Shown here: in pieces, positions 1-64,000 of the stretch
Layout of the letters: every line of letters starts with the position of its first letter
Numbering within the stretch: the first letter of the stretch is position 1
Source: Actinernus sp. WN-2022
Lineage: Eukaryota; Cnidaria; Anthozoa; Actiniaria; Actinernidae
DNA: 64,000 nt
Direction: 5' to 3'
Assembly: GCA_030867875.1 (NCBI GenBank)
Contig: JAOWCC010001634.1
Coordinates: forward strand, 132,718,807 to 132,782,806
Translations under genes and position numbers: made by a program
Notes under the pieces: generated by a model
Databases searched by the model: none
Seen by the model: only the letters and a program-made list of their open reading frames with translations
What the model was told of the DNA's origin: nothing

Positions 1-70
1 CCGCGATTCGAACCCCCCGGACCCGTCTTTCACGGAAAGAAGTTCTGCCGACTGAGCTATCGAGCGTTAC
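1..70 (-). repeat. tRNA-like sequence (tRNA-derived SINE head or decayed tRNA)
   Basis: The minus strand shows an A-box-like TAGCTCAGTCGG (complement of 48-59) and a B-box-like GGTTCGAAT (complement of 6-14) at tRNA spacing. The anticodon arm is poor: the middle folds best as a hairpin with a three-base loop, and a forced seven-base loop lacks the usual U33. This fits a tRNA-derived SINE or a pseudo-tRNA better than a working gene. The element may continue past the left edge. Confidence 0.55.
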
Positions 71-307
71 AAGCCTTTCTTCAAGGAAAAATTATTACAA
101 ATATCAACGCCAGCCTCGTTGTCGTGTCTGCGCGGTTACTATTCCAGTTAGCGTGGCAATATGGCCGACCGGATCACCTGAACTGTAAAGAGGAGTTTTG
201 TTCGTAAAAAGGAGCAACTAAAGAAGTCTACCCGGCGCTATATATGTGAAAGTAAGTATAAACTAAGATTATTGTTTTCATCTGTTCCCAGGAGTGCTTA
301 AATACGC

Positions 308-453
308 GTTTCGCAAAGTACAGTTTCGCAAAGTACAGTTTCGCAAAGTACAGTTTCGCAAAGTACAGTTTCGCAAAGTACAGTTTCGCAAAGTACAGTT
401 TCGCAAAGTACAGTTTCGCAAAGTACAGTTTCGTTTCGTTTCGCAAAGTACAG
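308..453. repeat. 15-bp tandem repeat, about nine copies
   Basis: The unit TTTCGCAAAGTACAG is repeated almost without change, with one short slip (TTTCG twice) before the last copy. Because 15 is a multiple of three and the unit has no stop, both strands give repetitive pseudo-open frames (KVQFR and LYFAK pentapeptides). These are not taken as genes. Confidence 0.9.
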
Positions 454-534
454 TAAGCCCGAAATACAGTGTTTGTATGGGAATCGATGGGAATCCGATG
501 CCAAATAAAATCCGTAAAATCGAATTTCTGAAAT

Positions 535-797
535 ATTCTTCAGATACAAACTTAAGATACCAGGTAAAAGATTAACATATCGAAATTTGAGGGATGTAGC
601 TGTGCTGGGAAGCGTGAAATCGTGTTTTCAGTTTTCCATACGTTGTCTGTAAATTTTCACGCGGAATTTGACTCGTTTTTACAGACAATGTATGGAAAGC
701 TGAAAACACGATTGCACGCTTCCCAGCACAGCTACACCCCTCAGATTTCGATATGTTAATCTTTTATCTGGTATCTTAAGTTTGAATCTGAAGAATT
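535..797. mobile_element. Foldback/MITE-like palindrome
   Basis: Two arms of about 115 bp (535-653 and 684-797) are reverse complements with few mismatches, separated by about 30 bp. The outer arms share the CTTAAGATACCAG block and the inner arms share GCTGTGCTGGGAAGCG. No coding sequence is present. It looks like a non-autonomous foldback element; no target-site duplication was established. Confidence 0.75.
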
Positions 798-1009
798 GGC
801 ATAATTTACATTGTAAACTTTTCCAAGCCGGACCAAAGGGTTTGGATTGCTGTTCCAAAATGCGTTTAAATTTGCTCTGGAAAATTTTGGATAATTCAAG
901 GATTCACACAAAGAAGCAGTAAGAGAGTTAGTTTTGGACACTTTGTTGGTAAACGCACTGGCTCTGCAAGGTCACTTAGGAAACCATCACTCACGCTATC
1001 TGGTAATTA

Positions 1010-1275
1010 CGACTCGTTTCATGAGAACGAGACTCAATTTTATTAACATTTAAAACGAGGCTCAACTAAAACGAGACTCAACTTTTGTAAACAACGAGCT
1101 CAACTCAACTTTTCAAACGAAGCTCAACTAGTCTTTAAATGAGACTCAACCGATCCAACGAGGCTCAACTAAAATGAGGCTCATCCAACTTTTGTACAAA
1201 CGAGGCTCAACTTTGGTTTTTAAAAGGATCACTCAACCGAGACTCAACCCGTTCTCGAGACTCGTTATTTGATTC
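1010..1275. repeat. Degenerate short repeats of the form ACGAGRCTCAAC
   Basis: Variants of ACGAGGCTCAAC or ACGAGACTCAAC recur more than ten times at irregular spacing. The unit is short and heavily diverged, so it reads as an old minisatellite. Confidence 0.6.
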
Positions 1276-1993
1276 GAGACTCGAGATATTTTAAGCATAT
1301 CAGGATTTGGTCCAAAAGGGAAAGACTTAGGAAATGACAAAAAGAGAAAAGTAGGATAAAAGGACCGGATAAAAACTACTTTCAATACACGTAAGGAGTA
1401 AGGAAGAAATTTATGGTTTGAAAGGAAAGGGGGATACCGTAGAATTGCGAAAGTAGCGTGCCCCATAAGTAGCATAGACCCTCTGCACAAAATAGCGACC
1501 CATGAAACTTCCGATATTAAATAATCTTAATTAATTTTTGATAACATAATAACCGAGCCATCTTTTCTCCCAACCTGCACTTTTCGGATTTTCTTCACCT
1601 TATCCCAGATACGCAGGTCTGCTAAACCCGAAACGGCGACCTCTCGATACTTTCGGAATTATACGGTATTTCATAAGGGGACCAAAAATGGGATGCACTA
1701 GAGAGATAAACATAACACAAGTCAAGATATATAATAAAAAATTATAAAATAAAGAAACTTGAAAACTTGGATAGAACAAGGTTTATTTGTCCATTATAAT
1801 TTTTAACATTACTTTTAAATTGTTATAGTTTATTAAATCCGTAAAATGGATAGTGTTTGCTTTGATGTCTCTAAATACAGTAATTTCAATGAAACGAGGC
1901 TTACTGACAATTCAAATATATGCTGAACACTGTGTTATTTGCTTTGCAGGACCAGATCTTATTAAAATCTCTTATCAGCCCTCATGTATAAAG
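1276..1993. other. No recognisable feature
   Basis: AT-rich sequence with short open frames only. No protein family, RNA gene or strong repeat was recognised. Confidence 0.5.
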
Positions 1994-2132
1994 AGCTTAT
2001 TACACGGAAAGTTGTGTAATACGGCTGGGTATTTTTACGAGTCAGTTTAATTTTTTCGAGGCTGAAAGGCGAGAAAAAATAAAATTGACGAGTAAAAATT
2101 CCCAGCCGTATTACACAACTCTTCGTGTAATA
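1994..2132. repeat. Palindrome at the left edge of a host element
   Basis: Arms 1994-2058 and 2070-2132 are reverse complements sharing GTGTAATACGGCTGGG. It is followed by TTATTATACGAC (about 2138-2150), whose inverse GTCGTATAATAA lies at 5782-5793. The DIRS-type element therefore appears to sit inside an older element bounded by these inverted ends. Confidence 0.55.
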
Positions 2133-2168
2133 AATTGTTTATTATACGACAGCTAACACGAACAAAAC

Positions 2169-2281
2169 ATGTTTCTATGCTCTGTCACTGCGCTCTGCCG
2201 CATAGAAAATATTTATGTTGTATATTCTACATACACATCAAGCAAGGCGTGTTAGGAGGATGCCGACCAGTTATGTCAAGT
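2169..2281 (-). repeat. Ngaro-type split direct repeat B2
   Basis: Nearly identical to 2645-2755, with shared ends TTTCTATGCTCTGTCACTG and GACCAGTTATGTCAAG. It forms the outer low-coordinate end of the element. Confidence 0.7.
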
Positions 2282-2522
2282 TTATTGCCGTATAAACATT
2301 ACATATTAATGTTAAACTAATGACGAATCGCCGGATACGAAAAACCATGTTAAAACCTCACTTTGAGGATAAAAAATATTCTGGAAACGTATACTCCAAC
2401 CCAATGCGAATTCGCCGAGACCCCTGGAGGTTAAGGGTCATCAAAAGAAAAAACTTGCATGTACAAACGCTGTTAATTTAAGCCCGGATTACAGAGAAAT
2501 GTCTAGAAAATTTTGCCCGGAT

Positions 2523-2647
2523 AACCAAGCGTGTAAACTGGTTGGCGTCAAGTGAAAACTATATGTAAATATCATCTTAAATAACAACTCCAAGTCCTTA
2601 GGGAAGAACACGAAGTGCTAATTACGAATGCCCAACAAAAATACATT
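2523..2647 (-). repeat. Ngaro-type split direct repeat A2
   Basis: Nearly identical to A1 at 5374-5495, sharing AAGCGTGTAAACTGGTTGGC and GAATGCCCAACAAAAATAC. It abuts B1 at about 2645-2647, the junction expected from a circular B-A intermediate. Confidence 0.7.
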
Positions 2648-2755
2648 TCTATGCTCTGTCACTGCGCTCCGCCGCATAGAAAATATTTATGTTGTATATT
2701 CTACATACACATCAAGCAAGGCGTGTTAGGAGGATGCCGACCAGTTATGTCAAGA
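2645..2755 (-). repeat. Ngaro-type split direct repeat B1
   Basis: Copy of B2. It lies between the ORF region and A2 on the minus strand. Confidence 0.7.
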
Positions 2756-2958
2756 TTACAAAGATCGCGGTGGGAATTATAATAGGAATGTAAGTAATGT
2801 AGTCAGTGCAGAATAACTGCAGAATTAAATACCTAAGGAAACAGTCACGAGCAAATTTTGTTGCAGGTCCAAAGGCAAGGCTTTTACAACACTAAAAATA
2901 AATTTCTTAAGGAAATATGAATGACAAGGATTGGGTACACTACAGGCATGGTATTATC

Positions 2959-3312
2959 CTATAAAACCAATTGAACTATAGAAAATGTGTGACCCGACTG
3001 AACTAAAGACATTAAATACAGGGCAACACGAGTGTCTTCAGCAGGAAAATATAAGACTTCAGGGAAAGATGCAGCCCAGGACTTCCATCCTTTAAGTAAC
3101 CGCCGTACGACTTCAGAGTGTTGGGAGCGCTGCTGTAGCTGAGGAAGCTTGGTACTCGACAGGGCAGCAACTGCAAGGCTGGATGGCGAAGTGGGACTGA
3201 AAAGACTTTGGGACCTAGAACTTACAACACAGATAGTAGGGAATAAGGGTTCAGTGTGGAATGGAATGAGTACCATGTCAATAACAACAACATCCGTATG
3301 TAAATAAGACAA
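2959..3312 (-). pseudogene. Tyrosine recombinase (YR) N-terminal-like fragment
   Basis: The minus-strand frame has a Ser-rich N-terminal half, then GWKSWAASF, FPAEDTRVALYLMSL and VQSGHTFS. This resembles the SAM-like core-binding region of DIRS/Crypton-type tyrosine recombinases, a helical DNA-clamping part that precedes the catalytic domain. The frame stops just after this region. The next 200 bp downstream keep only broken similarity, and the catalytic R-H-R-Y residues were not found. Its place at the 3' side of the element, after RNase H, matches the gene order of Ngaro-type elements. The assignment is from pattern recognition only. Confidence 0.5.
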
Positions 3313-3550
3313 CTGTACATTAATGTAATTTTATTATTGCAAATATATTATCAAACGATAATTATTAAAATGCAAATACGATGAAACTACACCGAAGCGA
3401 AACTAAAGATTAACCACTATGAGAAAACGGAATCTGATACGGAATCTGATGTGAAATACATAATCGCTACGAAAAGACAACAATAAAGCAACGTTATAGC
3501 TATTATGACATAATCTTAAAAAGCAAGGCGTAGGCCATGATGCCAGGAGT

Positions 3551-3960
3551 GTCAAGCGATCTAACAGTGACCCCTACTAAAATGACACAAAACTAAACAT
3601 CACATAATATATCACTCGTACCCTTGTACGGATATCTCCGCTATAAAGCGGTGTGCAATAAGCGATCTAACAGTGATCCCTATTAAAATGAAACAAACCA
3701 TACATCACGTAATATATATCACTCGTACCCTTATGTAACGGACTGATCTCCGCTATAAAGCGGTGTACAATAAGCGATCTGACAGTGATCCCTATTAAAA
3801 TGAAACAAACTGTACATCACGTAATATATTCACTCATACCCTTATATGCCAGGTATCTCCGCTATAAAGCGGTGTGCAATACATACATATAGTAAGTGCA
3901 CAAACAACCAATGTGTTCCGCTATAAAGCGATGTGACCATACAATCACGATAAAATCACA
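3551..3960. repeat. Tandem repeat, about 110-bp unit, three full copies plus a partial
   Basis: Units begin near 3551, 3660 and 3774 and share AAGCGATCTAACAGTGATCC and the small palindrome CGCTATAAAGCG; another CGCTATAAAGCG lies near 3921. It sits inside the DIRS/Ngaro-type element, between RNase H and recombinase. Confidence 0.8.
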
Positions 3961-4559
3961 CTCTTACGCTCTACAGTGTTTGCATCCGTACATACACTAA
4001 TAATGAAAACACCTATAACACCCCATTATAAATCGGTAGTAAACCAAGCAATGCCACGAAAATTCAGAGGAAGTATCTAAACGGACAACTAGTACCGCTG
4101 AATGACAACTGAATGCACTGAAAATGGTAGGAAAACCGAGATATACCTCAAAGGTCGTAAATGTCAACAATGTATGGAACTGAAGCTCTAGGCGCACCAG
4201 ACGGGAGAAGGAAAAGGCTAAAAACTAGCCGATTGTCGTTAGGAATCACCAGCGTCCCCGCGAAGCATGAGAAAAACTCAAGGTGTAAGATGTTTCGAAT
4301 TACACGACAAATAGGCGGAAATAACCAATTGTTAACACCTCGCCAATTAACATGAACTGATCAACTTCTTCACACCCCAGATTGCAGAACTTGGAGAAAA
4401 CGGGACGCACTTAGCTGAACACGGAGAAGCAAATCGATCAACTTCGAAAGAACCGGGAAGATAGCAGATAAGCCGAAACAATTGCAGACAGACCAATCAT
4501 CATAATCAACAATCCGACTCATAGAATCGGCAAACTCATTGAGAGACCTAGGAATTCAT

Positions 4560-5140
4560 TGACTGTACCGCTCAAGCGAAATATATAATAAAAACCCGTA
4601 TATCAACTGCAAGGACATGGAGTCGGAGGGAATTCAGTGTTACCTCTAGCACAAACAGATGCTGCAGTATTAGTCAGTGCATGAAAGTCTTAACTGCCTT
4701 ATTCCGCAAAGACATCTTGAACGACTTCAGACTATACAGGAGAACAAGGAGCTCCCTAGCATTACTGTCAAGAGTGATTTAAGTAGAAGATCAAAGCTTG
4801 CTTGATATAATAATTCGAATTCCCTATCAAGATACAATGTATAGCCACCGCAGGCATAACCACTAGCATCAGAATGAACCAAACCAACCGGAGGTGAATA
4901 CTCGAGGAGAGCTTTACCATTGAGCTAAACGCAGTTATGAATCTAAAATGGTATTTATTGAAGCCACTGCAGAAAACTAAAACTCATTCGTGTCAAGTGG
5001 AGTATCTCAATTGATAAAACTGAACGAAAGACTAAGATTTTTGGTATCAAAAGGGTGACGTTACCAACTCCGAATGAAAAGGAGAAAATTTTACCCACGA
5101 CTGAGGCAACGAACCGAGGAGAGACTATAGGACTCTTGTG
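4560..5140 (-). pseudogene. DIRS-type reverse transcriptase thumb and RNase H, decayed
   Basis: Read on the minus strand across frameshifts. About 5105-5039 gives VVGKIFSFSFGVGNV, which resembles the post-palm segment of DIRS RT. About 4893-4840 gives VHSDASGYACGGYT, a typical DIRS RNase H start with its catalytic Asp. About 4760-4711 gives RELLVLLYSLKSF, the RNase H helix. About 4675-4643 gives DNTAAASVCARGN, near the second acidic motif. Several stops and shifts lie between these blocks, so it is not functional. The RT palm with its YxDD motif is absent, consistent with an internal deletion next to A1. Confidence 0.6.
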
Positions 5141-5373
5141 TATAAGCTCTACGAGGACTAATTAGCTTAATAAATTTTCCGTACAGGAAAAGAAACAAAA
5201 CCGTTATGTTAATGTGCCGGCATAGTATGAGAATCCATACTAATGAATACCTTGTGCTCGCCAATGTCGAACTAGAGGACGGAAAACTTTCATAAAGAGA
5301 CAGGCCGAATGGTTAAAACAGTAAACTGAAAACGCTTAGGTATGTTGGAATTAAATAGCAGCCGCTGAAAACC

Positions 5374-5495
5374 CAAGCGTGTAAACTGGTTGGCGTCAAG
5401 TGAAAACTATATGTAAATATCATCTTAAATAACAACTCCAAGTCCTTAGGGAAGAGCACGAAGTGCTAATTACGAATGCCCAACAAAAATACATT
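5374..5495 (-). repeat. Ngaro-type split direct repeat A1
   Basis: Copy of A2. Similarity ends at 5495 (…ATACATTT), taken as the 5' terminus of the element. Confidence 0.7.
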
Positions 5496-5795
5496 TGTTT
5501 TCGCTTACCTTACTGCTCTGTTTGAAGAAAATCTTGAGAGAAGAAATCTCGAGAGAAGAAATCTCTCAGCCCAATATCGGGGGCGGGCGCGCACTGAAAA
5601 GTTTTTTTCGCGCGCTAAAAGCTGATTGGCTGTTACTCAAACAGCCCCATTTCGATTGGCTCGCGCGCTTACAAAACCTTTTAAGTGTTGAATAAACCTG
5701 TGCAAACCTGTTCGCGACCCGTGTAATACGGTCTCATATTTGCACTCGTTTTAGCCTGTATTTGCACTCGAAAACGCCAAGTCGTATAATAATAC
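5496..5795. other. Right half of the element that hosts the DIRS insertion
   Basis: GC-rich sequence ending in GTCGTATAATAA (5782-5793), the inverse of TTATTATACGAC near 2138. It contains the GTGTAATACGG motif also seen in the palindrome at 1994-2132. The short open frame at 5495-5695 crosses the junction and is not a gene. Confidence 0.4.
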
Positions 5796-5885
5796 CATTT
5801 ATATATATCACTTCACATAGCTTGCTTTCTTTCTCTCTTCCACGTTTTTCATTTTTGTCTATCAATAATGAAATTGATTATCTGA

Positions 5886-6272
5886 CAATATAGCTATATA
5901 CGAAAGAAGAGGGACAGGGCAACGCTCCTCCCTATTATTGAAAAATGTTTTCTGCCTGGAAGTGAACTTCACACGGATGACTGGGGTGCCTATCATGGAA
6001 TAGAACGTCATATTCCAAATGTGGTTCAAACACATAGGGTCGTCGTCCATGCAGACCACTTCGTAGACCCCGTAACGGGTGTCCACACACAAGAGGGCGA
6101 GTCTGCATGGGCACAGCTTAAAAGTCACATCAAGGCAAGGAGAGGAATAGACCACCAAGACCTCGAAACTTATCTAGACGATAGAATGTGGAGGCAGTGG
6201 AGAGGGGAAGATAATGTATTTATAAATTTTTTGACTGCATTGTCAAATCATTTCCTATTTATTCCAGTCTAG
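5886..6272 (+). pseudogene. Merlin/ISXO2-type DDE transposase, C-terminal fragment
   Basis: One open frame runs from just after a stop at 5883 to a stop at 6270-6272. It reads RKKRDRATLLPIIEK, then PGSELHTDDWGAYHGIERH with the second catalytic-type Asp, then HADHFVDPVTGVHTQ and ESAWAQLKSHIK with the Glu region, and finally the YLDDRMWRQW tail. This is the order of the ISXO2-like (IS1595/IS1016, eukaryotic Merlin) transposase domain. The N-terminal half with the first Asp is missing and no start codon is present upstream, so this is a 5'-truncated copy. No terminal inverted repeats were identified next to it. Confidence 0.8.
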
Positions 6273-6649
6273 GGACGCTACGTTCTTAAAGGAGCCTGGG
6301 GCCTCAAATAGGGGTCTAGAAAACGCAGGGTTTAGGGACGTTTAAACCATGTACTTTTACTGGTTAGTAATGTGAGGTTTCTTTGAGTTTATGCACGATG
6401 CAAGCCAGAAAGTCAACATCATGCAAAACATGTACCATGCATGTACCTTTCAACTGAAAGCCCAATGAATATACTACAATATTTTTTCTTTTTCTTTTTT
6501 TTCTTTGACATTCAAATGCAACTCAACCACTTGTTCGGTTAACACTCGACAGTCTTTAATGCCAGATTTTTATACATCCTTGTTGGACCTTACTGCAAAT
6601 ACTATTTCTATGTTTTATTTTTTATGACTTTTTCTGATTTTAATACAGC
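6273..6649. other. No recognisable feature
   Basis: AT-rich sequence with a T/C-rich run near 6481-6510. Nothing coding was recognised. Confidence 0.5.
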
Positions 6650-6835
6650 CCATGCAATAGGCCACTTCCACGATATGCTTTGCTTGTCAAGCACAAAGGT
6701 TTCAATACGTGGCTCCGTGCTAAAAAAATATGTTTATTTTCACAGAGAACAGAATAAATTTAATTTAGTACGGAGCCTCGTATTGAAACCTTTGTACGTG
6801 ACAAGTAAAGCATATCTCGGAAGTGGGCTATTAAT
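6650..6835. mobile_element. Foldback/MITE-like palindrome
   Basis: Arms 6650-6722 and 6766-6835 are imperfect reverse complements sharing CAAAGGTTTCAATACG and GATATGCTTTGCTTG. The spacer is about 44 bp and AT-rich. The open frame across it is a by-product. Confidence 0.75.
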
Positions 6836-7607
6836 TCAAGTTATCTTGCTATATGACCTATACTTATCATACTGTTTCGCTATCAAAAAAATATCCTTTA
6901 CACTAGAGCTATCTGGCATTGACTGAGACTAAATACTGAATTATATTAAAGAAAAGCAAGTAAGTTCATATAAAAAAAATAATGTCAATTACTTATTAAC
7001 AGTTAAATCAACAATAGAAATATTCAGTGACCAAAATATTCTGCAAGTCGGATGATAATGTTTAACAAAAAAATAGTGCACAACTGGAAGCGGCAATGAA
7101 TGAAATATCTAGCACCGAATACTTATGGTTCATTGCTTCATATCATAAATGGAGTGACGCTTTCTCACATATATTAAACGAAAAATAAAAATGACGTTGC
7201 ATGGAGGGGAGGGGAATGGGTGCAACTTTATTAATATTTTTCAACATATTTTTCAGACATGAGAGCAAAAAGGGTTTTTGAATCTATCATAAACTGAATG
7301 GTCTGCGTAAAGTAAAAAAAATTTGTACAATAAAAAGTACTGAATAACTTTCACAAAACCTTTCAGTAAAGCTTTAGGCGAGGAAATCCAGTCCCCAAAG
7401 CTTCGTATACCGCTCTATCTGTATTTGACGGAAAAGTTATAGTTGACAAATCTAGAAATTAGCTTTCTATGTTATTTTGCCGTTTACACTGTTCAACTTT
7501 CTTGGAATGGTGGACAACGAACTCGTACGATTTTTTATTAACGAGTAGCTGGTACTGATTACGGTTGAGTATTCAGTGGTATTGACCCTTTGTATTGACC
7601 CTTTGTA
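6836..7607. other. No recognisable gene; short triplicated motif at its end
   Basis: AT-rich. TGTATTGACCC occurs in tandem near 7580-7612, next to the following hairpin. Nothing else was recognised. Confidence 0.45.
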
Positions 7608-7675
7608 TTGACCCGAACGCCTCTCTTTGATGTAATGACCATCTTGCATTACGTCGAAGTGAGGCGTTCGGTCAA
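7608..7675. repeat. Short hairpin
   Basis: TTGACCCGAACGCCTC pairs with GAGGCGTTCGGTCAA, and the inner arms GTAATG and CATTAC also pair. Confidence 0.65.
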
Positions 7676-7849
7676 TTTCGCTGAAAATGCTATTAATTCG
7701 TCATGGCCTCAACTGTAATATCAGCTATTCAAGACACATTGTATAGCCCACTTACACAATGTTGCACACGCATCAGAGAACAATAAATGTGGCCCGCCAA
7801 AATGTGTGTGTAGCCCGCCGGTGTGTGCATTGTTGTAGTTGCATGCGCA

Positions 7850-8331
7850 ACATCGTCAAACTGGGTTATTTCTTTCAACTAGATAAGGTAATAAATGTAT
7901 TGAAAATTCTTCATTGTAGGGCGGCTAAAATCATTTACCATCTCCCTAGAGACATGCCCACTGATGAGGTCCTAACAAAGACCGGATGGGACACATTACA
8001 TTTAGGCTACAAAATCTCGATACTCAAGTTGATGTATAAACTGTATAATAATATTACCCCATCACAAATGATAACTCATATAAATAAGCGCAAATCAAAA
8101 TACAACCTTAGGGGAGTTAATCAATTAGTCACTCCTAGATTCAATACGAATATTATGAAATACTCAATAGCCTACAGAGGATCTGTGCTGTGGAACGCCC
8201 TCCCACGTAACTGCCACCAAACGACCACTATTTTAGCCTTCACCGAAACCGCCTCTAAATATGATCTGATAAGAAATTTTGACTTTACGGATATATCTGT
8301 GCAAACTAATAGAAACGTAAGAGATATTTAA
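7850..8331 (+). pseudogene. LINE (CR1/L2-like) ORF2 C-terminal region, 5'-truncated
   Basis: The frame gives CRAAKIIYHLP, GWDTLHLGYKISILKLMYKL, KYNLRGVNQLVTPRFNT and YRGSVLWNALP. These are the conserved C-terminal blocks downstream of the reverse transcriptase domain in CR1/L2/jockey-type LINEs. The frame stays open to the stop at 8329-8331. The RT and endonuclease domains are absent, as expected for a 5'-truncated insertion. The first 30 or so residues of the longest open frame (from 7759) lack LINE character and are probably flanking sequence. Confidence 0.82.
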
Positions 8332-8580
8332 GATTTTAGGTTTTAGGCTCAGATTTAGCACCATCAGCTCTATTTATTGGTATCAATTACCATTATTATA
8401 ATTCCAGTTGTTATTGTTATATACTAGCATTATTTAATATAAGTATTAGTATCTTAGTTTTACAAATTACTTATTTTAGCTCGTTAATTAATTACATTTA
8501 TGTTAAGTCACGACCCCACAAGCTCCAAGCTTTAAACTTTATCGTGGATAAATAAAGGTCATTGATTGATTGATTGATTG
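8332..8580 (+). mobile_element. LINE 3' UTR with (ATTG)n tail
   Basis: AT-rich 3' sequence ends with CACGACCCCACAAGC, an AATAAA signal at about 8551 and a short ATTG tandem tail. The same end module occurs at 48960-49017, which marks a LINE family with microsatellite tails. Confidence 0.8.
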
Positions 8581-9272
8581 AAATACAGCGCAGTTCATTG
8601 ATTGTTTTTTTTAATATAACACTAGACATCAAAAGAGCGTATAGTAAATTTCGATAAACCTGGTCATTATGCATTTGTTAAAAGGAAACTAAATATAACA
8701 GAACAGTCCGATTCAATAGGGCACGTACTCAATCTAAAAATGGCGATAGTACAATATTTAACAGAGTTAAATGTCCTGCTGGCATCCATATTATACTGGC
8801 ACCATTTTGTTTTTATGACCAGGTCACATGATCGCTTAATGCAAGTTATATCCCTCAGTGCGAGGCTAACTTAGCAAAAACAAAGGATTGGCTCGCATTG
8901 AATCCAATATGGCCAGCAGGTGAAAAAGGTGATTGACCTTATTCATAAAGGAATCAAAGCGAGGTGTGCGGGCTTGTCACAGGAAGATCTGCACTCGATG
9001 GCGGAAAAAAGCGTTAATTTCCTTATGACACAAAAGAACATGTATCACGCATCAGGTAGCCATTGTTTTATCTGATGGTCAAAATGGTCTATTTGCGGTC
9101 CGCACTGCGACAACTGGCCTCGCTCTGATACCATTGTTACCAGACTTCTTACCACTCAGAGGGCAAGCAAGTAATGCCCAAATTTAGTGAAATACCATGC
9201 AATAATATTGTACTGAAGCATTTCCATCGCAATTGAGATGGAAGAGGATAAAGAACATACATAGAGGATATT
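8581..9272. other. No recognisable feature
   Basis: Unique-looking non-coding sequence. No family was recognised. Confidence 0.45.
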
Positions 9273-9388
9273 ACGCGTGGAGATACCGATTTTATCTTCG
9301 AGTGTTGATGAAATATCTTATGAGTGATCGCAGCGAATGAGTAATATATTTCATCAACACGAGAAGATAAAATCCATATCTCCACGTG
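9273..9388. mobile_element. Foldback/MITE-like palindrome
   Basis: GCGTGGAGATACCGATTTTA pairs with TAAAATCCATATCTCCACG, and the inner arms share GTGTTGATGAAATAT with its reverse complement. The spacer is about 30 bp. Confidence 0.75.
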
Positions 9389-10610
9389 GCCATGTAATGT
9401 TCTGTTTAATTTATAATTATCGATGGAATATCTCTTACTAAAAAGGCTAGAAATCTTTCAAAGCCAGTCATATTTTCTAAAGTGATATGTACACGTGTGA
9501 AGATATCATTTATATATTTATTAAGGCAATACATGAATTGTTATCAACATACAATATAATTAACACAATATAAAACAATAGAACGAAATACACACTACAA
9601 TAGAACACAATAGACAATACAACCGTGTTTGCAATAAAGCCATAAAGCAGTTCCTAGAATATATATACGAGTCATGATATCCTTTTTTTATTTATTTCGT
9701 TGCATCTATAATATATGTAGTAAAATAATACGATTTTACTTCATTGGTTTATTGCAATCGACCATTGCAATCACTCTATGAAACCAAATAGTAAGCCTGA
9801 TGCGTACTTGTAAAATAAATGCAAGCGCAAGTAATAAAATAACTCAATAGATGATAATTAATGAATTCTGCTTATCATCGGATGCTGACATGACCAAAGG
9901 TTTTATTCATTGTTCAATCGGAACAACTTGTTTTGTAATTGATGCATCTTGACCAGGAGCCCATTACACGGAGCGTGCATCTGCCACTGATGCAGCGTTT
10001 TTACAGACCGGATTATTTTTAGAATGTGTTTCCCATGAGTTCGGTTTCCGCTAGCACGCAAATTGAATAATATTGAATTTTAATCAGATGACGTCACGGA
10101 CACGGTGTGTTGACCGCGTACCCAGCCGTTAGTGGCCGGGGGAGGCTTTGGAGAAGCGACACCCCAACGGCTGAAGCCGAGCCTACATTGTATGTCTTTA
10201 GTTTAGGCAGACTGACTTCTCAGAGATTTGTTCCGTTCCTCGGTGATAACAGTATTGCAAAGTGATTAAGTGGAAATATAAACCTTTGAACCTTTGTACA
10301 GTTCACAAACTTTACTCCTACCAAAAGTAAGTACGTAAACAACATACGATAAATGTCCACCATGCATGGTACGTAACTTTGATTTCAAACATAGCATCCC
10401 AATGGAGAACTCGTGGATACAATGTCAATTTCTTTTGTAAGCCGGAGTGCATTGTTCCAGGACACATTCATAACACCAACGGAGGAAGAAGCAGTCTCGT
10501 ATACCCAGAGCTCATCTCCACAGAATGCATGCGTTGGAATCATTTCTTGAAAACGAGGAACTGAAGTCGACTTCCGGTCAAAATAAAACGAAACATTGAT
10601 CCACTCGGAC
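9389..10610. other. No gene recognised; AT-rich low-complexity stretch
   Basis: 9520-9640 is rich in ACAATA-type motifs, which on the minus strand resemble a decayed ATTGT LINE tail. Two overlapping short open frames on opposite strands at 10379-10612 have no recognisable domain. Confidence 0.4.
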
Positions 10611-10780
10611 AAATAGACCGGTTACAGCGTCATTGGTTACCGTTGTCAAGGCCGAACTGGAGGTCAACCACAATCAAAACAACAGTCGAACACAGTGAAT
10701 ACACCGAGCTAATGCAGCGAAAAAAAGCACCGTTTACTTTTCAGAAATGTCATCTAAACGTTTTTACCCGGCTATTTTAA

Positions 10781-12250
10781 GGTTACCGGATACCTTCGCG
10801 GGTCTCTCTCGTTAATAATTTTGTATGCGCATTGTTTTAAAGAAAACTATAGAAACCTATATACCTCTGTAAAGCTTATGAAGTGCAGAATACTCTGAAT
10901 GGACTTGTTTAAAAAAATATTTAATTGTAAAGCAATGCTAAGCCAACAAACGCAAAATTGACAAGGTTTATAAAAGTGAATTAGCAGCCTTCGGGTTAAC
11001 GCACAAAAACAATTCAACTGCACAATGTCAATCAGCACATGACAGCCTAAAAGAGGATGTGAGCATTTGTTGATATTTTACTTCATTCAAATGCAATTCA
11101 TTCCTAAAGTTTTAGTGTTCAATAATGTCCGAGTCACATTACGCGGGATACTCTACGAGGAAAAATACTTTGAATATTGCTAAACGCTCACACCCTTTTC
11201 TTTGTCAGTAACTTATCTGTCTTTTGGCCGAGTTTTATAAAATCTGGCAAGTCTGCATACCCTATTAATTCATTCAAAGCGAGGGGATACGAAGAAAAAC
11301 CTAGTCGGAGATTTGGCGTGTAAAGTTTTGTGAACATTTCACACCTCATCAAAGCAAATGTCAACACGTCGAACCAACTAGCCAATGACTAGGCAAGGAC
11401 CCCTGGAGCTTCAATGCAGTAGTGAAATTCGCGGGAAAGGTCAGGTCATATTTCAAAAGAAACCTTTTGCTCTCTTAACAATTCAACAGTTTCGCTCAGT
11501 TCGAGAGCCGTTAAGTTTCATTCCCAAAGTTCCACAACAACTGCAAGTTAATATCCTCTCAAGCTCACGATTGAGAAGTCGAGGATTGACAACGGCCCAG
11601 GAGTGAATTCGGATCTGAATCAGACTCGATCCGATGTGAACTCATCGCTGCTCGCGTCCTCAGTCTCTTCAAATGACTCATTTGCTGGTTCCTGGTAAGC
11701 CAAACGACAGTTTAAGCCTGCTAGCGCTGCTTATATTTGGAGTTGACCCTGAAGTTGAAGGTTGTTCTTCGCTGCCTTTCGCATGTTCTTCGAACCACGA
11801 GCCTTTGTCGCTGTCCGCGAGCTCAATCCTCGTTGTACCGAATTCCTGCTTATCGCCGGTTTCCTTACTTTTTCGGTCCAGGGTTCGCTTCACGTTTTAC
11901 CCAAAAACTTTTTTTTTTCTTTTGTATTTCCCCATACAAACGATTGATAAATGACTAAATGCACGTTTGTTATTTCGAAGAATGGAAGCTACAACAACAG
12001 TATGCAACTTTTTGTACTCGGATAACAGCTCCCGCTAAAAGTCCACGGGGTGCCCGTGGCATGTAAAGGGATTATAACGCCTCGGTGATTTATTTAGTTT
12101 CCTTCTAAATACGTTTTTTCTAAATATCTCGCAAGCTTTTATATCTTTTGAAATATTTGTTTTTCTAAATTGTAGAACAATCCATAAACTTTCCAAATAA
12201 TCAATAATATCTTTTTACAAAAAAACATACCTTGAAGGTATCCGGTAACC
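10781..12250. mobile_element. TTAA-flanked DNA transposon, Kolobok-like or piggyBac-like, nested
   Basis: The ends are inverted repeats of 17 bp, GGTTACCGGATACCTTC and its reverse complement. TTAA lies directly outside both ends (10777-10780 and 12251-12254). The other arm of the host foldback supplies the empty site, GGCTATTTTAAAAGC. TTAA duplication is typical of piggyBac and Kolobok; the GG-starting ends point to Kolobok rather than piggyBac. No transposase or THAP domain was recognised, so it is probably non-autonomous. Confidence 0.75.
11678..11893 (-). CDS. Unrecognised short open frame inside the TTAA element
   Basis: A 71-residue hydrophilic frame begins MKRTLDRKSKETGDKQ and contains EEQPSTSGSTPNISS. 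It is rich in charged and Ser/Thr residues, as in disordered protein N-termini, and has no cysteine or aromatic core. A different minus frame just downstream (about 11680-11610) is strongly acidic (FEETEDASSDEF), which could be a frameshifted continuation. It may be a remnant of an element-encoded protein or chance. Function unknown. Confidence 0.2.
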   Translation of the reverse strand: MKRTLDRKSKETGDKQEFGTTRIELADSDKGSWFEEHAKGSEEQPSTSGSTPNISSASRLKLSFGLPGTSK

Positions 12251-13404
12251 TTAAAGGTTTATAACCTTAAGAGTCTCGAGAAAGATATCTAACGAAGCTG
12301 AAGTACGTAGATGGACAGGACCATATGAGATTCCGAGGGCAGTGTGGAAAGACGATCGCGATCTAGAGACTTGGCCTAGCGTTATCTACAATACATGTCG
12401 GAATGTATCTGCTGTTTAAGGAAAGCCCGTAGGACCAGCTTATAAACTATAAAAGCCTTCAGTGCTACTATAACTTTGCAAATGGCTGGGTCAGGGAAGT
12501 CTTGAGCAAATATTTTGGCCTTGGGGAAAGCTGCAGACTCGGCTTCAATAGCCCAACTGAAGATGCCAAACGACGTGACTCACTCAAAGGATTCTGGTAT
12601 CACTCTGCTGAGTATGCATACCAAAGGCCAGCCATACAGTCACAGTGAGCTGGCAATATCTTTCCCGAGATCTCACAGACAACCCATGGAGTAAGCGGCT
12701 TTTCCGACATTCTTTGTGAATGGTTAACCTGCAAAAGAGATGTTTTTATTTCGTTTGAACGTCGATCAGATTTCACGTTCGCTCGATCGAGTAAACAACG
12801 ACGCGACGATCGTCACGCACATACTTACCTTCGCTATCATCAGACGTTTGTCGCCAAATTATTTGCTCAAGACTTCCCTGACCTAGCCATTTCCAATGTT
12901 CTGGTAGCACTGAAGGCTTTTACACTTCACGAGCTGGTCCTGTGTATACGGGCTTTCCTCAGTTAAACATCAGATATGATTCTGACATCTGTAGGTTATA
13001 ACGCTAGGCCATGTCTCCAGATCATCTCTGCCCTCGGAATCTCGTGTGAAACCTGTCCATCTACGTACCTCAGCTTCGTTAGATATCTTTCTCGATACTC
13101 TTTAAGTTGTAAGCTTTTAAAATAGCCGGGTAAAAAACTTTTGGATGACATTTCTAAGAAATAAACGGTATTTTTTTTCGCTGCAACAGCTCGGTGTATT
13201 CACTGTGTTTGACTGTTGTTTTGATTGTAGTTCTCCTCCAGTTCGGCCTTGACAACGGTAACCAATGACGCGGTAATCGGTCTATAGGTAGCCATGAAAA
13301 ATCGAGAGTTCGGCAAGATGGCAGAAGATGTGAGCAACAGTCTAAACCCAAGTTCTCCTTCCACCAGTCTACTCAGTACAAGCCGAAGAGTGGAGGGGAA
13401 CGGT

Positions 13405-13615
13405 TAGTGAAATCTCCCTCCTCCCTAGTTCTTTCGAATATTTCTCCCTCCTCCCTAGTGAGTTTTAAAAATTTCTCCTTAGAGCATGAATATATGTCTC
13501 ATTTTCTCCCTCCTCGCTGTATGCTAAATTCTCCCTTCTCCCTAATTGTATTCCTCATTTCTCCCTCCTCCCTGATTTTTTCTGCCAATTCTCCCTCCTC
13601 GCTGTTCTGTTCCTC
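13405..13615. repeat. Imperfect minisatellite with CTCCCTCCTCCCTA motif
   Basis: About six pyrimidine-rich blocks (TTTCTCCCTCCTCCCTAG variants) alternate with 15-25 bp of AT-rich sequence. Purine/pyrimidine strand asymmetry is strong. Open frames here are composition artefacts. Confidence 0.65.
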
Positions 13616-15379
13616 TCCACTCAAGGAAAGAGACGGAAACTCCGGCACAAAGCCACAAAATAGCCGATCATGCAGTCGGGACCCGAGTCGGGACCAGAAA
13701 TAAAAATGGTTAATAGCTGAGCTGATTTTCACTAATAAATTATTTTGCGGAAGCAAATTTAGGAAAATTAGCTGGAATTTCTTGGGCAAGCTCCATATTA
13801 TTTAAGTTTACTGATTTTTATAACTATGAGCAAGTTTGATTGCCCTCGAGCCAGAAAATCTAAAGAAAAACATAGCTTAATTATAGAGTCAATGACTTTT
13901 GGGTGTTGCCGGCCTTGTGCGCATGCGTGAATCCAACAATGTTGTAACCACTGTCCAAACGAATGGATCAACGCTACTTTGGTAACCCTGTACACTTAAC
14001 TCTATCATATACTTATTATTGTTCTACTTTGTATTTTGTATTTTGAAAATTGAAGAGGAAAACGTGGATATGCAGCTTCTCACGGGATGTGCTTTCTCTC
14101 TAGCCCCTAAATCATTTTAAAATAAGTACTGTTCTAGTGTACCCTTTGGATGATGCTAATGTGAGTGTAGAGTACTCTGGAACCAGTTATTCACTGCCTC
14201 TCATCATTGTATCTACTGGAACTATAGTGCTTTCTTTGGCTGTAACTGGTTGAGAGAAATTAAGCTATATTGGCAGAGTCTATAAGGAATATTATAAAAT
14301 AACCCAGAGAATAGAGGCTTTCCAACGTAACAAAATGAGTTGGAAAGCGTCTTCATTACGGCACGTAGCTATTTGTTTATCACTTAAGTGATAGTTCATT
14401 AGTTTCTTTTCTTGTACATATGTTTAATATTCATATTTGAGGTATATAAAGACCAATCAGTTTCGAATTCTTGCTCTCGCTTACTGGACAGCCACAAGTC
14501 AGCCAAACTTTAGTTTTAATGTTTTAAATTATTATTCATCAAGATATAACCATTTTGGCTTTAGCCCTCGGAGCCTTGTACGATTGCATTCGGTCGAGGA
14601 GTACGTTTCCAGAAGTTTTTCCACGTAGCAAGACGTGGTTTTTTATGATGGTTTTTCGTACCGGGCAACGTACATTATTTTCTTTAGATATCGATTTTTC
14701 GGTATTATTTGATTTAAGCATGTGAAAAGCTACTTATTATCATGTGATTACGTCATTTGATTGTTCAACCAACCATCCTTTTAGGATGATGTGTGGTTAT
14801 GGAATATTTTCTCCATTCCTTCATGTCCTGTTAAATATTATGATTTTGTAATATTAGAACTATGTAATGATTTGTAATACCGTACGGTTTATTAAAGAAA
14901 CCGTTTGCTGCTGTCCACCAGGCATCCGTCACTGTCACACTCCACTAGTTGTAGTGTTATTATGATTTTGTACGCGTTGGGCGTGTTGCGTAGTATAGGA
15001 ATGAAAACTCGCGCTCTGATTGTCTGAAAGCCGTGTTTATATGAGAGTCCATAGACATGGAAATTCAAAGGCACGCGATTGTGAATGAAATCAAAATGGC
15101 AAACGACAAGGAAGAATATCTTCACCAAACGTTGACTTTCAATATGATTTTAATCAGCAAAACCGAGAGATATATTATAACATTTGCTAACCATCCCGGC
15201 CGAGATATTTATATTCGCGGACCCAACAAACAAAAGTCAAAACCACTTTTCGTTTAACTTATATTGTACGGTAAAACTAAAACACATGCATAAACGGCCA
15301 ACAAGTATAGTTTTTAAACAATCCTCCTTATAGAAGAATAGAGTGAGGAATCGAGCTAGAGACTAGAGTAGAAGAGAGG
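13616..15379. other. No gene recognised
   Basis: Non-coding sequence with scattered short open frames on both strands and no recognised domain. GTGTTTATATGAGA near 15035 resembles part of the foldback at 26010-26162. Confidence 0.4.
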
Positions 15380-15530
15380 GTAGCCTGCGTTGCGGCTCTG
15401 GAGTATCGGAGCGCAGTGAGCGGAGATTAGGGGATTGGGGCGAGAAAGAAAAGAGAGGGAGAGGGGGTGGAGAGGAGAGGAAGAGAGGGCCTGCCGGCAA
15501 GCCATGGTTATTTTGATAACTCTCGGCCTC
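15380..15530 (+). repeat. Interspersed repeat, copy 1 (inverted copy at 24390-24522)
   Basis: Begins TAGCCTGCGTTGCGGCTCTGG and ends CCATGGTTATTTTGATA with a purine-rich middle (GAGAGGGAGAGG). A reverse-complement copy at 24390-24522 shares the same ends. It is a short non-coding MITE-like repeat. Confidence 0.75.
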
Positions 15531-15795
15531 AGAAGGCCGCGTATTGTTATTGGCTAAAATGCGTGATTGACAGAAATCATTAAATTTTATTCATGCATGG
15601 CATGCGATAAGAGCAGAAACCAATTATTCATAACTCTTTACCGCATCCAACGACAATACAACTGTATAGAGTGTGTTAATGTACTGTCGCCGAGGTGTGC
15701 AACGACAATAGCAGATTTATTATAACGTAACTTACAAACAAACAAGTACTATAACTTCCATAAAGAGTCCCCGCCCTTTACGTCTATAATATCCT

Positions 15796-16200
15796 ATAAT
15801 GCACGTGTGTCACAATGACTTTACACTTCGTGTTATAATAGATGACACTTCCTGTTATAATAGCTTAGGCTTCACGTGTGTCACAATGACTTACACTCAC
15901 GTGCTATAATAGCTTACAATTACAATTCACGTGTGTCACAATGACTTACACTCACGTGTTAAAATAGATTACGCTTCGTGCTATAATAGCTTAGGCTTCA
16001 CGTCTGTCACAATGACTTACGCTTCACGTGTGTCAGAATGACTTACACTTCGTGTTATAATTCACGTGTGTCACAATGATTTACACTGACGTGCTATAAT
16101 AGCTTACAATTACAATTCACGTGTCACAATGACTTGCACTCACGTGCTATAATAGCTTACAATTACAATTCACGTGTGTCACAATGACTTAAGGTCTCGA
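15796..16200. repeat. Degenerate satellite, block 1 (CACGTG-rich)
   Basis: Repeats of TCACGTGTGTCACAATGACT alternate with CACGTGCTATAATAGCTTAC, giving a compound unit of about 75 bp with many shortened copies. CACGTG palindromes recur throughout. Confidence 0.85.
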
Positions 16201-16689
16201 TAAAGGTTCAGCGTGTCATTTCGGAAAAACGCTCTTGCAACGTCGGAATTAAAGCCACATAGACGTACTATATACCGTTTTAAAGGTCTTGAATTGAAGA
16301 AAGTATATATTCAATCCGTTTCAAACAAAAGTTAAAAGCGTAGATGTTGTATATATTTCTACGCGAAATGACTCCGTCCGACAGAAGGAGTTCAGCCCTT
16401 CAGGCTTTGAAACAATTTTTGTTCTTAATTAGCCCTTGTGAATCCCAACTAAATTGACTCAAAGACTGTGTCGGGCATTTTTGATATATTGCGTATTACA
16501 GATTTTACCCCTTTTCAAAGTTGAACAAGTAGTTTTTCATCCCAATTTAATACAAACCAGGTCATAAAACCTGAACGGAAAATTATTTCAAAATTCCCCG
16601 ACACTGTATTTGAGAAACAGCTGTTTACTACGACTTCTGGAAAATATAGGAAAATTGGACAAAACCCTAAAAGGCTGGTCTTCAACAAA
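16201..16689. other. Non-repetitive stretch between two satellite blocks
   Basis: No repeat unit, coding region or RNA gene was recognised. It interrupts an otherwise continuous satellite, so it may be an insertion, but no terminal repeats were found. Confidence 0.4.
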
Positions 16690-17780
16690 TGTCCACAATG
16701 ACTTGTTCACAATGACTTACGTGTCCACAATGATTTTAATTAGGTGTATGTGTATCTATAATAGCTGTACATTTAAGTGTGAATACAAGACTTAACACTC
16801 ACATGTATGTATAATAGCTTTATAACCTTACGTATGTCTATGCAGAATGACTTACACTTACGTATACATGTATCGATAATAGTTGTACATAACGTGTCTA
16901 CAAAGACTCCACGTGTATCTAAAACAGCTTTACACTTACAAGTGTCTAAGCACTAGGACTTACATGTGCCCACAAAGACTTACACTCACATGGGTATATA
17001 ATAGCTTTACAACGTTACGTATGTCTGTGCACAATGACTTACGTGCCCACAAAGACTTACACATACATACATGTATTGAATAGCTGTACCTAACGTGTGT
17101 CTACAAAGACTTGCACTCCACGTATATCTAAAACAGCTTTATACTTACATGTGTCTAGCTAAGCACTAGGACTTACATGTGTCCACAAAGACTTACACTC
17201 ACATGGATATATTAATAATAGCATAACACCTTATGTGTGTATCTATGCACAATGATTCACATGTGTCCAAAATTACTTTACGCGTGTCCGCAATGATTAT
17301 TACTTACGAGTACATGTATCTATAATAGCTGTACCCGGCTTACGTGTGTCCACAACGATTTACACACCACGTGTATCTATAATATCTTACCGCCTGCATG
17401 TGTCTGTGCACAGTGACTATATGTGTGCCACACTGACTTATACTCTGATGCATCTATAATAGCTTTACACCTTACGTGTGTGTCTATGCACAATGACTAT
17501 AATTATACGTGTGTCTACAATGACTTTACGGCACTCCACATGTATCTATAGTAGCTTTACACCTTAGGTGTGTCTGCACAACGACTTAATTGTGTCGATA
17601 ATGACTTTACATGCATCACAATAGCTTACAGTGTACATGTGTCCATGACTTCACAGTTTACAGGTGAAAAAATAACTTCAAACGTAACTGTATAATATTA
17701 AGTTTTACAGTCCTAGAGTGTCCAATGACTTAACACTAATGAATTCACACTTACATGTTTCATACTATAATAAGTTTACA
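16690..17780. repeat. Degenerate satellite, block 2
   Basis: The same family as 15796-16200 but more diverged. ACGTGTGTCCACAATGACTT and ATGTATCTATAATAGCT variants recur roughly every 40-80 bp. The unit loses definition towards 17780. Confidence 0.8.
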
Positions 17781-17821
17781 AGATTGTCTAAATGGAAATA
17801 ACATAATCTAAAAATGTGCTC

Positions 17822-17950
17822 AGCCCGATACGAAAAACCCAGAGATAAAAAACATCTTTAGACAAAAAAAACTCTTGGAAACGTATTCCCCGATCGAATG
17901 CAGTAGCACAGGGTCTCGGGGGTTAAGACCTTAAAATACATGTAATTCTC
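17822..17950. repeat. Repeat shared with the A2-B2 spacer of the DIRS/Ngaro-type element
   Basis: GATACGAAAAACC, then GGAAACGTAT and GGGGGTTAAG line up in order with 2333-2440 inside the DIRS/Ngaro-type element. It follows the satellite directly, so the whole 15.8-17.95 kb block may derive from a related element. Confidence 0.5.
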
Positions 17951-18189
17951 TAGTAAATAATTACAAGTTGAATAAAATTTGTCTTCCGAATGCTGCACGA
18001 ACGGCGAGGGAATTGCTCTCTGAAGTTGCTCGTTATATACATGCACCATTGCATGCCGGCCTCTTGTCACCAATAACATGCCAAATATAACCAAAACTAC
18101 GACACCTTACTACAATGTTGCTCTTAAGCCGTTATGAATACGCTTTCCGACTTCACTTGTTCAGTCGGAAAGCTTCAAGTATGGCGACA

Positions 18190-19000
18190 AACGTAACGAG
18201 AATTCCTTCAGCGATGAATTTAAAGAAAAAACAGGAGCAAGGCTATTAGAGATCTTTTGTCTGGAAGAGATGTTCTAGCTGTAATCCCAACTGGGTTTGG
18301 AAAATGTAGGATACCTTATTATAGAAAATTAACGAAGTATTTTATTAACGCGATTTAAAAAAGTTAGCGTTAATTAAATGAACCTTAATTTACGTCATCG
18401 TTAATTTAAATCACACTATTTTTTAGCATCGCTATTTTAAGGCACCATTATTTTTTATATAGACTTCTGAACGAGTTCTGCTGTTGGACGTTGTTGTTTT
18501 CTATTGTGAAACGCACAGTTTGTCTTAGATTATTTTGCATAGAGCGGTTTTCATATGACTGTCGCGAGTAATTCGCAATTACCGTGTAGCATGTTTTTGC
18601 GGGAGTTAATTTTTACACTCATATGAAAAGCGTTCGCGTTAATTAAATGCATGTAAACATACCTTACACGGAAATTCGCGTTAATTTCAGGACGCGTTGA
18701 TTTAAGTCGCGTACATTTACAGCTTCGTTAATTTCCTATAATAATATTCCAAGCATTCACTAGTGTTAATTAAAGCCGTCGAAAATGATGCCCAGGTTGT
18801 CGTTTTGGTTATTGCTCCTTTGTTAAGTTCCTTAGGTTATCCTTCTGCCGAACTTTCAGACATAAAACCCGAGGAACTACAGAAGTGCAACTTCAAATTG
18901 CTGTTTAGTTCTGCAGAAGAAGTAATGAGAGCGAATTTCTCGATTAGCTGAAGAACCCTGTATCGGAACTCTACAAGCGTCTTGCTCGACGAATTTCGTA
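18190..19000 (+). pseudogene. RecQ-like DEAD/H helicase fragment, interrupted
   Basis: About 18240-18305 encodes AIRDLLSGRDVLAVIPTGFGK, a RecQ-type motif 0/I region with a Walker A-like PTGFGK. After the insertion at 18314-18744 the frame resumes with FQAFTSV, and about 18790-18950 gives VVVLVIAPLLSSLGY (motif Ia-like) and NFKLLFSSAEEVM, as in RecQ-like proteins of invertebrate genomes. Stops follow and the DExH box is not recognisable. Such helicase genes occur both as host paralogues and inside mobile elements; this copy is dead. ATP-dependent 3'-5' unwinding is the family role only. Confidence 0.6.
18314..18744. mobile_element. TA-flanked MITE inside the helicase pseudogene
   Basis: Inverted ends share TTATTATAGRAAATTAACGAAG. 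TA lies on both sides (18312-18313 and 18745-18746). Removing the insert restores a continuous helicase reading frame (GKCRI to FQAF). TA duplication suggests a Tc1/mariner-type relative. GTTAATTTA-type motifs recur inside. Confidence 0.65.
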
Positions 19001-19433
19001 ACGTTGCGTGGATGGCTTTTAGTGCTTCTTTTGCCGGCAGAACTTCGTTCCGGTGTTATTGTGGTCGGCAGTGTTCTTTACTGATTTGGTGGCGACTTTA
19101 TATTCAGCAGCAACGAGTTCTCTTTATATTAATTATCTTTATCCTGCAAACCTTCTTGAACAAAGGTGTAGTTCTCTACTGCATTTAAAATCTTCCTTCC
19201 TCAGGAAAGACAGACTCGCTCTGACAGAGCAGCAGATTTCGGAATATGAAGACCAATACTTTTGCAGGCACCAGCTAGAATTATTTAAAGCCTCGGCTCT
19301 CTTTTCTTTCTGAAGGCTTGAACAGATTCTCGCCGTGGAAATATTTGAATTGCCAAACGCTACCTTAAAACATACATTACATATCCTGCAAAAGTCGTTG
19401 ACATTTACAGGTTTGGGTTTAGGCCGGCCCTGT
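19001..19433. other. Unresolved flank of the Gypsy element
   Basis: Open frames here (for example 19053-19313) lack recognised domains; the region may be diverged helicase sequence. Just before 19434, GGCCGGCC lies next to the truncated LTR. Confidence 0.35.
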
Positions 19434-19507
19434 CAACACAGGGGGCCCAATACATATATTGGTGCGGGAGACCTCTGACCAACATGACCAACATCTCCCC
19501 CTCTTTG
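19434..19507 (-). repeat. Truncated 3' LTR preceded by a polypurine tract
   Basis: On the minus strand AAAGAGGGGGAGA (about 19507-19494) directly precedes TGTTGGTCATG, the LTR start. Similarity to the 5' LTR is lost after about 60 bp (19434). Confidence 0.75.
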
Positions 19508-19526
19508 AAAAGAAAAAAACGTCCTT

Positions 19527-20278
19527 TTAAGGTATATAGTCTTTGAACCTAACGGGGGTCCTAATGACCCTGCCACATCTGGTGGTTGTTTCCGCTGGAA
19601 CCTGAGGAACTATTCTTTGTCCTTCTGCAGTGTGTGACTCGTCCGCTGCAGCAGTCGATAGCATCGGTGGTGGCGGTGTTGGTCTTGGATGTGGCTCTGA
19701 GCTGTTGGCGGCGGCATTTTTCTCTGCCATTGTTGCTTGCTGTACTTCCGGTCTGGGCTGATGATTTGGGGTTGGCGCTGCTGGCAGTTGAGGTCTGGGC
19801 TGATAATTCCCTTGTCTACTTAGCAGTGGCTGGTGACTCGGCATAGCCGGGAGTTGATGGTTCGGTTGAGGTGGCGCTGCCGGCCTGATATGGACTCTTC
19901 TTATGGTACTACCTTTATTAGTGTGGATCGTGTAAGATCTTGGGTCATCCATGCCAGTTACAACTCCATATGCCCATGGTTTTCCTTGATTCGTGGTGGT
20001 GGCTTTGCGTAATCATATCCACCAATGTTGATCTGTTGGTGTTCCGGTCCAGCTGTACGGTCATAGTAGTTCTTGCTGTCACGTCTCTTCTTCAAAATGT
20101 CCTCTCTGACGTTCTGGAAGTTGACCATAGAAGGCTCTAGAAGTTGGTCTCTTGTTGGTAGTGTGGTTTTGGTGCGTCGCATGAACATCCGTTGAGCAGG
20201 AGAGTAGCTGTGATCTTGTGGTGGGGTGTTTCTGTAGTTCAGCATCGCGCTGTGGAAGTCGTCGGCATTTTTCAGCAC
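19527..20278 (-). pseudogene. Gypsy integrase C-terminal region and Pro/Gln-rich tail
   Basis: 20278-19958 gives LKNADDFHSAMLNYRNTPP, SPAQRMFMRRTKTTLP and KYY-type RDSKNYYDRTAG, the usual segment after the integrase core. After a stop the same strand continues as MDDPRSYTIHTNKGSTIRR, resembling the integrase C-terminal SH3-like part, followed by a long Pro/Gln/His-rich tail ending in RTPVRFKDYI. No chromodomain is seen. Confidence 0.75.
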
Positions 20279-20740
20279 GGATTTTGAAGCCTTAACAGCA
20301 GCCTCTGCTCTACCATTTCCTTTGGGGTAGTATGGCGATGACGTGGTATGTTTGAAGCCGTAGTTTTTTTAGAAGTTCCTATACTCTTCGCTTATGAACT
20401 GTGGTCCATTATCTGTTTAACACATTCTGGGGATCCCATATCTTGCAAAATGAGCTTTGATTTTTTCGATTACTGTCTTTGATAGGGTGTCTTCCAGCTC
20501 GTCAACTTCTATCCAACCCGAGAAGTGGCATACGGTAACTAGGTATTTGTTTTGCGCCAGTTCACATATGTCTTGGCTGACAATATGCCACGGTAGCGTT
20601 GGTATCGGCAGCGATTTCATTGGTTCTTTTGGCGCTGTCTTCCCATACTGCGTGCAGGTGCTGCAAGCGTCGCACATGTCGTGAATAGACTTACTCATCC
20701 CGGGCCAAAACAGGATATCTCGTGCCATTCGTATGCCTGA
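20279..20740 (-). pseudogene. Gypsy integrase zinc-binding and catalytic core
   Basis: MARDILFWPGM and CDACSTCTQYGK mark the HHCC zinc-binding domain. HIVSQDICEL carries the first catalytic-type Asp. After a stop near 20417, TDNGPQFISEEY carries the second Asp and PKGNGRAEAAVK the Glu. A TAA at 20741 separates integrase from RNase H, where related elements have a sense codon. The role in an intact element is cDNA insertion. Confidence 0.85.
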
Positions 20741-22531
20741 TTAAGCTCCGAAGTGGTTTGCATGTGTTTTGCGAAGCATCTCTTTCCGCATAGACGGCGG
20801 GACCAGTACTTGTGTACCCTTGTAAATTATTCCATTCTGCACAGATAGCTCATCCCTATAGTTACAATAAGGCCGTAGCGAGTCATCAATCTTGACTTTG
20901 TCTTCAGGCCAACCTTGTGTTATTACTCTGTACAGGTTTGGCAATGCATCATCCTTGCTTGTTTCGTCGCGTATGCGTTTCTCTGTGTCTTCTTGCAATC
21001 CTGGGTTGGTATCTTCGTATCGTGACTCCAGATCCATTCGAAAGACATCAAATCCTGTCACCTTGGCTTCTGTTGGCTTTGACAGCACTGCTCGCGAGAG
21101 GGTATCTGCTAAGTGGAGAGATGTGCCTCTCTTGTATGCGACTTTGAACCGATAGCGTTGTAGTCTCATGAGCATCTTCTGCAGGCGAGCTGGGGCTTTG
21201 TTCAGTACCTTCTTCGTTATTGTTTCCAGTGGTTGATGATCTGTGTGGACCTCAATATCTGACTTGCCATAGAGCCAATGGTCAAACCTCTGAAAGCAGT
21301 TGCAGATCGCCAAACACTGATCCTTTTCGATCTGCGAGTACCGTTGTTCAGTGGCGTTCATGCTACACGATGTGTATGCAACTGGCTGTAATTTGCCATC
21401 GCGATTGGGCTGTATGAGGGCTCCACCCAGGGCGTTCTCGCTGGCATCTGTCTGTAGAACTACTGGCTTGCTGAGGTCATAGTAGGCCAAGACTGGGACT
21501 GATGAGAGGAGTTGCTTTGCTTCGTTAAAAGCTCTATCTTGTGATTCGGACCAACTGAATGGCTTATCTTCATGGGTGAGCATTCTAAGTGGTTGTATGA
21601 CCGAGCTCAGGTTCTTGCAGAAGGGCGAAAGGTAGCTGACCATGCCGATAAATCGTAACAGAGCTGCTTTGTTCTGTGGAGCAGGCATCTGTGTTATCGC
21701 TGATACCTTGTCAAGATCTGGTTTCATGCCTTCATCATATATTATATTGCCCATGAATTTCACTTCCTTCAGTTTGAATTGGAGCTTTCTTGCATTAAGC
21801 TTGATGTTTCTCTGACTGCATCGTTCCATCAGTGCTATGAAGCTTCGATCGTGGTCTTGCAGTGCTTTCTCAGTGGTAGTGCCCTCTCCGAATACAAGGA
21901 TGTCATCTGCAACGCAAATAATGCCCTCTAGGTCTTCCAACACGGTTGCAAGTCTCATTTGAAACTCTTCGGGTACACTTGTTATACCAAAGGGTAAACG
22001 AAGCCAGCGATATCTCCCGTATGATGTGTGCATCGTTGTCATCCATGACGACTCTTCATCGAGGGGAATGTGGAGGAATCCATCCTTTACGTCAAGTAGG
22101 AAAAAGCACTTGGCAGAACTAAGTTTGTGGAGCTGTTCATTCAGTGTAGGCATTTGGTGCCTTGGACACTGGATCGCTTGGTTTACGGTCTGACTTGGGT
22201 CGATGCAAACTCTGAATTTGTTTGGTGTTTCTCTGATAAGCTCTTTAGAGCACCATGGTGTTGGCTCATTGACTTTGTTTAGAACTCCTGCCTGGACGTA
22301 GCGATCTAGGGTTTCTTTCTATTTTTCCCCTTTCGATACTGGTATCCTGTGAACTGGCATCTGTACTGGTTGTACGCTTTCATCAATCGTGAAATGCACC
22401 GGGGGTCCAAGTTGTCCCAGGCCTTCAAAACATTCGGCGTATTGACTGACTATATCTTGTTTTGTTAGATTTCCTGGCGTCGGCCTCCAGTAACTCTGAT
22501 GGGCTGGGAGGGTGATGGTGGGGGTTTGCAC
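20741..22531 (-). pseudogene. Gypsy reverse transcriptase and RNase H
   Basis: After an in-frame stop near 22319 the frame runs through FRVCIDPSQTVNQAI, FFLLDVKDGFLHIPL (catalytic Asp of palm motif A), LRLPFGITSVPEEFQ and CVADDILVFGEG, where the usual YVDD is VADD. The thumb region KFMGNIIYDEGMKPD follows. RNase H begins at PVVLQTDASENALGGAL and continues with EKDQCLAICNCFQRFDHWLYG and HTDHQPLETI. The 470-residue frame 22153-20741 has no internal stop. Upstream, 22531-22319 gives the linker before RT (LTKQDIVSQYAECFEGLGQ). It is inactivated by stops. Confidence 0.88.
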
Positions 22532-23412
22532 TGGTTTGTGGTGTCTTCATGGATCTGCTGTATGTGGTTACAGGTTAAGGTCGGTGTCGGTTCCGAGAGT
22601 GGCGTATTTTGCACTTCACTCTGTCTGCTTCGCGGTGGTGAAATCTGAAAGCATGGTAGCTGATCGTCTGTAGTACTTGCCTCCTTGTTCACAGCAGAAG
22701 AAAGGGAGTGTATCTCATCTGCTTCAATTTGTATTAGTCCCAGCTTTTCACTGTCGTTCCCAGAAAGCAGTGCTGGTTTGTGTCCCATACAAGACTCAGG
22801 GAGAACTTGAAAGACAAGGGTTTCGTATTTCTTCTTGCTTTCACAAACGAGCTCAACTTGCCCCAGAGGGTGTAGTGGCTTCGAATTTCCATACGGGAAT
22901 AGTAAGTATGGCGAGTTTTCAAGCTTTGTATCTGTTAGCATGGTCTTCAGTGTGCTATCTGACATCGTGTTGCATGTGGCTGCTGTGTCGATATGGAACT
23001 GCACTTTCTTGAACCTGGAACCTGTAGCGGAGAGTGACAAGTTTGTGAAGTATCTTTTCGCCGGGATACCTGTGGCGATACTGTGGACTTGGGTTTCTAG
23101 GGAGTACATGAAGCCTGCTTGATCTGGGACATCTGGGTGTGTCTCATAGTATTCATCATCTACATGGTACATGTCCGTGTAATGAAGGTCTCTTGTTTGG
23201 TTGGGTGCATTTGGTCGGGAATCACGCTGGTAATTGCTTGGTTGGCTCCGTCGTGGGGGTCTATTTCTGCCATATCTTGTTGGATCTCGAGGTTTGTGTT
23301 TGGGTTCTTCCAAACATACTCGGGCGAAATGGTCATTGCCCCCCACGACGACTACATGCTTTCCCATTGGCCGGACACACCTTCCAGGGATGGGTTCCAG
23401 GTCTATCACCAC
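22465..23412 (-). pseudogene. Gypsy gag C-terminus and aspartic protease
   Basis: The frame holds the last part of the gag zinc knuckle (NDHFARVC), a basic Arg/Pro/Asn-rich linker, then VQFHIDTAATCNTMS, a retropepsin-like active site with DTA instead of the usual DTG or DSG. The sequence through LVCESKKKYETLVFQVLPE and PALLSGNDSEKLGL fits the flap and C-terminal protease regions. It overlaps the gag frame and ends in a Ser/Pro/Thr-rich segment before RT. Confidence 0.75.
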
Positions 23413-24111
23413 ACCAGAAGTACGTCCCAGGCTCTCTCCGTAGTTTCATCTGCTTGTGTTTTAAGCCTGTCCAATTGACCTCTTCCTTTATTGATCTGGA
23501 CGATTCAGCGATAAGCTTATTTGCTTGTTTAGCCGATTCTATGGCCTTCCCCTCTGCAACTACATCCTGTAGTGTTTTCTTGGAGTTATCCATTTTTAGA
23601 TGTGTTTTCAGTAGTTCTGTTCTCATTACGTCATCCTTAAGGCCGAAAATGAATTTATCTCTGCATAATTCAACACTCAATCCACCATATTCACATAGGC
23701 TACCTGCCTGTCTGACCTTGACCTCCCATTCTTGTACTGTGTCCTGTGAAGCTTGAGCTGCTGTCCAAAATTTGAACCGGTCTGTTAGTAGTGAGCTTCC
23801 TGTGGATCCTGTATAATGTTGCGTAATTTCTCCATCCAAATCCATGGCTTATTTTTGTCTTCCTCCCCGAATTGTGGCTCAATTGTGTACCTTATAACTG
23901 ACAGTGCCTCATCAGGTATAGAGGACCGTAGGGCTGAAATTTCCATCTTCGGGCTCTTATAATGTGCACTTTGCTCAGTGCTCGGATCTTTAGCCAAACT
24001 CGATAATTTGCTTGAATGCAGTAATCATTGAAACGCAGCTCAATGTTCTTAAAGTTCTCTGACACCGGCATTACCTGTTAGCTTCAGTTCGGGTCTTTTG
24101 ATATTTGCCAT
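23333..24111 (-). pseudogene. Gypsy gag
   Basis: An ATG at 24111 starts MANIKRPELKLTGNAG, but stops follow soon. 23997-23785 gives YTIEPQFGEEDKNKPW; 23845-23333 gives the capsid-like TVQEWEVKVRQAG, DKFIFGLKDDVMRTELL and, at the end, FWCGDRPGTHPWKVCPANGK with further cysteines of a zinc knuckle. At least two frameshifts separate the parts. Gag proteins package the element RNA. Confidence 0.8.
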
Positions 24112-24119
24112 TGTTTAAA

Positions 24120-24134
24120 CCACTTCTGACACCA
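24120..24134 (-). promoter_or_regulatory. Primer-binding site, tRNA-Leu type
   Basis: On the minus strand TGGTGTCAGAAGTGG directly follows the 5' LTR. It is complementary to the expected 3' end of animal tRNA-Leu(CAA) (…CCACTTCTGACA plus CCA). The match is from knowledge of that tRNA, not from a search. Confidence 0.65.
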
Positions 24135-24261
24135 AGTCTAGAGCCTGAACTTGGGATAACAACTTGTTTATTCGATTCCAATATGGCGGACCCAACAACT
24201 ACAACACAGGGGGCCCAATACATATATTGGTGCGGGCGACCGCTGACCAACATGACCAACA
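24135..24261 (-). repeat. Gypsy 5' LTR, about 127 bp
   Basis: Starts TGTTGGTCATG at 24261 and includes an AATAAA signal before the primer site. The exact 3' border is uncertain because it does not end in CA at the primer site. Confidence 0.7.
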
Positions 24262-24389
24262 GAGATTCCTCGAGATTCCACGCGTGAGTTTGACAGATAT
24301 TAAACATGGTTTTCACTTCCGCCGCATGATGATTGGATGAATCGGTCGAATGACTTACTAATTTTATGCATTTTAATTAGTGGGTAGAT

Positions 24390-24522
24390 ATCAAAATAAC
24401 CATGGCTTGCCGGCAGGCTCTCTCTTCCTCTCCTCCCCCTCTCTTTTTTTCTCTCGCCCAAATCCCCCTAATCTCCGCTCGCTGCGCTCCAAAACTCCAG
24501 AGCCGCAACGCAGGCTAAAGAG
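24390..24522 (-). repeat. Interspersed repeat, copy 2 (inverted relative to 15380-15530)
   Basis: Reverse complement of the repeat at 15380-15530, with the same TAGCCTGCGTTGCGGCTCTGG and CCATGGTTATTTTGATA ends. Confidence 0.75.
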
Positions 24523-24901
24523 AGGGAAAAGCAAGGTAACACTCTTTTTAAAAAAAAAAATGTCCTTTTATATCCCAAACTAAAAGTATACGCTTATGAA
24601 ATGTTCAAGTCCGACATTTTGTCGGCGACGAAGTCACGAAATAATAAGCCTACATATAAGGCCATTCACACTACTTGGTCTTAGATAATTCAGATAAGGT
24701 TTTTAGCTTTCTCCTTGCCATTCTCTGAACAACTACGTGAATTTTGCAAACTCACGTGCGACAGTTGTTAAGTTGATATATTATTAACAACCAAATGAAA
24801 ACTTGTTGATTTTTCACAAAACAAAATGAGCTTTTTCCTCTTAACTTGCACTCTTAGCCTCATCTCATTGAAAGGAAGGTTCCAACAGCTAGATCTTTCC
24901 A

Positions 24902-25749
24902 TTGATTTTAGCGAAAATAAAAGTTCATTCAACTAAAACCTGCTTCAAAGTTCAACAGGGGAATCATGTTTCCTGGTGTACATTCAGCGACAGAAACACG
25001 CAAACATCCATGCAGTTCAAGTCCTCTACTCCTTGAATGCCTTATGCCTTAAAGTGCCTATCACCCTTTTGCAATTTTGATAGCTTATGAACCTCCGAAA
25101 AGTTTTGAGTACTTCTGTGAAGAAAGTTTTGGTTTAAAGTGAATACTTTATGTTCTACGCTTGTTTGAAATCGTGTAAATGTGACCTTTCCTGACCCATA
25201 ACCGCGTAAGTAAAAGCCTGGGTCGAAACCTGGGTAGACGTCATCTCATTAATGCATTATTCTCCATGGCGCCTTTTTATCACAACATCATCGATGCATA
25301 GAAAATATACACAGTTTTGAGTTGTTAGTAAAGAAAAAAGTTATTTTAGTCAACATGTTAAGTATTTCTTCAAATGATTGCAAAGCCGAATTAATTATAT
25401 GACGTCAAGATGACGTCTATCCAGGTTTCGACCCAGGCTTTTCCTTGCGCGGTCATGGGTCAGGAAAGGTCACATTTACACGATTTCAAACAAGCGTAGA
25501 ACATAAAGTATTCACTTTAAACCAAAACTTTCTTCACAGAAGTACTCAAAACTTTTCGGAGGTTCATAAGCTATCCAAATTATAAAAAGGTGATAGGCAC
25601 TTTAAGGCATAAGGCATTCAAGGAGTAGAGGACTTGAACTGCATGGATGTTTGCGTGTTTCTGTCGCTGAATGTACACCAGGAAACATGATTCCCCTGTT
25701 GAACTTTGAAGCAGGTTTTAGTTGAATGAACTTTTATTTTCGCTAAAAT
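24902..25749. mobile_element. Large palindromic (foldback) element, arms about 330 bp
   Basis: Left arm 24902-25236 and right arm 25404-25749 are nearly perfect reverse complements with a spacer of about 165 bp. Shared blocks include TTTTAGCGAAAATAAAAG, ACATCCATGCAGTTCAAG and CTGGGTCGAAACCTGG. Small indels (near 25070/25590 and 25205/25450) show some divergence. No transposase frame. Confidence 0.85.
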
Positions 25750-26009
25750 GTTCGGAAAATGTCTTGAATTCCGAGTTATTATTTTCGGGAAATGTTGAAG
25801 CAGATGTTTTCAAAATAGAGCCACACACAGCATGCTTTCGTAAGCGGATTTTCGTTTCCCTCATGCTCAGTTCTGCCTTTGGGGAATTTCCCGCGCTGTG
25901 CAAACTCACTGTCGGTCGATTTCTGACGACTGCTACAGTTAGGAGAATTTGTCTTCCGATCGTGCGTGCGTAAGATTTACCTCTCGTGTTTTTCCTGTTC
26001 GTTATTTTA

Positions 26010-26162
26010 TAAAAGCAATATAACACGCTTTCAATGTCTTTGTTCTCTTATATAAACACCTAGCGGCTAGCGGCTCGTGATTGTCAAGTTTTTCTTTGTT
26101 CTCCCAACATATCCCGCGTGTTTATATGAGAACAAAGACATGGAAAGCGTGTTATATTGCTT
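26010..26162. mobile_element. Foldback/MITE-like palindrome
   Basis: Arms of about 45 bp share GCAATATAACACGCTTTC and GTCTTTGTTCTC and lie about 55 bp apart. Ordinary sequence lies between this and the 24902-25749 palindrome. Confidence 0.7.
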
Positions 26163-26169
26163 AAATAAA

Positions 26170-27115
26170 GTCTGTTGTACTGATACAGAAGAGCTTGACT
26201 TCTGGGCTCTAGAACGGTATCATACCTTGTTTGAGTCTAAGCTGGGATAATACGAAGGTCCTTCTGAGAACTTTCGGGTTAACAAAGAACCAAATTTCCA
26301 CAGAGCAAGACCTGCTCCATATCCTTTAAAGTCCAAGGTTGAAAAGGCCCTCCTGAAAATTTAGAATGATGGTGTAATTGAGAGAGTTTCCTCTGCACCA
26401 TGTAGGCAAAACGAACTCGGATGAAGTTCGTGTTTGTGGAGATTTCAGTGTAACCTACATGCTTGTGCAGATGTTAAGACATACCCTATTCCCAAGATAG
26501 AGGATCTTCACGAAGCCTTGAGAGGATGTAAGGTGTTTAGTATTCTGGACATCAGTCAATCTTATTACCAATGTGATTCAAGTGAAAAAGGATTCACAGC
26601 TTACCTCACAGTCAATACTCACATTCGGCTGTTTTCGTTTACACGATTACCCAATTGTATATACTCTGGTCCTGCAATTTTCCAGAGAGTAATGGACAGT
26701 ACCCTTGCTGGTATTCAGACCTAAAGTGGCTTGCTACATTGATGATATTCTGGTTGCTGGTGTAGACAGTCTTGCACACCCTCTCGCATGTGCTTGAGAG
26801 ACTTTCTGCTGCAGGATTCCAACTAAATCAGGCAAAGTGTCATTTTGAGAAATCATCAGTTACCTATTTGTGTCTCATCATAGATGGAGAAGGTCTGCAC
26901 CCAACTGAAGAGAAGCAATGGGAGCGGTTCGTGGTGCCCCCGTCTCAAGGATGGTACAGCCTTGAAGTCATTCCTGGGACTGATAATGTTCTATTCAAGG
27001 TTCTTGGAAAACCATTCCACCATACTGGCATCACTAAACAACCTCCTGAGAAAGAATGTGAAATGGAGGTGGACGAAGAACGCATGCATTCTCAACTAAA
27101 ATCAGTTTTTATCAT
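26170..27115 (+). pseudogene. Second Gypsy RT fragment, decayed
   Basis: Across frameshifts: about 26275-26390 gives RVNKEPNFHRARPAPYPLK and NDGVIERVSSAP, the segment just before RT. 26434-26724 gives VKTYPIPKIEDLHEAL, KVFSILDISQSYYQC (palm motif A) and FTRLPNCIYSGPAIFQRVM. 26725-26900 gives remnants of the DD region and HVLERLSAAGFQLNQAKC; about 26890-27100 gives FLGLIMFYSRF in another frame. It lies on the opposite strand to the Gypsy at 19.4-24.3 kb and belongs to a different lineage. RNase H and integrase are missing. Confidence 0.8.
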
Positions 27116-27424
27116 ATTGTGAAATTCCGCAAATATTCAATGATGAGGTGAGATTAAGAGGAATGCGTCCGCTAATAATGCAGTTTTCGCATATAACCAT
27201 GACTCATTTCCCCAAATCATAAGAACATAGACGTTCTTTGCGGACCACCAGTTTTTATTTCACCACTAAAATATCTAGTATTTTGACATTACCACAGAAA
27301 TTACTTGATATTCTATCAACATTATTTTGGCGGACTGAACATTTATGATATTTCTAATTTCTTTCTTACGGAAATGCATTTTTATGCAAAACGTGAGTGC
27401 TGTTTAAGACTAAAATACGTAGAA
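27116..27424. other. No recognisable feature
   Basis: AT-rich sequence between the Gypsy fragment and a satellite block. Confidence 0.4.
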
Positions 27425-27640
27425 CACAAACACATAAAACTGGGATATGAAATACAAAGATCTGGCGGACAAATCGAACCCCCGATTTTACACTGCGGAT
27501 TCAAAGGTTTCTAAAGATATCGCAATGACCAAATCTGATGGACAAAACTGAATCCCTATTCCGCACTGCGGAATGAAGGTTTACTCAAAATATCACAAAA
27601 TTACCAAATCTGGCGGACAAAATCGAACCCGCGGTTGTCA
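27425..27640 (+). repeat. 80-90-bp satellite, site 1 (about 2.5 copies)
   Basis: Units carry ACCAAATCTGGCGGACAAAA, ATTCCGCACTGCGGAAT and CTCAAAATATC in fixed order. The core ATTCCGCANTGCGGAAT is an exact palindrome around one base. The same family is at 30383-30530 (same orientation) and 32560-32850 (opposite). Confidence 0.8.
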
Positions 27641-27924
27641 GCGATTGTCAAGCATGGCGGTCTTAAATTCGCTAGCTCCGGCAGTTTTGCTTCTTGTCAC
27701 AGCTACGATCTGCAAAATTAACCTTCACGGATTCCAAGATTAGTTTATTAACTTCGGCTGAACATCACGTTTGCCGGTAAGTCGTCCCTCAAGGTCGGCT
27801 TTGAGGCAATATACCGAGTTAATCGAGTACAGGGCGTGAAGTCCGCCATCTTGGAACAGGACCATGGTTCAAGGATGCATTTGTTGCTTTCACTTCTACT
27901 CCTAAGCGGGATTAGTGAACAGAA

Positions 27925-28253
27925 TCCCGAACCTCAGTACAAATACCCATCTGGAATATGTGCAAAACCAGTTAAAGCTAATCAGAGGAGTCCAATGTGA
28001 CATATGTGACATTTGGCATCACAGTCGCTGTATGCTAATGAGCTCAGAAGAGTATGAAGAGTTAGCCAACTTATCCTCAGTCTGGATATGCCCAAGTTGT
28101 GGTGTGCCCAACTTTTTTGGCTCTATATTCCATACTGATGATGATGTGGAGCTCTCCAATACATTTTCAAGCTTAACTCAGAGGGATACACCTAGCAATC
28201 CAATCGACTTAAACACAGTAATGTTTAAAAAAGCCATTTACGATGGATTCTGA
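27925..28253 (+). pseudogene. LINE-associated PHD-like zinc finger
   Basis: With a one-base shift near 27990 the reading is PQYKYPSGICAKPVK, then QCDICDIWHHSRCM and SVWICPSCGVPNF. The spacing C-x2-C, C-x2-C, H-x2-C, W-x-C-x2-C is that of PHD-type fingers found ahead of the endonuclease in CR1/L2-like LINEs of marine invertebrates. The endonuclease expected next is missing; RT follows almost at once. A host PHD gene is less likely given the RT downstream and a similar arrangement at 31333. Confidence 0.65.
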
Positions 28254-29480
28254 AACATATCCCACGTAAGACTTGTAAACACAGAAACAACTTACCCTGG
28301 ATCACACCTAGGATTAAACGGCTTATCAAGCAGAGGAATTAATAACAGGAGGAAAAAAGCAAGGGAAAGGAACTCATCAAAGGCTTTTTCTGCACTAGAC
28401 CATAGAATGAGGGAGCTAAAGAAGGCAATCCAGAGAGAATCTAGAGACAGTATTGGGAACATGTCGAGTCAATAATTACACCGATATAGGGAGATACGAA
28501 TGAGTATTCTGGCATGAAGAGGTTTTGGTCGTTTATAGAACATCGCAGAACTGACAATCTAGGAGTCTCGACACTTAAAAATGATGGAATACCAGTATCT
28601 GATCCTAGAATTAAAGCCAACAGGCTGAATACGCAGTTTTACTCAGTGTTTACTCGAGAGAAAGCTGTCATGCAGCCCGTACGCGTGAACTTACCCCCTT
28701 CTCCGTATCTTGAAATGGAAGACATCGCAATAACTAAAGAAGGAATACGACGAATGTTGGAAAAACTAAACATACATAAAGCCCCTGGCCCAGATGGTAT
28801 TACATCCCGGGTTTTGCGGGAGCTAGCGCAGCCTATTGCATCCATACTTACAGTCATTTTTAAGAAGTCCTACCAGCTTGGAGAAGTACCTGAAGACTGG
28901 AGAATTGCCAACGTAACTCCAATCTTTAAGAAAGGGTCTAAGTACAACCTCAGTAATTATAGCCCCATTTCTTTAACATGTATTTCATGTAAGCTCATGG
29001 AGCACATTGTGGCTAGCTCGGTCATGCGACACGCCAGTGCTCGTAATGTTCTCAACATACTACAGCATGGCTTTAGGAGCATGAGATCCTGCGAAACCCA
29101 GCTCCTTGGCTTTATCCAAGATCTAACTAACAGCATGCATGCGGGAAACCAAACTGATGTACTGGTGATGGACATCAGTAAGGCCTTTGATAAGGTTAGT
29201 CATCGGCGACTAGTCAGGAAACTGGTTTATTATGGGATTGGTGGTCAAACGGTCAAGTGGATTAGCTCATTCCTAACAGGCAGATCACAGAGTAGTATTG
29301 GAGGGAGAAACATCAGATAGCTAACGTACTTTCGGGAGTACCACAGGCTCAGTTCTTGAGCCGTGTCTATTCCTATTTTACATAAATTATCTGCCCAGCT
29401 CGCTTGTCTCCAATGTCAGACTGTTGGCAGATGATACTACCTTACAATTAATTCTGAAGCGGACACCCTGACCCTTCAAA
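28254..29480 (+). pseudogene. LINE reverse transcriptase (CR1/jockey-like), 5' and middle part
   Basis: 28290-28500 has the pre-RT linker (LPWITPRIKRLI). The frame 28514-29320 covers KRFWSFIEHRR, HKAPGPDGITSRVL, PEDWRIANVTPIFKKG, LQHGFRSMRSCETQL and VLVMDISKAFDKVSHRRL (catalytic Asp). After a shift near 29310 come SGVPQ and, in another frame, LLADDT-type sequence near 29420. Stops and shifts make it inactive, but conservation is good, which implies a moderately young copy. Confidence 0.88.
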
Positions 29481-29515
29481 GCGATTTTGACAAGCTAGAG
29501 CAATGGGAACGATTA

Positions 29516-30237
29516 TTGGATATGGAGTTTCATCCTGAAAAGTGTGAGAGTTTGCGAGTTGGACGCAAGCGGAATATCATTCAACATGAATATGTTCTTC
29601 ATGGCAAGGTCCTGACATCCTGTGATTCAGCTAAATATCTTGGTGTTAATTTGTCATCTGACCTGAGATGGAACAATCATGTGGACGCTGTGACCAAAAA
29701 GGCAAATAGTACTCTTGGATTCTTGAGATGGAATCTCAAAATAGGTTCGGTGACACTTAAGACCTTAGCATACAAGACCTACTAGTGCGCCCAACCGTAG
29801 AGTATGCGGCCACAGTATGGGATCCTCACACAAAGACCAACACCAAAAAAGTGGAAATGGTGCAGCGCAGGGCGGCTAGGTTCGTCTTAAATAGATACCA
29901 GCGAACATCTAGCGTCGGCGACATGTTGCAACAACTGGGTTGCAATTGGGAGTCTCTTGAGAGTAGCAGGAGGGCAATGAGGCTGGCAATGATGTATAAA
30001 ATACACTACCGTCTTGTTGCTCTGGATGGACTGGAGAAACTGATCCCGGAGCAAAGGAAGAGCAGGCACTTAAACACCCTGAGTTATAAAGTACAGAGAT
30101 CTAGGACGGATTATCACATGTATTCTTACTTTCCGCGAACGATTAGAGAGTGGAACGGCCTTCCAGATGATGTAGTATTGGCACCTAACCTGCTTACAAG
30201 TACATTCAATGAGAAACTTGCTGCACTGGGGCATTAA
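29516..30237 (+). pseudogene. LINE RT thumb and C-terminal region
   Basis: 29516-29785 gives HPEKCESLRVGRKR, CDSAKYLGVNLSSDLRWNNHV and STLGFLRWNLK; a stop at 29783-29785 interrupts, and 29785-30237 continues with RPTVEYAATVWDPHTK, VQRRAARFVLNRY, LESSRRAMRLAMMYKI and FPRTIREWNGLPDDV. This is the usual end of CR1/jockey-type ORF2. An AT-rich 3' tail follows to about 30310. Confidence 0.88.
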
Positions 30238-30382
30238 TCATTACAATTGGCTGCCACTGACCATTGTTATTAACAACTTATTATTTGTTTTATTATTAAA
30301 TATTATTTATACTATTAACGCTCACAATAATATTCATTAGTAAAGGAGGTGAGTCTAAATGGAAGAAGAAGAAAGAAGAAGA

Positions 30383-30530
30383 AGATTCCGCACTGCGGAA
30401 TACAAGCTTTCTCAAAATATCTCGCCAATAACCAAATCTGGTGGACAAAAGTAAACCCCGATTCCAAACCATGCGGAATACAAACTTTCTCAAAACTTTT
30501 CTCACAAATGACCAAATTTGCTGGAAACAT
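30383..30530 (+). repeat. 80-90-bp satellite, site 2 (about 1.7 copies)
   Basis: Same unit and orientation as 27425-27640, with ATTCCGCACTGCGGAAT, CAAGCTTTCTCAAAATATC and ACCAAATCTGGTGGACAAAA. Confidence 0.8.
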
Positions 30531-31332
30531 CCAACATTCAATCAGTCCCTATATCGTATAAATATTAAATGGGAAGAGGTAGATGATGTATTGCGGGAGG
30601 AATAAATACTTGAGCGGTTAAAACACTTCACAGGCACTGGGATATTCAATCCGTTGTATGGTGTTTTCACATGTAGGAACAACCAACCAACTAGCCAACC
30701 GACTAGCGCCACCAGCAAGCTTTGAGATCATCCTGCCAATCGAAACCAATAGTTATGGGATGGCCAGAGAACAAGAAGTCGTTCGGCCGGGGACTGATGC
30801 TTTTGTTGTCTCAGCATGACTCCCGATCAATGAAAACGCCGACTGCGTGATCGTGGTGTACCAGTTAAGAATCTTACAGATCTTATGCCGCGTCACATCT
30901 AGAGGATTGTATCAGCTCTTCAGATGTTTCTACTTCGAATAATTATGTGTAAACCATATAGCACTGAGAGCCGAACCTGTGGAGATGCGATTGTTGTTGA
31001 TTCAGTAGACGTGAGCCCAAGCACTACTGAAACAGCCGACAAATTTCAATTGAACAACGAAGACATCCAATCCATTTGATCAGAACGACGGATCTGAGTC
31101 AGTAACCAAACAGTCACATGCGTTTGATACAGTACAAGACTGAGGAGAAACTGAGTAGAATGAACAGGACAGCTCTCGTGTGAATCGTCTCAACACAGAT
31201 CACTATTGGGTCGATCTCTGCCCTGCTTGTTAGTAGCGCAAGTACGTGGCTCCATTCTAAATCCAATTAAGGTCATTGAAGTTTCCCTATGGCTTGTGTT
31301 TCAAACCAGTGAAATCAAATCAACTCGGCATA
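30531..31332. other. Unresolved, possibly 5' part of a decayed LINE
   Basis: No clear domain. It precedes the PHD-like remnant at 31333 on the same strand and may be the upstream part of that LINE. Confidence 0.3.
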
Positions 31333-32270
31333 TGCTGTGACAACTGCGATCTTTGGTATCAGTAAGCTGTCTAGAGATGCCTCTTCAAGTCTACCAAGGT
31401 CTAAATAACTCGTACACCTGCCGGATATGCTTTAGTTGTGGTCTTCCGAACTTCTCATCATCCTAGCCTGCGAAGCGGCGTAAAGGGTGATGAAGAGGGG
31501 AAGACGGGGAGAAGAGGGGAAGAAGGGGTCCCCCCTCCGCCTCCTTTTTCCTCTCCCGAATCCCCCTCTCTTCCCCTCTTCTCCCCTTCTTCCCCTCTTC
31601 CCCTCTTCTTCGCCCTTTACGCCGCTTCTCAGGCTACATCAATAGTGAGTTTGCAACCTCATGTTATAACTCATTTAGTTCACTCGAAAACTTGTCTTTA
31701 GACAACATGCACTTAACTACCCCCATCCCGTTGGCCGCCTCTTCTTCCACGGATGTTCATTATTCTCATCACTGTACTCCAGGAACTTCGGTAGTATCCA
31801 GCGCTCTGGCTCTGGTACTAGCCCCACTCCAGAGGACACACGTATAGCTGGTATTCACCGAGGCTCAGCATCCTATCAACAAATTTCATCTGAAAACTCG
31901 AAAAACTCTAAATCTCCAATGTTCTTATCACGACCCAAGCTGCTGAGCTAGAAACAATAATTAATAATCAAGACATACATATCATCATTATATGTGAAAC
32001 GCTCCCTATCCCCAGAAGTTAACAACTCTGAAATCTTGCCCCCTAGTTAAGTCCTTCGTAAGGACCGGGACTCACATGGAGGGGGGGGGGGAGTGGGGGG
32101 TACTAATCGCTATATAAGGAATTCCTTTCATGTTCAAGCTATCTTTCGTCCGGATCTTGACTAAAGCTGTGAACTAATCTGGATTGAACTCTTGAGATTC
32201 TACCGCCCACCATCTACGGTCTGCCCTCAATTACGCTAGTCATTCACCCTTCACTTGTCTGTGAATCGAG
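31333..32270 (+). pseudogene. Decayed LINE: PHD-like finger, linker and APE-type endonuclease
   Basis: Reading across shifts: CDNCDLWY and, in another frame, MPLQVYQGLNNSYT then CFSCGLPNFSSS (31333-31463) is a PHD-like finger close in layout to 27925-28253. After the MITE at 31466-31635, the linker reads SEFATSCYNSFSSLENLSL. Near 32008-32110, SPEVNNSEILPP, VLRKDRDSHGGGG and VLIAI, and near 32160-32215 CELIWIELLRFYRPP, match the APE-like endonuclease of CR1/L2 LINEs. The GGGG stretch falls on a poly-G run at 32080-32098. No RT is present. Confidence 0.62.
31466..31635. mobile_element. Small MITE with inverted ends inside the LINE remnant
   Basis: Ends TAGCCTGCGAAGCGGCGTAA and its reverse complement (near 31610-31634) pair over about 26 bp. 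The middle is purine-rich on one side and pyrimidine-rich on the other (GAAGAGGGG and CCCCTCTTC), so most of the element can fold back. Confidence 0.75.
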
Positions 32271-32559
32271 TCTCAGTTCTCGTTTGCACTGCATGCTAAA
32301 CAAAACTAAATTTACAAGGAAAGAGCTGCTAGTAGTTTAAAATTTAACTGGTATGTGAGGTTCAGGGCCTTGGTAGAGCTAAAACATAGCTGATTGGTTT
32401 TAATAATTACAGTCTATAATTACAACCAACCGCAACGGTTTTGAAATTTGAAGCCAGGCCATGAAGCTAATATGCCTGTCTAAACCGGATTTGTAGGCAA
32501 ATGAGCTTTGTTCAACGACCAGACTTGCATGGATGTCCACAAAATTTTCTGATTTTTAC

Positions 32560-32850
32560 GCTATTTTTAGAAATCCTTCATTCTGCAGTGCAGAATCGGG
32601 GTTCAGTTTTGTCCATCAGATTTGTTCATTTTTGCGATATTTTGAGAAAACTTGTATTCCGCACTGCGCAATCGGTGGTTACTTTTGTCCGCCTGATTGA
32701 GCTCCCAGATTTGGATTGAGCTCCCTTGATTAATCGGGGTTACTTTTAATTTGTCCACCAGATATGGTCATTTGTACGATATTTTGAGAAAGCTTGTATT
32801 CTGCAGTGCAGAATCGGGGTTTACTTTTGTCCACCAAATGTAAAGACTTT
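32560..32850 (-). repeat. 80-90-bp satellite, site 3 (about 3 copies, inverted)
   Basis: The reverse complement of the unit at sites 1 and 2 recurs, with palindromic cores such as ATTCTGCAGTGCAGAAT and TTTTGTCCACCAGAT. One unit is interrupted near 32690-32745 by GATTGAGCTCCC repeats. Confidence 0.75.
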
Positions 32851-32865
32851 AATTTATTTAACCTT

Positions 32866-34598
32866 AGAGTGTTTATGAAACCAAATTTTGCATCTTTATT
32901 TTATTGCAGAATAATAAAGTTCATTCTTTTCTGATTATCAAGAGTATATTTATTTTTCAGTTCTGCCTTCGGAAAGGTCTCTTTTTCGCCATTCAAATTA
33001 ACTACTTTATGCTAAAAACTGTCCGGGGCCTGGAACCGAATCCGCCATTACAATGACGTCACTGTGAGGACTCGCAAGTGACAATTCCTAAATATGATCA
33101 TGTAGGACGAAACGCATTTCTACAACAAAAATACAATATAATAAAGCACAATACAATTCAATACAAAAAATGAAATACAGTAGAACGCAACACAATACTT
33201 AACAAATAAAAGATGGTTCTCCTTGTTCTATAAAAAAAATTATTGCACGCTCGAGGTCTTGGAAAACTGCGGATGCACGAGCAGAACGCGGATACATTTA
33301 GTAGCATTTCAAGACCTCGAAAGTACATTATTTTGTTATAGAACAAGGAGAACCATCTTTTAGTTGTTTTATAATATAAACTTCAATCTAGACGAAGGAA
33401 AGTAAGCTATCTAATTTTAAGAACCCAAATAAAAATCTAACTAAGCAAATAAACTGACTACAGCGAAAACTCCATTTTACTGTACTTGACTTGTTTACAA
33501 CATTTCTCGTCGCTGATTGGTTCAATTCTGACAGCTTGACATTGACGATCTGAAAGCTCGTTTCTTATTGGATGAAATAACCTGCTATAAAAAGAACATG
33601 TCGATTGATAAAAGTGAAAGACAGAAATTGCAAGACTGCCGGCCGCAAACGGGCTGTAAAATTGTCAACTCATCAAAACTGTTGCAGGAAACACAAGTGC
33701 TTTCTTTTTACAATGTATGGTCAGCATAAGAGAAGTTAATCTGCACATTGTGATAGTGCTGAAAATGCCTGATGGAAAAACATTCATAGAGAAAGCGTTT
33801 ATAATATAGCGAATTCTGAGACTGAGTTACGTGAGTTGAGGTTCCCGACTATATTTTCTACAACAACTGCATTGTTGTCAGACACTGGCTATTTATTCTG
33901 TGGTCTGAAAAAGGATATTTTCATTATCCCAAGGAACAGTGTTTAACTGCTGCTCTGATGGCAGTGAGTTGCGTACCTTTCGACTTTGAGGCTGTGCAGT
34001 TCGACTATACGGCTTTCGAAAGTCTGGGTTCTTTGCAAGTTTTATCGTCCGTTTTTCATTTACGAACATTTAGGATCCAAATTTCTACAGGAAACAAGAG
34101 AAACCCTATATTGTATTCTTTGCCGTTCACTCTTCTGGTTTCAGCATAAAAGTACAGGAGTATTAAAGTTATCGTCGAGTTCTTGGTGAGTCATTTCTTG
34201 TAGTTGTGTTGTATCAAACTGTGAATGAGTAACACTGTATATTAGAACTTCAATGTCCATTGTATTTTGGCGTAGGATAAAGTTAAATACGGGAAGAAAA
34301 CCAAGGCCACCAGCCACACAATATCTTCCACCTCCTCGCTTATTTTTAGCTTTCTCTGAAACTTTCTCGCTGGAGCCGCCATGTTTGTAACGAGTCCTCA
34401 CAGTGACGTCACGCAGCTCATTTGGCCGCTCGGCAAACCGGACAGTTTTTAGCATAAAGTAGTCAATTTGAATGGCGAAAAAGAGACCTTTCCGAAGGCG
34501 GAACTGAAAACTAAATGTACTCTTGATAATCAGAAAAGAATGAACTTTATTATTCTGCAATAAAATAAAGATGCAAAATTTGGTTTCATAAACACTTT
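32866..34598. mobile_element. Foldback element of about 1.7 kb, inverted arms about 210 bp
   Basis: Left arm 32866-33076 and right arm 34390-34598 are reverse complements, sharing GTTTATGAAACCAAATTTTG, TCCGAAGGCGGAACTG-type sequence, TAGCATAAAGTAG and GTGACGTCA. An inner hairpin lies at 33201-33367. Open frames such as 34141-34560 run through the right arm and are not genes. It ends just below the last Kazal exon. Confidence 0.8.
33201..33367. repeat. Hairpin nested in the foldback
   Basis: AAAGATGGTTCTCCTTGTTC pairs with GAACAAGGAGAACCATCTTT, and CGAGGTCTTGGAAA pairs with TTTCAAGACCTCG. Confidence 0.8.
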
Positions 34599-34654
34599 AA
34601 GAAATGTATCTTTTTGCGGATATTAAAAACATGTCCACCAGAAATGCTATTTTG

Positions 34655-34896
34655 TTATCCTTGTGGTTTCGCACCGCCAAGGTGCACGAGACAAGGTCCA
34701 CGATAGGCCACCGTAATGTAGGTATTAGTAGTACAAGACCTCACTCGTAACATGCACCTGTTGTCGTATGTCGTATCATCTGATCCACACACCGGGTTAT
34801 CAATCTTTGGACAAAACTTCGGACAGACACACTTCGCAGAGATGCCCTTGGAAACACACTTGGCGTAATTATGACACAAAGTGTAGATGCATGGAT
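34655..34896 (-). CDS. Follistatin-like/Kazal exon A1, probable terminal exon
   Basis: The acceptor is CATCTAG before ATCCATGC (34897-34899). The exon encodes DPCIYTLCHNYAKC, CVCPKFCPKIDNPVCGSD, TTYDNRCMLRVRSC and YRGPC, ten cysteines in the follistatin-module order. The residue two after the sixth cysteine, the usual Kazal P1 position, is Lys. Unlike copies A2 and A3, it lacks the GTGAGA donor: at about 34692 the sequence becomes unrelated and the frame runs through LVHLGGAKPQG to a TAA at 34655. An AATAAA-type signal lies downstream on the minus strand near 34548. It may be a chimeric last exon or a broken copy. Confidence 0.72.
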
Positions 34897-36120
34897 CTAG
34901 ATGACGAAGAGTTCCATATATCTTGTTAGCACTAGTTTAAATTCAAATCATTTTTTCTTTCGCTAGACGTTATTTACGTCACTAGAAAGTTTATGAAAAC
35001 ACGTTTGGCATGCATGAGCCAGTTACAGTACTTTATTGAAATCAAAGATGTCAAAAGTGATAGTTTTTGCCTGATAATAGTTTTAGGATATACCACACAA
35101 GTGAATAGTGCCTTTCGCGCGCTCTGATTGGCTACTCAAGTTCGGAATATCCAGCATTAGTACATACCAATTCGATAACCTTTGTTAGATCGAGCAATCT
35201 GATTGGTTCACATTCATAGGATAATGAGTCATATTCAAAACCGAAACATGGGATAATGTCGGCCACTTCATGTTTCAGCGTAAACTCATGGTTTGCTAGA
35301 GCTTCAGACGGTAAAGTTTCAAAAATCTAGGACAATGCTATTTCAAAAGATGCAGGAAACTTGGTATTAACGGTTTTCGAAAGTAATGGAACTACTTAAA
35401 AATATTTTGATCACTGTTTTACATTAAATAATTCAGCAGAGAATTGTAAATTTGCTTTTATAGAAATTAAGAGTACTTCGGCTTCTCTATCAGTGTTAAC
35501 AGAAATAAACCTTCTAAATCAATATTTGAGTCATAAAAACGGAAAAACGGAATAAATGTATTTGAAAGTTGTAATTATCAGAAAGAAAACGATCGCTCAC
35601 CCATCGTTTCCACCTGAAAGTAGAGTACTCAGCCAGTGTCTCATGCCCTAATTTCGTAAATCCTGACCGCCGAATTGCTCTTCTCTCCCTTATTCCAAGT
35701 GCTACTAATTCCAAATACCACTTAAACTCACCATCCACAACAACTTTCCATTGAAGAAAACTGGAATTTTCGCCGGACACAATTCTGTCAGCACATGGCC
35801 TGCCTTGATTTCGGGCGGCTTGTTTACAATTTTGCTCCCAGTTAAACATTTCATTGATTGGTCTTTAGCCTCGATCGCTGGTAAAACAACTTTGACTAGT
35901 TTTACGGCACTTTTAGAACTGTAAACACTTCAAGCTCGTGTGCTTTGACTCGCCTTTTCCTTGAACAGAATGGCCTGAGTCGAGTTTGTCGTAACAGGCG
36001 CGTGCGTGAACTTTGGCACGTTTCGTATATAATAAAGCGGGACAATTTGTCTACACTCTTTTGGTAGTATTTTTATGGCTATTTTGAGGTTACCTCGTTG
36101 GTACATACTAAAACAATATT

Positions 36121-36488
36121 AGGGACCTTACGCAACCAGGACGGCGACGGCAGTGACGACCGGAGGTAGAAACTTGTTTTCTCCCGAAATCTGGTGTTTA
36201 CTAGTTCCTTTATTCGCTTTTAATTACGTTTCACATCCAGGTCTTCGAAAAATATGATAAGCATAAAGTTTTTCTCATGCCGAACGTTAAAACAGAGTGA
36301 TTTACTTTGTTATTTTTGCGTTCTCTTGTAAACGTAAACTTTGGAGTTTTTTACGTTGTTTTTCCAGACAACGGTTGAAATGTAGGCGACTGCGTGCATT
36401 TTCACGTGCAGTAGTTGTACTTTGTAATTAAGGCTATTGTTTTATGCCGTCGTCCTTGACGTTGCCGTCCTGGTTGCGTAAGGTCCCT
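36121..36488. mobile_element. MITE, copy 1, about 40-bp inverted ends
   Basis: AGGGACCTTACGCAACCAGG at one end and its reverse complement at the other. The second copy is at 42432-42797 in the same place of unit 2, so it inserted before the duplication. A 3-bp ATT or 2-bp TA duplication is possible; it is ambiguous by eye. Confidence 0.8.
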
Positions 36489-36610
36489 ATTATTCTACTC
36501 AGTTATCGGTGACTAGTGATGGTTCGTGCCACTATTCATGAACTCCACATTGGGGAATAATTGTTAATTATGTTTAGCACTGGTGGCAGCGTAATCTCAG
36601 ATTTACTCAC

Positions 36611-36832
36611 CTATACATTTCCCCGAGCTAAACACATTAATATCCTTGTGTTTTGTACAGGCAACAGCCTTCAGTCGGCATTCGCTTTCGTAGGGTTTGC
36701 CGTCCGTGCCGCACACCGGTTTGTTGGTTACCGCACAGAGGGTTCTGCACACACATTGGGCTTTGCCATTGACTGATCGGCACTTAGAGTGTGGACGAAC
36801 TGCACTGCATGGGCCAGCAACAAAGCAGGGAT
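36611..36832 (-). CDS. Follistatin-like/Kazal exon B1
   Basis: A 222-bp exon with a CAG acceptor (36833-36835) and ATAG/GTGAGT donor (GT at 36610-36609). It encodes DPCFVAGPCSAVRPHSKC, VNGKAQCVCRTLCAV, NKPVCGTDGKPYESEC and RLKAVACTKHKD, with ten cysteines. The P1-equivalent residue is Val, suggesting elastase-like or no inhibitory specificity. It follows C1 and precedes A1 in the transcript. Confidence 0.82.
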
Positions 36833-37049
36833 CTGAACCATAACCAGTAAATAACCAGTTAACTATTCAGTACTGACTGTACTCTCAATGATAACTGAAA
36901 CTATGAAAATATGAGAAAATACGAACGAATTTTACTGAACGAAAGTGCTAGAGCGGATTTCGTATGAGTGACAGGTTACGCCAACGACTTACGGCACGGT
37001 AGACGGGACAAATCGAACCGTATTTACAGACTTTGAAGAACCATGTAAA

Positions 37050-37378
37050 ATGTCTGGAAAATGTTTCTAAAATGTTTCTAAAATGTCTGTAAAATGTTTG
37101 TAAAATGTCTGTAAGATATGTATTTTTTTTGTCAAATGTCTGGAAAATGTTTGTAAAATGTCTGTAAAATGTTTGTAAAATGTTTGTGAAATGTCTGTAA
37201 AATGTCTGTAAAATGTCTGTAAAATGTCTGTAAAATATCTGTAAAATGTTTGTAAAATGTTTGTAATATGTTTGTAAATGTTTGTAAAATGTTTGTCAAA
37301 TGTCTGTAAAATGTTTGTAAAATGTTTGTAATATGTTTGTAAATGTTTGTAAATCTTTATAAAATGGTTGTAAAATGC
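37050..37378. repeat. 11-bp minisatellite in the intron upstream of B1
   Basis: Tandem TGTAAAATGTT/TGTAAAATGTC units. On the minus strand the unit has no stop in any frame, which gives false open frames of the YKHFTNILQTF type. Confidence 0.9.
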
Positions 37379-37545
37379 ACATGTCATACAAACATGTTAC
37401 AGACTTTTACATAGTTATTCTCAAACTCATTAATAATTCATGGTGTGACCATGACGAGTATTTAGAAATACAGCCAAATACAGCTCGCATTTCAAGACTT
37501 TTAGATCGCTAATGTTATCATTAAAGTGGAGATTGAGAGGCCATG

Positions 37546-37692
37546 TAAACACTCAGAGCTTGTTTTAGAAGCGAGTTTCTAAATACAGTGAGGATGGGTT
37601 AAAAAACCTCGCCTTTGCCTCGGTTTTCAACCCCCTCTCACTGTATTTAGAAATCGCTTCTAAAACAATTGCAACTCTGAGTGTTTTACATA
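37546..37692. mobile_element. Hairpin MITE, copy 1
   Basis: TTTTAGAAGCGAGTTTCTAA pairs with TTAGAAATCGCTTCTAAAA across a short CCTCGCC-containing loop. The equivalent in unit 2 is at 44427-44572. Confidence 0.75.
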
Positions 37693-37757
37693 TTACTTCG
37701 AAGTCCTGCAATACGGTCGTTAAAAGAATTAACTTTTAGTTTCTCCTATCCACTTAC

Positions 37758-37976
37758 TGTTACAGCCTCTTTTGCTGTTAATAGTAATTGTTTTGTTATT
37801 CTTGCACGCGGCTTGCTCCATCAAACACAGGTTGTCATACATGACGTCATCCGAGCCGCATACCAGATTCTGTACGTCATCAGGACAGTTTAAGTTACAT
37901 CCACATGTAGGTTGGCCTTTCTTCGCTTCACACGTGGAGTACGGTGGGAATTTGCAGATGTGGTTTAAACATGGAT
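37758..37976 (-). CDS. Follistatin-like/Kazal exon C1
   Basis: A 219-bp exon with a TTGCAG acceptor and GTAAGT donor. It encodes DPCLNHICKFPPYSTCEAKK, QPTCGCNLNCPDDVQNLVCG and MYDNLCLMEQAAC, with ten cysteines. The P1-equivalent residue is Asp, which is unusual for a classical inhibitor of trypsin- or chymotrypsin-like enzymes. The sister copy C2 differs by one residue. Confidence 0.82.
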
Positions 37977-37979
37977 CTG

Positions 37980-40541
37980 CAAGGTGAGAAGCTAAGCAAT
38001 TACAACTCAAGATGTGAAATATTCAACGTAAAACCATTTACAAAATAACTTCTTCATTCATTTTTTAGAGTTTAGAACAGTTGTTCATGAAAATCTAGCA
38101 ACATCTGTACCCACAATGTATGTTTTTAGAATTTTTTGAGAGGAATTGCTTTAAACTTCACCAGTGAACAAGAGTATACTTTATTATGACGTCATATATT
38201 TTTGAAAACGTCTCTTAGAAAATAAATATTAGTATTTTTCGGGTTTTAACGAAGAAATATACTTATTGTACACTGAATAGGCTCAATATGGTCTTTTATA
38301 TATTTCTTCAATCTAGAAAGTATAATTTAATTCAGACCCATGACGTCAGAAAATGTGACGTCACAGGAAACTTAAGTTCTTAATAACTCTGCAAATATTT
38401 ATTTTAGAGACTTCAAAATTGCGGCATTCAAAAATATATATTTACTAGCAGGGACCCGCAGAACAAATCAACAAATATGATAATAGTAACATATAGTCCA
38501 GCCGGCTAACCGGCTACTCACACAAATACAAATCAATGGTGCCAGATTGTGTACTGGAGGTTTTAGCGTGTTGATGTTTTCGAAGTTGTAGTTTGATAAA
38601 AAAGGCAATAATATCTTACGGATCTCAGTTAATTTGTCAAACCAAAACTGACGGTCGCCTGAGGCAGCTCAAGTCATGAATTCGTGTGACGAAAACAAAT
38701 ATGGTCGCCGAAATATCATTGATCGAAGCAGGAAAACGGAATAAAAACAATAATGAAAAGCCAAGTTATTTGAATGTCTGGTTGTAGTGAGTTTCTAGTC
38801 TGAAGTCTTGAAGAGCGTACGATAGTTGGGCGAGGAAAACGTGTTTTTTTTTATTATCTAAGAACACAGGAAACTACAGAGAACAGACATGGACAACATA
38901 TCTTGCTCTTCGACACACCATAGAGTTGTAAGATAAAAAACAGTCTTTTCCACGGACAACATTTCTAACTGTGTTTGAATAGCTGGTCTTACCTCATTCG
39001 GTCGTTTGACTTCGGCCGCTTCGCCTGGCGATAGGTTTTCCTAAAACATTCCCGTAAACTCGATGGCTTGCTCGCCTAGGTTTTTCCTAAAACAGATTCC
39101 CGTAAACTCGATGGCTTGCTCGTCCAGGTTTTTCCTAAAACGTATTCCCGTAAACTCGATGGCTTGCTCGCCCAACTAAGTGTAGAACTTGAGAAAAATC
39201 ATTTATTTTTAAGACATAGAGCAACGTTTCGCATGATTCGTCGTCTTCGTTGGGATACCTGTGGCCGTCACTTTTGGGCGCCATTTTCGGACGCACGCGC
39301 GCGTCCTCCATATTAGGATATCGATCGAGGGAGCCTGGGAAAGAGCGTTACACACACACACACTTAGCGTATTATTAGAATAAATGATAAGATAAGATGT
39401 TGTTGTAATAACATGCTTTGTTGTAAACGTATACGTAACGAAGATTTGACCTTAAAAGGAGTCGTTCATCATGACGTCACAGCAACGTCAATATACAAAC
39501 CCGATTAAACTTGAAGACGTAATTTCATATTAATATTAACTTACCAAAATTTCGTTAAATTTGAGGTCGAATTAAATTTGTTTTGCCAGTTTATACATTT
39601 TTCGCACGCTCAACGTGAGCGATTTCATGGTCATTTATGCCCAACGTGATCATAGACTTTTATTTGCTCGCGCGCTAAATAAAGCCTTCAGGTCAAACGG
39701 TTTCAACTTAACATTGCTACATTTGTCGAAGCCGACCTTGAAATAGTTTGAAATGAAGATTTTGCCATTTCTAGGACGCACAACGGGCCAAGGAGAGACC
39801 ACAAGGACTAGTTATAAAAGAGTTGTGATAGACATCGAAAATAAGCAGCCTGGATCGAATAAAGTACGCCTGGCATAGAAATTACAGACTTCTGCGGCGA
39901 TACACTAATGAGATACACTAACTTTACTTGTCATATTTTAGTAGATTGTCTGTATAACGGTATTTATAAAAGCTTAAAAAATAGTTGTAATAAAGCCTAA
40001 TTTTATTTATTCATTCTGTCTGACGATTTACTCCTATTTCCAAAACTCTCCAAAAGATTATTAAAGTCAATAATTGAGTGCATGTAAGTACCTGAGCAAC
40101 ATCAGATTTCAAAAGATATACTTTAGTATATCTCGTACGGTGTTCGCATGTATGAGGGGATCAAATCCAATAGGAAAACGCCTGGGGTAACAAATCCACT
40201 AGTGGATATAGTCCGGGAGGACCATATTCTCTAGTGGATTTAGTCCAGGGGGACCACCACTGGGGGACCAAACCACTGTGACAGTTTTGAGAGCCGGAAA
40301 ACAATTGCTCCATAGCCCTGATTTCCAAGTTATTGTGAAAATGAAACCGTATTTTGTCCCTGTTTAATTATGCCGAATCGTCTATAACCCGGAATTCGAC
40401 ATATTTTTACGAGAAACCGGAACCGGAAATTGGAATTAGGTTCAAAACCGGATCCGGTACGGCCGCACATATATTCCGTCATAATCTTTTATACAGAAAA
40501 TATTGGAGAAAGGAAAAATATATTATTATTTCTTATCTCAC
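37980..40541. other. Long intron between exons A2 and C1
   Basis: Non-coding; duplicated as 44855-47444. It holds a 48-bp tandem repeat (39041-39172), a short CA run near 39350-39362, and CCACTAGTGGAT palindromes near 40198-40240. Short open frames here are shadows of repeats. Confidence 0.6.
39041..39172. repeat. 48-bp tandem repeat, about 2.8 copies (copy in unit 1)
   Basis: The unit contains CCCGTAAACTCGATGGCTTG and CTCGCCTAGGTTTTTCC. 48 is a multiple of three, and the minus strand reads as 16-residue repeats (GEQAIEFTG), but both duplicates are intronic and the frame is not bounded by splice signals. Confidence 0.8.
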
Positions 40542-40757
40542 CTTTCTTCTGGCAAGGTCCACGCGAGGCCACCGTAATGTAGGTATTAGTAGTACAAGAC
40601 CTCACTCGTAACATGCACCTGTTGTCGTATGTCGTATCATCTGATCCACACACCGGGTTATCAATCTTTGGACAAAACTTCGGACAGACACACTTCACAG
40701 AGATGCCTTTGGACACACACTTGGCGTAATTATGACACGAAGTGTAGGTGCATGGAT
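40542..40757 (-). CDS. Follistatin-like/Kazal exon A2
   Basis: A 216-bp exon with acceptor CTAG before ATCCATGC and donor AAAG/GTGAGA. It encodes DPCTYTSCHNYAKC, CVCPKFCPKIDNPVCGSD, TYDNRCMLRVRSC and ASRGPCQKK, with ten cysteines and a Lys at the P1-equivalent position, as in A1 and A3. Its close match to A1 and A3, including flanking introns, shows recent duplication. Confidence 0.85.
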
Positions 40758-40851
40758 CTAGATGACGAAGAGATCATCTCATTAATTAATGTCATTAGAC
40801 TACAGCCAATGATGATGATTTCCACATTGCATAATGTTTCATCGATAAAAT

Positions 40852-41134
40852 CATAGTTAATAGAGTGGAATGGTTAGGAAACCCGGCAAACTTCAAAAGG
40901 GCTAACAAAGGCGCTGCGATTTAGGTTGGAAGGGAATAAGACAAAAGATTGTGCACGATCATAGTTCATTAGTGTTCCCTGAACGACTGAACTCACACGT
41001 TTCTATTGGCTGATTGACTAACATGTTGGAATTTCTATTGTGTTTTGTGCACGGTAGTGGTCGAAAAAAGCTAACAAAGACCTATAACAAAGAAGGTCCC
41101 TGAGTTTCCTAACCATTCCACTCTATTAACTATG
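40852..41134. mobile_element. 283-bp MITE with clean insertion site, unit 2 only
   Basis: Inverted ends of about 31 bp (CATAGTTAATAGAGTGGAAT) and a 7-bp direct duplication ATAAAAT on each side (40845-40851 and 41135-41141); an 8-bp reading, GATAAAAT, is also possible. Unit 3 has the uninterrupted site, CATCGATAAAATAGATC, near 47747-47762. A 7-8-bp duplication suggests hAT-like or a related superfamily. Confidence 0.85.
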
Positions 41135-42431
41135 ATAAAATAGATCTACGCTTTGGGTAGGAAAATGACCCAATATAAGGAACTTGACCCCACAATGTAA
41201 GGGAAACGATCCCATATAAGGGAAATGACAATAGGATAAGCAGAAAGAATAGTTCCACATATCTTGTTAGCACTAGTGTAAATACAAATCATTTTTTCTT
41301 TCGTTAAACAATATTTACATCCCTACAAAGTTTATGAAAACAAGTTTGGCATGCATGAGCCAGTTACAGTACTTTATTGAAATCAAAGATGTCCAAAGTG
41401 ATAGTTTTTTGCCTGATAATAGTTTTAGTATACACCACACAAGTGAATAGTGCCTTTCGCGCGCTCTGATTGGCTACTCAAGTTCGGAATATCCAGCATT
41501 AGTACATACCAACTCCATAACCTTTGTTAGATCGAGCAATCTGATTGGTTCACATTCATAGGATAATGAGTCATATTCACCACCGAAACATGGGATAATG
41601 TCGGCCACTTCATGTTTCAGCGTAAACTCATGGCTTGCTAGAGCTTCAGACGGTAAAGTTTCAAAAATCTAGGACAATGCTATTTCAAAAGATGCAGGAA
41701 ACTTGGTATTAACGGTTTTCGAAAGTAATGGAACTACTTGAAAATATTTTGATCACTGTATTACATTAAATAATTCAGCAGAGAATTGTAAATTTGCTTT
41801 TATAAATATTAAGAGTACTTCGGCTTCTCTGTCAGTGTTAACAGAAATAAACCTTCTAAATCAATATTTGAATAAATGTATTTGAAAGTTGTAGTTATCA
41901 GAAAGAAAACGATCGCTCACCCTTCGTTTCCACCTGAAAGTAGAGTACTCAGCCAGTGTCTCATGCACTAATTTCGTAAATCCTGATCGCCGAATTGCTC
42001 TTCTGTCCCTTATTCCAAGTGCTACTAATTCCAAATACCATGCACTTAAACTCACCATCCACAACAACTTTCCATTCATTTGAAGAAAACTGGAATTTTC
42101 GCCGGACACAATTCTGTCAGCACATGGCCTGCCTTGATTTCGGGCGTCTTGTTTACAATTCTGCTCATTGATTGGTCTTTAGCCTCGAACGCTGGTAAAA
42201 CAACTTTGACTAGTTTTACGGCACTTTTAGAACTGTACGCACTTCAAGCTCGTGTGCTTTGACTCGCCTTTTCCTTGAACAGAATGGCCTGAGTCGAGTT
42301 TGTCGTAACAGGCGCGTGCGTGAACTTTGGCACGTTTCGTAATAAAGCGGGACAATTTGTCAACACTCTTTTGGTAGGATTTTTATGGCTATTTTGAGGT
42401 TACCTCGTTGGTATATACTAAAACAATATTA

Positions 42432-42797
42432 GGGACCTTACGCAACCAGGACGGCGACGGCAGTGACGACGGGAGGTAGAAAATTGTTTATTCCCGAAAT
42501 CTGGTGTTTACTAGTTCCTTTATTCGCTTTTAATTACGTTTCACATCCAGGACTTCGAAAAATATGATAAGCATAAAGTTTTTCTCATGCCGAACGAAAA
42601 ACAGAGTGATTTACTTTGTTATTTTTGCGTTCTCTTGTAAACGTAAACTTTGGAGTTTTTTACGTTGTTTTTCCAGACAACGGTTGAAATGTAGGCGACT
42701 GCGTGCATTTTCACGTGCAGTAGTTGTACTTTGTAATTAAGGCTATTGTTTTATGCCGTCGTCCTTGACGTTGCCGTCCTGGTTGCGTAAGGTCCCT
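42432..42797. mobile_element. MITE, copy 2 (duplicate of 36121-36488)
   Basis: Same inverted ends and position relative to exons B and A as in unit 1. Confidence 0.8.
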
Positions 42798-42916
42798 ATT
42801 ATTCTCCTCAGTTATCGGTGACTAGTGGTGGTTCGTGCCACTATTCAACTCCACATTGGGGAATAATTGTTAATTATGTTTAGCACTGGTGGCAGCGTAA
42901 TCTCAGATTTACACCC

Positions 42917-43138
42917 CTATACATTTCCCCGAGCTAAACACATTAATATCCTTGTTTTTTGTACAGGCAACAGCCTTCAGTCGGCATTCGCTTTCGTAGG
43001 GTTTGCCGTCCGTGTCGCACACCGGTTTGTTGGATACCGCACAGAGGGTTCTGCACACACATTGGGCTTTGCAATTGACTGATCGGCACTTAGAGTGTGG
43101 ACGAACTGCACTGCATGGGCCAGCAACAAAGCAGGGAT
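42917..43138 (-). CDS. Follistatin-like/Kazal exon B2, degrading
   Basis: Aligned with B1 over 222 bp, but with three damaging differences. The donor GTGAGT has become GGGTGT after ATAG, so the GT is lost at the normal position. A Gly in VNGKAQC is Cys, giving eleven cysteines. The Gly of the conserved CG(S/T)D motif is Asp (CDTDG). The P1-equivalent residue remains Val. Because the exon is symmetrical, skipping it would keep the frame. It may be a pseudo-exon. Confidence 0.7.
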
Positions 43139-43334
43139 CTGAACCATAACCAGTAAATAACCAGTTAACTATTCAGTACTGACTGTACTCTCAATGATAA
43201 CTGAAACTATGAAAATATGAACGGATTTTACTGAAGGAAAGTGTAGAGCGGATTTCGTATGAATGACAGGTTACGCCAACGACTTACGGCACGGTAGACT
43301 GGACAAATCGAACCGTATTTACAGACTTTGAAGA

Positions 43335-43680
43335 ACCATGTAAAACGTCTGGAAAATGTTTGTAAAATGTTTGTAAAATGTTTGTAAAATGTTTGTAAAA
43401 TGTTTGTAAAATGTTCGTAAAATGTTTGTAAAATGTCTGTAAAATGTTTGTAAAATGTCTGTAAAATGTCTGTAAAATATCTGTAAAATGTTTGTAAAAT
43501 GTTTGTTAAATGTTTGTAAAATGTCTGTAAAATGTTTGTAAAATATCTGTAAAATGTTTGTAAAATGTTTGTAAAATGTCTGTAAAATGTCTGTAAAATG
43601 TTTGTAAAATGTTTGTAAAATGTTTGTAAAATGTTTGTAAAATGTTTGTAAAATGTTTGTAAAATGTTTGTAAAATGTTT
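43335..43680. repeat. 11-bp minisatellite, unit 2, first part
   Basis: TGTAAAATGTT/TGTAAAATGTC in about 30 copies, interrupted at 43682-43957 by a MITE and resuming after it. The long minus-strand open frame here is produced by the repeat. Confidence 0.9.
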
Positions 43681-43681
43681 G

Positions 43682-43957
43682 AATAGAGTGGAATGGTTAG
43701 GAAAGCCGGCAAACTTCAAAAGGGCTAACAAAGGCGCTGCGATTTAGGTTGGAAGGGGGTAAGACAAAAGATTGTGCACGATCATAGTTCATTAGCGTTC
43801 CCTGAACGACTGAACTCACACGTTTCTATTGGCTGATTGACTAACATGTTGGAATTTCTATTGTGTTTTGTGCACGGTAGTGGTCGAAAAAAGCTAACAA
43901 AGACCTATAACAAAGAAGGTCCCTGAGTTTCCTAACCATTCCACTCTATTAACTATG
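43682..43957. mobile_element. Second copy of the 283-bp MITE, inside the 11-bp array
   Basis: Matches 40852-41134 nearly throughout but lacks the first few bases of the left end (starts AATAGAGTGG). It splits the minisatellite. Confidence 0.85.
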
Positions 43958-44228
43958 GTAAAATGTTGTAAAATGTCTGTAAAATGTCTGTAAAATGTTT
44001 GTAAAATGTTCGTAAAATGTTTGTACAATGTTTGTAAAATGTCTGTAAAATGTTTGTAAAATGTTTGTAAAATGTTTGTAAAATGTTTGTAAAATGTTTG
44101 TAAAATGTTTGTAAAATGTCTGTAAAATGTTTGTAAAATGTCTGTAAAATGTTCGTAAAATGTTCGTAAAATGTTTGTAAAATGTTTGTACAATGTTTTT
44201 AAAATGTTTTTAAAATCTCTGTAAAATG
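43958..44228. repeat. 11-bp minisatellite, unit 2, second part
   Basis: Continuation of the same array after the MITE, with more TTT and CTG variants towards 44228. Confidence 0.9.
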
Positions 44229-44426
44229 CCCATGTCTTACAAACATTTTACAACCTTTAACATAGTTCTTCTCAAACTCATTAATAATTCATGGTGTGAA
44301 TACAATAGAAATCATGACCATGACGAGTATTTAGAAATACAGCCAAATACAGCTCGCATTTCAAGACTTTTAAATTTAGATCGCTAATGTTATCATTAAA
44401 GTGGAGTTTGAGAGTCCATGTAAACA

Positions 44427-44572
44427 CTTAGAGCTTGTTTTAGAAGCGAGTTTCTAAATACAGTGAGGAGGGGTTAAAAAAACCTCGCCTTTGCCTCGGT
44501 TTTCAACCCCCTCTCACTGTATTTAGAAATCGCTTCTAAAACAATTGCAACTCTGAGTGTTTTACATATTAC
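44427..44572. mobile_element. Hairpin MITE, copy 2
   Basis: Duplicate of 37546-37692 in the equivalent intron. Confidence 0.75.
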
Positions 44573-44632
44573 TTCGAAGTCCTGCAATACGGTCGTTAAA
44601 AGAATTAACTTTTAGTTTCTCCTACCACTTAC

Positions 44633-44851
44633 TGTTACAGCCTCTTTTGCTGTTAATAGTAATTGTTTTGTTATTCTTGCACGCGGCTTGCTCCATCAAA
44701 CACAGGTTGTCATACATGACGTCATCCGAGCCGCACACCAGATTCTGTACGTCATCAGAACAGTTTAAGTTACATCCACATGTAGGTTGGCCTTTCTTCG
44801 CTTCACACGTGGAGTACGGTGGAAATTTGCAGATGTGGTTTAAACATGGAT
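44633..44851 (-). CDS. Follistatin-like/Kazal exon C2
   Basis: A 219-bp exon with the same acceptor and GTAAGT donor as C1. It encodes the same module with Ser for Pro after the sixth cysteine (NCSDDVQNLVCG). The P1-equivalent is again Asp. It lies between A3 and B2 in the transcript. Confidence 0.83.
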
Positions 44852-44854
44852 CTG

Positions 44855-47444
44855 CAAGGTGAGACGCTAAGCAATTACAACTCAAGATGTGAAATATTCA
44901 ACGTAAAACCATTTACAAAATAACTTCTTCATTCATCTTTTAGAGTTTAGAATAGTTGTTCATGAAAATCTAGCAATTTAAAGCATACATCTGTACCCAC
45001 AATCGTATGTTTTTAGAATTTTAAATTTTTGAGAGGAATTCCTTTAAAATTCACCAGTGAACAAGTTAGAGTATACCTCATTATGACGTCATATATTTTT
45101 GAAAACGTCTCTTAGAAAATAAATATGAGTATTTTTCGGGTTTTAACGAAGAAATGTCCTTATTGTACACTGAATAGGCTCAATATGGTCTTTTTTAGTT
45201 TTCTTCAATGTAGAAAGTATAATTTAATTCCGGCCCATGACGTCACAGGAAACTTAAGTTCTTAATACCTCTGCAAATATTTATTTTAGAGACTTCAAAA
45301 TTGCGGCATTCAAAAATATATATTTACTAGCAGGGACCCGCAGAACTTACAAGAAATCAACAAATATGATATAGTAACATAGTCTAGCCGGCTTAAATCA
45401 ATGGCGCCAGATTGTGTACTGGAGGTTTCAGCGTGTTGATGTTTTCGAAGTTGTAGTTTGATAAAAAAGGCAATAATATCTTACGGATCTCAGTTAATTT
45501 GTCAAACCGATGAACACAATTTTACGTATTGTCGAAAAAGTGCCAAAACTGACGGTCACCTGAGGCAGCTCAAGTCATGAATTCGTGTGACGAAAACAAA
45601 TATGGTTGCCGACATAGCATTGATCGAAGCGGGCAAACGGAATAAAAACAATAATGAAAAGCCAAGTTATTTGAATGTCTGGTTGTAGTGAGTTTCTGGT
45701 CTGAAGTCTTGAAGAGCGTACGATAGTTGGGCGAGGAAAAAGTTTTTTTTTTTAATATCTAAGAACACAGGAAACTACAGAGAACAGACATGGACAAAAT
45801 ATCTTGCTCTTCGACACACCATAGAGTTGTAAATAAAAAAATTGAACAGCCTTTTCCACGGACAACATTTCTAACTGTGTTTGAATACCTGGTATTACCT
45901 CATTCGGTCGTTTGAGTTCGGCCGCTTCTCCTGGCGATAGGTTTTCCTGAAACATTCCCGTAAACTCGATGGCTTGCTCGCCTAGGTTTTTCCTAAAACA
46001 GATTCCCGTAAATTCGATGGCTTGCTCGTCCAGGATTTTCCTAAAACGTATTCCCGTAAACTGGATGGCTTGCTCGCCCAACTAAGTTTAGAACTTGAGA
46101 AAACTCATTTCTTTTTAAAACATAGAGCAACGTTTCGCATGATTCGTCGTCTTCGTTGGGATACCTGTGGCCGTCACTTTTGGGCGCCATTTTCGGACGC
46201 ACGCGCGCGTCCTCCATATTAGGATATCGATCGAGGGAGCCTGGGAAAGAGCGTTACACACACACACACTTAGCGTATTATTAGAATAAATGATAAGATA
46301 AGATGTTGTTGTAATAACATGCTTTGTTGTAAACGTATACGTAACGAAGAATTTGACCTTAAAAGGAGTCGTTCATCATGACGTCACAGCAACGTCAATA
46401 TACAAACCCGATTAAACTTGAAGACGTAATTTCATATTAATATTAACTTACCAAAATTTCGTTAAATTTGAGGTCGAATTAAATTTGTTTTGCCAGTTTA
46501 TACATTTTTCGCACGTTCAACGTGAGCGATTTCATGGTCATTTATGCCCAACGTGATCATAGACTTTTATTTGCTCGCGCGCTAAATAAAGCCTTCAGGT
46601 CAAACGGTTTCAACTTAACATTGCTACATTTGTCGAAGCCGACCTTGAAATAGTTTGAAATGAAGATTTTGCCATTTCTAGGACGCACAACGGGCCAAGG
46701 AGAGACCACAAGGACTAGTTATAAAAGAGTTGTGATAGACATCGAAAATAAGCAGCCTGGATCGAATAAAGTACGCCTGGCATAGAAATTACAGACTTCT
46801 GCGGCGATACACTAATGAGATACACTAACTTTACTTGTCATATTTTAGTAGATTGTCTGTATAACGGTATTTATAAAAGCTTAAAAAATAGTTGTAATAA
46901 AGCCTAATTTTATTTATTCATTCTGTCTGACGATTTACTCCTATTTCCAAAACTCTCCAAAAGATTATTAAAGTCAATAATTGAGTGTAAGTACCTGAGC
47001 AACATCAGATTTCAAAAGATATACTTTAGTATATCTCGTACGGTATTCGCATGTATGAGGGGATCAAATCCACTAGGAAAACGCCTGGGGTAACAAATCC
47101 ACTAGTGGATATAGTCCGGGAGGACCATATTCTCTAGTGGATTTAGTCCAGGGGGACCACCACTGGGGGACCAAACCACTGTGACAGTTTTGAGAGCCGG
47201 AAAACAATTGCTCCATAGCCCTGATTTCCAGGTTATTGTGAAAATGAAACCGTATTTTGTCCCTGTTTAATTATGCGGAATCGTCTATAACCCGGAATTC
47301 GACATATTTTTACGAGAAACCGGAACCGGAAATTGGAATTAGGTTCAAAACCGGATCCGGTACGGCCGCACATATATTCCGTCATAATCTTTTAAACAGA
47401 AAACATTGGAAAAAGGAAAAATATATTATTATTTCTTATCTCAC
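44855..47444. other. Long intron between exons A3 and C2
   Basis: Duplicate of 37980-40541, with a second 48-bp repeat array at 45949-46080. No coding sequence. Confidence 0.6.
45949..46080. repeat. 48-bp tandem repeat (copy in unit 2)
   Basis: Duplicate of 39041-39172 with a few substitutions. Confidence 0.8.
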
Positions 47445-47660
47445 CTTTCTTCTGGCAAGGTCCACGCGAGGCCACCGTAATGTAGGTATTAGTAGTACAA
47501 GACCTCACTCGTAACACGCACCTGTTGCCGTATGTCGTATCATCTGATCCACACACCGGGTTATCAATCTTTGGACAAAACATCGGACAGACACACTTCA
47601 CAGAGATGCCTTTGGACACACACTTGGCGTAATTATGACACAAAGTGTAGGTGCATGGAT
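47445..47660 (-). CDS. Follistatin-like/Kazal exon A3
   Basis: A 216-bp exon with the same splice signals as A2. It encodes the A-type module with small changes (CVCPMFCPKIDNP, TTYGNRCVLRV). Ten cysteines and the Lys at the P1-equivalent site are kept. It follows exon D in the transcript. Confidence 0.85.
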
Positions 47661-48959
47661 CTAGATAACGAAGAGATCAACTCATTAATTAATGTCATTT
47701 TAGACTACAGCCAATGATTATTATTTCCACATTGCATAATGTTTCATCGATAAAATAGATCTACGCTTTGGGTAGGATGCCCTATAAGGAAAATGACCCA
47801 ATATAAGGAACTTGACCCCAGAATGTAAGGGAACTGATCCCATATAAGGGAAATGACAAAAGGATAAGCAGAAAGAATAGTTCCACATAACTTGTTAGTA
47901 GTCTACTTAGTGTAAATACAAATCATTTTTTCTTTCGTTAGACGTTATTTACGTCCCTAGAAAGTTTATGAAAACACGTTTGGCATGCATGAGCCAGTTA
48001 CAGTACTTTATTGAAATCAAAGATGTCCAAGGTGATAGTTTTTTGCCTGATAATAGTTTTAGTATATACCACACAAGTCAATAGTGCTTTTCGCGCGTTC
48101 TGATTCATTTGGCTACTCAAATTCGGAATATCCAGCATTAGTACATACCAACTAGGTAACCTTTGGTAGATCGAGCAATCTGATTGGTTCACATTTATAG
48201 GATAATGAGCCATATTCACCACTGAAACATGGGATAATGTCGGCCACATCATGTTTCAGTGTAAAGTCATGGTTTGCTAGAGCTTCAGACGGTAAAGTTT
48301 TAAAAATCTATTTCAAAAGATGCAGCCGAAAACTTGGTCTTAACGGTTTTCGAAAGTAATGGAACTACTTGAAAATGTTTTGATCACTGTTTTACATTAA
48401 ATAATTCAGCAGTGAATTGTAAATTCAGTAAATTTGCTTTTATAAATATTAAGAGTACTTCAGCTTGTCAGTCAGTGTTAACAGAAATAAACCTTCTAAA
48501 TCAATATTTGAGTCATAAAAACGGGAAAAACGGAATAAATGTATTTGAAAGTTATAATTATCAGAAAGAAAACGATCGCTCACCCTTCGTTTCCACCTGA
48601 AAGTAGCCGTACTCAGCCAGTGTCGCATGCACTAATTTAGTAAATCCTGACCGCCGAATTGCTCTTCTGTCCCTTATTCCAAGTGCTACTAATTCCAAAT
48701 ACCACTTAAATTTACCACCCACAACAACTTTCCATTGATTAAAAGAAAACTGGACACAATTCTGTCAGCACATGGCCTGCCTTGATTTCGGGCCGCTTGT
48801 TTACAATTTTTGTTTCCAGTTAAACATTTCATTGATTGGTCTTTAGCCTCGAACGCTGGTAAAACAACTTTGACAAGTTTTACGGCACTTTTAGAACTGT
48901 AAGCACTTCAAGCTCGTGTGCTTTGACTCGCCTTTTCCTTGAACAGAATGGCCTGAGTC
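47456..48959. repeat. Tandem segmental duplication, unit 3, truncated
   Basis: Homologous to the start of units 1 and 2 until GGCCTGAGTC at 48959, where similarity stops at a LINE end. Exons B and C are therefore missing from this unit. Confidence 0.8.
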
Positions 48960-49017
48960 TACACGACCCCACAAGCGGCAACGCTTAAACAATAAAGATC
49001 ATTGATTGATTGATTGA
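48960..49017 (+). mobile_element. LINE 3' end with (ATTG)n tail, extremely truncated
   Basis: CACGACCCCACAAGC, AATAAAG and ATTGATTGATTG match the tail at 8514-8580. ACACGACC flanks the fragment on the right and resembles its left end. Confidence 0.8.
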
Positions 49018-49216
49018 CACGACCATGTGCTTTCTTCTTCAATTTGCCCGCAAAGGCTTACGGGTTATACAACTCTCGCGGAGGTGCATGGGAGGTGCCC
49101 TATACACATGCCGCTTCTTTGTATGTTTCCTTTTAGGAACACGTGGTATAATATTATTATTCTATTCTTCATATGTTAAAACCTATTTCTAAGAATAAGT
49201 TGATCAGGGCTTCTCT

Positions 49217-49328
49217 TTTACAATTAGACTCCGAGCACGTGGTTTCTATCGGCTGGTATTTGACGAGGGAAGAAGCCCTGAGTCAACTATTACAGTCGAT
49301 AGAAACCAAGGGTGAGAAGTCTAATTGT
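49217..49328. repeat. Hairpin/MITE
   Basis: CAATTAGACT and GTGGTTTCTATCG pair with CGATAGAAACC and AGTCTAATTG around a spacer of about 50 bp. Confidence 0.65.
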
Positions 49329-49736
49329 TTTAGCATAACCAAGCTGCTGTTATTTCCAGTTTAGCCGTCGATTTATATTGAGATAAATCAGTAAAAACGT
49401 TGAAAAATAAGAAATTCTCCAGGTGATTTTGTCTGTACGTGCTAGCTCGTTGTTAGAAATTGTCATCTATGGATTGATAGACGATGCCCGCGTAGCCAAT
49501 CAAATTGCGAGTTTGCCGATAGTTGGTGGCTTGGTTATGCTAACATTGTTTATTAAGGACTATTTTGCATCCAGCACCGTCTTCCTCGTGAAATTCCTCA
49601 TATATGGCGTTAAAATATCAAAAGCACTCTATTGTTCTTTCAAGGTGTCGGCTAGAAATCTCTCGAGTTTGTTTGACTCTAGTAAAGGTTGAAAATGGTC
49701 CAATCACACAGGTATTTACTAGAGCTTTCTACCAAC
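49329..49736. other. Intron downstream of exon D
   Basis: No recognisable feature. The plus-strand open frame 49423-49692 has hydrophobic stretches but no domain. Confidence 0.4.
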
Positions 49737-49967
49737 CTCGACACGGCCTCTTCCTTGTGACATGTATCCTCTTTTTATTCCCCTTACAGTTCTCTCGTCT
49801 CAGTTCGCACTCGTTTGTATAGGTTTTTCCATCGGAACCACAGACGCGATCAAGAAGAAGAGGACAAATCCTGGGACAAATGGCGATGCACCGCGGACGT
49901 CCTCTAATAACTTTGCAGACGGATGGTAAGGCACACAGGACTGCTGCACATCCTCTGAGCTTGGGGC
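49737..49967 (-). CDS. Follistatin-like/Kazal exon D
   Basis: A 231-bp exon with acceptor TTCTAG before GCCCCAAG and donor CGAG/GTTGGT. It encodes RGCAAVLCALPSVC, RPRCIAICPRICPLLLDRVC, GSDGKTYTNECELRRENC and RKRPC, with ten cysteines. The P1-equivalent residue is Leu, which would favour chymotrypsin- or elastase-like proteases. It is not duplicated in this window. Confidence 0.82.
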
Positions 49968-50088
49968 CTAGAAGAAGAATAAAGGGCATTAGAGTGGATT
50001 TCGTATGAGTGGGCAGGTTACGCCATGCCTTGACAGTGAAATGGTTTTTTCCATTGTTTTCATCCTTCTGATCCAATCAAGTTACTAC

Positions 50089-50686
50089 GGTGGCCCGGTC
50101 AGGTTACCACGATACCACGATAGAGCCTATCGTGGTAACGTGGTTTTGAAAGAAATTCAAAACCACGTTACCACGTTAGAAAAGTCCGCGTAGAACTGGG
50201 CCTCGAAGCACATGGTTGACAAAATGGCGGAGGGGAAGGAAGAGAGTGAATCAAGCGGAGATTTTGCAGGAGATTTTCATCTGTTTGAAGATGAGGTTTG
50301 TTTTTACCATATATATAAGCTTACCACTGCCACTGGCAATTGATTAAAATTTAAAATGTCTCGGAATCGTTGAGGGATCATTGAAATAAACCGACAGCAG
50401 TATATAACATACTAACGATTCAAATGCGTTGATATCGGAAGATCTGGTGGAATCGGGATTCCCTGTTGACTACTGCTCGACGTAAACCATAAAACAAAAA
50501 GAAAACTGACGAAAAGACGAGGCTTTGCCATTATATCCGCCATTTTTGTCAACCATGTGATTCGAGGCCCAGTTCCACGCGGACTTTTCTAACGTGGCAA
50601 CGTGGTAACTTGGTTTTGAATATCGTTCAAAACCACGTTAGGTTCTGTCGTGGTGTCGTGGTAACGTGTAACCTGACCGGGCCACC
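50089..50686. mobile_element. Foldback element, 598 bp, with long inverted ends
   Basis: GGTGGCCCGGTCAGGTTACC starts the left arm and its reverse complement (with small indels) ends the right arm. The arms extend about 150 bp and share AAAACCACGTTA and CCGCGTAGAACTGGGCCTCG-type sequence. Non-coding middle. Confidence 0.8.
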
Positions 50687-50719
50687 GTAAGTTACAGTAC
50701 AGTTACGGTATAGAGCAAA

Positions 50720-51406
50720 TTTCTTATGAGTGAGACAAACTTCGGCATGTTCGTAGCCTTACCGTTAGAGCAGATTTCGTATGAGTGGGACAAACTACAG
50801 CACTGACTACAGCACGGTTACCGTACAGCATTTCGTAACATTGAAATGGTTTCCCGTTGTTTTTGTCCTGCTGATCCAATCAAATCACAGAAATACGGTA
50901 CAGCACGGTTACAGCACGGTTACGGACTGCCGTAGTTTGCATATCAAACAATTGTTGTCGTTCAGAGTAATATTTGGGCCTGACTAGATGCTAGCGAGGC
51001 ATACGCTCATCCTTTTCAAATTTCGCCATCGATTTTTTTAATCGCACTTCTTGTAGCCTACGTTGTATCCGCCTCTCTTCTGCCGGCTCGCTACACTTCC
51101 TGAACGTGTTCTAGCATTCGACGATCTGTCCTGCTTTCCAAATATGGAATATATTGACCATATATGGAATATCACAGGGAGCTCTCAGGAACGACACTTT
51201 TCTCAATAAATTGTTTGATATGGTCCCACTCATACGAAATCTGCTCTAGTAACCGCACTGTAACCGTGGTGTACCGTATCTCTGTAATTTGATTGGATCA
51301 ACAGGACAAAACCAATGTCACCATTTCAATGTCACTGCATGCCGTACAGTAACCGTGCCGTAGTCATTGCCGTAGTTTGTCTCACTCATAGGAAATCTGC
51401 CATAGC
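50720..51406. mobile_element. Nested inverted repeats with GATTTCGTATGAGTG ends
   Basis: AGAGCARATTTCKTATGAGTG occurs at about 50723 and 50767, and inverted at about 51226-51249 and 51383-51405. The arms include GGTTACAGCACGG-type sequence and a shared TGATCCAATCAAAT block. The same end motif occurs near 36951, 43249 and 49992. Confidence 0.65.
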
Positions 51407-51724
51407 TTCGTTCTTTTCTCAGTTTCTCGTATTCAATTACAGCCCACATGCTTCGTGATAGCGGCTGTAATATATTAACGAGTGACTTTCCAAACGACAA
51501 TGCAAGAACAACGGTATTACTCATTAAATAACTATTAATCGGTCTAGCGTTGCGCCGAATGACTCTTATACTGACTCATTTGGAATTCGAAGATGCGAAC
51601 CTTAAGTGAAGAATATTTTGATACAACACAATACTACACGCATACATATACACAACACATGCCACATACATACAAATACACGAATTATGATCAAAATGCA
51701 CCATATCACTGGAAAAATCGAACC

Positions 51725-52326
51725 ATTTACATACAGACTATGTAAAATGTCAGTCAAATGTTTGTAAATTAAATGAACAAATTTAGGAACATTTAGAAAA
51801 GTTATATCAATTTAGTACTCGGTAAAATGTTTGTAAAAATATCTGTAAATGTGTACATTCACAGATCAGACATTTTAAAACCATTTTAAAGACTTTTACA
51901 TAGTAAAATGTCTGTAAAATATTTCTAAAATGTTTGTAATATGTCTGGAAAATGTTTGTGAAATGTCTGTAAAATGTTTGTAAAATGTTTGTAAAATGTT
52001 TGTAAATGTTTGTAAAATGTTTGTATTTAATGTTTGTAAAATGTCTGTAAAATGTTTGTAAAATGTCTGTGAAATGTTTGTAAAATGTTGTAAAATGTTT
52101 GTGAAATGTCTGTAAAATGTTTGTGAAATGTTTGTAAAATGTTTGTAAAATGTTTGTAAAATGTTTGTAAAATGTTTGTAAAATGTTTGTAAAATGTTTG
52201 TAAAATGTTTGTAAAATGTTTGTAAAATGTTTGTAAAATGTTTGTAAAATGTTTGTAAAAATATCTGTAAATGTGTACATTTCACAGATCAGACATTTTA
52301 AAACCATTTTAAAGACTTTTTACATA
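51725..52326. repeat. 11-bp minisatellite between exons D and E, with duplicated flank
   Basis: The same TGTAAAATGTT family as in the B-side introns; the densest part is 51900-52260. A non-repeat module, ATATCTGTAAATGTGTACAT through ACTTTTACATAGT, occurs at 51836-51903 and again at 52257-52328, so an array plus flank was itself duplicated. Confidence 0.85.
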
Positions 52327-52369
52327 GTTCTTCACAATCTGTAAATGGCTCGATTTTGCCATTGCATAC

Positions 52370-52603
52370 TTGGAACTGGAAGTTGATTGCATGGACCATT
52401 CCTAGTGATGGTAATGTTGATATTCTTATTACAAGCGATTTTCCTCATCCTGCAGTCATTACGATAGGTCTTTCCATCAGACCCGCATACAGGATTAACT
52501 GTCGTCGTGCACGAAAACAATAGACATGTACACTTTCCTCTGGTGAAGATCTTTGTACATTTTGAATAAGGCGGTGACGTACAAGTTACATTCCTGCACG
52601 GGT
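52370..52603 (-). CDS. Follistatin-like/Kazal exon E
   Basis: Acceptor TTTTTTTCAG before ACCCGTGC. If donor CCAA/GTATGC is used, the exon is 234 bp and symmetrical like the others; otherwise the frame runs to a stop at 52332. It encodes DPCRNVTC, KCTKIFTRGKCTCLLFSC, VNPVCGSDGKTYRNDC and RKIACNKN, with ten cysteines. The P1-equivalent residue is Thr. It is the most 5' exon visible in the locus. Confidence 0.8.
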
Positions 52604-52714
52604 CTGAAAAAAATAAAGTATGAAATATAAACGGAGTTCATTAAACAAAGCAAAGGTAGCCCTTTCGCGTAATTAATCAATTCCAAAGTGCTTATAATGC
52701 CTTCCGACTCGCCT

Positions 52715-52872
52715 TCCGGTTAGCTCAGTGGTTAATCTCCGGTCTGTTGTGTGGGAGGTCAAGGGTTCAAATACCCTGCGAGCAGAGGTTTCTCATCTCT
52801 TTGCCTTTCCTGTCGCCGAAAGAAACCTCTGCCACGAAACGATTGCTTTTCCCGTTGAACATGCGCACTTGA
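52715..52872 (+). repeat. tRNA-derived SINE
   Basis: GGTTAGCTCAGTGGTTAATC (A box) and GGGTTCAAATACC (B box) at tRNA spacing, followed by CTGCGAGCAGAGGTTTCT and a body shared, in reverse, with 53300-53435. Confidence 0.75.
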
Positions 52873-53299
52873 AACCTCCAAAATCTTGGAGGTAAACCAC
52901 GTGATAAACCAGTTACCAAACCGGTTTTACCTGTTTGATATCACTCGGGCATGACTTTTTGGCGATCTTCGCTGGTTTTGCAAGAGCCCACAGTATCCTT
53001 TGCAGCCGTTATTTATGTCGTCACACGTTTGTTGTTTGCCGATTGATACGAACGGGCTTCAAACTCCGGCTTTGTCTTCTTCTTACTTTACTGAACTGCA
53101 CAGAAGACCTTGAAATTACCGTTCAATAAATCTACCTTAATTTATCCTAAAGAAAGCTTTGATTTATACCTTCGAAGGAGGACATTAATTTTATTTTCTC
53201 CACTGCCGTTTATAACAATAGGAAATGGACAATTTGAAATCTACATACAATGTTTACCGTCTCGTTTTTTTTCGGCCAATGGCAATCCAGATACCGTGG

Positions 53300-53435
53300 C
53301 GCATGCTCAACGCGAAAAGCAATCGTTTCGTGGCAGAGGTTTCTTTTGGCGACAGGAAAGGCAAAGAGATTAGAAACCTCTGCTCGCAGGTTAGGGTTCA
53401 AACCTCGGTCAGACCAATAATACTCAGGATCTAAA
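53300..53435 (-). repeat. tRNA-derived SINE, inverted partner, damaged head
   Basis: The minus strand carries the same body (CTGCGAGCAGAGGTTTCT, CACGAAACGATTGCTTTTC) as 52778-52872. The B-box region is altered (GGTTTGAACC) and no A box is clear. Confidence 0.7.
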
Positions 53436-53567
53436 AGTAACTGAGTAGAAGGTGCTGCCTTTGTGAAACAATATCGATCTCGAACTACAAATTATGGATT
53501 TACCTTTTTTCAAATTTATCAGTCTCGCCATTTTGTCACGAGTTAATAACGTTAAATAACGTTGCTT

Positions 53568-53592
53568 TACTTTACTTTACTTTATTTGCACA
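53568..53592. repeat. (CTTTA)n microsatellite
   Basis: Four to five copies of CTTTA. Confidence 0.85.
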
Positions 53593-54219
53593 ATGACGTC
53601 ATATATACTACGGCGTCAAAAATCCTTTGCGAGGGTTCTGCTTTCCTCGAATTTAACCCAGTGTCTTGGTATTCTCATCTTTAAACTACTATCTAAATAG
53701 GAAAAATGAGGATAATTCTGGTATAGTTGTAATTTAATGACGTTATCGTGCCTGTTATAGGTTTGGTTTTTCATAGGTACTGTCACCCTTGAATTGAATA
53801 TGCAAGCATCTCTAAAGCCCCGACCTAACGGGGCACGGGAGCGCATGAGAGTTGTATGGATGAGAGGTACATACTAGACTGCGAGCAGTCCCTTCTTTTC
53901 CCTCCATTGATAGAGTTTACGAGTGGAGCGAGAGAAGTGAAGAATATTGGATGCCTGCGAGCGGAGCGAGGGGAAGAATGGGGCCAAGAGAGAGGAGAAG
54001 AAAAGGACTGCGGACATCACACAGAGGAAATAACTACCGCCCCCTTTTATTTTTACAATCCATGCTTTCATCGAGTTGTCATTGTCACGCCCCTTTTCAT
54101 CAAGTCGTCATTGTCAGCTCTGCCCCTTTCCGTGAAATCCGATGTAAACATAACATTGCTCCACCCAAAATATACAGCCAAAGTGGGCCATCCTGTACCG
54201 CTCGAAACGAGCCACATCA

Positions 54220-54640
54220 TTACAGGCCAAAGTCAGGAAAGCCGGATGTTGTCGACGACTCCGGTAAAGAAAGTACCAGGAAAAAGAGGCAGAAAACCAA
54301 AACAATCTTAGTATAACGATTTCTGCCGTGTTTGCAGTTGTTCTTTTTAAAACTATTACGGTAATTTTGGGAAAACCGGGTCTCCACGGAAACCTGGAAA
54401 AGCTGGCCGCGTGTTGAAGCTTCCACTCGCAGACATTTTGTAGGGCCTGGCGGTTATTCTGCTCGAGAAAACGATGGTTCATCCTCCCGTGTTTGTGCAA
54501 AGTGCGCAACAAAGACTAGGAGAGCAGCAGATCTAAAATCGTATCTAGATGCTGGTTTGGCAAAAAAAATGTTCCCCAGATATCGAACTCAACTCACCGC
54601 AGCGATTCAAACGTATGTTTTGGCATGTTGTAAAACCAGG
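54220..54640 (+). pseudogene. Cysteine-rich zinc-finger-like remnant with basic linker
   Basis: One frame ends TTPVKKVPGKRGRKPKQS, an AT-hook-like basic stretch. Just after it, across a stop, DFCRVCSCSF and YGNFGKTGS appear, and in another frame ADIL and then VCAKCATKTRRAADL. The order C-x2-C followed later by V-C-x2-C resembles a cysteine-paired N-terminal domain repeated in cnidarian proteins. Multiple stops and shifts show decay. The family name is not certain. Confidence 0.3.
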
Positions 54641-55860
54641 AACACCGGAATAACGGGACAGCTACTATGGAACCAAACACGTTGCATGGCAACGTGTTTG
54701 GTTTACTATGGAACACCGGAACATCAAAAATTAATAACAAAATTCCGGAACACCAGAACATCGCAAATTATTATTTTCCACTCGACTAAACTAGCACAGA
54801 GTAATAACAATATAAATGGCGACGATTTGTTAGCGATCGCTCAACGCTCGCGAGAAGGTCCTTTTAGTGGTAGAATTTAAATACAGCCTCGTTTCCAGTA
54901 ACATACTCCTATAGAAAGGGTTTCAATGACTGCTCGTCAGTTCACCACATGACGTACAACAAAGGAAACTATTTGTCTTTTAAAACAAAACTATACTCTG
55001 CAACACAAAGAACCGTAACCCAGAAAATAATGCATCAGTTCTACTACACCAAGAAATACCCGTCAATCTCCGTCTTTATACCGACGTATACAGCTGGATA
55101 ACACTTTATTGGGTAAGGAACTTGCTTCCTGTTTCCTTCCCTTCAGTGTTTTCGCGTAAAACGCTGAATTACTGTTCTTACTGTCCTACTAAATTATTGT
55201 CCTATTGATCTAACCCTTAAGGATAGGACAATTGCCAGACAGTAAAAATTACAACAAAATCCCAGCGCACGTAATTAAAAACAAGTTAGTAAAATATATA
55301 TTTAAACGTGTGTGTAAAGTGTTCTCTCTAACCGTGACGAGCTTTCTTTGAAACCCTTGCTATAGCTACTTCGTTTATACGAAGTAGAGACCGCACTTTA
55401 GTCCGGCCACAGGCAGCCCAAGCTCAAGTTACGAAAATATAAGGGTTTGTATGGGAGCGTAGCGAATCGAACTCGGTTTACTAGTCAGAAAACCTTGCCA
55501 CTGTGATGTCTTCTGTCATGTTTCTCTCCTTGTTGGGTGGTTTTAAGCTGATTTCAGCCGGGTTTTTTTTATATTTTCGTAACTTAGGCTTGGGTTGCCT
55601 GTGGTCCGGCCGCATGTTGTGATCACCAGTGTACTGAATCCAACGTTATCGCGAGCGCTGAGCGATCGCTAAATCATCTCCATTTACTCGATTGTTCTTA
55701 TTACTCTGTATTAATAGTTTTCGTCGAGTGAAAACACTTATTTGATGTTCCAGTCTTCCTGAATTTTAAAATTTATTTTTGATGTTCCGGTGTTCCGCTG
55801 TCCCTGTGTCCCTGTGTCCTTGTTTTACAACATGCCCATACGTCACCACATGTTTCGGCC
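54610..55860. mobile_element. Foldback element, about 1.25 kb, arms about 220 bp
   Basis: Left arm (about 54614-54855) and right arm (about 55645-55855) share GGCATGTTGTAAAAC, GGAACACCGGAACATCAAAA, CAGAGTAATAA and AGCGATCGCTCA in reverse complement. A 30-bp near-perfect palindrome (CCAAACACGTTGC core, 54671-54700) and a second foldback (55398-55612) lie inside. Confidence 0.8.
55398..55612. mobile_element. Nested foldback with CCGGCCACAGGCAGCC end
   Basis: CCGGCCACAGGCAGCCCAAG with AGTTACGAAAATATA pairs with TATATTTTCGTAACT and CTTGGGTTGCCTGTGG. CACAGGCAGCCC also occurs at about 57692 and 62971. Confidence 0.75.
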
Positions 55861-56195
55861 GCGTATAATATGATATGTATTTAAATGACAAATATACGGC
55901 TGATCTACAACGTCAATACGTAAATACAAACTCATAACCTTTCAAACACGTTACGAATTAAGCCCGGTTACTTTTAATATTTAAAACAAGAGCCCATCTG
56001 GGCTTTCACTCGGGCCACATGAGATTGAAGATGAAATACACTTTCATTTGAAATCCTCATAGTAATAACCAAAGGGAAGAATTATTAGCTGAATTTAGCA
56101 GTCTTTAGGAGTGGCCGGTAGCAATTAGTAAATTAGTAAAAATTCATACAAGGTCGGTCCTCTTGGTTCCTAATCCATGAACCAAAGTGAGCTTC

Positions 56196-56231
56196 CCCCC
56201 CCCCCCCCTCCCCCCCCCCCCCCCCCCCCCA
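56196..56231. repeat. Poly-C run
   Basis: About 36 bases of C with a single T. The open frame across it is an artefact. Confidence 0.95.
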
Positions 56232-56705
56232 CACCAATGGGCAATTAATTCTGACAAAGTTCCCATGGATCCACCCCTGATGGAAGCTGCTGATACATGC
56301 ATTATTTACCCATCCATTTACAACAACAATATAAAAGATTTTTTTAAGGCAGCAGTCATGATTATGTAGTATGTAATCTACTAGATTTAGCCTGTATATT
56401 TATAATATATAAAATGTATATAGTGGCACCAAGGGAACTAGTACTACTACTACTAACAGAGGAGAGAGTCTATGTATTTAGCATGGTATTGCTATAATTG
56501 GGGACAAATTCATTTACTCTATATCTCTGACTATATAATTCCAATATACACTTGAGGGTGGTCACTACCAGAGATTTGGTTGCATTCTCAATGTTGGCCT
56601 ACAATTTAACATTGTGATCCAAGAAGACATAAAGCTTTTGGAACCATTTGCAGATGTCGGAGCAAAGGCATGCAGTACCAGTTCTCCCAGTTATTTTAAG
56701 GTCCT

Positions 56706-56770
56706 ACCTGGATTTGAACTCACTACCTCCTGCACAACAGACTGACACTTAACCACTGAGCTTACTGGTT
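56706..56770 (-). repeat. tRNA-derived SINE head
   Basis: The minus strand reads AGTAAGCTCAGTGGTTAAG (A box) and GAGTTCAAATCCAGG (B box) with GTCTGTTGTGCAGGAGG between, close to the SINE at 52715. Confidence 0.7.
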
Positions 56771-57610
56771 CTGTGATGGTCCATGGGCCAAATTTTGTTC
56801 AGATAAAATTAATCCAATTCTATTAAAATAAAAATATAAATACATCTGAGACATTGAATAAGACAGCATGATTTTGCAGTGATTATTTTTATGATTCAGA
56901 TTTTTGGAGAGAACTGCTCGGGTATGTGAAATGATTGGAGATACTGTAGTATGAAATCTACATTTTCCTCTGGTTCGCTTTGGCTTTTAGTTACCGTACA
57001 GACTTTTCGACGTGATTTTACAAACAAATTATTTCTCCATTTCTTTAAAAGATCTCTGATTTCTCTCTTCTCCGTCCTTGCGGCTTTGTTTTCTAACTCG
57101 CCTCACTTTTCTGCTTTTTCCTAAAATTCGTTAAGTAATTAAGATGTGCTTGCGACTCATTTTATGACAATGAGTGTTTGCAGCACGTCTCTGTCTACAT
57201 GTGATTATGTACGCGTACATGTCTGGTTCTTCGACTTAATAAATTTTGCAGTTATCTTCGCCCCTTCAGGTCATCGTGTAGCCTGAATTTCAGCCGTCTC
57301 CTCTGGTTCGTTCCTCCCGAGAGAGACTCGTGTCGTATATAAAATCACTGGCCATCTGGGTAAAAAACGCGGTCCTTCGGCTCCGACAAGAGCGCCAGTT
57401 GAAATATCCTGAGCCTGTTGGAAGGCTTTCGCACGAGTGAAGTTAAATAAAACATTAAACTCCTTACATTTGAGAGATGGGACTCCAAATTTGAGAGAAA
57501 TTTCCTCGCGGGGCGACCATCTTGATTTTACTGTATTAAATTATGTAAATAAATTAACCTGGCGATTGTTGCGTGACCAGCACAGTGCAATCTGATTGGT
57601 GGTGAACTTG

Positions 57611-57806
57611 AAATTTAATACATGCGCAGAAATTTTGCTGCATGAAACAAAACAAAAAATAACGGCCTGCAGATTAAGACTCGGTGCTGCCACAGGCAGC
57701 CCGAGTAATTACAGTGTGTAATTACTCGGGCTGCCTGCGGCAGGCACCAGTCTTAATCTGCAGGTTTTGTTCTGTGCAGCAAAATTTCTGCGCATGCGTT
57801 AAATTA
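57611..57806. mobile_element. Near-perfect palindrome
   Basis: GCGCAGAAATTTTGCTGCA and CTGCAGATTAAGACT on the left pair with AGTCTTAATCTGCAG and TGCAGCAAAATTTCTGCGC on the right, around ACTCGGGCTGCC arms in the centre with almost no loop. Confidence 0.8.
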
Positions 57807-58961
57807 TGCATTAATTATTGGCGCTAATAGATTTATCTCCAGTCCAGTCGCCATCTTAAGATTCTGCGGACGCTATCAGCTTGTTTGGGGTACGTTTCGT
57901 AAGTTTTATGCCACATTTCATTTTACTCTCGGTCATAATACATACCAGCGCAAACACCGTGATCGGTAGGCCAACACTAAAATAATTTTGACGGCGTTTT
58001 TGGCTGGTTTACCGATCTCGTACGATCTCTCTGTGTACCGCGTTATACACGTATACTGAATAGCTGATTTATAGCGAAATATAGCGATTTACTAGCAAAT
58101 ATATATACTGTGGTTGAGCAGTTATGGGTTACTATCCTCTATCGAAGACTGAAGACATCTAAACTCCTGAACTGTGAGAGCAACACTGTCGCTCGCCAGC
58201 ACAGAATAATTTATGATTACCCAAGCAATATTCAACTCTCAAGGTAAAGAAACAAGAAACCTCTCACGGCCGAGGATTTGGTTCGAGAAATTAAAGGCTT
58301 CCAACAATTCCCTTTATAGTTCTTTAATATAATGAGCAGACTGAAGTTTTGGGAATGTGGGTAAAGCTTTTAATTAGAGATAACCAACAGGCATTTCAGT
58401 TAATAATCTTTAATCCAACAACTACCAAGATGGACTCGTAATGGCAAGAACAGCAGATAAAGTTACATAGAGGCACACAAATTGACATACGGCTATATAT
58501 ATAGCTCCATCACAGGATGAACAGGATACAACTTATAATATGGTACAAATATAAACATACATTTGAGACAATCATCTGACTATTAGTACTCGGAACCTGC
58601 AGTATAACAGAACAGCAGACTAAATTGTGAACGTGTGTTACATGAATAACGAGTAGTGTTTAAATTAAAAGGTCAACATACGAGAAAAACAAATATATTA
58701 AATTACATATATGCTTGGAGAGCAGAGAATGAAAGTCACCGCGCTACCGGCTGCTAAATTCAGCTAATAATTATTCTCTTTGGTTAATATTACTAAGAGG
58801 ATTTCAAATGAAAGTGTATTTCATCTTCAATCTCATGTGGCCCGAGTGAAAGCCCAGATGGGCTCTTGTTTTTTTACGAATGGCGCTCCATATAGCTTAG
58901 ACACTAGTGTTTGCACAATTCCTAACATGCCGAGAAACAGGAAACAGCGCGTAACAAACTA

Positions 58962-59021
58962 GCCTCCCCCGCAGTCGTTTTTAGGGGCTCATTCCCACTC
59001 TGCGGGGGAGGCTAGTAACAA
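58962..59021. repeat. Short foldback with GCGGGGGAGGCTAG ends
   Basis: CTAGCCTCCCCCGCAG pairs with CTGCGGGGGAGGCTAG across a loop of about 28 bp. Confidence 0.85.
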
Positions 59022-59621
59022 ACATGAATAGAGGCCGCTTAGGATTTACTACCAATAATTATGAATGAAACATCTATCTTCAAAATCAACCGGTAAAAGG
59101 TGCTTGTGTTAATTTTGAGATTTCATAAAACATAAAGGCATATATAGTATAACTATAAATGGGGTAATCAAATGAGCTCATTTTGGAATTGTAATAACGA
59201 CTGGATAACACGTAAAGTAAGACTGGTTGTCTTAACATCAGGGGTCAGAAGTAATTGGGGTTGTTTAGTGGCCGAAAGACGAAGAATTTGACGGGCGCCG
59301 GGAAATTAAACAGAAGTTGAAGTTAGTTACTAAACAGCCATATGTTTCAAACTCAAAGGCGCCTAGACTTTCTCCAAGCCGTTTATAAGATACGTTGATT
59401 ATTTATTTCGTCGCTCGCTGTCAAGTAGTTTCCAAAGTATTCAACTTGTGGGAAGTCTAAAAGGCGCCATGGGTTTGAACTTTTCAAACACGCTTCAACG
59501 GCCGTCGAGCTCGCCATGTTGATTGATACTCTCGAGCTCCACTCCTGCTAGTTTGTGATTGATAGGTGTTGACACGCTGCAAACTCATTAGCCAATGGTG
59601 AAAACATCAGTTACATAGATA
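59022..59621. other. No recognisable feature
   Basis: Non-coding; no repeat or domain recognised. Confidence 0.45.
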
Positions 59622-59715
59622 CAGTGGAACCTCGATTTAACGAACCTCTATATAACGAAGTCCTCGGTATAACGAACCCAGTCCCTTGGCACTTCGTTAA
59701 ATCGAGGTTCCACTG
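59622..59715. mobile_element. pogo/Tigger-like MITE, 94 bp
   Basis: CAGTGGAACCTCGATTTAAC at one end and its perfect reverse complement at the other, with TA on each side (59620-59621 and 59716-59717). These ends are typical of pogo-group Tc1/mariner elements, and a TATAACGAA motif repeats inside. Confidence 0.88.
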
Positions 59716-60589
59716 TACAAGACTTGAAAGATCTAATAAATACGCAACTGCTTTACACTGCGGGACACTTAAGTAAAATAATTAGGCTAAAATATTTACA
59801 ACTTAATTAAAATGGTTGGAAACCTAAAAGCTTATTTAAAAAGTTATTTAAGGGGGATTACAGTTGAATTTGCAGGAAAAGGGGTGAGAATGGAGGATGA
59901 AATAAAAAGAGGAAAAAAGAAATTAGTACACACCAGGAATATATTACACAGGAGTGTTCCTGTGCCCTTGTGTTGGCCCCTAACACAGTAGATGGTGTGT
60001 CTATTTATAGCCGCGAAGTTCTGCGATTACGTTGTCTTTTGTTCTCTTGCGCTTTAGTATTTTTTAGCAGTTTGAACCGTGTTAATTACAATTTTTCAGT
60101 GCATCCTGATTGGTTAAAAGTGACGGCCTTTGTTTCTTCTCGCTGGAAACTCTATGCTAAAAATAACTCTACCGTCGACAGTGTTGTATGACAATATAAT
60201 GTGGGAAGAGGAACACTCCTCTGTAATATACTCCTGGTACACACTTAATCACTTGACTATCTACTCGAGAGTACTGCATCGGATTGTTAGCACACATATT
60301 TGGTGCCCATCTATTAATTATTAACCAAAACCTTCAATTTTAATTCTTCATAAAACCTTATTTTTTCCTAATTACTCAAAACAAATCAAACCCCCCGGTC
60401 ATTTTTTTCTTCTGAAAGCCATGAAAAAAATCCAGAAAAATTCTAATAAACTAAGCAAACCTTCAACTGCAACCCTAATGAAGCAAATTTAAAATAACAT
60501 ACAATCCCAATGAGAAATAGCGTAAAAACTACGCAAACGTAGCAAAAAAAGCGCATTCGAGTGTAATCCCCTCTTAAATTTATGATAGT
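59716..60589. other. No recognisable feature
   Basis: AT-rich. The open frames at 59970-60324 have no recognised domain. Confidence 0.4.
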
Positions 60590-61440
60590 CGAATGTCTTA
60601 CGTCCTCAGATAGACCAGTCATAATTTTGCCCCACTATAACGTTTGTAAGAGTTAATTTGGTTGATGAGCCTCTAAAGTTGTAACTCATTGTAGATTTAC
60701 GAAGTATGAATTTTGAAGATAGATAATCTGGAGACAGATTATTCAGAGTCTTATACATCGCATATTCTAGTTCCTTGGCGCACGCAAACGTATTAAGCCT
60801 TTGATACCCAACATGTACAGAACACTCGCCCTGTTAAGTGTTTACGATACACTCATACTACCTCACTTTCATTACTGCAGTGTATGTGGGAAAATTTAAA
60901 CAAAGGCCTTGTCGATAACACTGGAAAATCTAGACCTCTTCCATGGGTTGGAAGTATGTTGGAAATATGTTGGAAATTGGAATTTCCAACTTAGTTTTGC
61001 ACACTTCCAACGGATGGAAATTTCATTTCAATAGTTACTTTGGAAATATGCTGGAAATTTGTTGGAAATACGTTGGAAATATGCTGGAAATAGGTTGGAA
61101 ATATGTTGGAAATAACGATCCGCTTTGCGAGTATTACTTGCAATAATTTTAGGACTGGAAACCGTAAAAACAAAACAAAAATATTTGTTTGCAGTAAACC
61201 CTCCTAAAATTCTGCAAGTGAATCAGTGTGACAACTTTGCGCGATATATTTTGCGCGATATATTCTGATTCCAACCCATGGAAGAGGTCTATATTTTCCA
61301 GTGTAAACTACAAAAGTTCTAAAATCGGGCTGCGAAAATCTTAACCGGTTTACAGCTTGACAGGAACATTGATGAGCTACTCAATACCTTAAACTGGGAC
61401 AGATTACACACCCGACGATCCAAACAAAAAGCACCTTTGA
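60590..61440 (+). pseudogene. LINE ORF2 C-terminal fragment, interrupted by a MITE
   Basis: Before the insertion the reading is LSVYDTLILPHFHYCSV (about 60835-60885), then NLNKGLVDKLQKF resumes across the insert (60895-60918 joined to 61304-61325). NRAAKILTGLQLD and NTLNWDRLHTRRSKQKA follow to about 61430. These are conserved post-RT blocks of CR1/L2-type LINEs. One stop lies after LQKF. The part upstream of 60800 is weakly supported. Confidence 0.75.
60919..61303. mobile_element. CACTG-ended MITE, 385 bp, TAA duplications
   Basis: The inverted ends are about 35 bp with one mismatch; each begins CACTGGAAAAT and contains GACCTCTTCCATGGGTTGG. TAA is duplicated (60916-60918 and 61304-61306), and removal restores the LINE frame. 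CACTG ends with a 3-bp duplication fit the CMC (CACTA/Mirage/Chapaev) group. The inside holds repeated TTGGAAATATG units. Confidence 0.88.
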
Positions 61441-61899
61441 AAAATGAGTATTTTACATTTGTAATCAGCTGAGCTTGAAATGTTAACGGATCGGAGGTGA
61501 CCGTAACGCGAGGTTTGACTGTATAATTGTAATTTATACTGATTAATCATCCTGTAGGTTATATATGCGTATGGCCAAGTTAGCAAAGCTTAGTTCTCTC
61601 ACTTCAGTGTAATCCAGATTATTATTTAGTGGTTTCGTTTTAAGCCCCGATCAAATGAGAGTGATTAGAGTTTATGAGAATTCAAACTCTCGCTCTCGTC
61701 TGACCGGCAACTCTCATGCGCTCACGTTGAATTTGAACCTGATGAAATTTTCGTAAGAGCTGAAGACTCTTATCCTCGTTTTAACTGGGCTGCTCATGAC
61801 AGACGATGACAGTTGAAACATTCTCTCGTGCACCTACCAATAGCCAATAGCCAATCTGGATTTCGCGCACTTCCTTCAACGGCGACAGCTACTTGAAGC
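61441..61899. other. No recognisable feature
   Basis: Non-coding sequence between two LINE fragments. Confidence 0.4.
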
Positions 61900-62035
61900 T
61901 ACTGACCACTGGTACTATGGCATTGACAAAGGACATATCAACGCCGTATTATTTCTGGTTTTAAAAAGCATTTGAAATCGTTGACCACGAAATCCTCCTT
62001 AACAAACTTAAATTGTACGGATTCTATTGCCCATC
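61900..62035 (+). pseudogene. LINE reverse transcriptase palm fragment
   Basis: One frame gives DHWYYGIDKGHINAVLFLVLKK; after a one-base deletion another gives FEIVDHEILLNKLKLYG. Together these are palm motif A of a CR1/L2-like LINE RT, with the catalytic-type Asp replaced by Val (FLVLKK). Confidence 0.75.
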
Positions 62036-62735
62036 ACCGCCATAGTAATAGAACTGATTTCAAACAGCTAACCAACCTTACATTCCCTAAAAGGGTAAAC
62101 AGTACTTATTACTGAAACAAAATTACTCAATTTAATTAACCTAAACTGCTTTGGTCAACCATGCTCTTTCACCTTCACTGAATTTCTTGATTTCTCGCGG
62201 TTCCCAATCAGTAATGATGCTTCTCTAAGTATTATAGTGTGTGTATGCTAAATTCTATAAGCTTATGGTTTATGCTTTGATAAAATTTCCTATTTATGCT
62301 TTTGCTATTTAAGCCGTTTCTATTCAATTTGCCGTTAAGCTTGCGCATGAAATTCATATATTAATGTAGGTCGGTAAATAGCAGTACAGCATTTTCTTAA
62401 TCCATTATTTGTCATTGATATTCTATATTTTGTGTGTGTACTTTTTACAATTTTTTCCTCTTACAAAAATAATTGATGGCTGCACATAAAAAAAATTAAC
62501 TCAAAACGTCTAGTGTCTGACTCGAAAACGTTTTGGTTTATTTAGACGCTAGGCATTTCCTTATGTTACCAATATATTTAGTTTATTTATAAATTTAAAT
62601 AGATCCTTTTTTTCTAAATATACAAACATGTAAACATAGAAGAAAATTGTGGAATGCGAATAAAAGTATTGTATTGTATTGTATTGTATTGTATTGTATT
62701 GTGTTGTGTTGTGTTGTGTTGTGTTGTGTTGTGTT
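62036..62735 (+). mobile_element. LINE 3' region ending in (TATTG/TGTTG)n tail
   Basis: AT-rich sequence ends in GAATAAAAG (62658-62666), then about six TATTG and seven TGTTG units. An AATAAA signal followed by a pentanucleotide tail marks a LINE 3' end. It is a different family from the ATTG-tailed copies. Confidence 0.6.
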
Positions 62736-62744
62736 TACTGAAAT

Positions 62745-62950
62745 ATTATAAATTGGCTTTTTGCGAACAAACTTACTCTGAACGCAACCAAAACAGAAAT
62801 ACTACTAGTCGCCGGATCCAGACAAAAACTGAATTATTTTTCAAAATCAGTTTGTCTTTTACTTTTGAAGATAAAGTTATTAAAAGAGTGACCTCAACAA
62901 AATATATCAACGTACCTGTCTTGGAAAATTCGCATTTACAAAATTATAAA
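62745..62950 (+). pseudogene. LINE RT thumb-region fragment
   Basis: Across a shift: NKLTLNATKTEILLVAGSRQ, then in another frame SLSFTFEDKVIKRVTSTK. This is the block just after the RT active site in CR1/L2 LINEs. It begins right after the preceding tail. Confidence 0.65.
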
Positions 62951-63248
62951 GAAAATAGATTCTAGTCTAGGCACAGGCAGCCCAAGCTCTGTATTTGCAC
63001 TGTGTGACTATTATTTCACAAAATTCTCAGATAAAGAAATTAAACTTACCTTAAGAGTTTGTTGTTGTCCTGTTGTTTCTCTGGGGTCTAGAAATGGCGG
63101 TTATGGGGCATTTCTCTCACTTTGGGTTTTTCTCTCTTCTCTGTCTTAAATAAAGGAAAGGCTGCACACTCCAATTCAAACCACGAGGCACTTGAGGCCG
63201 ATTTTTCCCACGAAAACCCATCCGATAGGCGTAATTTCCTCCGTCAGG
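62951..63248. other. No recognisable gene
   Basis: CACAGGCAGCCCAAGC near 62971 matches the foldback end at 55398; otherwise nothing was recognised. Confidence 0.4.
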
Positions 63249-64000
63249 TGAAAGGTAGATAGTTTTTCTTACCCCAGAAGTTTACAGACTTGAGAAATCA
63301 TTATCCTAACTCTTTCAAATGAACTCATTTCTTTGAAAAAGCCCTCTCATTCTTCGTCAGAAACTACGTGTTTGCTGCTATTCGGTCATGACGTGGCAAA
63401 CTCGGCTTTGTAGCCTGGTCTGCTGACAAAATTCCTCTTTCCGGCAGAGGGACAGTCAATAAATTGCAAGGTACTGTACTCTCTCCCCACGGGGTCTAAC
63501 GTGCCGCCTATTGTACTGAGTAGCCAATCGCGTGGCGAAGAACACAGGTCGCCAAAGGGGGTTTGGCACGGATTTTCCTCGGGAGCAGTTACGAAATAGT
63601 GCCGAAGAAATCCGACACCTCGTTTATTTCGCGGGGAGTTGAGAAGAAATTCACGGCTTATTGACCAATCGCTGAACGGTGGAATCTGCAGAGAAAACCC
63701 ACGAAGTAAATTAACACACATGTGTAAAGAAATATAATGTGGTCCATTCGTTAGACCCCGTGGGGAGAGAGTACAGTACCTTGCAATTTATTGACTGTCC
63801 CTCTGCCGGAAAGAGGAATTTTGTCAGCAGACCAGGCTACAAAGCCGAGTTTGCCACGTCTGACCGAATAGCAGCAAACACGTAGTTTCTGACGAAGAAT
63901 GAGAGGGCTTTTTCAAAGAAATGAGTTCATTTGGAAGAGTTAGGATAATGATTTCTCAAGTCTGTAAACTTCTGGGGTAAGAAAAACTATCTACCTTTCA
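63249..64000. mobile_element. Near-perfect long inverted repeat, cut by the window end
   Basis: 63249-63500 and 63752-64000 are reverse complements over about 250 bp, with only a few differences seen (for example TCATGACG against CGTCTGA), around a spacer of about 250 bp. The arm runs off the right edge. The open frame 63386-63721 lies within it and is not supported as a gene. Confidence 0.88.

What the first reader, a model, noticed from the sequence alone, without database searches (positions are those of the whole stretch)
34655..52603. Expanded array of symmetrical-phase follistatin/Kazal exons
Nine single-module exons are visible. All eight internal ones are multiples of 3 (216, 219, 222, 231 or 234 bp) with phase 1 on both sides, and each has ten cysteines. 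Exon shuffling and duplication can therefore lengthen the protein without frame damage. Such a locus can generate a family of multi-headed inhibitors by unequal crossing-over or exon skipping.
Basis: partly seen in the sequence, partly recalled or inferred. Interest (0 to 1): 0.85.

Follow-up and report, generated by a model that had tools for sequence, protein, structure and literature searches.

The report
Sea-anemone multi-Kazal inhibitor gene
This is most of a gene for a secreted chain of protease-inhibitor modules in what looks like a deep-sea anemone; three of its modules were copied in tandem and one copy seems to be decaying, which is a known way for such genes to grow, though a longer and more uniform exon array lies elsewhere on the same chromosome.

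Summary
Nine exons, all on the MINUS strand, each hold one follistatin/Kazal (FS) module. All nine pass Pfam's Kazal_2 cut-off. One module was folded, and its best PDB matches are follistatin-type domains. Seven of the eight non-terminal exons have AG/GT sites, a length divisible by 3, phase 1 at both ends and ten cysteines. The exception is B2 (42917-43138): GG for GT at its donor, eleven cysteines, CDTDG for CGTDG. B2 is probably a dying exon; skipping it would keep the frame.

The nine are not independent. Order is X1 X2 | A3 C2 B2 | A2 C1 B1 | A1: a ~6.3-6.9 kb three-exon block in two copies plus a truncated third. The gene starts outside the window: a tenth, Kazal-only exon lies 13.8 kb upstream of X1. 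Relatives are 'agrin-like' and unnamed cnidarian poly-Kazal proteins, so this is a new member of a known kind.

The predicted growth by unequal crossing-over shows better elsewhere on the chromosome: 35 FS exons, mostly ~1,885 bp apart, 99.5% identical, with Thr/Pro-rich linker exons. No transcript was available.

The parts
52370..52603 (-). exon X1, FS/Kazal module, 234 nt, phase 1-1, 10 Cys; P1-like residue Thr
   Evidence: Pfam Kazal_2 44.2 bits; AG/GT sites
49737..49967 (-). exon X2, FS/Kazal module, 231 nt, phase 1-1, 10 Cys; weak donor GAG|GTTGGT; P1-like residue Leu
   Evidence: Kazal_2 45.5 bits
47445..47660 (-). exon A3, FS/Kazal module, 216 nt, phase 1-1, 10 Cys; P1-like residue Lys
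   Evidence: Kazal_2 37.8 bits
44633..44851 (-). exon C2, FS/Kazal module, 219 nt, phase 1-1, 10 Cys
   Evidence: Kazal_2 38.0 bits
42917..43138 (-). exon B2, apparently decayed copy of B1: donor GT reads GG, 11 Cys, CGTDG reads CDTDG; probably skipped
   Evidence: Kazal_2 33.8 bits
40542..40757 (-). exon A2, FS/Kazal module, 216 nt, phase 1-1, 10 Cys
   Evidence: Kazal_2 41.3 bits; AlphaFold model, mean pLDDT 89
37758..37976 (-). exon C1, FS/Kazal module, 219 nt, phase 1-1, 10 Cys
   Evidence: Kazal_2 40.1 bits
36611..36832 (-). exon B1, FS/Kazal module, 222 nt, phase 1-1, 10 Cys, intact donor; P1-like residue Val
   Evidence: Kazal_2 39.9 bits
34655..34896 (-). exon A1, FS/Kazal module ending in an in-frame stop; putative last exon, its end diverging from A2/A3 at the last Cys codon (34692)
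   Evidence: Kazal_2 43.4 bits
42296..48959 (-). tandem block copy (A3-C2-B2 with introns); boundaries approximate
   Evidence: self-BLAST: 41134-42295 v 47749-48959 87.0%; 37130-40851 v 43978-47756 93.5%
35982..42295 (-). tandem block copy (A2-C1-B1 with introns); boundaries approximate
   Evidence: 34906-37377 v 41247-43677 93.5%
34692..35981 (-). truncated third copy (intron and A1 up to its last Cys codon); boundaries approximate
   Evidence: 34906-35981 v 47875-48959 90.4%; 34692-34914 v 40553-40775 96.4%

Best explanation
The exons are the 3' part of one minus-strand gene for a secreted chain of FS/Kazal modules (nine inside the window, or eight if B2 is skipped, plus at least one upstream), most likely a multi-headed serine-protease inhibitor of a sea anemone. 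Shown: the exons, their sites and phases, the domain identity, the predicted fold of one module, and the block duplication. Inferred: that they are spliced together, secreted and inhibitory. The gene grew by tandem duplication of a three-exon block (A-C-B) with its introns. Because every modelled junction is in phase 1, adding or losing a block or an exon keeps the frame, which is why the damaged exon B2 could be tolerated. By position, the residues in the inhibitory loop (Lys in A, Leu in X2, Val in B, Thr in X1, Asp in C) suggest trypsin-like and elastase/chymotrypsin-like targets for A, X2 and B, and weak or no inhibition for C; this rule is recalled and was not assayed.
For: All nine match Kazal_2 above cut-off. 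A profile of the nine aligns over positions 1-68 or 2-69 of 69 to agrin, follistatin and FSTL3 chains. The model of A2 (pLDDT 89) has FSTL1, follistatin, FSTL3 and WFIKKN2 FS domains as its eight matches at E<=0.001. Sites and phases. Block duplication. tblastn with seven relatives over 204 kb (window plus 60 kb and 80 kb) finds one further Kazal place, a 150-nt, phase 1-1 exon on the same strand (recounted). No signal-peptide-like exon lies between X1 and A1 by the scan; upstream, an ab initio candidate MRSMRYRILLVLVLGNYVLFSEASV with TAG|GTGAGT in phase 1 lies 38 kb from X1. Relatives: poly-Kazal proteins of Dendronephthya, Actinostola, Nematostella, Actinia; a Nematostella one (P0059) begins with a signal-like sequence followed directly by Kazal modules. 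Kazal-type inhibitors are among protease inhibitors reported as more numerous in adult Nematostella mesoglea (PMC12549020, passages seen).
Against: No transcript. The X2 donor is weak. The signal-exon scan gave two sites in 45 kb, and by hydropathy alone the other one (54707-54761, inside the window, donor GTAAAC) ranks first; a control stretch of 45 kb gave one. The terminal exon A1 may be an accident of truncation, since its end departs from A2/A3 at the last Cys codon, near a dispersed repeat (34391-34601). B2 has an in-frame upstream GT (216 nt) that could rescue its splicing at the cost of the last cysteine. Synonymous and non-synonymous changes are too few to show selection: C1/C2 2 syn, 1 non; A2/A3 0 and 4; B1/B2 0 and 4; A1/A2 2.5 and 4.5; A1/A3 2.5 and 6.5. 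FOLN is not matched by Pfam.
Confidence: 0.8

Rival explanations
1. A degenerating gene: the block copies and A1 are relics of a locus that no longer makes protein, B2 being the first visible break.
For: B2 lost its donor and gained a cysteine; A1 is truncated; A2/A3 and B1/B2 differ only by non-synonymous changes; transposon ORFs and an 11-bp minisatellite lie around and within it.
Against: All nine frames are open and 8 of 9 keep ten cysteines although the block copies, mostly intron, differ by 6-13%; exon A is 95-96% alike; seven of eight splice pairs are AG/GT in phase 1.
Confidence: 0.15
2. Two or more genes rather than one: A1 or an inner A exon ends one transcript and a separate promoter starts another within the array.
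For: A1 carries its own stop; the start of the gene has not been fixed.
Against: No signal-peptide-like exon between X1 and A1 on this strand under the rules of the scan; compatible phases at every junction but B2's.
Confidence: 0.08
3. FS modules that bind growth factors or matrix, as in follistatin and agrin, rather than inhibiting proteases.
For: Best fold matches are follistatin-type domains; P1-like residues Asp and Thr in C and X1 are poor inhibitors by recalled rules.
Against: The loop between Kazal Cys 2 and Cys 3 has seven residues in A, B, X1 and X2, as in ovomucoid third domain (recalled), and the Kazal half also matches inhibitors of known structure such as rhodniin, a 48-residue elastase inhibitor (1y1b) and ovomucoid.
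Confidence: 0.3

Closest known systems
Cnidarian multi-Kazal proteins (P0003 Actinostola, hypothetical; P0026 Actinia tenebrosa, agrin-like; P0059 agrin isoform X2 and P0015 predicted protein, Nematostella; P0002 Dendronephthya, agrin-like)
   Same: Strings of FS/Kazal modules; 29-37% identity over 80-100% of the query. Actinostola P0003 also repeats a near-identical module, and the coral P0007 (Oculina) has near-identical Kazal repeats with Thr/Pro-rich linkers, so homogenised repeats are not unique to this genome (by eye).
   Different: Among the six read none has the modules A, B, C in the A-C-B block; exon structure of these relatives was not examined.
Agrin (8s9p and others)
   Same: Runs of FS modules; best PDB match by sequence.
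   Different: Agrin's NtA, SEA, EGF-type and laminin-G parts (named in PMC3927612, passages seen) were not seen: two agrin-family proteins annotated with laminin-G hit only Kazal places in 204 kb.
Blood-sucking-bug multi-Kazal inhibitors (infestin, brasiliensin)
   Same: Multi-headed Kazal chain in which exon duplication is the proposed mode of growth (PMC2653937, passages seen).
   Different: Seven and eight Kazal domains, believed to be cut into small inhibitors; without the FS half (recalled); a different animal.
C685:113.02-113.09 Mb array in the same genome
   Same: FS exon of 213 nt, phase 1-1, growth by tandem duplication.
   Different: 35 near-identical copies with Thr/Pro-rich linker exons; no such linkers found between the window's exons.

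Membership tests
Kazal-type module | Pfam Kazal_2 above curated cut-off | tested here: met
   9 of 9; Kazal_1 7 of 9
Kazal-type module | inhibits serine proteases | not testable with these tools
   needs expression and assay
Follistatin (FS) domain | ten cysteines, hairpin part followed by Kazal part | tested here: met
   8 of 9 exons have ten Cys, B2 has eleven; profile spans nearly all of follistatin-type chains
Follistatin (FS) domain | Pfam FOLN match for the N-terminal part | tested here: not met
   listed for 0 of 9 at E<=1; only weak sub-cut-off EGF matches in the three A exons
Follistatin (FS) domain | fold | tested here: met
   model of A2: all 8 PDB matches at E<=0.001 are FS-type domains; one module of nine tested
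Symmetrical exon-shuffling module (phase 1-1) | length multiple of 3 and phase 1 on both sides | tested here: met
   7 of 8 non-terminal exons; B2 fails by loss of its donor
Agrin | laminin-G and other C-terminal domains | tested here: not met
   tblastn (E<=0.01) of two agrin-family proteins annotated with laminin-G hits only Kazal places in 204 kb; more distant or diverged exons not excluded
Secreted protein | signal peptide | tested here: inconclusive
   two ab initio sites in 45 kb upstream, one in a control stretch
Single transcription unit | cDNA joining the exons | not testable with these tools
   no transcripts held

The most novel reading that the evidence does not exclude
In this animal Kazal genes grow as exon-level tandem arrays. 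Phase-symmetrical exon blocks (three exons in the window, short-Kazal and FS exons at 132.49 Mb, and a FS exon plus Thr/Pro linker exons repeated about 35 times at 113.02-113.09 Mb) expand and are homogenised by unequal crossing-over, giving giant poly-inhibitor proteins whose module number may vary between individuals, while exons with dead donors are carried along harmlessly.
Probability: 0.4. Interest if true: 0.6.

Novelty: new member of a known kind. Interest (0 to 1): 0.36.

Why it matters
The window gene is a clear example of how modular inhibitors lengthen, with a natural test of the frame-neutrality argument (exon B2). The same chromosome offers the process at several stages: a diverged block duplication here, and a nearly identical 35-exon array 20 Mb away beside a sister segment in which only two such exons were found. 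That makes exon-copy-number variation in a poly-inhibitor gene directly testable by long reads across individuals.

Tried and rejected
Thr/Pro-rich linker exons like those of the 113-Mb array were sought in the window on both strands; two chance-like hits, none between the nine exons. The pattern used there also misses the array's own 66-nt linker in most units, so a diverged linker is not excluded. A regular-expression scan of 204 kb found only the nine exons and missed the tenth, which tblastn then found (the total of 500 rows looked like a cap and was recounted query by query, same total and places). Genome-wide copies of modules A and B: the search did not complete, so whether A, B and C occur elsewhere is open. 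NCBIfam gave nothing for the two exons tried. A module tree (47 rows, 71 of 87 columns) is poorly resolved. It groups the copies of A, of B and of C, and puts X1 with two FS modules of the 132.49-Mb neighbour (96/92), but leaves deeper order open. For that tree near-copies of the array exon were dropped, only modules fitting a ten-cysteine pattern were taken, and only 5 of the 120 listed relatives were used. Filing it as agrin was rejected. Dating in years was not attempted: no rate for this animal.

Papers: PMC10598428, PMC2653937, PMC3927612, PMC12549020 and PMC3427181 were seen as passages; all others as search listings only. Literature searches listed no paper whose title or abstract start treats tandem FS/Kazal exon arrays in anemones; this is not proof of absence.
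Full report
SOURCE. The window lies at C685:132718807-132782806 of a genome of 1,390,003,549 bases in 1,772 contigs. The size agrees with the 1.39-Gbp genome of the deep-sea anemone Actinernus sp. (PMC10598428, passages seen), and the nearest protein relatives include several cnidarian ones. The species is therefore inferred, not given.

OBSERVATION. Nine exons on the minus strand each hold one module. All nine pass Kazal_2; seven pass Kazal_1; FOLN is listed for none at E<=1. The follistatin part is supported otherwise. A profile of the nine aligns along 68 of 69 positions to agrin, follistatin and follistatin-like chains. A model of A2 (nine-row alignment, mean pLDDT 89) has FS-type domains as all eight PDB matches with E<=0.001.

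B2. Compared with B1, B2 reads GG instead of GT at the donor. The next GTs downstream give 224 or 226 nt and break the frame; one upstream gives 216 nt, in frame, but cuts the codon of the last cysteine. B2 also carries a Gly-to-Cys change, making eleven cysteines, and a Gly-to-Asp change in the CGTDG motif. If B2 is skipped, C2 (ends in phase 1) joins A2 (starts in phase 1) without frame damage. That B2 differs from B1 by 0 synonymous and 4 non-synonymous changes is not proof of decay, because A2/A3 show the same 0 and 4.

ORIGIN BY BLOCK DUPLICATION. Self-comparison shows the order X1 X2 | A3 C2 B2 | A2 C1 B1 | A1. The repeated block spans introns and exons: 37130-40851 against 43978-47756 at 93.5%, 34906-37377 against 41247-43677 at 93.5%, 41134-42295 against 47749-48959 at 87.0%, 34906-35981 against 47875-48959 at 90.4%, and exon A (A1 against A2 and A3) at 96.4% and 95.1%. 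The third copy breaks off inside exon A1 at the codon of the last cysteine (34692), after which A1 runs into its own stop. An 11-bp minisatellite lies at 37044-37377, 43339-43681, 43958-44228 and 51903-52260, all between the exons. It might have served as a substrate for misalignment (inference).

GENE LIMITS. Seven relatives used in tblastn over 204 kb hit the nine exons and one more place: a 150-nt, phase 1-1, Kazal-only exon on the same strand at window coordinate 66407-66556, outside the window and 13.8 kb upstream of X1. It resembles three short Kazal exons of the neighbour locus at 132.493-132.502 Mb (40, 38 and 51% identity). There, on the plus strand, five FS exons beginning DPCR and three short Kazal exons were seen in the stretches held, mostly alternating. 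In the module tree X1 groups with two of those FS modules (96/92). So the window gene probably begins with the same kind of pair. A candidate signal-peptide exon lies at window coordinate 90667-90742; it ends in phase 1 and its last base fits the next exon. It is one of two sites in 45 kb; the other (54707-54761) has the higher hydropathy but would lie downstream of the 66.4-kb exon. A control stretch of the same size gave one site, and the stretch between X1 and A1 none. It is only a candidate.

THE SAME PROCESS ELSEWHERE. The Kazal_2 search of the genome scored the best 150 of 585 candidates, all 150 matching, so counts are lower bounds. On the same chromosome, 113.0226-113.0905 Mb holds 35 FS exons of 213 nt, all open, 1,881-1,887 bp apart except for two wider gaps of 4,009 and 3,561 bp. 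There are ten distinct DNA sequences and eight proteins among the 35. In the 32 regular units, mean pairwise identity is 99.5% in the exon and 99.3% in the rest. The 11 variants in the FS exon are 4 synonymous and 7 non-synonymous, so near-identity reflects recent copying or homogenisation, not strong constraint. Shared variants recur ten units apart: mean identity at lag 10 exceeds that at lags 2-9 and 11, and of the five units from 113050883 four are identical, in the 40 shared variable columns, to the units ten places on (from 113069735), the fifth differing at one column. This is expected of unequal crossing-over. Each unit also has a 66-nt Thr/Pro-rich exon (35 of 35) and a 48-nt one with a GT donor in 23 of 35 and a TT donor in 8 of 35; in 4 of 35 it was not found by the pattern. 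A dead donor is therefore carried along there too. These linker exons were read from the consensus by eye and are not backed by transcripts. A neighbouring segment that matches the 5' flank (98.9% over 1,272 bp) shows only two such exons in the stretch held, to 113.130 Mb. The unit number rests on the assembly and was not checked against reads.

MECHANISM. The most likely product is a secreted string of FS/Kazal heads acting as a multi-headed serine-protease inhibitor. The P1-like residues are Lys (A), Leu (X2), Val (B), Thr (X1) and Asp (C, with one extra residue in the loop) (sequence; the position rule is recalled). Several specificities in one chain are plausible; C may be a spacer. None of this was assayed.

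COMPARISON AND NOVELTY. Multi-Kazal proteins, many named agrin-like, are common in cnidarians and beyond (909 proteins at E<=0.001, 120 listed). The name reflects shared modules; confusion of this kind is discussed in PMC3927612 (passages). Growth of Kazal chains by exon duplication is in print (PMC2653937, passages), and near-identical Kazal repeats with Thr/Pro-rich linkers occur in a coral protein (P0007, by eye). The window gene is therefore a new member of a known kind, with one instructive detail (B2). The 35-unit array is the more surprising object, by its length and uniformity.

Noticed in passing
G000:C685:113022584-113090470 (L023-L030): 35 near-identical 213-nt FS/Kazal exons, mostly ~1,885 bp apart, with Thr/Pro-rich linker exons; higher-order repeats of ten units; a sister segment at 113.108 Mb shows only two such exons in the stretch held.
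   Followed up: partly
G000:C685:113034126-113067851 (8 of 35 units): The 48-nt linker exon has TT in place of its GT donor in eight units: a dead donor spread along the array.
   Followed up: partly
window coordinate 66407-66556, outside the window (L009): Probable tenth exon of the gene, Kazal only, 150 nt, phase 1-1.
   Followed up: yes
G000:C685:132493064-132502500 (L002, L004, L035): Neighbour locus, plus strand, with five FS exons beginning DPCR and three short Kazal exons seen, mostly alternating.
   Followed up: partly
37044-37377, 43339-43681, 43958-44228, 51903-52260: 11-bp minisatellite (TGTAAAATGTT) between the exons; it gives long repetitive open frames that are not genes.
   Followed up: no
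20744-22318 and 28490-29317: Reverse-transcriptase ORFs: RVT_1 with RNase H on the minus strand, and RVT_1 on the plus strand.
   Followed up: no
5886-6269: ISXO2-like transposase domain (DDE_Tnp_IS1595), plus strand.
   Followed up: no
G000:C398:23.44-24.31 Mb and C116: Ten Kazal exons with the same score (49.4 bits), some 24-40 kb apart and others much further, suggesting recent gene copies.
   Followed up: no
P0130, P0090, P0100 (Procambarus clarkii): Dipetalogastin gene annotated with isoform numbers up to X40, a possible case of extensive exon skipping in a multi-Kazal gene (names only).
   Followed up: no
P0007 (Oculina patagonica): Coral agrin-like protein with near-identical Kazal repeats joined by Thr/Pro-rich linkers, reminiscent of the 113-Mb array.
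   Followed up: no
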